Of a DNA stretch of 32,594 nucleotides, positions 1 to 32,594 are shown piece after piece. Positions within the stretch are counted from its first letter, which is position 1. Each line of letters begins with the position of its first letter. The stretch comes from Myxococcales bacterium (lineage in GTDB: Bacteria > Myxococcota > Myxococcia > Myxococcales > JAJYLH01): positions 1 to 32,594 of the forward strand of contig JAJYLH010000013.1 of NCBI GenBank assembly GCA_021787845.1, given 5' to 3'. The translations under genes and the position numbers were made by a program. The notes below the pieces were generated by a model. The model saw only the letters and a list, made by a program, of their open reading frames with translations, was not told the origin of the DNA and made no database searches.

Positions 1-295
1 TCCGGGTGCGGGAAGCGGGTGATCCGGGTGCGGGAAGCAGGTGATCCGGGTGCAGGAGGCGGGTGATCCGGGTGCAGGAGGCGGGTGGTCCGGGTGGTCG
101 AGGCGGGTGGTCCGGGTGGTCGAGGCAGGTGATCCGGGTCGAGACGCGGGTGGTCCGGGTGGTCGAGGCAGGTGATCCGGGTCGAGAGGCGGGTGATCCG
201 GGTCGGGAGGCGGGTGATCCGGGTCGGGAGGCGGGTGATCCGGGTCGAGAGGCGGGTGATCCGGGTCGGGAGGCGGGTGATCCGGGTCGGGAGGC
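1..295. repeat. 21/22-bp tandem repeat array (about 14 units)
   Basis: About 14 head-to-tail units beginning TCCGGGT and ending GGCGGGTGA fill the left edge and probably continue outside the window. The first six units are 22 bp, and later ones are mostly 21 bp with one 22-bp unit among them. This mix of lengths breaks any single reading frame, so the array is unlikely to encode a protein even though short open frames cross it. There are no unique spacers, so it is not a CRISPR. It lies just downstream of the minus-strand gene at 374-862. Confidence 0.9.
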
Positions 296-311
296 CACCT
301 CCCATAACAAT

Positions 312-338
312 GGCGGGAGGCGACCATCGCCTCCCGCC
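312..338 (-). terminator. Strong hairpin downstream of the 374-862 gene
   Basis: A perfect 12-bp inverted repeat (GGCGGGAGGCGA, then CCA, then TCGCCTCCCGCC) starts 35 nt past the stop codon of the minus-strand gene. On the minus strand it is followed by ATTGTTATGGG, only weakly T-rich, so this is an intrinsic-terminator-like hairpin rather than a textbook one. Confidence 0.6.
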
Positions 339-373
339 CGCTGTTCCGTCTCGTTCTCGATGGGCTTGCGCTT

Positions 374-862
374 CTACGTCTTGGGGGTCGGCTTGGCCGG
401 ATGGACCGCGAACATCTCGGACCCTGGCTTCACCACGTCCTTCAGCGAGCCGTCGCGCGTCGCGAGCGACTTGGCGACGCCGTAGATTTCGAGAACCTTG
501 TCGTACGCGTTGTCGACCCACGCGGTATGCGTGTCCGAGAGCAGGCTCGCCAGCTTCTCGACCACTTGCACGAGCGGCCTGAGCTCGGTGTCGGCATCGA
601 GCACGCCTTGCACCTCCTGCGGGTCGACGCCGGTCGCGGCGAGAAGCGGCGGATGGCTGGCCGACGCCCGCAGAAAGTCCGGCGCCTCGGTGAAGAAGGC
701 GTCGTGCGGCCTGCGGGCCGTCTTGCGCTGGTCATCGGTCAGCGGGACCGCGAACGTCATCACCTGCGACAGCAGCTCCTCGGCAACCGCCGCGACCTTC
801 TTCAACGTCGCGATGATCTCCTGCGGACCCTGCTTCGGAGGATCGAGGGTCTTCTTCTTCAT
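374..862 (-). CDS. Conserved hypothetical helical protein, 162 aa
   Basis: The product is a small, soluble, probably all-helical protein with no signal peptide, membrane segment or catalytic motif. The ATG at 862 is preceded by GGGAGG at good spacing, which fixes the start although the frame stays open further upstream. The layout resembles, from memory, a family of uncharacterised bacterial proteins: a polar N-terminus, a leucine-rich first helix, a PLTDDQRK-like segment, then a helix pair around ELRPLVQVVEKLASLL and a C-terminal AYDKVLEIYGVAK helix. The family has no assigned role that I know of. It is transcribed alone, divergent from the Cys-rich lipoprotein, from a candidate promoter at 934-964. 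Function unknown. Confidence 0.82.
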   Translation of the reverse strand: MKKKTLDPPKQGPQEIIATLKKVAAVAEELLSQVMTFAVPLTDDQRKTARRPHDAFFTEAPDFLRASASHPPLLAATGVDPQEVQGVLDADTELRPLVQVVEKLASLLSDTHTAWVDNAYDKVLEIYGVAKSLATRDGSLKDVVKPGSEMFAVHPAKPTPKT

Positions 863-933
863 GCGGTGTACCTCCCGGTCGCGCTGCGGCGGCCGTGTTG
901 GGGTGGTCGAGCCGCGACGGAGCAGCGACTCCG

Positions 934-964
934 ATTCTACGCCCAGACGCCCGGCGCGTGTCAA
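934..964 (-). promoter_or_regulatory. Candidate sigma-70-type promoter for the 374-862 gene
   Basis: On the minus strand TTGACA (964-959) is followed after 19 nt by TAGAAT (939-934), about 72 nt before the ATG at 862. Both hexamers are close to the vegetative consensus. The 19-nt spacer is longer than the usual 17. Confidence 0.5.
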
Positions 965-1073
965 GTCCTCGGCCGGGAGTGCCCGACCGCAACCTTCGCG
1001 ACGGGCCGCCGCGGGAAAGTGCAACGGGTCGACAAGTGTTGCGGGCTGTTGGCAGGGGTGGTACGGTGGCCAC

Positions 1074-1802
1074 ATGACGCGGCATCGGATGGCAACGGCT
1101 TTCGGGTTCGTGGGAGCGCTCGCGATGGTTCTCGCCTGCGCGCCGCCCGTAACTCCCACGGGCAATAACGGCTCGGGCGGGCCTGACGCGGGGTCCGTTG
1201 ACGCCGGGAGTGGCGCCGACGCGGGGTCCGCCGACGCCGGGAGCGGCGCCGATGCGGGCTCCTGCGATGGCGGACGATGCACCCGCGCCTGCGACCTCTG
1301 CCAGCAGGACTCCGACTGCCAGTCCGGTCAGACCTGCGGGCTCGTCGACGGCTGCCGCTTCTGCGTGCGGCAGGAAAGCGGCGGCGCGACGTGCTCGATG
1401 GACGGCTGCATCGAGGGCAACGAGTGCTGCTCGGGAATGATGTGCCTCCAGCCGGGCCAGCAGATCTGCGGCGGGCCGGGGCCAAGACAGGGATGCCACT
1501 CCGACGCCGACTGCGCGCCGGACAGCTACTGTCAAGCCGACCATTGCGGCGGGCACCGGTGCGTCGGGGACTGTCCAGGCACGGCCTGCGGCGACGGCGA
1601 GAGCTGCGCGAACGGTCGCTGCGTGCCGACTCAGTGCCCGCAGTTCGCCTGCCCGGCGTGGGAGGTCTGCGCGGGCCCCACCGGCGACGCCCACGGATGC
1701 GCGCCGAAGTCCTGTGCCACCGACGGCGATTGCCCCGACGGCTTCTGCGCCTCCGGGACCTGCCATGGCAAACCCGGAACGTGCATCATTCCCCCGGTGT
1801 GA
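1074..1802 (+). CDS. Cys-rich secreted lipoprotein with Asp-Ala-Gly spacer, 242 aa
   Basis: The N-terminus (MTRHRM..., hydrophobic core, VLAC at residues 19-22) is a lipoprotein signal with acylated Cys22. The mature chain begins with a low-complexity spacer of repeated DAG units (about residues 35-63). It continues with some 30 cysteines in patterns such as DSDCQSGQTC, DADCAPDSYC and DGDCPDGFC, resembling the disulfide-rich EB-like modules of myxobacterial surface proteins. The start at 1074 is preferred over the ATG at 1089 because it supplies the basic signal-peptide head; neither has a strong ribosome-binding site. It is probably anchored in the cell envelope and projects outward on the spacer. 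Partner and function are unknown. It is followed by 456 bp of repeat-rich intergenic DNA. Confidence 0.85.
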   Translation: MTRHRMATAFGFVGALAMVLACAPPVTPTGNNGSGGPDAGSVDAGSGADAGSADAGSGADAGSCDGGRCTRACDLCQQDSDCQSGQTCGLVDGCRFCVRQESGGATCSMDGCIEGNECCSGMMCLQPGQQICGGPGPRQGCHSDADCAPDSYCQADHCGGHRCVGDCPGTACGDGESCANGRCVPTQCPQFACPAWEVCAGPTGDAHGCAPKSCATDGDCPDGFCASGTCHGKPGTCIIPPV

Positions 1803-1880
1803 CCGGACCGGCGCGGGCCAGCATCCCGCGCGGGCGCAAGCTTCCTACGGTTCCTTACGATGCCCGCGGTGCTGCAACTT

Positions 1881-1925
1881 GTCCGATCGGACCGATCGGA
1901 CCGATCGGTCGGATCGGTCGGATCG
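1881..1925. repeat. 9-bp tandem palindromic array (GACCGATCG family)
   Basis: Five 9-bp units: three of the GACCGATCG type (the first with one change), then two of the form GTCGGATCG. The sequence is rich in the palindrome CGATCG, so it can fold back. The same 9-mer is arrayed again at 27068-27113. Confidence 0.8.
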
Positions 1926-1960
1926 ACAACGGCCCGGCCGGAAGGTGCCGCACCGCAACT

Positions 1961-2163
1961 GGCGCAAGCTTGAAGGGGTATCTCCTTCGTTCAGGTTCGG
2001 CGCGGGCTCTTCTCCCGTGGCGCGGGCGTCCTCGCCCGTGGCCGCTTGGAGATCTCATGCCGGCGGTTCGGCGAGGCTTCCACGGGCGAGGACGCCCGTG
2101 CCACAGGAAAATGGGAGCCGGGCACCAACCTGAATGAAGCCGATACCCCCTCAAGCTTGCGCC
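1961..2163. mobile_element. Foldback element A1 in a palindromic target
   Basis: The interval 1973-2151 (179 bp) is a near-complete inverted repeat with arms of about 70 bp and a central loop near 2042-2079. The innermost arm (GGGCGTCCTCGCCCGTGG at the left, its complement from 2080) is almost perfect. The outer ends are AAGGGGTATC and, complemented, AGGGGGTATC. On both sides lies CAAGCTTG (1965-1972 and 2152-2159), flanked by GGCG on the left and CGCC on the right. Removing the element would restore a 16-bp palindrome, which fits insertion with an 8-bp target duplication. The duplication cannot be told from a longer inverted end because it is itself palindromic. There is no coding capacity, so it is a MITE-like, non-autonomous element. 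Confidence 0.7.
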
Positions 2164-2178
2164 TCCCGTGCCCCGCGC

Positions 2179-2208
2179 TTGACCCGGGCCCTCAAACGTG
2201 GTGACGTT
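2179..2208 (+). promoter_or_regulatory. Candidate promoter (CGCTTGACC -35 type) for the 2259 gene
   Basis: CGCTTGACC ends at 2184. An 18-nt spacer leads to GACGTT (2203-2208), which keeps only the A2 and T6 positions of a -10 element. Support comes mainly from the same upstream motif at three other genes in the window. Confidence 0.35.
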
Positions 2209-2258
2209 CGCCGACGACAGGTTTCCGGGTGCGTCCAGGGGACGCGAAAGGCATCGAG

Positions 2259-4835
2259 ATGGCAGCACGACGATGGGTGGTGGTGGCGGTGGCGCTCGGG
2301 CTCGGCACCGGCGTCTCCTGGGCGGACGAGACTCCGTTCGTGGCAGAGGGGCTCACCCAGCAGGGCCGGCTTCTCGATGCCAGCGATCAGCCGATCAACG
2401 GCACCGTCGACCTGACCTTCACGCTCTATCACGACCCGACCGGCGGCACCCCCGCGTGGACCGAGGACTTTCCGTCGGTGCAGGTCGCCAACGGCTACTA
2501 CGCGGTCCGGCTCGGCGACCCGTCCGCGGGCGCCCAGGCCATCACCACCGACGACCTCGCTGGCCCCACGTATCTGGACATCGCCATCGACCACGCCGAG
2601 CTGTCGCCCCGACTCCAGTTCGGCTCGGTGCCCTACGCGCAGCGCGCCGACCTCGCCAATCGCATCGAGGGCGGCACCATCGACGGCGCGACCATCACCA
2701 ACTCGAGCGTCGATGCGACGAGCGTCTCGGTCGGCGGGCAGACGGTCATCGACTCGAGCGGCAACGTCGATGCGAGCTCGCTCACGGTCGGCGGCAAGAC
2801 GGTCGTCGATGCGAACGGGAACCTGGCGACGCTCCAGAGCCAGCTCGCGGGCGCGGGGATGGTGGCGGCCGACGCGAACGATCTCGGCGGCAAGCCGGCT
2901 TCGGACTACGTGACGACCGATGAGCTCCAGCAGGGATACTCGACCTCAAACGCGCTCGCGTCGCAGGAGTACGACAACCGGGTGCGCAACGGCTCCTTCG
3001 AGATCGGTGCGGCCGGGTCGCTGCCGGCCGACTGGGAGGCGGTGGGCGCCGGCACCGGCACGCGCGCGCAGAAGGCGGACGCGCAGGCGCCGTTCGGGGC
3101 GAACGTGCTGGAGATCGCCAACAACGGCCAGAGCGGTCAGGTCGCCGTGCGGCAAGTCATCATCCCGGCGGGCGCGATCGTGGCGGCCGCTGGCGACACG
3201 CTCACCGCCTCGGTCTTTGCGAAGAAAGTGTCCGGCCCGCAGGGACGCCCCGGCCGGCTCTGCCTGACCGAGTCCGACGACGACCCGGCGCCGACCTGCA
3301 TCGCGCTGACGATGGATAATGGGTATGCCCGGGCGACCGTCAGCCATCCCGTTTCGGCGACCGCGACGTACCTCGCCGTCCTGCTCGATCCGGGGACCGC
3401 GGCGGGCGATACGAACACCTACGACTTCGACGGGGTGATGATTACCCGCGGCACGCTCGCGCCGCCGTTCGGGGCGAACGTGGCGGAGCAGGTTCCCTCG
3501 GAGCTGCCGGACGCGAGCATCACGCCTTCGAAGCTCGTCATGGGACCCGGCTCGGGGCTCGACGCGGACACGCTCGACGGCATCGACTCGACCGGCTTCG
3601 TGCGCGGCAACTACGTCGCGGGCAACGCGAGCGGCGACGTGCCGGTCTCCAACGGAACCGTCAACACCGACCTCAACGCCGACCTGGTCGACGGCCAGAC
3701 CGCGAGCGCCATCGTCGCGGCGGCGAAGGCGGCGATCCCCAACCCGTCGAGCTACATCCAGAACGGCACCTCGACCCAGGCGAGCGCGAGCTTCGACATC
3801 GACGGAGCCGGGACCATCGGCGGCACCCTGACCACGAGCAACCTGGTCGCGACGGGTAACGTCGCGCTCGATCGGCCGAGCGCGATGGTCGACGGGGGCC
3901 CGACCGTCGGCGGGCTCTTCAATGTGGCGCCAGCGCAGTTCCCGGCGGCGAACGGGAGCTCCTCCTATTTCAAGATCTACTTCCCCGACGACAACTCGGT
4001 GCGACTCGCGTCGGACTTCGACGGGCACCTTGCCGCGAGCAGCTTCCGCGACATCCAGATCGGCACCGTGAACAACCCGTTCCTCGACGTGCAGGCGGCG
4101 ACCGGCGACGTGGGCATCGGCACGACGAACCCTGGCGCCAAGGTCGACATCCGTGGAACCCCCACCGGCAGCGGCGCCGTGCTGGAAGTCGTCGACACCC
4201 AGGCTTCGCAGACCACCACGAGCTTCGGCGGCATCTACGTCGGCTCGGGGCCGGGAACCGACTTCGTCCTCGGCAAGTACACGCATTCTAACGGCACCAG
4301 CAGCGACGAGCGCGCCTTCCAGCTCCGGGACTCGGCCGGCAACGTGCTCATCGACGCCGAGCCCGTCAGCGGCGGCAACGGCGACGTCGGCATCGGCACC
4401 GCGACACCCGGCGCGACGCTGGACGTCAACGGCAGCATCGGATCGGCGGGGCTCGAGGACCAGCGGGACATCTTCACCTGGTCGACCACCGACAGCGGCT
4501 CGACACCCCTTCATCTCAAGACGAGCTGGGGGTTCAACGGCGCCATGTATCGGTTCGTCGTCCACGGGTACAACTACGGGGAAGGGCTCCCCATCTACTC
4601 CGACTGCGTCGGCTACATGTACGAGACGGACCAAGCCCTGGTCAGCGCCAGTTGCCACGACTACGCGGGCGGGATTTCGTTGGGCCAGTACGTCAGCAGC
4701 GATGGCAAGCTCGTCCTCAAGCTCGCGGTGACCACGAGCTACTTCATGGGCTTCGGGGTGGACGTCGAGCAATACAACCCCGAGGGCGTCAAACCGGTCA
4801 CCATCACCGCCTACCGGCAGAGCGCGAACCTGTAG
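2259..4835 (+). CDS. Exported phage-tail-fibre-like surface protein with carbohydrate-binding-like module, 858 aa
   Basis: A signal peptide (MAARRWVVVAVALGLG..., cleavage near VSWA-DE) starts at the ATG at 2259. That ATG has AAAGG upstream and is preferred to the GTG at 2229. Residues 25-140 form a beta-rich head with the pattern LTQQGRLLD, VDLTFTLYHD, YYAVRLGD and FGSVPYA, common in large surface proteins. Residues 145-210 are short repeated beta segments (SVGGQTVIDSSGNVDA). Residues 240-405 look like a CBM4/9-type jelly-roll (VRNGSFEIG..., DFDGVMIT). The C-terminal third carries two copies of GDVGIGT..PGA.LDV, typical of trimeric tail-fibre shafts. No chaperone/protease end is visible. It probably forms a trimeric adhesive fibre; the ligand is unknown. 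Confidence 0.85.
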   Translation: MAARRWVVVAVALGLGTGVSWADETPFVAEGLTQQGRLLDASDQPINGTVDLTFTLYHDPTGGTPAWTEDFPSVQVANGYYAVRLGDPSAGAQAITTDDLAGPTYLDIAIDHAELSPRLQFGSVPYAQRADLANRIEGGTIDGATITNSSVDATSVSVGGQTVIDSSGNVDASSLTVGGKTVVDANGNLATLQSQLAGAGMVAADANDLGGKPASDYVTTDELQQGYSTSNALASQEYDNRVRNGSFEIGAAGSLPADWEAVGAGTGTRAQKADAQAPFGANVLEIANNGQSGQVAVRQVIIPAGAIVAAAGDTLTASVFAKKVSGPQGRPGRLCLTESDDDPAPTCIALTMDNGYARATVSHPVSATATYLAVLLDPGTAAGDTNTYDFDGVMITRGTLAPPFGANVAEQVPSELPDASITPSKLVMGPGSGLDADTLDGIDSTGFVRGNYVAGNASGDVPVSNGTVNTDLNADLVDGQTASAIVAAAKAAIPNPSSYIQNGTSTQASASFDIDGAGTIGGTLTTSNLVATGNVALDRPSAMVDGGPTVGGLFNVAPAQFPAANGSSSYFKIYFPDDNSVRLASDFDGHLAASSFRDIQIGTVNNPFLDVQAATGDVGIGTTNPGAKVDIRGTPTGSGAVLEVVDTQASQTTTSFGGIYVGSGPGTDFVLGKYTHSNGTSSDERAFQLRDSAGNVLIDAEPVSGGNGDVGIGTATPGATLDVNGSIGSAGLEDQRDIFTWSTTDSGSTPLHLKTSWGFNGAMYRFVVHGYNYGEGLPIYSDCVGYMYETDQALVSASCHDYAGGISLGQYVSSDGKLVLKLAVTTSYFMGFGVDVEQYNPEGVKPVTITAYRQSANL

Positions 4836-4918
4836 CGCCTCTCGTTCGACCGCGAATCGCGACCGGCGATCGGCGGTGAAGGGCTATCGCCTTCGTTCGG
4901 TTCAACCCGGGTTCTTGT

Positions 4919-5220
4919 GGCGCTGCGCTGTTTCGTGTGGGTTTCAAGCCAAAGGAGCCGGGCACGGCACCGCCCGGATACGGCGCGGCCACCGGTTCCG
5001 ACATCGTACGTCCTCACCGCGAACGCTGTGCCTGCACCCGGACACTCACGTGTCCGGCTCCATCTCTGGCGCAGTGAGCTGACGTCACCCCGGCGGCGGA
5101 CAAGCCCCAGGACAAGCCCCCGCCCTACCGTCCTCACCGCGAACGCTGTGCCTGCACCCGGACACTCACGTGTCCGGCTCCAAGTCCGGTCGCGCAACCC
5201 ACACGAAGCAGCGCAGAGCC
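4919..5220. mobile_element. Element B: 302-bp MITE-like insertion with 8-bp target duplication
   Basis: Its ends are inverted repeats of about 25 bp, GGCGCTGCGCTG.TTCGTG.. at 4919 and the complement of 5196-5220 (GGCTCTGCGCTG.TTCGTG..), matching at 23 of 25 positions. It is flanked directly by GTTCTTGT at 4911-4918 and 5221-5228, an 8-bp target duplication inside element A2. No transposase is encoded. The 8-bp duplication and GGCTCT-type end are reminiscent of the ISL3 family, which is an inference. Inside are two exact 54-bp direct repeats. Confidence 0.8.
5009..5182. repeat. Two exact 54-bp direct repeats with a family C hairpin
   Basis: Positions 5009-5062 and 5129-5182 are identical and exactly 120 bp apart. 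Each contains CCGGACAC-TCAC-GTGTCCGG (for example 5038-5057), a perfect 8-bp stem with a 4-nt loop. The 29-bp core recurs exactly at 25563-25591 inside a coding region and in part, inverted, at 28193-28208. Confidence 0.88.
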
Positions 5221-5422
5221 GTTCTTGTCCCGTGGCGCGGGCGTCCTCGCCCGTGGATGCATGGGTATCCGCGATGCCTGCGGGTTCGGCAGGGCTTTCA
5301 CGGGGGGGGACGCCCGTGCCACAAGAGAATGGGAGCCGGGCCCGCGCCAAGTGAAGGCGATACCCCCGGCGATGGCTCGTCGAAGCACGACCGGTCAGCG
5401 CGGCCGGGCGCCGATCGGGCGC

Positions 5423-5452
5423 TTGACCCGACTGCTCGGGGCGTGAAAGAGT
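5423..5452 (+). promoter_or_regulatory. Candidate promoter (CGCTTGACC -35 type) for the 5528 gene
   Basis: GCGCTTGACCC places TTGACC at 5423-5428. After 18 nt comes AAGAGT (5447-5452), keeping A2 and T6 of a -10 element, about 75 nt before the start codon. Confidence 0.4.
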
Positions 5453-5527
5453 ACGCGCCCCCGGTCGGACGGTACCCGACGGAGCGCGCGGGAGCGCTCC
5501 TGCCCGGCAGGATCGAAGGAGGAAGTC

Positions 5528-8500
5528 ATGCGACACCATCTCACGCTCGCCGGCAGCATCGCGCTGAGCCTGCTCGTCGCCTGCTCGAACCAGGGAACGC
5601 CCACCAACACCCAGAACAACACCCACGCGGTCCCCGGACCGCTGATCGAGGAAGTGCAGCCGCCGCAGGGACCGGCCGCCGGCGGGAGCGTCATCCTCCT
5701 GCGCGGCGAGCGCTTCGCGCCCGGCGCGACCGTCCAGTTCGACAAGAAGGCGTCGCCCGAGGTCGTGGTCGCCGACCCCGGCACCCTCACCGCCGTCACC
5801 CCGGCCGGCAAGGCGGGAGCGGTCTCGGTCATCGTCACGAACCCCGACGGACAGTTGACCGAGCTGGCGGACGGCTTCACCTACGCGAGCGCGACCGCCA
5901 CCTCGCTCACGCTGACCCAGGCGGTCCCGGCGCAGGGCCCGAGCACCGGCGGCACCCTGGTCGAGCTGCACGGCACCGGCTTCGCCAGCGGCGCGCTCGC
6001 GTTCTTCGGCGGCCGACCCGCGTCCAGCGTGGTCGTCGTCTCGCCGACGCTCCTGACCTGCGTCATCCCCGCCGGCCTCCCGGGACCGGTGGAGCTCGCC
6101 GTCACCGGTCCCGACGGGTTCTCGGCCCGGCTGCACAACGGCTTCACCTACTTCGACCCGTCGAAGGCCACCCACCCGGCGCCCAAGCTCTCCGCCATCG
6201 CTCCTGTCGAGGGCACCGTCGCCGGCGGAGACGCGGCGAGCCTCACCGGCAGCGGCTTCATCCCGGGCATGCGGGCGTACCTGGGCGGCATTCCGGTGGG
6301 CGCTCTCGACTTCGGGGTCAACGCGGCGACCTTCACCACCCCGCCGGGCAAGCCCGGCAACGTCGACGTCGCGGTGACCAACCCCGACGGGCAGGGCAGC
6401 ATCCTCGAGGCGGCGTTCGACTACTACGCCCCGACAGCGCTCCTGGCCTCCATCAGCCCCACCTCGGGGCCGGTCGCCGGCGGGACCCAGGTCACCGTCG
6501 TCGGGCGCAACTTCACCTCCGACGCCCTGCTGACGCTGGGCGGGAGCGCGGTGACCGCGTTGACCCTGGTCGACCCGCAGACGCTGAGCGGGACCACCCC
6601 CAAGGGGGCGAGCTACGGCTACGTCGATTTGCAGGTGGTGGAGCCGGGCGGCCTTATCGACACGCTCCACAACGCGTTCTACTACACGGACGCCGATCAC
6701 CCGGCTCCGGGGAGCAGCACCGGTCCCGCCCCGGTCTCGATCTCCCGCATCAGCCCACCGACCGGACCGAACACCGGCGGCTTCACCGCGAGCCTGCTCG
6801 GCGGCGGCTTCCAGACCGGCGCCACCGTCACCTTCGGGTCGGCGAGCGCGTCGAACGTCCAGGTTCTGGGCCCGACCTCGATTCGGGTGACCGTCCCGCC
6901 CGGGACCGAGGGGCCGGCGACGGTGACCGTCACCAACCCCGACCACGGGACCGCGAGCCTCGACGGCATCTTCTCCTACTACGACTCGACCAGCCAGACG
7001 CCGGGGCCGAGCCTGAGCGGGGTGCTCCCGGCGATGGGCCCGACCACCGGCGGCACGCCCGTGATGCTGACGGGAGACGGGTTCGCTGACGCCGCCCAGG
7101 TGCGCTTCGGCACCACGGCGAGCCCGAAGGTGCAGTGGATCTCCGCGACCGAGCTGCTGGCGACCGCGCCTCCGGCGACCCTTCCGGGAGCGGTGCCGGT
7201 CATCGTCAGCAACCCCGACGGCAAGAGCGATTCGCTGCTCGAGGGCTTCTCCTACTACACGAAGACCGACGGCGAGACCGCGCCCAACGTCACCTCGGTC
7301 ACGCCCCAGACCGGCCTCGTCAACGAGCCGGCGGTGGTGACCGTCGTGGGCGAGAACTTCCAGGAGGGGGCGATGGTCTACGCGGGAATCGCGCCGGCCT
7401 CGTCGATCACCGTGACGAGCCCGACCACCCTGACCGCGACCCTCCCTGGGCAGCCCGCGGGGAAGGTGGACCTGACCGTGGTCAACCCGGACGGGCTCTT
7501 CGCGACGCTCTCGCAGGGCTTCACCTACCAGGCGGCGCCGGCGCCCACGGTGGACTCGGTTTCGCCGTCGAGCGGTCCGGCGGGCGCGACGACCCAGGTC
7601 ACGTTGAGCGGCCAGCACTTCGCGACGGGCGCCACGGTGACGGCGGGCACCAAGCCGGCGACGGGCGTCGAGGTCACCAACGCGACGACGATCACCGCGA
7701 CGCTCCCGGCAGAGCCCGCGGGGAAGGTGGACCTCGTCGTGACGAACCCGGACGGGCAGGCGGGCACGCTCGCCAACGGCTTCGAGTACGTCACCCCACC
7801 TCCGCAGATTTCCTCGATTCGTCCGACCACGGGACCGCTCGCGGGTGGCGTCACCGTTCTCGTCCTCGGGCAGGGCTTCAGCCCGGGAGCGACGGTGTCG
7901 TTCGGCCGCATCGCCTCGCCCAGCGTCACCTTCGTCGCCCCGACCGCGCTGAAGGTGCTGGCGCCCGCCGACGTGGCGGAGACGGTGGACCTGACGGTGA
8001 CGAACCCCGACGGGCAGGCGGCGACCCTGCCGCAGGCGTTCACCTACGACCCGAACTGGGTGGCGCTGCCGACGCCGAGCGTGACCGAGGTGGAGCCCGC
8101 GCACGGTCCGACGACGGGCGGCAGCGCGGTCCTGATCAAGGGCGGCGGCTTCTCGGACGGGATGAGCGTCTTCTTCGCGGACCAGCCGGCGACCGGCGTC
8201 ATCGAGATCGACGCGGCGACGCTCTACGCGGTCACCCCGCCCAACGCCGCCGGCCCCGCGCACGTGACGGTGATCGGCCAGGACGGCCAGACCGCGGTGC
8301 TCGCGGGCGCCTTCACCTACACCGACCCGGCGACGCTGGGGCCGAAGCCGACCCTCACCGGGACCTCCCCGACCACCGGCGAGCAGTCGGCGCCCGTGCA
8401 GGTGCTGCTCACCGGGAGCGGTTTCGCCTCCGGCGCGTACGTCTTCTTCGGCGGCGTGCTGGCGAACAACCCCTTGCGGCTGTCGGACAACATCTACCAG

Positions 8501-11500
8501 GCGGACGCGCTCCCGCACGACCCGGGCGCGGTCGACGTCGCCATCACCAACCCCGACGGGCAGTCGGCGATTCTCAAGGGCGGCTTCACCTACGTGGCGG
8601 CGCCGACCCTCGCGAGCCTGACCCCCTCGAGCGGACCGACCGCGGGTGGCACCAAGATCCTCGTCACCGGCACCGCTTTCCAGAGCGGCGCCCAGGTCTC
8701 CATCGGCGGCGTGGCGGCGACCCAGGTCAACGTGCGTTCGCCGACCCTGCTCGACTGCTTCACCCCGGCGGGCGCGGCGGGCGCCGCCGACGTGGTGGTG
8801 ACGAATCCCGACGGGCAGGCGTTCACCCTCCCGCAGGGCTTCACCTTCGTGCCGCCGCCGGCACTCTCGGACAAAGCGCTCCTGCCGGCCAGCGGCCCGA
8901 CGACGGGCGGGACGATCGCGATGCTCAGCGGCCAGGACTTCCTCGCCGGGATGACCGCCACCCTCGGGGGCAAGGGCGCTACCGTCCAGGTGCTCGACCC
9001 GAAGACCGCGGTGATTGAGATCCCCGCGGCGAGCGTGGGGTACGCGGACCTGACGGTGACCAATCCCGACGGGCAGACGGCGACCGCGTCGCGGGCGTTC
9101 CAGTACAAGGACCCGGCCACCCTCGGGGCCCCGCCGACGGTGACCCAGGTGACGCCGGGCCAGGGTCCGGTCGAGGGCAAGACGCTGCTCGCGGTCAGCG
9201 GCGGCGGCTTCGAGGACGGCGCCCTCGTCTTCTTCGGGATGGTCCCGGCGACCCAGGTGCTGAAGGTGGCGCCCGACACTCTGACCGGGATGACCCCGGC
9301 GGGCGAGCCGGGCAAGGTCCAGGTGGCGGTGACGAACCCCGACGGGCAGACCGCGGTTCTCGCCGACGCCTTCGAATACGTGGCCGACTCGCAGCTTTCG
9401 GCGCCGCCGACCTTGAGCGATCTCAACCCCCAGCAGGCCTCGGTCTTCGGAGACACGGTGATCGCGGTGACCGGCGGGAACCTGACCGACGGCGCCACCT
9501 TCTTCTTCGGCGGGCGACCCTCGGCGAGCGCGACCGTCAGCGGACCGGGCGACGCGTCGGTGACCGCGCCCGCCGCGCCGGCCGGCCCCGCCTCGGTGGC
9601 GGTGACCAACCCCGACGGCCAGACCGCGCTCTACAAAGGCACGTTCACCTACATCGTGCCTCCTCCGGTACCGCTCTCGACCAGCCCGTCGGGCGGGACC
9701 ACCCTCGGGGGGACCCTCCTGACGCTGACCGGCAAGAACTTCCAGACGGGCGCGGTGGTGCAGGTCGGCGGCGGGAGCTGCACCGGGCTGACGGTGGTGG
9801 ATTCGACGCAGATCACCTGCACGACGCCGCCGGGGGCGGACGGGCCGGTGGCGGTCGAGGTGACGAACCCGGACGGGCAGAAGGGAACCTTGGGCAACGG
9901 CTTCACCTACGTCTCGCCGCCGGTGCCCAGCGACGTCTCGCCGACCAGCGGGCCCCAGGCGGGAGGGACCGCGCTCTCGATCACCGGCACCTACTTCGCC
10001 GACGGCGCGACCGTGAAGATCGGCGCGAACGATTGCCTGAACATCCACCGGGTGTCCGCGGTGCTCATCACCTGCACGACGCCGGCGGGCAGCGCGGGGC
10101 CCGCCGCCATCGTGGTGGCGAACCCGGACGGGCAGGAAGGGACGCTCGCGGCCGGGTTCACCTACCTGCCGCCGATTCCGCCGCCCGCCTTGACCAAGGT
10201 GGTTCCGTCGAGCGGCTCCATCCGCGGCGGCAGCGGGGTGACGTTGATCGGCAACGCCTTCCAGGTCGGGGCGACGGTCAAGTTCGGCACCATCGCCGCG
10301 AGCGCGGTCAGCGTCATCAGCGGCACCAGCCTGACCTGCATCACCCCGGCGGAGGACGCGGGGACGGTCGACGTCACCGTGACGAACCCCGACGGGCAGA
10401 CCGCGAGCCTGCCGCAGGCCTACACCTTCAAGCCGGACATCGCGCTGCCGCCGCTCGCGGTCACCGCCATCACCCCGAACACCGGCGCGCTCGTCGGCGG
10501 GACCGCGCTGACCATCACCGGCAACGGCTTCGAGGCGGGGCTCGCGGTGACGGTGGGCGCGAACCTCTGCACGAGCCTGTCGCGCCTGGGGCCGACGGCG
10601 CTCGTGTGCACGACGCCGCCGGCGAGCTCCTCGGGAGCGGTGGACGTCACCGTGACCGACCCCGACGGGCAGCAGGTCGTGGTGACCAAGGGCTTCACCT
10701 ACGACCAGGGCGGCCGGTTCGTGGTCGCCGGGCACAATCTGATGATGGAAGCGACCGGCAGCAAACGCGCCGGCGTCCTGCTCGACGTCGACCGCAACAA
10801 CACGATGGACTTCATCGAGGCCAACTGGAACGGCAACAACCAAGCCTACTTGTGGGAGCAGATCAACGACGGGACGGGCAAGTTCTCTTTGGTTCCGGGC
10901 AACCTGCCGTCGGAGCCCGCCAACGGCCGCTATCCCCAGATGGATTCTCTCTACGGTGGCTTGCGCACCGGCAGCGTCTGCACCGGCAGCGCCTGCGAGG
11001 CCTGCGCGCCGGGCGCGTGTACCCCCCAGCCGCTCGACCTGAACCAGGACGGCGCGCCGGACTTCCTCTACGTGACGCCGTGGAGCGTCGTCGTCTACCT
11101 GAACGATGGCGCCGGCAAGTTCACCCGCAGCGAGTACCCGATCTGCATCGACCAATGGGGTAACATCCGTGATAGCACGAGCCAGGGGAACGCGGCGGTC
11201 GCGGACTTCAACGGAGACGGGTTCCCGGACGTGGTGATTCCGCGGTGGGGCAGCGCGCAGAACTGCTGGGACAGCGTCACCAAGACCTATTCCGGCGGCG
11301 CGAACGAGATGCTGATGCTCAACGACGGCAAGGGCGGGTTCATCTCGAAGCCGCTGGCGATTCCGGTGGTGGCCGACAACACGACGACGGTCCGGGCCGG
11401 CGACTTCGACGGCGACGGCGACATGGACTTCATCACCGTGAACGAGAACAACCAGCAGAACCGGCTCTACTACAACGACAGCAGCGTGGACTGCACGCCG

Positions 11501-13192
11501 ACCGCGAGCTGCGCGAACCGCTTCGTCGACGTGACCACCTCCGACTTCCCGGTCTCGGCGGGCGCCGGCCGGGACGCGGCCGTGGGCGACATCAACGGCG
11601 ATGGCAAGCTCGACATCATCATCGGGTTCAACGGACAGCGCAACAAGGTCTATGTGAACACCGGCGGCAAGTTCACCGACGTCACCCTGACGAACCTCCT
11701 GCCCAACGACGTCGACGCGACCTGGGCCACCTGGCTCGTCGATTACGACAACGACGGAGACCTGGACCTGATCACTCGGCGGTCGCCGACCACCGACGAC
11801 CCGCAGCCCATTCGCATCTACAACAACGACGGCACCGGGCACTTCTCGAACGACGTCGGCCAGTCCGCCTTGCCGCCGGTCATCGGCGAGGGAACCTTGG
11901 ACGATCTGGTCCTCGGCGACGTCAACCGCGACGGCTACCCGGACATGATCTGGATCCAGGAGAACCACCAGAACCGGATTCTCCTCAACGACACCAAGGG
12001 GCATTTCGTCCGTCAGACCATCACCGACCTGCCCGAGCAGAACGTCGCTCTCCAATCCGCGGTGGCGGTGGACGTCGACGGCGATGGCGACAAGGATCTC
12101 GTGACCTGCGGGACCGGTCCGATGCAGCCGCAGCTCTGGCTGAACGACGGCGCGGGCAACTTCGTCGACTACACGGCGCAACGGATGCCGCAGGTGAAGT
12201 TCAACTGTTACGACGTGGTGGCCGCGGACGTGAACGGTGACGGCGCGCCGGACCTCTTGTTCGCCGTCGCCACCGACCCGGGGAAGACCCCGAGCGGCGC
12301 CTCCGGCGCGAGCGTGTACTTGTTCATGAACGACGGGAACGGCACGTTCACCGACGCGACCTTCCCGCGGCTTCCGACCGACCCCACCAACCGTAACGTG
12401 CATCCTCACGTCATTGCGCCCATCGACTACGACGGGGACGGAGACTTGGACCTGTTGGTCGGTTTCGATGCTTGCGGCTCGTCCAACGGCCAGGTGCGCC
12501 TGTGGCAGAACATCGGGAAGAACACAGGCTATTTCACGGACGTGACGCCGACGGCGAACATCGGCGGGTTCCGCGGCGGAGCCTGCTGCCAGTGGTGGCA
12601 GTCGGACCCGATTTCGGACATCAAGGTCGGCGACTTGGACGGCGACGGGAAACCCGACTTTTTCGTGACTCGCCAGGATTCTTGCTGGGGCTACGATCCG
12701 ACCAACTTCACGCCGAACCAGATCTTCCTCAACAACGGCGACGGCAGCTTCAGCAACGTCACCAGCACCAAGTACGCTTATCCGACCTACGGAACCCACG
12801 CGGCGCTCGCGGACTTCGACGGCGACGGAACCCTCGACGTGTACGTGGTCAACGGTACCGACGACCGGCTCTACCTCAACTCGGGCGGCGCCCTGCTCTC
12901 CGACGTGACTCCGAAGAACCTGCCGCGCAGCGGGAACTCGGTGGGGGTCGTGGTCACCGACGTCGACGGCAACGGCGCGCCCGACCTGGTTCTCGCCAAG
13001 TCCGGCGGCAACCAGCCGCAGTTGCTGCTCAACATCGGCAACGGCGTGTTCTCGGACTACACCAGCACCAAGATGCCGTGGGAGAACGACCAGACCGACA
13101 ACATCGCCGCGGGCGACTTCAACGGAGATGGATTCGACGATCTGTTGATCCTCAACAGCGGGCAGAGCCGCATCTTCTTGCGACAGCCCTGA
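5528..13192 (+). CDS. Giant lipoprotein with 19 IPT/TIG repeats and FG-GAP/VCBS propeller repeats, 2554 aa
   Basis: GGAGG sits just before the ATG. The signal ends in LLVAC, so Cys19 is the lipidated residue. Residues of about 38-1727 form 19 consecutive TIG (Ig-like, plexin/transcription-factor type) domains of 80-100 residues. Each runs from P..GP..GG through TNPDGQ to GFTY-type ends. Residues 1740-2554 hold about 14 calcium-loop repeats of the FG-GAP/VCBS form (DFNGDGFPDVVIP, DINGDGKLDIIIG, DYDGDGDLDLLVG), expected to fold into beta-propellers. The protein is probably a long rod on the cell surface tipped by a calcium-dependent binding propeller, suited to adhesion or prey and matrix contact. 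No protease or transpeptidase motif is visible. It is monocistronic and convergent with the Ig-repeat lipoprotein gene. Confidence 0.93.
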   Translation: MRHHLTLAGSIALSLLVACSNQGTPTNTQNNTHAVPGPLIEEVQPPQGPAAGGSVILLRGERFAPGATVQFDKKASPEVVVADPGTLTAVTPAGKAGAVSVIVTNPDGQLTELADGFTYASATATSLTLTQAVPAQGPSTGGTLVELHGTGFASGALAFFGGRPASSVVVVSPTLLTCVIPAGLPGPVELAVTGPDGFSARLHNGFTYFDPSKATHPAPKLSAIAPVEGTVAGGDAASLTGSGFIPGMRAYLGGIPVGALDFGVNAATFTTPPGKPGNVDVAVTNPDGQGSILEAAFDYYAPTALLASISPTSGPVAGGTQVTVVGRNFTSDALLTLGGSAVTALTLVDPQTLSGTTPKGASYGYVDLQVVEPGGLIDTLHNAFYYTDADHPAPGSSTGPAPVSISRISPPTGPNTGGFTASLLGGGFQTGATVTFGSASASNVQVLGPTSIRVTVPPGTEGPATVTVTNPDHGTASLDGIFSYYDSTSQTPGPSLSGVLPAMGPTTGGTPVMLTGDGFADAAQVRFGTTASPKVQWISATELLATAPPATLPGAVPVIVSNPDGKSDSLLEGFSYYTKTDGETAPNVTSVTPQTGLVNEPAVVTVVGENFQEGAMVYAGIAPASSITVTSPTTLTATLPGQPAGKVDLTVVNPDGLFATLSQGFTYQAAPAPTVDSVSPSSGPAGATTQVTLSGQHFATGATVTAGTKPATGVEVTNATTITATLPAEPAGKVDLVVTNPDGQAGTLANGFEYVTPPPQISSIRPTTGPLAGGVTVLVLGQGFSPGATVSFGRIASPSVTFVAPTALKVLAPADVAETVDLTVTNPDGQAATLPQAFTYDPNWVALPTPSVTEVEPAHGPTTGGSAVLIKGGGFSDGMSVFFADQPATGVIEIDAATLYAVTPPNAAGPAHVTVIGQDGQTAVLAGAFTYTDPATLGPKPTLTGTSPTTGEQSAPVQVLLTGSGFASGAYVFFGGVLANNPLRLSDNIYQADALPHDPGAVDVAITNPDGQSAILKGGFTYVAAPTLASLTPSSGPTAGGTKILVTGTAFQSGAQVSIGGVAATQVNVRSPTLLDCFTPAGAAGAADVVVTNPDGQAFTLPQGFTFVPPPALSDKALLPASGPTTGGTIAMLSGQDFLAGMTATLGGKGATVQVLDPKTAVIEIPAASVGYADLTVTNPDGQTATASRAFQYKDPATLGAPPTVTQVTPGQGPVEGKTLLAVSGGGFEDGALVFFGMVPATQVLKVAPDTLTGMTPAGEPGKVQVAVTNPDGQTAVLADAFEYVADSQLSAPPTLSDLNPQQASVFGDTVIAVTGGNLTDGATFFFGGRPSASATVSGPGDASVTAPAAPAGPASVAVTNPDGQTALYKGTFTYIVPPPVPLSTSPSGGTTLGGTLLTLTGKNFQTGAVVQVGGGSCTGLTVVDSTQITCTTPPGADGPVAVEVTNPDGQKGTLGNGFTYVSPPVPSDVSPTSGPQAGGTALSITGTYFADGATVKIGANDCLNIHRVSAVLITCTTPAGSAGPAAIVVANPDGQEGTLAAGFTYLPPIPPPALTKVVPSSGSIRGGSGVTLIGNAFQVGATVKFGTIAASAVSVISGTSLTCITPAEDAGTVDVTVTNPDGQTASLPQAYTFKPDIALPPLAVTAITPNTGALVGGTALTITGNGFEAGLAVTVGANLCTSLSRLGPTALVCTTPPASSSGAVDVTVTDPDGQQVVVTKGFTYDQGGRFVVAGHNLMMEATGSKRAGVLLDVDRNNTMDFIEANWNGNNQAYLWEQINDGTGKFSLVPGNLPSEPANGRYPQMDSLYGGLRTGSVCTGSACEACAPGACTPQPLDLNQDGAPDFLYVTPWSVVVYLNDGAGKFTRSEYPICIDQWGNIRDSTSQGNAAVADFNGDGFPDVVIPRWGSAQNCWDSVTKTYSGGANEMLMLNDGKGGFISKPLAIPVVADNTTTVRAGDFDGDGDMDFITVNENNQQNRLYYNDSSVDCTPTASCANRFVDVTTSDFPVSAGAGRDAAVGDINGDGKLDIIIGFNGQRNKVYVNTGGKFTDVTLTNLLPNDVDATWATWLVDYDNDGDLDLITRRSPTTDDPQPIRIYNNDGTGHFSNDVGQSALPPVIGEGTLDDLVLGDVNRDGYPDMIWIQENHQNRILLNDTKGHFVRQTITDLPEQNVALQSAVAVDVDGDGDKDLVTCGTGPMQPQLWLNDGAGNFVDYTAQRMPQVKFNCYDVVAADVNGDGAPDLLFAVATDPGKTPSGASGASVYLFMNDGNGTFTDATFPRLPTDPTNRNVHPHVIAPIDYDGDGDLDLLVGFDACGSSNGQVRLWQNIGKNTGYFTDVTPTANIGGFRGGACCQWWQSDPISDIKVGDLDGDGKPDFFVTRQDSCWGYDPTNFTPNQIFLNNGDGSFSNVTSTKYAYPTYGTHAALADFDGDGTLDVYVVNGTDDRLYLNSGGALLSDVTPKNLPRSGNSVGVVVTDVDGNGAPDLVLAKSGGNQPQLLLNIGNGVFSDYTSTKMPWENDQTDNIAAGDFNGDGFDDLLILNSGQSRIFLRQP

Positions 13193-13237
13193 CGGCGACG
13201 ACCGGGGTTGCGAATGCAGCCGCACCCCACGGGACTC

Positions 13238-13308
13238 AGTAGTGCCGGCACTCTGGCCCGGCATGACTGCGCCGGCCTTCGGTGCCGGGCCAGAGGGCCG
13301 ACACTACT
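13238..13308. terminator. Long stem-loop between convergent genes (family E)
   Basis: A 26-bp inverted repeat (13238-13263 against 13283-13308) matches at 24 positions around a 19-nt loop. It lies between two convergent stop codons (13192 and 13337), so it can serve as a bidirectional terminator. Its CTCTGGCCCG core resembles the hairpin at 26939-26988, so it is probably also a dispersed repeat. Confidence 0.6.
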
Positions 13309-13336
13309 GGAGATGATGCACGCACTTGCGTAACGA

Positions 13337-16300
13337 CTAATTCTGAACGGTCAGCATCGTCGTTCCCATCAGGCCTTCGTACTTGGCGATGATCTGGCAG
13401 GACCCAGGGCCAACGAGCCGGATCACACCGCGATGAGGCGGATCATTCGCGATGGGAGCAACGATCCCGCCGCAGACCCCCGGCACCGACCAGGAGGTCT
13501 GGTCGGTCACGTCGACCTGGCTGCCGTCCGAATAGACCGCAAGGGCGTGAAATCGCAGGGGCGTTGAAGACACGCTCTGCGTCGAATCCGCTGGTTCGAT
13601 GGCGACGCTCTTGGCCGCGTTGTCGGTTTCGGTGAACGAGACGCTCGCCCCGTCCACCACCGCGGCCTTGAAGACCTGATCGCCGGGCGCCGAGCCGAGG
13701 GTGGCGGTCGTCTGCGCGTACCCGTTCGCGTCGGTGTCCTCGGCACTGGGGCTGACGCTGCCGCCCGCGGCTGGCGCGAACTGGATGGGCGCGCCAACCA
13801 CGGGCGACCCGAAGGCGTCCAGCACCAGCACCTCCAGCGGGTCCGGCAGCGTCCCTCCGGGCTCCGCCTGAACGTCACCGGAAACGCTCTTCAGCAGCGC
13901 GACCGGTTGCCGGTTCGCCGTCTCTTCGAACTCGACGACCGCAGGCGCCGCTCCCGGCAGCGTCGCTGTGAAAATCTGCTGGCCGACCTCCGGCCCGAGC
14001 GTGACTGTCATCTGCGCCTGGCCGCCGGAAACGGGGCTGGTCGGCTGGCTCACCGAGCCTCCGCCGCTCACGACGCCCCAATAGACCACCGGTGTCGACA
14101 CGCCGCTCACCTGCGCCTGCACCACGAGCGGATCGGTCAACTCCGAGCCCGCAAGGCTGGTCTGGCCGGACCCATTGGATGCAGGTGCGAGCGCGATCGT
14201 CGCCGAGGCCTGCGGGGTCGTCCAGAGGTTCGGCAGCGTGATCGGTGAGCCGTCGAGCGGCGTCGGGCAGGAGGCGAAGCCACAGGACGAGGCGCTGAAC
14301 GATTGACTCGCCGCAGTCCCAGCCGTCATCGTCGCCTGCGCGAGCCCGGCCCCATCGGTCGTCACCGCAGTCGGCGCAATCGAGCCGCCACCGCTCACCG
14401 CCTCGAACTGCACCGGGACCTGACCGACCGGGTTCGAATACGCGTCGGTCACCCGCACCGTGAACGCGCCCCCGAACTTCTGACCGGCCGTCGTGAACTG
14501 GTTGTCCCCGCTGACCGGCTCTAGCGACCTCGGTGGCCCCGGCTCGGCCACGACCGCGAAGACGACCGGCGACCCGCGGAGCTTCGGCGAGTCGCAGAGC
14601 ACCCTGACGAGGCCAGCGGTCCGCGGCAGCATGAGCTCGACGGAAGCGGTCCCGTCCTCACCGGTGGTCGCCGGCGGCCGGCTCGCGAAGGAGCTCCCGT
14701 TCTGCGCCGTCCAGCTCAGCCCCGCGCCCATCGCCGGGAAGCCGTCCTCGTCCACCGCTTCGACCACCAGCGGCAAGCCGAGCGGCACCGCAACCGTCCC
14801 CTTCTGGCCGTCGCCGCTCTTGACCATCAGGCGCACGCCGCGCGTCACCCACACCTGGGTCGAGGCCGTGTTGCCGAAGGAATCGACGGCCTGCACGGTG
14901 TCGACGACGCCGCCCTTGGTCCCCCCGGCCTGGTAGATGCCGGTGGAGGAGTCGATGGCTCCGCCCGAAGCCGGCACGGGGAGCGACCAGATGAGCCCGT
15001 CGCCGCTGCCGCCCGTCGCCGTGAAAGCGATCGTTCCTCCGAGCGGCGTGCTCGGATTCTGCGGCACGATGGCGAGGCTCGGCGTGACGGTGACGGTCGC
15101 GCTCGCGGCGTTCCCGAACGAATCCACGACCTGGACCACGTCGGCGACGCCCCCCTGGTGCCCGGCCCGATAGGCGCCGGTGCTCGGGTCGATGCCCGCG
15201 CCCGACCCGTTCTTCGAAAGCGACCAGAGGTAGCCTTCACCGCTCCCGCCGGTCGCGACGAACCCGACCGATCCTCCCGGCGGCGTGGTCGGCGCAGCGG
15301 GCGCGATGCTCACGCCCGGGGTCACGGTCACCTCCGTCGTCGCGACGTTCCCCAGCGAGTCCTGGACCTGGACGACATCGGTCACGCCCCCCTGCGGCCC
15401 TGCCGCATAGGAGCCCGTCGCGGAGTCGATGGCACCGCCCGACGCGTTGGTCGCGAGACTCCATTGGAACCCCGAACCGCTCCCGCCCGCCGCCGAAAAC
15501 GTGAGCGCGCCCAGCGGCGGCGTCGACGGATTCGACGGTGCGACGCTGACGCCCGCCGACACCGTCACCCCCGTCGTGCCAGTGTTCCCGAGCGAGTCGA
15601 CCACCTGGACGGTATCGGTCACGCTCCCCGTCGGCCCTGCCGTATAGCTGCCGGTGGCCGCGTCGACGCTGCCCCCGGACCGGTCGGCGCTGAGCGACCA
15701 GGTGAAGCCGTCTTCGCTCCCGCCGGTCGCCGAGAACGAGACGGTGCCCCGCGGCGTCGTCGAGGGGTTGACGGGCGCCAGGGTGACGGAAGGGCCGACG
15801 TCCACCTTCGCGGTCGCGACGTTCCCGAGCGAGTCCAGCGCCTCCACGGTGTCGGTCACGTTCCCCGTTTCCCCGGCGGTGTAGCTCCCGGTGGCCGGGT
15901 CGATGGTGCCTCCGGAGTTTCCGCTCGCCAGCGACCAGGTGAGGCCGGCACCGCTCCCGCCCCTCGCCAGGAAGGAGACCGAACCGCGCGGGGGCGTGCT
16001 GGCGTGCGCCGGCGCAATCGTGAGCGGCGGCCCCACGGAGACGTCGGCCGTCGCCCCGTCGCCCACCGAGTCGACCACCTTCACCACGTCGACCACGTTA
16101 CCGGTGTCGCCGGCCTGATACGCTCCCGTCGTGCGATCGATGCTACCGCCCGAGCGGTTCGGCGCGAGCGACCAGGTCCAGCCGCTGGCGCTCCCTCCGG
16201 CAGCGGTGAAGGTGAGCGTCCCCCGCGGCGGCACGCTGGCGCTCGACGCCGCTAGGCAAATCGCGTTGCACACCGGGGTCGGGCTCGAGGCGGCGCAGGC

Positions 16301-16534
16301 GTAGACGCCCGCGCGATGGCACTCGCCGAGCGAAGCCGAGCAGGGCTTGTGAAACTGCGCGCTCCTCGTGCACGGCGTCGCGGCGAGGCAGGTTCCCCGG
16401 CGCCCCTCGTCGACGCCGCTGCAGTAGTACGCCGCCGGGCACTGCCGGTCGGTGTCGCAGGGGATTCCCGAAGGAATGTCCCAGGTGCAGGCCGCGACGA
16501 GCGCCAGCGCTCCCAAGAGAGCTCGCCTGGTCAC
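13337..16534 (-). CDS. Large Ig-repeat lipoprotein, 1065 aa
   Basis: The N-terminus MTRRALLGALALVAAC is a lipoprotein signal with Cys16. Residues 17-95 are Cys-rich (DTDRQCPAAYYC), like the EB-type modules in the 1074 gene. Residues of about 95-570 hold six homologous Ig-like repeats of about 79 residues, each with a TPPRG.., GGSG..WSL, GGTIDPATGSYTAG and DSLGN series. The rest carries Big_1 (intimin/invasin-like) domains, for example near VRVTDAYSNPVGQVPVQF, and a Big_2-like C-terminus. It is a stalk-type surface protein with no enzyme motif. Its ATG overlaps the stop of the PEGA gene as ATGA, so translation is probably coupled. Ligand unknown. Confidence 0.9.
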   Translation of the reverse strand: MTRRALLGALALVAACTWDIPSGIPCDTDRQCPAAYYCSGVDEGRRGTCLAATPCTRSAQFHKPCSASLGECHRAGVYACAASSPTPVCNAICLAASSASVPPRGTLTFTAAGGSASGWTWSLAPNRSGGSIDRTTGAYQAGDTGNVVDVVKVVDSVGDGATADVSVGPPLTIAPAHASTPPRGSVSFLARGGSGAGLTWSLASGNSGGTIDPATGSYTAGETGNVTDTVEALDSLGNVATAKVDVGPSVTLAPVNPSTTPRGTVSFSATGGSEDGFTWSLSADRSGGSVDAATGSYTAGPTGSVTDTVQVVDSLGNTGTTGVTVSAGVSVAPSNPSTPPLGALTFSAAGGSGSGFQWSLATNASGGAIDSATGSYAAGPQGGVTDVVQVQDSLGNVATTEVTVTPGVSIAPAAPTTPPGGSVGFVATGGSGEGYLWSLSKNGSGAGIDPSTGAYRAGHQGGVADVVQVVDSFGNAASATVTVTPSLAIVPQNPSTPLGGTIAFTATGGSGDGLIWSLPVPASGGAIDSSTGIYQAGGTKGGVVDTVQAVDSFGNTASTQVWVTRGVRLMVKSGDGQKGTVAVPLGLPLVVEAVDEDGFPAMGAGLSWTAQNGSSFASRPPATTGEDGTASVELMLPRTAGLVRVLCDSPKLRGSPVVFAVVAEPGPPRSLEPVSGDNQFTTAGQKFGGAFTVRVTDAYSNPVGQVPVQFEAVSGGGSIAPTAVTTDGAGLAQATMTAGTAASQSFSASSCGFASCPTPLDGSPITLPNLWTTPQASATIALAPASNGSGQTSLAGSELTDPLVVQAQVSGVSTPVVYWGVVSGGGSVSQPTSPVSGGQAQMTVTLGPEVGQQIFTATLPGAAPAVVEFEETANRQPVALLKSVSGDVQAEPGGTLPDPLEVLVLDAFGSPVVGAPIQFAPAAGGSVSPSAEDTDANGYAQTTATLGSAPGDQVFKAAVVDGASVSFTETDNAAKSVAIEPADSTQSVSSTPLRFHALAVYSDGSQVDVTDQTSWSVPGVCGGIVAPIANDPPHRGVIRLVGPGSCQIIAKYEGLMGTTMLTVQN

Positions 16535-17826
16535 GGGACCCGCCAGGCGAAGACGACGACGCTGCCCACCGCCGCCACCGCCGCCCCGGCGTAGAGCGCG
16601 TCGGCGGTGATGGCCGACGAGCGCATGCGCAGGGCGGTCGCGGGAACGTCGTCACTCGGTGTGCTCAAGCCCTCCAGCTCGGCGCGCGCGCTGCGGCTGT
16701 CCAGCGCGTAATAGGTGCCGACCGCCGCCGCGGCGAGCCCGACGGTCCCCGCGATCCACCACCAGGGGCCGCGCGCGGTGAGCTTCGGCTCGCTCGCGAC
16801 CGGAACGGTCTCCCCGGTCGGCACGACCCCGACCGCGGGCGGCACCGCCGGAGAAACGGCTTTCGGCAAGGGCACGACGATCGGCGCCGGCGCCACGATC
16901 GCCGGCGCGGTCGTCCCCGGGGGCGGCGCCATCGTTTCAGGTCCCGCGGGGGCCGGCTCCGGGCCCGCGTCGGGGAAGCTCAGGAGATCTGCCGCGACGT
17001 TCGGCAGCCCGGAGATCGCCCCGCTCTTCGCCAGCGGTCGGGCCGGCGGGGAGCTCGCCGGCGGCGCCGGGGTCGCGGTCGGACCCGCGGCGGCCGTGCG
17101 GGTCGGATGCGCTGGCGACGACACCGGCGCCGACGCCGATGGAGCGGTCGCCGGGGCAGATGGGTTTCTAGAGCGCTGCTGCCCAGCAGGCGCGACAGCC
17201 ACCGGCTCCGGCGCCAGCGGAATCGTCAGCGTCACGTCGCGCCCGGCCGGGAGGCGGATTTCTTGCCGGAATTCGAGGTAGCCGGGCATCCGCAGCGAGA
17301 AGACGTGGCTCCCCGGGGCGAGGCGCGTCCGGAAGGGCGTGGACCCCACCGTCGCCCCGTCGAGGTCCAGGAGCGCTCCCGCCGGCACGCTGTTGATCGT
17401 GAAGGTGTGGCGCGCCGCCGTTGGGCGCAGCCGCAAGAGGTACGGCGCTCGTTTCGAGTGCCACGAGCCCTCGGCCAGGTTCGAGTCGAACGCCTCGAGG
17501 TAGTACTCGATCGCGCGCGCCCGCGCGGGAATCGCCCGGCGCGCGATCACCGCCTCGTAGCGCGCGCCCCCTTGCGCGTGGAGCGGAGCCCGGGCAAAGG
17601 CGTGCTCCCCGGCCACTCGCCAGAAGCAGAACGGCTCCAGCACGGGGCCGTTCGCCCGGATGCGGGCGCGAATGACGATGTTACCGGGAGCGCTGCCGCT
17701 CGGCGGCGTGTGCTGGAAGACCGGGGCCGACGCCCCCGCGACGGCCGGCAGCAGGAGCAAGCTCCCCAGGACCGCACCCGCGAACCGCGCACCGCATCCG
17801 GCGGACCGTCTTCGACTCGTGCCCAT
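16531..17826 (-). CDS. PEGA-domain protein with two C-terminal membrane helices, 431 aa
   Basis: A signal peptide (basic head, core AVLGSLLLLPAVAGASA) precedes an E-set-like beta domain (about 34-130). A PEGA domain follows at about 136-207, recognisable by INSVPAGALLDLDG, STPF, LAPGSH and MPGY. Residues 215-345 are an Ala/Pro-rich linker. Two hydrophobic helices (WWWIAGTVGLAAAAVGTYY and ALYAGAAVAAVGSVVVFAW) flank a polar helical segment, a layout common in myxobacterial envelope proteins. PEGA domains are thought to bind other surface or cell-wall components. It is first in an operon with the Ig-repeat lipoprotein (4-nt overlap) and divergent from the Ser/Thr kinase, which suggests, but does not prove, a shared envelope role. 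Confidence 0.88.
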   Translation of the reverse strand: MGTSRRRSAGCGARFAGAVLGSLLLLPAVAGASAPVFQHTPPSGSAPGNIVIRARIRANGPVLEPFCFWRVAGEHAFARAPLHAQGGARYEAVIARRAIPARARAIEYYLEAFDSNLAEGSWHSKRAPYLLRLRPTAARHTFTINSVPAGALLDLDGATVGSTPFRTRLAPGSHVFSLRMPGYLEFRQEIRLPAGRDVTLTIPLAPEPVAVAPAGQQRSRNPSAPATAPSASAPVSSPAHPTRTAAAGPTATPAPPASSPPARPLAKSGAISGLPNVAADLLSFPDAGPEPAPAGPETMAPPPGTTAPAIVAPAPIVVPLPKAVSPAVPPAVGVVPTGETVPVASEPKLTARGPWWWIAGTVGLAAAAVGTYYALDSRSARAELEGLSTPSDDVPATALRMRSSAITADALYAGAAVAAVGSVVVFAWRVP

Positions 17827-17835
17827 CGCCCTCGG

Positions 17836-17866
17836 GATAGAGAGCAGCCGGCGCCGCGCTTGTCAA
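17836..17866 (-). promoter_or_regulatory. Candidate promoter for the PEGA operon
   Basis: On the minus strand TTGACA (17866-17861) is followed after 19 nt by TCTATC (17841-17836), only 9 nt before the ATG at 17826. If used, it would give an almost leaderless message. The exact TTGACA and the same 19-nt spacing as the promoter at 934-964 support it; the weak -10 and short leader argue against it. Confidence 0.35.
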
Positions 17867-18035
17867 GGAAGGCGCGGCTGGGCAGGCCGCCGGGGCCGGG
17901 TGCGCCTCGGCCGGTCGCACGACCTCGAGCGCGCGAGCGACGCTCGCGGCGCGAGACCTTTCCGGCGCGGCGCGGGCGGGCGCCTCGGCGGACGCGGGTC
18001 GCGGTCGTGCTATGAAATGCGGCCGAGGAAGGCGG

Positions 18036-19649
18036 ATGGCGGATCGGCGCGGCGACAAGACGAGGGTGGAGAGGGTGCTCGACGACCGGACGATTCTGGC
18101 GCCGCCCGAGCCGCCGCCGGACGCCTTGATCGACGGGAGCGGAAGCTCCGAGCGGCAGCGCCAGCTCACCCCGGAACCGCCGCCACCGAGGCCGAGCGGT
18201 CCCGTTCCCCCGCAGCCCGCGAGCCCGGCGCCGGACCCGTTCCTCGGCGCCACCCTGCTCGGGCAGTTCCAAATCCTGCGCCGCATCGGGAAGGGCGGCT
18301 TCGGAGCCGTCTACCTCGCCGACCAGATCGGGGTCGACCGCAAGGCGGTGGTGAAGGTGGTGAACCTCGCGCTCACCCAGAACCCCACCTTCTTGCTGCG
18401 GTTCCACCGCGAGGCGCGGGTCTTGGCGCTGCTCGACCACCATCACCTGTGCAAGCTGTACGCGTTCGGCGAGTACGAGGGGCAGCCGTTTCTCGCGATG
18501 GAATATGGCGGCGACCGCACGCTCGCCGAGGAGATTCGGCGGGCGGGGCGGCTCGACGAGAAGCGCGCGCTCTCCATCGCGGCGCAAATCTGCGACGCGC
18601 TGGCGGAAGCGCACCGGCAGGGCGTGGTTCACCGCGACCTGAAGCCGGCGAACGTCCTCCTGAGCGCGCGCGGCAGCGAGGACTGGGTGAAGGTGGTCGA
18701 CGTCGGCATCGCCAAGCTGATGGGCGGCGGCGAGGAGGTGCCGGACGCGGCGCTGACGGTCACCGGGACCATCGTCGGCACGCCGCAGTACTTCTCGCCG
18801 GAGCAGGCCCGGGGCGTCGCGGTCGACGGCCGCAGCGACCTCTATTCGCTCGGGGTGGTGCTCTTCGAGATGCTGACCGGGAAGCTGCCGATCAGCGCGG
18901 CGACGCCGATCGACTTCGTCCGGGCGCACAACGTCGAGCCACCGACCTCGCCGCGCCATCTCGGCGTCGAGGTGTCGCGGGTCACCGAGGCGATCCTGTT
19001 CAAGACGCTCGCCAAGGTGCCGGAGGCGCGGTTCCAGTCGGCGGCGGAGCTGGCCGAGGCCCTGCGCGCCGCGGCGGTGGGCAAGGCGACGCCGGGGCTC
19101 CTCCCGCCGAGCCCCAAGCGCACGGGTTTCGTCGCGGCGGCGGTGACGACGGCGGTGGTGGCGGCGCTCGGCGTGACGGCGGCGCTCATGCTATCCAGGA
19201 GAGGTGCCGTGGGGCCGGTCCCGCGTCCGGGTCCGGTGAAGGCGGCGGCGGTCCCGGTGGACGTGAAGGCTCCCGCTCGGCCCGCGACGGTGCCGGTGAT
19301 CGGGCGGCTGCTCTTCCGGGCACCGGGGACCACCGTCTTCGTCGACGCGCCCGGGGTCGACCCGAAAGCGGCGGACCCGGAAGTGGCGGTGAGCGCGACG
19401 GGCGAGCTCGTCCTGCGGGTTTCGGGCCGCGCCGTCGACGTCAGGTTCCACTGGCAGGGACGCGGTCTAGAGCTCGGTCTGCGCGCGACCGGCGGCGACA
19501 CGCTCGAGAAGGACGCTTCGCGTGGCACGGCGATTTCGTTCGCCGTCAGCGCGGCGCCGGCGATGTTCGAGCTCATCCCGGCGACCGGGGCGACGATTCC
19601 GCTCCTCTGCCGGTTCTCGGGCGCCGGAGCGGGAGTGCATTCGCCTTGA
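18036..19649 (+). CDS. Transmembrane Hanks-type Ser/Thr protein kinase with DVG in place of DFG, 537 aa
   Basis: The ATG at 18036 has AGGAAGG upstream and is preferred to the ATG at 18012, which has none. After a Pro-rich N-terminus, the kinase domain (about 72-345) shows the glycine loop GKGGFGAVY (85-93), Lys107 in AVVKVV, the HRDLKPAN loop with Asp201, and a GTPQYFSPEQ activation segment with Glu256. The Mg-binding motif is Asp222-Val-Gly rather than DFG. The essential Asp is kept, so activity is likely. A single membrane helix (364-386) is followed by a beta-rich extracytoplasmic domain of about 150 residues without PASTA repeats, presumably the sensor. It is divergent from the PEGA operon; GabD2 starts 85 nt downstream. 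Confidence 0.93.
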   Translation: MADRRGDKTRVERVLDDRTILAPPEPPPDALIDGSGSSERQRQLTPEPPPPRPSGPVPPQPASPAPDPFLGATLLGQFQILRRIGKGGFGAVYLADQIGVDRKAVVKVVNLALTQNPTFLLRFHREARVLALLDHHHLCKLYAFGEYEGQPFLAMEYGGDRTLAEEIRRAGRLDEKRALSIAAQICDALAEAHRQGVVHRDLKPANVLLSARGSEDWVKVVDVGIAKLMGGGEEVPDAALTVTGTIVGTPQYFSPEQARGVAVDGRSDLYSLGVVLFEMLTGKLPISAATPIDFVRAHNVEPPTSPRHLGVEVSRVTEAILFKTLAKVPEARFQSAAELAEALRAAAVGKATPGLLPPSPKRTGFVAAAVTTAVVAALGVTAALMLSRRGAVGPVPRPGPVKAAAVPVDVKAPARPATVPVIGRLLFRAPGTTVFVDAPGVDPKAADPEVAVSATGELVLRVSGRAVDVRFHWQGRGLELGLRATGGDTLEKDASRGTAISFAVSAAPAMFELIPATGATIPLLCRFSGAGAGVHSP

Positions 19650-19668
19650 CTCGAGGGCCAGGCCGCGC

Positions 19669-19698
19669 TTGACCTTTGGGCGGCAAGCGCACCAGCAT
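19669..19698 (+). promoter_or_regulatory. Candidate promoter (CGCTTGACC -35 type) for the aldehyde dehydrogenase
   Basis: GCGCTTGACC places TTGACC at 19669-19674. An 18-nt spacer leads to CAGCAT (19693-19698), with A2 and T6 conserved, 36 nt before the start codon. This suggests the dehydrogenase is transcribed independently of the kinase. Confidence 0.4.
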
Positions 19699-19734
19699 CG
19701 CGCCGGGTTCGGCTCCTCGCGGAAAGGGACATCG

Positions 19735-21348
19735 ATGACCACGGCTCCAGAAGCAGAGAATCCGAGAGCGGTCCCGGAGAAGGGCGGCCCTGCGCCTCGG
19801 CATGCGAACCAGGAAGTCTTCGACCGCTTGGCGGCGCGCATCTCGGTCCGCCCCGGAACGCGCCCGATGGCGGAGGTCGTCGCTCCGTTCACCGGCCGCC
19901 TCTTGCGGCAGGTGCCTCTGTGCACGCCGGACGACGTCGCTTTTGCCGTCCGCCGCGCCCGCGAGGCGCAGAAGGAATGGGCGGCCCGCAGCTTCTCCCA
20001 GCGGGCCAAGGTCTTCCTGCGCTACCACGACCTCGTGCTCGCCCGGCAGGAAGAGGGGCTCGACATCATCCAGCTCGAGAGCGGCAAGGCGAGAAACCAC
20101 GCTTTCGAGGAGATCGCCGACAACGCGATCATCGCCCGGCACTACGCCCGCCACGCGGAGGGATACCTGAAGCCCCGCCGCCGTAAGGGAGCGCTGCCGC
20201 TACTCACCGTCACCCGCGAGCTGCACCACCCGCTGGGCGTCGTCGGGATCGTCGCGCCGTGGAACTACCCGCTCTCGATGGCGGTCACCGACGCCGCGGC
20301 CGCCCTGATGGCCGGGAACGCGGTGGTGCTCAAACCCGACCTGCAGACCCCGTTCAGCGCGCTGTGGGGCCTTGCGCTCTTGGAGGAGGCGGGGCTTGCG
20401 CCGGGGCTGTTCCAGGTGGTGACGGGGCGCGGGCGGGAGCTCGGCGGGCCGCTCATCGAGGGCGCCGACTATGTCTGCTTCACCGGCAGCACGGCGACCG
20501 GGCGCACCATCGCGCGGCAGGCCGGAGAGAGGCTCATCGGTTGCTCGCTGGAGCTCGGCGGCAAGAACCCGATGCTCGTCTTCTCGGACGCCGACCTGGG
20601 GAAGGCGACGCACGGCGCGGTGCGCGGCTGTTTCGCGAACACCGGGCAGCTCTGCATCTCCATCGAGCGGCTGTACGTGCAGGCGAAGGTGTTCGACGAG
20701 TTCCTCGCCCGCTTCCAGAAGCTGACGGGAAAGCTCGAGCTCGGCGCCTCCTTCGACTACGCGCACGACATGGGCTCGATGTCGTCGAAGGACCAGCTCG
20801 ACAAGCTCGTCAAACACATCCAGGACGCGGTGGAAAAGGGCGCGACGGTGGTCGCGGGCGGGAAGGCGCGGCCGGACCTGGGGCCGTACTTCCACGAGCC
20901 GACCATCCTCACCGGCGTGACCGACCAGATGCTGGTGTCGCGCGAGGAGACGTTCGGCCCGCTGGTGTCGGTCTACCGCTTCGAGACGGAAGAAGAGGCG
21001 ATCCGCCTGGCGAACGCGACGCCGTACGGGCTCAACGCGAGCGTCTGGACGCGCGACGTCGGCCGCGGCGTCCGGGTGGCGAGCGCCATCGAGGCGGGCA
21101 CCGTCAACGTGAACGAGGCGTACGCGGCGACCTGGGCCTCGGTGGACGCGCCGATGGGCGGCTTCAAGGACTCGGGCATCGGGCGGCGTCATGGGGCGGC
21201 GGGCATCTTGAAGTACACGGCCGCGCAGACGGTGTCCGTGCAGCGGCTGATGCCGCTTTCGGCGCCTCCGGGAGTCGAAGAAGCGCGCTACAGCGCGCTG
21301 ATGACCCGGGCGCTCAAGATGCTTAGTCACATTCCCGGCGTGCGGTGA
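19735..21348 (+). CDS. gabD2: Succinate-semialdehyde dehydrogenase, GabD2-type aldehyde dehydrogenase
   Basis: A 537-residue NAD(P)-dependent aldehyde dehydrogenase that would oxidise succinic semialdehyde or a similar aldehyde to the acid in the cytoplasm. The catalytic Cys307 lies in NTGQLCISIERLYV and the general base Glu273 in ELGGKNPM. The nucleotide-binding APWNYPLS and FTGSTATGR segments are intact. The pattern ISIERLYV, MGSMSSKDQL, ARPDLGP and SGIGRRHG matches mycobacterial GabD2 more closely than E. coli GabD, so the symbol rests on that resemblance. GGAAAGGG stands 6 nt before the ATG. No gabT or other GABA-pathway gene is nearby, so the substrate is not certain. Confidence 0.9.
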   Translation: MTTAPEAENPRAVPEKGGPAPRHANQEVFDRLAARISVRPGTRPMAEVVAPFTGRLLRQVPLCTPDDVAFAVRRAREAQKEWAARSFSQRAKVFLRYHDLVLARQEEGLDIIQLESGKARNHAFEEIADNAIIARHYARHAEGYLKPRRRKGALPLLTVTRELHHPLGVVGIVAPWNYPLSMAVTDAAAALMAGNAVVLKPDLQTPFSALWGLALLEEAGLAPGLFQVVTGRGRELGGPLIEGADYVCFTGSTATGRTIARQAGERLIGCSLELGGKNPMLVFSDADLGKATHGAVRGCFANTGQLCISIERLYVQAKVFDEFLARFQKLTGKLELGASFDYAHDMGSMSSKDQLDKLVKHIQDAVEKGATVVAGGKARPDLGPYFHEPTILTGVTDQMLVSREETFGPLVSVYRFETEEEAIRLANATPYGLNASVWTRDVGRGVRVASAIEAGTVNVNEAYAATWASVDAPMGGFKDSGIGRRHGAAGILKYTAAQTVSVQRLMPLSAPPGVEEARYSALMTRALKMLSHIPGVR

Positions 21349-21351
21349 ATC

Positions 21352-21368
21352 GGAGCTCGGAGCTCCGG
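21352..21368. terminator. Short palindrome between convergent genes
   Basis: CGGAGCTC-G-GAGCTCCG is a perfect inverted repeat just after the aldehyde dehydrogenase stop and 51 nt from the stop of the facing gene. There is no T-tract, so a termination role is tentative. Confidence 0.35.
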
Positions 21369-21419
21369 CGTTGGCCGTCGGTCCGCGTGCACGAGGCGAG
21401 GTCCGATGGCAAGGCCAAG

Positions 21420-22172
21420 TCAGCCGCCGGTCTCTCCCGCTCCGCTCCCCGAGCCCACGGTGATGTCGAGCTGAAGCGTTACCGAGCTCCTCCTTCCCGC
21501 CATCTGCGGGCTCAGGTACCAGTCGTAGCCCGCGAGCAGTCCGATGTCCGGCGTGAAGTACCAGGCGAAGGCGCCGCTGAGGGCCCCGAGCGCGCTCTGG
21601 CCGCCCTGGTAGTCGATGGCGACCCACAGCTTGTCGGTCAGCTCGGTGAGCGTGCGATCCCAGGAGGCGAGCAGCCCTCGATTCGCGGCGCGGCCCGCGC
21701 GGTCGACGAGCAGCGAGGGGTTCCCGAAGTAGTAGCCCAGCGAGAGTCTCCCGACGACCGGCAGCGTGCGCGCGACGAGGCCATAGACAACATTCTGCGT
21801 CGTCAACCCGGGTTTGATGCCGACGTCGTAGATGCCCGCCGCGAGCGCGGGCATCCAACGGGCGAAGGAGCCCTCCGGCGTTCCGATCTTCAGATTGAAG
21901 TAGAGCGGCCAGGCGTCGGTCTTCGGGTCGCCGGTGAGGACGATGTCGAAGCCCGCCTCCGCTTGGAGCCGATTCCAGGGCAAGAGGCCAACGGTCGGTC
22001 CGAGGTCGAGCGTCACCGGCGTCGCGGGCCACGCGTAGACGTCGTAGTTGAGATGGACGGTTCCGAACTTCTGCACATCGGTCGACGGAATCCAGATTTG
22101 GGTCGACGGGGTCGCCCAGGCCCGCGCGGCCATCGCCGCCGCGACGAGCAAGGTCACGATGCGTGCGCGCAT
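21420..22172 (-). CDS. Predicted outer-membrane beta-barrel protein, 250 aa
   Basis: The start at 22172 is chosen because GGAG lies 7 nt upstream. The frame also allows an earlier ATG at 22187, but that ATG includes the ribosome-binding site. The signal peptide is MRARIVTLLVAAAMAARAWA. The mature chain has alternating hydrophobic strands with many aromatic residues (VHLNYDVYAWP, AWPLYFNLKIG, LSLGYYFGNPSLL, FAWYFTPDIGLLAGYDWYL) and ends in amphipathic strands, as in small porin-like barrels. WIPSTDVQKFGTVHLNYD resembles a family of uncharacterised deltaproteobacterial outer-membrane proteins that I know only from memory. It may be a transporter or structural barrel; no substrate can be inferred. 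It is convergent with the aldehyde dehydrogenase gene. Confidence 0.82.
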   Translation of the reverse strand: MRARIVTLLVAAAMAARAWATPSTQIWIPSTDVQKFGTVHLNYDVYAWPATPVTLDLGPTVGLLPWNRLQAEAGFDIVLTGDPKTDAWPLYFNLKIGTPEGSFARWMPALAAGIYDVGIKPGLTTQNVVYGLVARTLPVVGRLSLGYYFGNPSLLVDRAGRAANRGLLASWDRTLTELTDKLWVAIDYQGGQSALGALSGAFAWYFTPDIGLLAGYDWYLSPQMAGRRSSVTLQLDITVGSGSGAGETGG

Positions 22173-22243
22173 GAAGATCTCCATGCCAAACGGGTTGGCA
22201 CGCTCGTCCGGTAGGACCATACCACGGGGACCAGCCGCCGCCC

Positions 22244-22450
22244 TACGACGATCCAGGCCCATCCGGTTGGCGCACCTCCGATTTGTCCGCGGCGCGGGCG
22301 TCCTCGCGTGAAGGCCCAGCCGACCCCGGAGAAATAGCAGGTTCCCAGGCGTTCACGGGTTGGGACGCCCCGTCACGGGATTCGGTCCCTGCATCGAGGT
22401 GCCCGGGCGGGCTTCCGGTGCGTCAACCGGATGGGCACGGACCGATTGGC
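22244..22450. mobile_element. Degenerate foldback element A3
   Basis: The 20-bp arm GCCCATCCGGTTGGCGCACC (22257-22276) is matched by its complement at 22417-22436 with one mismatch. Inside, GGCGCGGGCGTCCTCGC and, on the other side, TTCACGGG...GACGCCC align with the inner arms of A1 and A2. The boundaries are approximate. Between 22451 and the gene start at 22639 I see only a ribosome-binding site and no other convincing feature. Confidence 0.6.
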
Positions 22451-22638
22451 CCCAAGGCCGCCGGCGAAGGCGATGCGACGCGCCTCCTCCGGGCCTCCCT
22501 CGGCGCGGCAAGTTGGCCCTTGCACTTTCCCGCGGCGTGTGCTTGCCTGCCGGCGGCGGGAACATGGACCGCTCATCCCGGGCCCTTGGGCAAGCTCAGG
22601 AAAGGCTAGGTCCAGGGGCGAGCGGCGGGAGGCTGGCG

Positions 22639-24660
22639 ATGCGATTCGGGCGACTGCTGGCGCTCGCGGGCGCGTGTGCGCTGGCGGGGTGCGTCGTGTC
22701 CGGCGCGCAACCGCCGGTGCAGGCGGGCACGGGGCTCACGGACAGCTCGGGCAAGATGTCCGTCGATGGCACCACGGTGCCGGTCTTGCCGTCGACCTGC
22801 GTCACCGGCGATGTGGTGGTGAAGACTGCCGACGGATGGACGTGCCAGCCCCCGCCATCGCCGAACATCTGGCAGGACGGCCCGGGCATCCAGATCGCGA
22901 ACCACGCGATCTCGTTCTACGCGCCGACGGTGCCCGCGACCGACGTCTGGCCCGGGACGATGGACTACTCGCACCTGACCGACGCTCCCGTAGCGCCGAC
23001 GTGGTCGAGCATCGCCTCGAGCGTGAAGGCCACCGACGCCTGGCCCGGGACGATGCCCTACTCGCAGTTGACCGATGCGCCGCCGGTGACCTGGCAAACC
23101 GTGGCGTCGACGGTGCAGCGGACCGACATCTGGCCTGGGACGTTGAACTACTCCCAGCTCAACGGCGCGCCGGCCATCCCGCCCGCCGCGACGTGGAGCA
23201 TCGTCAAGCCCTCGGTGCAGTCCACCGACGCCTGGCCCGGGACGACGACCTGGGATTCGATGAAGGCCTCTGTCCAGCCCACCGATGCCTGGCCGGGGAC
23301 GATGGACTACTCGCAGCTCACCAACGCCCCGGCCGGGTTGACGCCGACCTGGTCCGACATCGCGCCGAGCGTGACGCCGGCCATCGCCTGGCCCGGGACG
23401 GTCGACTACTCGCACGTGAAGAACGCGCCGGCGGTGACCTGGCCGACCATCGCGGTGAGCGTGACCTCGACCGCCCCCTGGCCCGGGATAGTCGACTACT
23501 CGCACGTGACGAACGCGCCGGCGGTGACCTGGGCGACCGTCGCGCCGAGCGTGACATCGACCACCGCCTGGCCCGGGATAGTCGACTACTCGCAGCTCAC
23601 GAACCTCCCCGCGAACCTCGGGCAGGTCGCGTCCGACGTGACGACCCTCAAGACGGATGTCACGACGCTTCAAGGTCAGATGACGACGGCGAGCTCATCG
23701 ATCAGCAGCCTCGACGCCGAGGTGCCATCCTTGGCCAAGGCAGGGGCGAACAGTGACATCACCTCGCTCTCGGATCTGACCACGCCGCTGCCGGTCGCCG
23801 AAGGCGGGACGGGCTCGAGCTCGCTTCCCGCATACGCGGTGATTCTGGGCAACGGAACTTCGCCGGTCCGGACGGTGAATCCGGGCACCGCCGGCAACGT
23901 GCTGCTATCCAATGGCACCACCTGGACCAGCGCGCCAGCGCCTTCGGGCGGCGCTCCCAAGCGACCGCCATCGCACGGCGAGGAGCTCGTCTGGCACCTC
24001 GATGAGACCAGTGCCCCCGCCCAGAACAGCGGCTGGGCTGGCTCCGCGCCACTCAGTCCAACATATTTGACCACGCCCCTTGCACTCTTCGGCGCACCGG
24101 GGCCGTTCTCCAACACGGTGTTGTTCTGGGGAGACGGGCTCAGCGGAGGTAGCAACGTCAATACCAGTAACGGGGGCAGGAGTCTGTGCGTCTCTGCCTG
24201 GTATCTGCCTTTTGAAAGTCCGTCTCAAGAGCAGATCGTGATCAAGGCATACCGCAACGATGAGTCCTGGACCGCGCCGTTCGTCGGGTTCGCAATCGCG
24301 CGCGCGAACCTGGGCCTCGAGTGTTCGGCGACCATAGGGAACCCGGGCAACGGAATCGAGAGCCAAGCGGTTGCCCCGTACCCATTGCTTGACGGCGTCC
24401 CATCACTGCTGGCGTGCACCTACGACGGCACCTACCTAAGGGGTTACGTCAATGGGCTCCAGGTGCTGCAGACCTACGTCACCGGGCCGCTCGACTACGG
24501 CTACACACCGGGCCCGTGGACCGTCGGGTCCTCCAACAGCACGGTGTCCGGAGGGTATCCAGCCCACGGCCTGATCTGGGATGTTCGGGTCAGCACGACG
24601 CTGCGGACACCGGCGCAGATGGTCGCCGACTACAAGACCGGGATGGGTTACAGCTACTGA
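22639..24660 (+). CDS. WPG-repeat lipoprotein with tail-fibre-like and LamG-like domains, 673 aa
   Basis: GGGAGG precedes the ATG. LALAGACALAGC is a lipoprotein signal with Cys18. After a short linker, eight imperfect repeats of 20-34 residues (about 95-325) carry WPGTMDYSQLTNAP followed by TW..IA.SV. A heptad-like segment (about 330-370) precedes a motif familiar from phage tail fibres: LPVAEGGTGSSS, YAVILGNGTSP and GNVLLSNGTTW. The C-terminal 230 residues look like a LamG/concanavalin-type lectin fold (EELVWHLDETSA, SAWYLPF, CTYDGTYLRGYVNG, GLIWDVRVS). It is probably a trimeric, lipid-anchored adhesin displaying lectin heads. It is first in an operon: the TolB-like gene begins 32 nt after its stop. 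Confidence 0.87.
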   Translation: MRFGRLLALAGACALAGCVVSGAQPPVQAGTGLTDSSGKMSVDGTTVPVLPSTCVTGDVVVKTADGWTCQPPPSPNIWQDGPGIQIANHAISFYAPTVPATDVWPGTMDYSHLTDAPVAPTWSSIASSVKATDAWPGTMPYSQLTDAPPVTWQTVASTVQRTDIWPGTLNYSQLNGAPAIPPAATWSIVKPSVQSTDAWPGTTTWDSMKASVQPTDAWPGTMDYSQLTNAPAGLTPTWSDIAPSVTPAIAWPGTVDYSHVKNAPAVTWPTIAVSVTSTAPWPGIVDYSHVTNAPAVTWATVAPSVTSTTAWPGIVDYSQLTNLPANLGQVASDVTTLKTDVTTLQGQMTTASSSISSLDAEVPSLAKAGANSDITSLSDLTTPLPVAEGGTGSSSLPAYAVILGNGTSPVRTVNPGTAGNVLLSNGTTWTSAPAPSGGAPKRPPSHGEELVWHLDETSAPAQNSGWAGSAPLSPTYLTTPLALFGAPGPFSNTVLFWGDGLSGGSNVNTSNGGRSLCVSAWYLPFESPSQEQIVIKAYRNDESWTAPFVGFAIARANLGLECSATIGNPGNGIESQAVAPYPLLDGVPSLLACTYDGTYLRGYVNGLQVLQTYVTGPLDYGYTPGPWTVGSSNSTVSGGYPAHGLIWDVRVSTTLRTPAQMVADYKTGMGYSY

Positions 24661-24692
24661 GGTTTCGCGGCACCGATTCACTCGGAGGTCTC

Positions 24693-25961
24693 ATGTTCGC
24701 ATCCCTGCTCCTCGCCGCGTCGGTCGGACTGAAGGTCGTCGTCCCCTCCTTCCAGACGAGCGACGTCCCCGACTTCGTCGGGCATCGGATGAGCCAGCTC
24801 GTCGCCAAACGCATCAACGCCCTCGGCTGCGCGACCGCCCTGAGCATCGACGACGTGCCCGCCACGATGCGCGAGAACCTCGACGCCTGCCACGGCCAAG
24901 CCTCGTGCGTCGCCAGCCTCGCCGAGGTGCTGAGCGCGAGCCACGTCCTCGTCGGCTACGTCTGGAGCGTCGGGATTCACTACTCGGTGCGGATGCTCGT
25001 CGTCGACGTGGCCAACCGCAGGCTCGTGAAGAGCTACGTCGACAAGGTGCCGGCGAACATCGGCAACCTGCCGGCGGTGGTGGCGCGCGAGGGGCAGTCG
25101 ATCTGCGACTCGCTCTACTCGCACGATGATCTGGCGCTGGGCGCGCTCCCGGCGCCGATTGCCAAGGGCTTCGACAACCTCCCGCCGGCGCCCGCGCCGC
25201 CGGCAGCCCCGGGGACCGTCACGACCAGCGCGCCCGCGCCGGTGGCGACACGGCCTCAACCTCCGGCAGCCTCTTCTCCAGCCGTGCCCGCTCCTCCCTC
25301 GACGGCGCTCGGGATGAGCGGCGGTGGAGCGCCCGCGATGAGCCGGTCGGTCACGACGCGAGAGGGCCCCGGGATTCCGAAGCCGTTGCCACCCATCGTG
25401 TCGAGCGAGCTTCCTCCCATTTCCGCTCCTCCCTCGACCGTGCTCAGGATGAGCGCCAACGCGAGCGGGCACGCGCCCGCCGGGCCCGAGAGCAACCCAG
25501 CACGGCCATCGTCAGGTCCTCCGACCACAACCCCCACGGCAACTGCATCGACCGCTCTGCCAGCACCCGGACACTCACGTGTCCGGCTCCACCTAGGAGA
25601 GACATCGACCGTCCTGCCTACACCCGGACCATCAGGTGTCCGGCGCCAGTTGGCAGGGACATCGGGTGCAGAGAGCTGGCTCCATCCTCCGGTTTCCCCT
25701 CGGGTTCGGATGTGGACCTGGGTTGGCCTCGGCACGACCGGCGCCGCGCTGATCCTCGGCGGCAGCTTCGGCCTGAGCACCTTGTCGGCTCTGTCGACCC
25801 GCTCCTCCGCGACCAGCCAGACCGACTTCTACGCCGCGCAATCGTCTCTCGGCACGAGAGCCACGGTCGCCAACGTCGCCTATGGCGTCACCGCCGCCGC
25901 GCTCGCCGCCTCGGCCGTGCTCTGGTTCGAGGGCGACCGCCTCTTCCCGGCCGGTCCGTAG
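24693..25961 (+). CDS. TolB-N-like envelope protein with two C-terminal helices and a repeat-invaded linker, 422 aa
   Basis: CGGAGG precedes the ATG at 24693. The N-terminus is short and hydrophobic and lacks a basic head, so secretion is likely but the signal is weak. Residues of about 12-165 resemble the TolB N-terminal-like domain of myxobacterial proteins: a LKVVVPSF strand, CHGQASCVASLAEVLSASHV, then YSVRMLVVDVANRRLVKSY. Residues 170-345 are a low-complexity linker containing two copies each of DNA hairpin families C and D, all read in frame. The end has two membrane helices (WVGLGTTGAALILGGSFGL and VAYGVTAAALAASAVLWF) around a polar segment, the same plan as the PEGA protein. It is the middle gene of a tight operon. 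Role unknown, perhaps envelope assembly or sensing. Confidence 0.85.
   Translation: MFASLLLAASVGLKVVVPSFQTSDVPDFVGHRMSQLVAKRINALGCATALSIDDVPATMRENLDACHGQASCVASLAEVLSASHVLVGYVWSVGIHYSVRMLVVDVANRRLVKSYVDKVPANIGNLPAVVAREGQSICDSLYSHDDLALGALPAPIAKGFDNLPPAPAPPAAPGTVTTSAPAPVATRPQPPAASSPAVPAPPSTALGMSGGGAPAMSRSVTTREGPGIPKPLPPIVSSELPPISAPPSTVLRMSANASGHAPAGPESNPARPSSGPPTTTPTATASTALPAPGHSRVRLHLGETSTVLPTPGPSGVRRQLAGTSGAESWLHPPVSPRVRMWTWVGLGTTGAALILGGSFGLSTLSALSTRSSATSQTDFYAAQSSLGTRATVANVAYGVTAAALAASAVLWFEGDRLFPAGP
25288..25455. repeat. Two copies of hairpin repeat family D inside a gene
   Basis: CCGCTCCTCCCTCGAC...GCTC.GGATGAGCG occurs at 25288-25320 and 25423-25455, 135 bp apart, so both are read in the same frame (as PPSTALGMS and PPSTVLRMS). 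Each copy is an imperfect hairpin whose arms are CCGCTC and GAGCGG or GAGCG. Confidence 0.75.
25544..25657. repeat. Tandem 57-bp unit with family C hairpins inside a gene
   Basis: Two diverged units 57 bp apart begin near CATCGACCG. The first contains the exact 29-bp family C core (25563-25591; hairpin 25567-25586). The second has a mutated version (25620-25648). The spacing is a multiple of three, so both are translated in phase. Confidence 0.8.
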
Positions 25962-26888
25962 ATGGGTCGAGCCCTCGAGGTGCGCAAGGCCGCGGCCGTC
26001 GATCGGCTGCGCTTCGTGCTGCTCGGACTGGTCGTGGCGGGCCTGGGCTGCGGTCCGAAGGCGACGCCGCCGGGGCCCAAGACGTATCGAGACTCGCTCT
26101 CGGTCTGCTGGCACGACCTCTCGTGCAAGCGCGCGTTCCTCATCAGCCATCAGGGCGACTGGAACACCCAGCCGGTCCTCCCCTTCGACTCGATGGCCGC
26201 GTTCCAGCGCGCCTACGCCAACGGCGCCGACGGCATCAAGGCGGACTTCCGGGTGACCAGGGACGGCGTGCCGGTCGTCGCGCACTCGAGCCCCATCGAG
26301 CCCTGGGAATCGACCGACTGCTTTGGCGACAAGATCGAAGACATGACCGCGGCCCAGGTGACCGCCTGCCACCTCATGGGTTCCGCCACCGAGACCTTCC
26401 AGAAGGTCGGCGACGTCCTCGACTGGGCCCGCGGCAAGCTGACGGTGATGCTCACGGTCAAAGACCAGAACTACGCCACGGCGATTGCCACCATCCTCGC
26501 CCACCAGGCCCAGGACTTCGCCTTCATCGAGGTCAGGCTGGGGGATCTCCAGTCCATCGCCGAGAAGGCGCCCAACCACGATCAGGTCTGGTTCAACGCC
26601 GAATTGCACGACGAATCGGAGGTCTCGGCACTGCTCGAGCTCCACGACCGGCGGGTGATGATGGTCGAGCTCGACAACTACGATTCGAGCACCGTCACCC
26701 AAACGATCGACAGCGAGGTTCATCCAGCGGGCCTGCGCGCCTTCGTGATGGGCAACGGCCAGACCTCTGAAACGCAGCAGGAGGCGCTCTTCGACCTCGG
26801 GTTCGACGTCGTGATGACCTACGACCTCCCGAACGGCGTCCTGGCGCGCAAGAAGGTCAACCAGGCCCGAGGCATCACCCCGCCCTGA
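25962..26888 (+). CDS. GDPD-like lipoprotein with altered active site, 308 aa
   Basis: The ATG directly follows the stop codon of the previous gene, so translation is probably coupled; there is no separate ribosome-binding site. A hydrophobic stretch ending GLVVAGLGC suggests a lipoprotein, though the lipobox is imperfect. The rest fits the glycerophosphodiester phosphodiesterase TIM barrel: LISHQGDW (His63), GADGIKADFRVTRDGVPVVAHS, and a late DLGFDVVMTYDLP strand. Compared with the family signature HR...ExD...H, it keeps His63, Asp95 and His108. HR is HQ (Gln64) and the metal-binding Glu of ExD is Lys93. The Glu of PENT is also missing (PFDS). It may be inactive, or hydrolyse an unusual phosphodiester. 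It is the last gene of the three-gene operon. Confidence 0.82.
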   Translation: MGRALEVRKAAAVDRLRFVLLGLVVAGLGCGPKATPPGPKTYRDSLSVCWHDLSCKRAFLISHQGDWNTQPVLPFDSMAAFQRAYANGADGIKADFRVTRDGVPVVAHSSPIEPWESTDCFGDKIEDMTAAQVTACHLMGSATETFQKVGDVLDWARGKLTVMLTVKDQNYATAIATILAHQAQDFAFIEVRLGDLQSIAEKAPNHDQVWFNAELHDESEVSALLELHDRRVMMVELDNYDSSTVTQTIDSEVHPAGLRAFVMGNGQTSETQQEALFDLGFDVVMTYDLPNGVLARKKVNQARGITPP

Positions 26889-26938
26889 GCTCGCCAGGGA
26901 CCGCCGCCCGATCCGTCGACTGCGCTGCCGTAAAAGAA

Positions 26939-26988
26939 GGTGGCATCGGGCCTCTGGCCCGACGCCAGGTCGGCGACCTGGCACCACC
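26939..26988. repeat. Double-hairpin repeat (family E) after the GDPD-like gene
   Basis: GGGCC-TCT-GGCCC (26948-26960) and the perfect 8-bp stem GCCAGGTC-GGC-GACCTGGC (26964-26982) lie 50 nt past the stop codon. The outer sequence resembles one arm of the stem-loop at 13238-13308. It may aid termination. With the 9-bp array at 27068 it is the main content of the 366-bp gap at 26889-27254. Confidence 0.6.
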
Positions 26989-27067
26989 GCGCTCATTCAT
27001 CGACCATGCTGGACCAGGGGCTCATGACGTCTCGGGTGTTCCTGCCGGCCGGACGCCCGCGCAGTGA

Positions 27068-27113
27068 ATCGGACCGATCGGACCGATCGGACCGATCCGA
27101 CCGATCCGTCTGA
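27068..27113. repeat. Second 9-bp GACCGATCG array
   Basis: About five 9-bp units: GGACCGATC three times, then CGACCGATC and CGTCTGATC. It is the same unit as at 1881-1925, lying 142 bp before the next gene start. Confidence 0.8.
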
Positions 27114-27254
27114 TCCGCCAACCGCAGGCCAGCGGGCACCCGCGTCGGCCACATGGTCGCTCGACCCCGGCGCGAATCCTGCCGCGGGGCCCCGGGCTCT
27201 CACTGGTCGCGCGGACAGTGGGGACCCGGTCCGCGCGGGAAAAGAAGGTGTGCC

Positions 27255-28166
27255 ATGCCGTCCCTCGCCACCGCCGAACCCGAGTTCGAGTGGGGCCGCG
27301 CGGCCGAGCTGCTCGCCGGGCTCGTTCCGGTGCCCGCGCTCGTGCTCGACGCGTTCTTCGTCGTCCGCATGGCCAACCAGGCGATGGAAGATCTCGCCGG
27401 CTGGCCGCCGCAACGGGTCATCGGCCGGTCGTTCGCGGAGATCTTCTGCCTGCCCGAGGAGGGCCGCGCCAGCGGTCACTGCTTCCACGCCGCGCTCGAC
27501 GGGCACCTGCGCTCCTGCCGCACGACCGTGATTCGCCCGGACGGACGGCAGATTCAGCTCGACTGGCAGCTCGCTCGCACGGGTGCCGACCGCCAGGCCG
27601 CCGTCGCCACCGCGCGGCTCGCCGCTGGCGCGCCCGCCCGCCGGCCGCCGCTGATGACCGGCGAGGAACGGCTGGAAATCCGCACCGACGAGGGCCACTT
27701 CGGTGAAATCGTCACCGTCTGGAGCGGGCTGCGCGTCTCGCCGGGCGACATCTGTCATCGCGCCATCGCCGGGCTGCCGGAGCCGTGCCCGAACTGCCCG
27801 GCGCTCCACCTCTTCGACCCCGCGCCCCGAACGACCGTCGTGTCGCCACCCGGGCTCCAGGGCGACCGGCTGCGGATGGTCACCGCCCAGCCGACCGGCC
27901 ACGAGACCGCGGAGATCTGCGCCCGCGAGCTGGACCTGTCGGTCCGGGAGAGCCTGGCCCACGCCCGGCTCGCGTCGCTCGGACGCCGCGGGCGCCTCTC
28001 GACCCGCGAACAACAGGTCCTCGCCCACCTCGCCACCGGCGAAACGCCCGAGGACATCGCGAGCGCGCTGCACATCACCCGGCGGACGGTCAAGTTCCAT
28101 CAGGCGAACGTCCTCGCCAAGGTCGGCGCCAAGTCCCGGCTCGACCTGATGCGCCTATTGGTGTGA
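27255..28166 (+). CDS. PAS-domain LuxR-family transcription regulator with cysteine motifs, 303 aa
   Basis: AGAAGG precedes the ATG at 27255, which is preferred to the ATG at 27153. A PAS domain begins near residue 15 (LVPVPALVLDAFFVVRMANQ). Residues 64-182 contain two cysteine groups: Cys65/Cys76/Cys88 and Cys167/Cys178/Cys181 (CHRAIAGLPEPCPNCP). The second matches the C...PCpnCP motif seen next to PAS domains in sensor kinases. Residues 248-303 are a GerE/LuxR helix-turn-helix (LSTREQQVLAHLATGETPE, HITRRTVKFHQANVLAKVGA). There is no receiver domain, so sensing is probably direct, perhaps of redox state or a bound metal. Its targets are unknown; it is transcribed alone or as the start of a short unit. 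Confidence 0.88.
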   Translation: MPSLATAEPEFEWGRAAELLAGLVPVPALVLDAFFVVRMANQAMEDLAGWPPQRVIGRSFAEIFCLPEEGRASGHCFHAALDGHLRSCRTTVIRPDGRQIQLDWQLARTGADRQAAVATARLAAGAPARRPPLMTGEERLEIRTDEGHFGEIVTVWSGLRVSPGDICHRAIAGLPEPCPNCPALHLFDPAPRTTVVSPPGLQGDRLRMVTAQPTGHETAEICARELDLSVRESLAHARLASLGRRGRLSTREQQVLAHLATGETPEDIASALHITRRTVKFHQANVLAKVGAKSRLDLMRLLV

Positions 28167-28173
28167 AACATGC

Positions 28174-28252
28174 CTGTCCGGTTGACACCCTTGGAGCCGG
28201 ACACGTGAAAATCCAGCCAGACACGACATCCCGGGCAAACCCGGACACTGAC
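28174..28252. repeat. Degenerate family C hairpin repeat
   Basis: TGTCCGG (28174-28180) pairs with CCGGACA (28197-28203), and GGAGCCGGACACGTGA (28193-28208) is an inverted partial copy of the family C core. A further CCCGGACACTGACG lies near 28239-28252. It may also act as a terminator for the regulator gene. Confidence 0.6.
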
Positions 28253-28263
28253 GCCACACCCGC

Positions 28264-28293
28264 TTGACCAGAGGCATCGTCGTCGTTTACTTC
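28264..28293 (+). promoter_or_regulatory. Candidate promoter (CGCTTGACC -35 type) for the M24-family gene
   Basis: CGCTTGACC places TTGACC at 28264-28269. After 18 nt comes TACTTC (28288-28293), with T1 and A2 of the -10 consensus, 56 nt before the start codon. Confidence 0.4.
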
Positions 28294-28349
28294 TCCCCGC
28301 GGACGTCAGGTCACCCGCGCGCGGAGCTGGCGCTTCGCAAGGGACGACG

Positions 28350-29132
28350 ATGGTCGCGAATCGCAGCACGAACGATCCCTCTCGTTTCCCGACCGACGCC
28401 GACTTGCGCGGCTACGACCGGGCGCAGTCGTTCGCCAAGATGGCGGCATCGAAAATCGCGGCGCGCGTCGAAATCGGCATGTCCGAACGCGAGGCGACGG
28501 AGGTGGCTCGGCACGTGTTCGAGGAGCTGGGCGTTCGCCATCACTGGCACATGCCGGTCATCGGCGCGGGGCCCGGAAGCACCAAGTTCACGAGCGCCGG
28601 ACGGCTGGTCCGGAGCATGGTCGGTGCGAAGAGGAGAAGAGTGAGCGGCGGCGACCTGCTGTTTCTCGACATCGCCCCGTTCTTCGAGGGATATCCGTCC
28701 GACTTCACGCTGACCCACCTGTACGGCGAGAACGACGAGCTCCAGCGCCTCATCGACTGCGCTCTGAGCCTGACCCGGCGCATCTCCACCCATTTGCGCG
28801 AGGACATGCAGGCGGGCGCGACCTGGGCGTGGATCAAGTCTGAGGTCGAGCAGTGTCCTTACGAGTGGATGCCGTTCCCCATTGCGCCGGTGGCCCACCG
28901 GTTTGCCAAGACACCGGACCGCTGGCCGAAGTTCAGGGAGATCGGCACCGTCCACCTGTTCACGATGCGGTCGCCGATTCTCTTGCCCACCGCGAAGACC
29001 ACCATGCGCGGGCTGTGGGTGGTCGAACCGCTCCTCGTCGACCGCCGGCTGGATCGCGCCGCCAAGACCGAGGAGGTCGTCTTCGTCACCGGGTCCGAGA
29101 CGTTCATTTTCGGTGAAGCGCCTTTCAGTTGA
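28350..29132 (+). CDS. M24-family metallopeptidase-like protein, 260 aa
   Basis: The product has the pita-bread fold signature of methionine aminopeptidase and prolidase relatives. Candidate metal ligands are Asp107 (LLFLDIAP) and Asp118 (GYPSDFTLTH), 11 residues apart as in MetAP, then His183 (APVAHRF), Glu226 (WVVEPLL) and Glu241 or Glu242 (TEEVVFVTG). The DIAPFFEGYPSDFTLTHLYG block is the clearest match. With 260 residues and no extra N-terminal domain it is MetAP-sized, but the pattern is closer to Xaa-Pro peptidase-like proteins, so the substrate is uncertain. It has no signal peptide and is probably cytoplasmic. AAGGGA precedes the ATG. It stands alone between the regulator and the dockerin-like gene. 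Confidence 0.82.
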   Translation: MVANRSTNDPSRFPTDADLRGYDRAQSFAKMAASKIAARVEIGMSEREATEVARHVFEELGVRHHWHMPVIGAGPGSTKFTSAGRLVRSMVGAKRRRVSGGDLLFLDIAPFFEGYPSDFTLTHLYGENDELQRLIDCALSLTRRISTHLREDMQAGATWAWIKSEVEQCPYEWMPFPIAPVAHRFAKTPDRWPKFREIGTVHLFTMRSPILLPTAKTTMRGLWVVEPLLVDRRLDRAAKTEEVVFVTGSETFIFGEAPFS

Positions 29133-29279
29133 GGAGGGCTTTCCGGTTCGCTCGGGTTCTAGCCGCCGCCCGCGAGTCCTGTTCTACTAAGCCGCGAAAG
29201 GCTCGTGCCGCGCGCAAATTCTCGACGCCACGCGGCAAGACCTCCTGGCGCGGGCGTCCACTTCGCTTTGCGCCCGCCC

Positions 29280-29308
29280 TTGTGCCTCAGCGCGTCTCGG
29301 CGTACCCT
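29280..29308 (+). promoter_or_regulatory. Possible promoter for the 29347 gene
   Basis: TTGTGC (29280-29285) and TACCCT (29303-29308) are separated by 17 nt, 38 nt before the ATG. Both are weak matches. Just upstream, GGCGCGGGCGTCC near 29248-29258 looks like a fragment of element A. Confidence 0.3.
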
Positions 29309-29346
29309 GCGCAACCGGTCGGGGTGGGAAGCGGAGGAGGTGGCCG

Positions 29347-32300
29347 ATGTCGACTGCCGCGGGTTCAGCGTGGCCCGAGAAGCGCTACTCCTCGCGCCGT
29401 CCTGGCCGATCCGCCTCCTTTCCTGCCGGGCGATTCGCGCTCGTCGCGGCGGCCTGCGCGAGCGTTCTCGCTCTGCCGTCGCGCTGTCGTGCCCTGACCG
29501 CGGACGAGTGCGCCGACATCGCTCCCGCGGGGTCGCCGGATGGGAAGGTCGACAGTGCCGACGTCGACCTCGCGCTGCGCGTGGCCGCCGGTGACGCGAC
29601 GCTCGACGCTTCGGCCATCGAGCGCGGCGACGTGGCCCCGGTGACGCCGCTTTCGCCGGCGACCGACCATCCCCAGCTCGTGCGCCCGAACCCGAACCCG
29701 GTGGGCCCGCTGGACATCGGCGACGTGGTGGTCATCGCCCGGCGCGCGGCGGGTCTCATCGCCTTCGGCGAGGTGAACCAGGCGCCGACCATCCGAGTCT
29801 CCGGCGACGGCGACATCGTCAGCGTTCCGACCTTCCCGGTCAGCGGGACCATCAGCGACGACACCCCGGTCGCGACCGCCAACGTCGTCATCACGGTCGG
29901 CGGCGCCGCGGCTGGAACCGCGACCATCACGACCAGCTCTCCCACGGCGCTGACAGGCACGTTCTCGCTCCCGGTGACGCTGGCCGACGGCGGCAACAGC
30001 ATCGTGGCGACGCCGTACGACAGCGACGGCAAGGCGGGCGCCCCGGTGACGATCACGGTGACGCTCGACCAGACGCCGCCCGAGCTGACCATCGACGCGC
30101 CGCCGGACGGCACCGTCACGAACCAGGGCTCCGTGCAGCTCTCCGGCACCGCTTCCGATGCCAGCGGGGTCACGGTCACCGTCGACGGCCTACCGGCGGT
30201 GCTCCTGCCGCCGAACCTCTGGGGCGCGACCGTCGACCTGCCCCAGGAGGGGCCGAACACCTTCACGGTGACCGCGAAGGACGGCGCGACGCCGCCGAAC
30301 GTGACGACGCTGACGCGGGTGATCATCCACGACACCACGCCGCCGGAGATCACCATCGACCCGCTGCCGCCGGCGACCAACGTCCACACCTTCGCGATGA
30401 CTGGAACGGTCTCGGATCGATGGGGCATCGCGTCGGTCGCCGTGGGCGACCAGGTCGCGACCATCGACTGGGACAGCTCGACGGCGAGCGGCACCTGGAC
30501 GGCGCTGGTGCCGGTGGTCAGCGGCGACAACACGTACACCGCCGTCGCGACCGACAACGGCGGCAATCAAACGAGCGCGGGGCCGGTCTCGACGACGGGC
30601 GACTTCGTGCCGCCGACGGTGACGCTCCTCTCATCCGCCTTTGTCAACAAGACGCCGACCGATTTGAAGCTCGGGTTTTCCGAGCCGGTCTACGTCGATC
30701 AGATCGGCTCGCAGACGTTCTCGCCGGCCACGTTCGTCGACAGCGGGGGCTTGACCCTGTCGGTGCCGCTGCAGGTGGGCGCGAACGAGCTGACCGTGCG
30801 CGTGCGCGATGTCGCGGGCAACCTGACGAACACCGAGGTAACGGTCACGCTCGACGAGACGCCGCCGCAGGTGACCATCACCCGTGTCTCGAACGCCGCG
30901 TTCGAGTTCCAGCCGCCCGGCGGGCTCGACGGCGTCATCACCAATGCCCCGTCGCTGGTGGTCGAGGGCACCGTATCGGACAACACCGGCGTCCAGAGCG
31001 TGACGGTCAACGGCTTCACCGCGACCGTCGATGGAAGCGGAATCTTCAGCGTCTCGGGCGTGCCGCTGATTCCCCGCCGGAACACCATCACCGCGACCGC
31101 GACCGACCTGGCGGGCAACACCGCGACCGATTCCGTGAACGTCTTGCGCGACGCGGAAGGTCCGGTGGTCACGCTGGACTTCAATCGCGCCGCGTACGTC
31201 AGCGACATCGACCCGGCGCCCGCGCCCTTCAACGTCCCGCCGCTGCCGTCGCGCTACTACACGAGCCCGGGGGACATCGTGGTCCATGGCACCGCGAGCG
31301 ATCCGTACTACACGAACGTGGCGAGCCTCGCGGTCACCCTGGACGGCAACCCGCTCTCGGTCACCGCCGATGCCACGAACTCGACCTTCTCGTTCAGCCT
31401 CCCGGTCTCGGTGCTGCACACCGCGGGACTGCACCTGATTCAAGTGACATCGACCGACTCCTTAGGGAACCAGACGGTCAACGTCCAATCGTTCCTGGCC
31501 GGGCAATGGGTCGTGCCGAACGGGACCATCGCCAACGCCATCGGCGCCGCCGCGGGACCGGGCGCGCTGACCGCCATCAGCTCGCTCTTGTCGACCGAGG
31601 TCAACGCGATGGTGGCGAACGGGATGCCGTTGGACCAGTCGACCTCGGTCAACGTGGGCGTCGGCACGGTCACGGTGACCATCAAGGGCCTCGGCTTCTG
31701 CGAACCCCCGGGCGACCCCACGAACACGCCTTACAACTGCACGGCCAACGCGACGGCCACGCTGGCGCTCAAGTCCGACGGCCACATCGGCATCGCCATC
31801 CACATCCCGGTGCTCTACGTCGGCGTCCACACGGGTGCCAGCGGGGTCGTGGGCCTCTTCTGCGGCTCTTCGCACGACGGGTACGTCACCGCGTCCCCCG
31901 CGGACGTCACTCTGGAAGCCGACTTCACGAACGTCGCCCCCGACAACGTGGCGCTCCAAGCGGTGCCGGGGACCATCAGCGTTTCCATCAACAACCTCAA
32001 CGTCCACACGAACAACAGTTGCGTCGACACCCTGGCTTCCTGGTTCAGCGGCACGGTCACGAGCATGTTGGAGTCCCAGTTCGCGAACGAAATTCCGGTC
32101 TTGCTCAACTCGGTCAACGCCTACCTCGCGCAGCCGCAGCTCACCGACGATCAGACCGGTCGCGCGGTGTGGATCGCCCGGGCCTCGAACGACGCGAGCT
32201 CGATGCACTTCTGGCTCGACGCGCACGGCAATCCCTGTCCGACCGCGCAGTCGAAGACGGACATCAAGGACGCGAACGGCAACTATCTCCCCTGCCCTGC

Positions 32301-32594
32301 CGATTCGCCGCGGCTCGCCCCAGGAAGTTACGCGGGCACGCCGGACACCAGCGCCTCGATGCTACCGAACTTGAACCTCGTCGCGCCCGACGGCACCGGC
32401 GTCAGCGCCCAGGCCGCACCGAGCGACAACTTCGTGAACTACATGGTCCACGAGCAATGGGCGATGGGCCGGTTCGACATGACGGTCGATCAATCGACCC
32501 TCGGCGCCCACAGTAGCCTCTCGCTGGACACCAACTCGCTCAGCCTCTTCCTGCCGGACCTCGCCCGCAGCGACGTGGTCCAGAAGGTGCCGCT
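29347..32594 (+). CDS. Large exported protein with dockerin-like, Ig-like and TULIP-like domains (3' end beyond window)
   Basis: GGAGGAGG stands 6 nt before the ATG. The frame is open without a stop to the window end (1082 residues seen). A signal peptide (RFALVAAACASVLALP) is followed by two dockerin-like calcium motifs: SPDGKVDSADVDLALRVAAG (about 62-82) and GPLDIGDVVVIARRAAG (about 120-136). Residues 143-695 form six Ig-like repeats of about 85-115 residues, most starting with TPPE or a similar turn (DQTPPELTID, ETPPQVTI) and ending in GNT/GNQT strands. Residues from about 700 mix beta strands (VGVGTVTVTIKGLGF) with an amphipathic helix (ASWFSGTVTSMLESQFANEI), resembling TULIP/BPI-type lipid-binding folds; this is an inference. 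It is probably a surface or secreted protein, perhaps binding lipid or matrix. The C-terminus is not visible. Confidence 0.9.
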   Translation, partial: MSTAAGSAWPEKRYSSRRPGRSASFPAGRFALVAAACASVLALPSRCRALTADECADIAPAGSPDGKVDSADVDLALRVAAGDATLDASAIERGDVAPVTPLSPATDHPQLVRPNPNPVGPLDIGDVVVIARRAAGLIAFGEVNQAPTIRVSGDGDIVSVPTFPVSGTISDDTPVATANVVITVGGAAAGTATITTSSPTALTGTFSLPVTLADGGNSIVATPYDSDGKAGAPVTITVTLDQTPPELTIDAPPDGTVTNQGSVQLSGTASDASGVTVTVDGLPAVLLPPNLWGATVDLPQEGPNTFTVTAKDGATPPNVTTLTRVIIHDTTPPEITIDPLPPATNVHTFAMTGTVSDRWGIASVAVGDQVATIDWDSSTASGTWTALVPVVSGDNTYTAVATDNGGNQTSAGPVSTTGDFVPPTVTLLSSAFVNKTPTDLKLGFSEPVYVDQIGSQTFSPATFVDSGGLTLSVPLQVGANELTVRVRDVAGNLTNTEVTVTLDETPPQVTITRVSNAAFEFQPPGGLDGVITNAPSLVVEGTVSDNTGVQSVTVNGFTATVDGSGIFSVSGVPLIPRRNTITATATDLAGNTATDSVNVLRDAEGPVVTLDFNRAAYVSDIDPAPAPFNVPPLPSRYYTSPGDIVVHGTASDPYYTNVASLAVTLDGNPLSVTADATNSTFSFSLPVSVLHTAGLHLIQVTSTDSLGNQTVNVQSFLAGQWVVPNGTIANAIGAAAGPGALTAISSLLSTEVNAMVANGMPLDQSTSVNVGVGTVTVTIKGLGFCEPPGDPTNTPYNCTANATATLALKSDGHIGIAIHIPVLYVGVHTGASGVVGLFCGSSHDGYVTASPADVTLEADFTNVAPDNVALQAVPGTISVSINNLNVHTNNSCVDTLASWFSGTVTSMLESQFANEIPVLLNSVNAYLAQPQLTDDQTGRAVWIARASNDASSMHFWLDAHGNPCPTAQSKTDIKDANGNYLPCPADSPRLAPGSYAGTPDTSASMLPNLNLVAPDGTGVSAQAAPSDNFVNYMVHEQWAMGRFDMTVDQSTLGAHSSLSLDTNSLSLFLPDLARSDVVQKVP

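Follow-up and report, generated by a model that had tools for sequence, protein, structure and literature searches.

A probable ISL3-type MITE nested in a foldback MITE of a Myxococcales genome

A short non-coding segment lies between two copies of one octamer at this locus, raising the question of what was inserted here, into what, and which enzyme would have moved it. The window, meaning the whole stretch of 32,594 bp that was analysed, comprises bases 1-32594 of contig C63 in a 6.24-Mb, 153-contig assembly. Direct reading of positions 4877-5374 revealed the octamer GTTCTTGT, identical at 8/8 bases, on both sides of a 302-bp element (A), whose 25-bp terminal inverted repeats, GGCGCTGCGCTGTTTCGTGTGGGTT and GGCTCTGCGCTGCTTCGTGTGGGTT, are alike at 23/25 positions; an earlier note on this DNA had described the octamers, the segment and its ends correctly to the base. 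When A and one GTTCTTGT were removed, a second copy of the foldback element B was restored, and the rejoined flanks aligned to the first copy with no gap at the junction, and likewise to seven other B copies. The earlier proposal of a nested MITE, with an uninterrupted copy in the same window for empty-site comparison, is thus confirmed. Concerning the boundaries of B, those given previously for the first copy were right, and this copy carries its own duplications; the second copy starts two bases after the claimed position 4877 (Table 1).

Table 1. Positions of element A, the two copies of B and their duplications in the window
Feature	Position	Strand	Remarks
B copy 1, left duplication CAAGCTTG	1965..1972	+	
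B copy 1	1973..2151	+	Uninterrupted foldback MITE; 22/25 inverted ends; empty-site comparison
B copy 1, right duplication CAAGCTTG	2152..2159	+	Perfect
B copy 2, left duplication CGGCGGTG	4871..4878	+	7/8 match to 5367-5374
B copy 2, left part, starting AAGGGCTATCGCCTTCGTTC	4879..4918	+	Includes the 8-bp site duplicated by A; from alignment to B copies
A, left target site duplication GTTCTTGT	4911..4918	+	Direct reading
A	4919..5220	+	302 bp; very probably an ISL3-type MITE; no transposase
A, left terminal inverted repeat GGCGCTGCGCTGTTTCGTGTGGGTT	4919..4943	+	
A, internal palindrome CCGGACAC-TCAC-GTGTCCGG	5038..5057	.	Within the first of two near-identical 55-57-bp direct units
A, internal palindrome, copy two	5158..5177	.	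With its direct unit
A, right terminal inverted repeat GGCTCTGCGCTGCTTCGTGTGGGTT (read on -)	5196..5220	-	Fits the ISL3 end consensus GGCTCTNCNNNNNTTCGTGTGGGT
A, right target site duplication GTTCTTGT	5221..5228	+	Direct reading
B copy 2, right part	5229..5366	+	From alignment of the rejoined flanks to B copies
B copy 2, right duplication CGGCGATG	5367..5374	+	

The open reading frames across A are only unrelated stop-free frames of GC-rich DNA, in agreement with the earlier statement that no transposase is encoded. The insertion had also been called recent, which exceeds the evidence: the duplication is intact, yet the B copy that hosts A shares only about 80% identity with its relatives, some other B copies reaching 97% identity with copy 1. 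The 8/8 duplication and the 23/25 ends of A argue against great age.

Palindromes are abundant in A, which has a fold z-score of -5.6. Its 55-57-bp direct units are also dispersed elsewhere in the genome on their own, and a 1.23-Mb genome sample contains its palindrome about 26 times. The copy in the window is a private variant, since its left interior had no match among those listed, while the right interior and the palindromic units were matched. Two more copies of the palindromic unit CCGGACAC-4-GTGTCCGG are present at 25546-25660 of the window, in frame in an open reading frame ending at 25961 (peptide STALPAPGHSRVRLHLGETSTVLPTPGPSGVRRQL), an arrangement reminiscent of coding sequences invaded by palindromic elements. 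The gene adjoining the nested element (5528-13192) encodes a protein of 2554 aa that contains about 19 TIG domains as well as FG-GAP repeats.

The A family was estimated at about 20-30 copies in the 6.24-Mb genome, a census based on pattern and BLAST searches of the genome plus the 1.23-Mb sample. The end pattern GGYTCTGCGCYGYTTCGYGTGNG, with at most one mismatch, occurred 36 times in the genome and 0 times in the backward control; therefore, chance is ruled out. The pattern gave 0 matches in 146 other genomes of the class, its exact form gave 0 in the GTDB species collection, from which the window's own genome is possibly absent, and the plasmid and phage collections searched contained no match to A. 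Twelve distinct copies had both ends, and in 10/12 of them the flanking 8-bp duplications had one mismatch or none. Six duplications were perfect: GTTCTTGT around the 302-bp copy of the window, CGCAATCT (299 bp), ATATCCTC (297 bp), GGAAAAGA (285 bp), CTTTTTCA (287 bp) and TGATTCGC (223 bp). Four had one mismatch, namely TCTTTTCC/TCTTTCCC (285 bp), AGTATTAA/AGTACTAA (284 bp), AAAGAACT/AAAGAACC (285 bp) and CCAGTCGC/CCAATCGC (289 bp), and two copies (L012 and L092) had two mismatches. The duplicated octamers were 61% AT, compared with about 31% AT in the genome sample. The earlier note had proposed this genome-wide search for the 25-bp ends, and the other copies found share the 8-bp duplications and, without exception, boundaries at GG...CC ends, the same as 4919 and 5220; neither deviating boundaries nor a lack of other loci with these ends was encountered. 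A is accordingly short, non-coding and multicopy, with inverted ends and with duplications at several independent loci, as is characteristic of a MITE.

At no fewer than six A sites, the rejoined flanks could be aligned as empty sites to uninterrupted repeats elsewhere, with identities of 95% over 125 bp (L012), 89% (L014), 83% (L007), 80-83% (L001), 86% over 56 bp (L035) and 73% (L003). The hosts were B (L001), the C foldback (L003, L007 and L014) and another repeat (L012), and at L035 the duplicated octamer is the exact loop of a hairpin with a 9-bp stem. A further dispersed foldback family, CCCTCTCCCGCG...GCGGGGGAGGGG (about 2060-2190 of L085; flanks of L007 and L014), hosts several A insertions. 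These sites in B, the C foldback, the L012 repeat and a hairpin loop might mean that the A family prefers hairpins or foldback repeats over any AT-rich intergenic octamer, and the inverted repeats flanking A sites did outscore AT-matched controls (P = 0.015). However, repeats already matched 262/1500 AT-matched intergenic control positions (about 17%, on approximate gene calls) versus 4-5/11 A sites in the 1.23-Mb sample, L007 being among the five matching sites but at least partly matching its own palindrome; by our own arithmetic this gives about P = 0.03-0.1, which is unconvincing. Moreover, B, C and E are intergenic, where any MITE survives. As repeats are so common in the intergenic controls, a foldback preference is not claimed, and we regard it as unlikely. 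The wider picture of A as a hairpin-seeking ISL3-type MITE, for which foldbacks would serve as landing sites, so that MITEs become stacked and shape the intergenic repeats of the lineage, appears slightly less likely again.

The host B is a MITE of about 180 bp with the ends AAGGGGTATCTCCTTCGTTCAGGTT and AGGGGGTATCGGCTTCGTTCAGGTT and a very strong foldback (z = -8.5). About 11 independent two-ended copies were counted, nine or ten of which are flanked by 8-bp duplications that differ at one position at most, where chance would give 0.5% per copy. An assignment of B to the ISL3 type was rejected, as its ends fail the ISL3 end matrix described below. A third MITE family, D, measures about 258 bp and is present in at least 40 copies that are 99-100% identical (for example C76:20638-20895 and C6:49654-49911, plus at least 38 other places, L166-L194), with ends CTGGGTATCCAGACATCTCAGG and duplications of about 9 bp, such as TCAACCTAC and TCAACCGGA; it looks like the most recent expansion in this genome. 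At C61:96890 and C126:103, a D copy is embedded in a terminal repeat of A. The end motif GGGTATC-8-TCAGGTT is common to B and D, and was found 73 times in this genome and once each in five of 141 relatives. This shared motif suggests that B and D may be moved by a single transposase. A hairpin core of 92 bases, related to B and located at sites including C153:164656, C141:47471 and C130:7394, has at least 16 copies with equal match scores and is apparently a separate family. The Rfam search of the B hairpin returned only sub-threshold matches to a plant microRNA family, which were taken as chance.

Concerning the enzyme that would have moved A, 142 genomes of the class were screened for ISL3 transposases (PF01610), and the elements surrounding intact matches were read. 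Their ends, for example AAAATTTG followed by GGCTCTCCTGGACTTCGTGTGGGTG (L108) and GGCTCTTCGGGAAATCGTGTGGGTT (L110), have the layout seen in the ends of A. A position matrix built from 11 such ends, taken from ISL3 elements of other class members, gave 21.4 for the right end of A, against a training range of 21-32 and a best score of 17.4 among 3 million simulated positions, and 14.9 for the left end, a score reached about once in a million; the two ends of A were the top scores, one per strand, of the whole window. The right ends of the commonest A subfamily score weakly on this matrix. The combined features of ISL3 ends were further condensed into the consensus GGCTCTNCNNNNNTTCGTGTGGGT, from which the left end of A departs at one base. 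Run blind on the GTDB species collection, this consensus gave at least 119 matches. Among the 82 ends read, across phyla, an ISL3 transposase lay inside 25/45 (counting only those whose interior spans 300 bp or more) and outside 1/77. The elements proven by target duplications had AT-rich 8-bp duplications, such as TTTATTAT and ATTTTATC. Compared with the right-end type of A, the commonest GTDB variants, GGCTCTTCGCT[A/G]TTTCGTGTGGGT, are one base off at position 7, with another difference at position 13; position 7 is G in A-type ends and mostly T, C or A in ISL3 elements.

The closest counterpart was a complete 1,384-bp ISL3 element (L296), whose left end, GGCTCTTCGCTGTTTCGTGTGGGTT, is identical to each A end at 23/25 positions. 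Its 426-aa protein matches Zn_ribbon_ISL3, HTH_Tnp_ISL3, DDE_Tnp_ISL3 and the NCBIfam model transpos_ISL3; the 8 bases on either side of this element differ, and its own duplication was not seen. The matrix, the GTDB consensus and this element agree in bearing out what had previously been a hint, drawn from the ends and the 8-bp duplication, and on sequence grounds the ends of A belong to the ISL3 type. Since A has ISL3-type ends and an 8-bp duplication but lacks a PF01610 transposase, it is classed as an ISL3-type MITE and not as an ISL3 insertion sequence.

IS6 ends start GG[CT]TCTG, and the IS6 duplication is 8 bp long. Mobilisation of A by an IS6-type transposase would thus fit its first seven bases, GGCTCTG, and the length of its duplication. 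However, bases 14-24 of the A end, TTCGTGTGGGT, agree with ISL3 ends and are a marker of ISL3 transposase genes in other genomes, whereas PF13610 (IS6, DDE_Tnp_IS240) gave only matches below the cut-off in this genome. With no IS6 transposase above threshold there, the assignment was rejected as very improbable. Least credible of all is that A is an immobile intergenic repeat spread by recombination and flanked by GTTCTTGT through coincidence: A is indeed palindrome-rich (the z-score given above) and carries units also found alone, but its 8-bp duplication lies exactly at 23/25 inverted ends, other loci show different 8-mers and the empty sites are gap-free at the A insertions, so that the copies with independent duplications already refute this reading.

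We consider it highly probable that A is a non-autonomous MITE, the 25-bp ends of which would be recognised by an ISL3-type (zinc-ribbon, HTH, DDE) transposase. Such an enzyme, provided in trans from an autonomous element, would have bound the ends of A and excised or copied it; A would then have been joined to an AT-rich 8-bp target in B, and filling in of the staggered cut would have left GTTCTTGT twice. The expected partner of A would be a complete ISL3 element whose ends read GGCTCTGCGC.

The earlier note held that a trans-acting enzyme must exist elsewhere. That it must have existed stands; that it still exists does not follow, as the assembly contained no intact ISL3 transposase with the ends of A, and the proposed search for a transposase gene flanked by these ends found none there. 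The sole ISL3 match in the genome is a decayed C-terminus fragment at C16:41165, which was rejected as the partner because its ends, judged by eye, are apparently GGCTCCTCAACAG, unlike those of A. The L296 transposase used as a query had no match in the genome, and a tblastn search with seven ISL3 proteins, covering the loci retrieved up to that point, yielded nothing in the A loci among them and only the C16:41165 fragment. Similarly, no autonomous copy was found beside A ends in the small contigs C123, C67 and C126, or at the ends of contigs C32, C151, C89, C100, C56, C25 and C46. Many repeat copies sit at contig ends in this assembly; therefore, an autonomous element present in several copies could have dropped out of it. 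Either the enzyme has been lost, leaving A inert, or the autonomous multicopy element is unassembled.

Short ISL3-ended elements of 230-505 bp with 8-bp duplications and no transposase were also observed in other phyla, in genomes of Nitrospirae, Moorella, Methylomirabilis and Methanoregula (L301, L327, L341, L367 and L368). Judging by such ends, ISL3-type MITEs look widespread.

Among known systems, ISL3 insertion sequences share with A ends of about 25 bp, GGCTCT...TTCGTGTGGGT, and AT-rich 8-bp target duplications; ISPpu12a of this family has 24/21 ends and 8-bp repeats (PMC4133298). Unlike A, they encode a transposase; A measures 302 bp, has a G at position 7 of its ends and lacks a cognate gene in the assembly. 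Prokaryotic MITEs have been reviewed (PMC10969869), and TIMEs have been described (PMC4133298). With prokaryotic MITEs, A has in common that it is short, non-coding, foldable and multicopy, with inverted ends and target duplications; it differs from them generally in its ISL3-type ends and in being inserted into a member of a second MITE family. One such MITE, Chunjie, reportedly occurs in Geobacter uraniireducens. The open-access literature searched, which was covered in part, contained no description of an ISL3 MITE, and the end motifs of the present MITE families are not common at family level to the related genomes searched. RPEs are palindromic units (cited in PMC10969869). The CCGGACAC-4-GTGTCCGG unit of A is RPE-like in being dispersed and also within a reading frame; unlike RPEs, it is here a passenger inside A.

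The insertion of A in B is a clean example of an ordinary kind of event. It offers a base-exact case of a MITE within a MITE, with several uninterrupted host copies for comparison, and illustrates that the ends of a MITE can reveal its transposase family although no matching transposase is present in the genome. This genome contains at least three MITE families as well as nested insertions, and would be useful for studying the accumulation of such elements.

Follow-up and report, generated by a model that had tools for sequence, protein, structure and literature searches.

Human BPI, LBP and CETP (PF01273/PF02886) consist of two TULIP barrels placed end to end; the available portions of PMC5507252 and PMC6791001 attribute lipid binding to TULIP domains. 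Among bacterial proteins, the latter source (Levine 2019, PMC6791001; available portion) describes DUF4403 as a full-length, pseudodimeric homologue of BPI; the string "myxo" occurs nowhere in its text. A further bacterial TULIP protein is P47/OrfX2. For MYXO-CTERM proteins, the accessible part of PMC11980579 gives a pathway of Sec export, lipidation of the cysteine, a myxosortase cut beside that cysteine and transfer to the surface via type II secretion. It also presents a protein of M. xanthus, MXAN_5598, in which an internal MYXO-CTERM is followed by a second set of domains and for which a fusion of two genes is suggested.

The myxococcal protein analyzed here (the query) shares features with each of these systems. 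The predicted model of a member of its Myxococcota family aligns over its full length with the human two-barrel proteins; the family differs from them in being bacterial, in carrying surface-anchor signals and in having only 12-15% identity in the structural alignments, and the query differs further in the Ig units that precede its barrels and in a lipid ligand that is putative. DUF4403, as far as the available text of PMC6791001 describes it, is likewise a bacterial pseudodimeric BPI-like protein, but it was not among the Pfam families matching the 73 aligned family cores at E<=1. P47/OrfX2 has the TULIP fold and was matched by the same model, but far more weakly than BPI (Foldseek E 1e-7 vs 1e-19), and its architecture is different. 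Like the MYXO-CTERM/myxosortase proteins of the accessible part of PMC11980579, the query has a Cys motif, a hydrophobic helix and an Arg cluster, but its tag is internal and is followed by a second exported part. This arrangement is already known in one form, since MXAN_5598 also has an internal MYXO-CTERM and then a second domain set; as presented there, however, MXAN_5598 combines an adhesin, an outer-membrane barrel and OmpA, to which the query is dissimilar and another protein of the same genome (C8, L144) similar.

Extent and domain order of the gene

The window, i.e., the whole stretch of 32,594 nucleotides that was analyzed, comprises bases 1-32594 of a contig of 97,004 bases (C63) in a host genome of 6.24 Mb (153 contigs, 98% complete), and contig and window coordinates are the same. 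An ATG at 29347 opens a reading frame that is still open at the window end (32594), with 1082 amino acids visible; in the continuation of the contig the frame reaches a stop at 38487, giving 3046 codons. The earlier note had the start right and followed the gene to 32594, whereas its true end lies beyond the window; the full gene, which that note had proposed to obtain, encodes 3046 amino acids and adds a MYXO-CTERM tag and a second, putatively exported part. The features are as follows.

29347..38487, + strand: whole ORF, of which the window holds 29347..32594 (1082 of the 3046 codons)
29347..29502, + strand: putative signal peptide region, residues 1-52, hydrophobic core at about residues 29-45 (hydropathy)
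29503..29766, + strand: degenerate pair of dockerin-repeat-like motifs (first residues 66 and 120), without Pfam recognition
29779..31494, + strand: about six Ig-like units, residues ~145-716 (Pfam Glucodextran_B, Big_13; counted by eye)
31528..32594, + strand: first part of the BPI-like two-barrel region (the whole being residues 728-1236, to contig base 33054)
33382-33474, + strand, beyond the window: MYXO-CTERM-like tag, residues 1346-1376
33550-33696, + strand, beyond the window: second signal-peptide-like segment
33727-34482, + strand, beyond the window: domain X, copy one
37699-38484, + strand, beyond the window: domain X, copy two

Across the 3046 residues, hydropathy (15-residue window) exceeded 1.9 at three places only, around residues 29, 1354 and 1423. 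The Ig-like repeats of the visible part were matched by Pfam Glucodextran_B (E 1.3e-33, five stretches) and Big_13 (four stretches), and Glucodextran_B matched 13 stretches over the whole ORF, seven of them in its second half. An exported protein with six Ig repeats, as first noted, thus agrees with the N-terminal hydrophobic segment, the Pfam matches and the six units counted by eye; no canonical lipobox was seen by eye at the N-terminus. An extra unit, Ig-like by eye only, lies between the BPI-like region and the tag (residues ~1238-1335). In the second half of the ORF, two copies of domain X with 46% identity flank a run of Ig-like units, roughly ten when counted by eye; searches at the sequence level gave no known fold for domain X.

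We think it somewhat probable, a little above an even chance, that the gene encodes a precursor of two surface proteins, a tagged BPI-like protein and an exported Ig protein. The reading starts from a single frame, the order of the domains, homology to a BPI-fold family and exactly three hydrophobic peaks; it would further involve lipid binding, lipidation, two cleavages and a stop codon that is truly missing in the living organism.

Internal MYXO-CTERM tags and the missing stop codon

In the query tag the Cys motif, the hydrophobic helix and the Arg cluster are all present in order, with a hydropathy peak of 2.61; depending on the stretch used, it scored 12.3, 16.4 (alone) or 17.5 bits (genome search) against TIGR03901, the cut-off being 20. 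After it 1670 residues follow with no stop. The loop that comes first carries a net charge of +9 and leads to the third hydrophobic peak; CSSCGG follows this second signal-peptide-like segment, where the lipobox is non-canonical (by eye).

The main alternative, whose chances we put somewhat below even, is that two ordinary neighboring genes, a MYXO-CTERM BPI-like gene and one for an exported Ig protein, have been joined by the loss of a stop, either very recently or through a base error in the draft assembly. The linker codons 1377-1401 (25 codons) have a GC content of 0.84/0.68/0.80 at the three codon positions. This pattern is unlike that of coding DNA, only 1.4% of the 25-codon windows of the query ORF having a contrast as low, and it suggests that the linker was once intergenic. 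The second segment begins 47 residues past the arginines, the farthest among the eight cases considered below. On account of this distance and of the linker composition, the loss of the stop may be recent or due to a base error in the assembly. Also in line with two genes are the 153 contigs of the assembly, the presence of domain X, in 2 of 192 other genomes, in separate proteins that have a signal-peptide-like N-terminus of their own, and the searches of relatives, order and phylum, which gave no relative with the same pair. A frameshift behind the missing stop is not favored, because the stops in the other frames lie ~150-190 bases past the arginines (by eye), too far for the usual tag tail.

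Against the two-gene explanation stands the frequency of internal in-frame tags, which is higher than random base errors would suggest. The host genome has 25 MYXO-CTERM matches at E<=1, 12 of them over the cut-off. The ORF ends within 14 residues after the match in 20 and after 49 residues in one; in three, namely the query, C8/L126 and C140/L137, the frame stays open and continues into a signal-peptide-like segment, and one match (L143) is without the cysteine motif. Such tags, on which the assignment of the host to Myxococcota is based here, also occurred in all 24 genomes of relatives searched. From these we compiled 105 tag sites (25 loci and 80 further rows, taken roughly from the best-scoring downward with some skipped, and hence a non-random sample): the ORF ends within 13 residues in 99, after 24 in one and after 62 in one (L224, whose 62-residue tail also reaches a hydropathy of 1.92), and in the remaining four another 200 to 500 or more residues follow, with a hydrophobic segment that starts 1 to 20 residues past the arginines. 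All seven internal tags with the cysteine motif (3 of 25 and 4 of 105) therefore precede a signal-peptide-like segment. An eighth case (L024 in G152) is a canonical BPI-like protein joined via a signal-peptide-like segment to a metallo-beta-lactamase-like protein, a label that is our own reading of a HWHGDH motif; this motif was found only in L024/L147 and not adjoining its relatives in the DNA examined, which is uninformative on the fusion. Downstream of the tag, the eight cases peaked at a hydropathy of 1.66-2.31, compared with a background of 110 windows of the query ORF with a median of 1.25, a 95th percentile of 1.79 and a maximum of 1.87, three of the eight peaks being at or below that 95th percentile. 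In the host genome, an OmpA domain (E 7.1e-23) forms the C-terminus of the C8 protein, and a barrel-like domain (8.3e-6, just under the cut-off) that of the C140 protein.

The published case of MXAN_5598, as given in the accessible part of PMC11980579, also speaks against an assembly artifact. New here is the recurrence of the in-frame junction: the seven internal tags and L024 each precede a signal-peptide-like segment. Apart from PMC11980579, a literature search (titles and abstract starts, with few subscription papers) gave no paper that treats internal MYXO-CTERM junctions in general. If the two-gene explanation is right, the BPI-like reading stands and the polyprotein falls.

A Myxococcota family with a BPI-type fold

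The earlier note had seen a TULIP-like region at the C-terminus of the visible protein. Searched alone against Pfam, the query gave LBP_BPI_CETP_C (PF02886) at 14.1 bits (E 0.033), below the cut-off of 23 bits. A single-sequence search of the phylum gave matches in 3 of 194 other genomes (E 1.1e-6, 2.0e-6 and 2.0e-5, plus 0.00225); the three proteins with the lower E-values belong to another class, and the additional match (L013, the second in one of those three genomes) was left out for having no readable family frame. Single-sequence searches of relatives and of the order returned the query itself alone (1 of 60 and 1 of 145), and a direct search of the host genome contigs found no relatives, whether the entire visible protein or the barrel region was used.

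A search profile made from the alignment of the query region and its three relatives had matches in 74 of 194 Myxococcota genomes, and a family ORF was present at all 90 loci examined (30 + 60). After cores shorter than 350 amino acids and sequences at least 80% alike had been dropped, 77 cores were left; a further three fragments and a row containing a stop were then excluded, and the other 73 were aligned. An N-terminal lipobox was found in 66 and a terminal Cys-helix-Arg tail in 65 of the 90 family ORFs (loose patterns in both cases). The commonest Pfam match among the cores was PF02886 (10 of 73, best E 4.3e-5), and NCBIfam gave four single-member matches with no evident relation; the family is named by no over-threshold Pfam or NCBIfam family found here.

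Compared with 177,635 PDB sequences, the family profile matched two entries at E<=10, both of them human BPI (E 0.0009), in a collinear match over parts of both barrels of which the first-barrel piece is weak. The structure of the member L021 (73 rows) was modeled with a mean pLDDT of 93.9 and a pTM of 0.88. Foldseek matched this model in the PDB to BPI (1.5e-19), LBP (8.3e-18), CETP (7.3e-16) and P47 (1.3e-7), and VIA-align superposed it on BPI (Z 19.5, 433 residues, rmsd 5.0), CETP (Z 17.4, 419 residues, rmsd 3.9) and LBP (Z 16.5, 408 residues, rmsd 9.1), the next row having a Z of 10.4. Given the matches of the model and the PDB sequence hits of the profile, the family is predicted to have the full BPI fold with both barrels.

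The query is linked to this family by profiles built without it. Its residues 700-1240 scored 33.3 bits with one such profile and 30.2 bits with a second, compared with 3.0 and 2.0 bits for the best of 100 shuffles and at most 2.3 bits for the reversed sequence, and other parts of the query ORF reached at most 0.8 bits, and -1.0 bits or less with the profile that gave 33.3. The match is made up of three collinear pieces, each weak singly (7-16 bits); with the full-length family profile a fourth piece is added, the tag, the score including it being 39.7 bits. In hhalign, query and family were aligned with a probability of 94.3 (E 1e-7) over 186 columns of the second barrel. The identity of the query to the family is only ~20%, it keeps 24 of 66 well-conserved family positions, and most of the family-conserved cysteine columns differ in it (the stretch between the barrels is cysteine-rich in the family). 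With phmmer it matched 4 of the 90 family ORFs (best E 1.4e-8, the closest relatives being in the other class) and neither of the two canonical members of the host genome, which lie on C92 (E 4.6e-163) and C121 (E 3.5e-159) and share 46% identity with each other. Owing to the low identity, the few positions kept and the absence of most conserved cysteines, residues ~728-1236 are classed, by sequence comparison, as a divergent relative of the family and not as a canonical member.

For the query the BPI fold follows by homology only, since its own model (from a 4-row alignment) had a pLDDT of 30 and is uninformative. Structure prediction of the region after residue 700, which the earlier note had proposed, was thus informative for the family member L021 and not for the query; that note was right about the fold class, which family homology would sharpen from TULIP-like to a BPI-type two-barrel fold. 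A literature search (titles and abstract starts, with few subscription papers) found no recognizable account of a Myxococcota BPI-like family. It appears, then, that these BPI-fold surface proteins make up a new family, widespread in Myxococcota, and that the query is a divergent, Ig-bearing relative of it.

Judging from the modeled fold, the barrels probably bind lipid chains, either of phospholipid or of lipid A. They might instead be a dead scaffold, a BPI-like fold kept as a structural or adhesive module without a lipid pocket. Ig proteins on the cell surface are often adhesins, and the divergence of the query, with most of the conserved cysteines absent, would suit such a role. The two-barrel region is, however, retained in a family of 74 of 194 genomes, and lipid binding is what the available portions of PMC5507252 and PMC6791001 describe for TULIP domains; we regard the scaffold explanation as unlikely, if far from negligible.

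The N-terminal motif pair

Two motifs of the dockerin-repeat type, from which the earlier note had deduced a cohesin partner, are indeed present at residues 66 and 120, the repeats being 54 residues apart. With a pattern that was written after the sequence had been seen, shuffles of residues 49-145 gave two motifs in 0 of 2000 and one motif in 2 of 2000, which makes the pair an improbable product of chance. The motifs resemble a type I dockerin in having two repeats in a similar register; they differ from it in their lack of recognition by Pfam (residues 48-143 matched no family at E<=10), in degenerate calcium-ligand positions (loop positions 1, 3 and 5, read by eye, hold A,S,D in one repeat and N,N,V in the other) and in a genome where no cohesin was found. 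PF00404 gave no match at the query locus at E<=1; elsewhere in the genome it had five weak matches, all below the cut-off, the best of which (17.6 bits) sits in a frame of 60 amino acids. The proposed search for cohesin domains (PF00963) found none in the host genome, at 98% completeness. A true dockerin that docks the protein onto a cohesin scaffold is therefore highly improbable in spite of the motif pair in dockerin-like register and its absence from the shuffles, and with no Pfam match, no cohesin and degenerate ligand positions the type I dockerin/cohesin reading was dropped; on present evidence, the earlier note was wrong on this point.

A model for the proposed two-protein precursor

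If two surface proteins are indeed made from this gene, the first one, spanning residues 1 to ~1376, would be exported by its signal peptide and would comprise the degenerate dockerin-like N-terminus, about six Ig-like spacers, the BPI-type two-barrel region and the MYXO-CTERM tag. Lipidation of the tag cysteine, the cut by myxosortase and type II secretion would leave it lipid-anchored on the cell surface, with the barrels near the anchor and the Ig units, probably a stalk, pointing outward. As the fold suggests, the barrels may take up acyl chains; these would belong to phospholipid or lipid A, either in the membrane of the cell itself or in one that it contacts. The tag's arginines would remain on the cytoplasmic side together with the loop and its net charge of +9. 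The second hydrophobic segment would serve as a signal peptide within the chain and direct the export of the part made up of domain X, many Ig units and domain X, which would then be separated from the first protein.

In its most general form, which we offer tentatively and as clearly short of an even chance, the model is that Myxococcota may possess a common hairpin (MYXO-CTERM tag, arginine loop, internal signal peptide) through which one chain gives rise to two surface proteins that are split after export. In the present gene the two would be a large Ig protein and a BPI-like protein that handles lipid, and the family may be what corresponds in bacteria to an LPS-binding immune protein of animals. 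If this holds, two parts of one surface machine would be made in equal amounts, and a BPI-like family would be displayed by predatory or social bacteria. The recurrent junction of tag and signal peptide makes the production of two surface proteins from one bacterial precursor directly testable. The family, in 74 of 194 genomes, provides candidates for the extracellular handling of lipid or LPS by social and predatory bacteria, which bears on outer-membrane exchange and predation.

Neighbourhood of the gene

The gene is preceded in the window by genes for a LuxR/PAS regulator and an M24 metallopeptidase, and other large Ig-type proteins are encoded near it, one of them (at locus L001) immediately downstream on the opposite strand.

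Window 5528-13189 (+): 2554-aa protein, 19 TIG stretches and FG-GAP repeats
Window 13340-16534 (-): large Ig-type protein, Big_1 and MG4
Window 18012-19646 (+): protein kinase
Window 19522-21345 (+): aldehyde dehydrogenase
Window 25962-26885 (+): glycerophosphodiester phosphodiesterase
Window 27153-28163 (+): LuxR/PAS regulator
Window 28350-29129 (+): M24 metallopeptidase
L001:9606-13016 (-): large Ig-type protein, Big_1 and MG4, plus TIG

The frame of the same length on the strand opposite the 2554-aa protein gave no Pfam matches at E<=1e-4.

Domain X and internal MYXO-CTERM tags elsewhere

The two copies of domain X in the second part of the gene matched nothing in Pfam and no PDB sequences. 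Outside the gene, the domain was found in separate proteins, about 400-470 aa long and apparently exported (loci L113, L114, L116, L117 and L118, in genomes G160 and G162), several of them within the single genome G162.

Internal MYXO-CTERM tags were identified on two further contigs of the genome that contains the window (G000), C8 (L144) and C140 (L145), each followed in frame by a signal-peptide-like segment and outer-membrane-type domains. In another genome (L024/L147, G152:C351), a canonical BPI-like protein is in frame with a metallo-beta-lactamase-like protein, and the joint between the two consists of a MYXO-CTERM tag and a signal-peptide-like segment.
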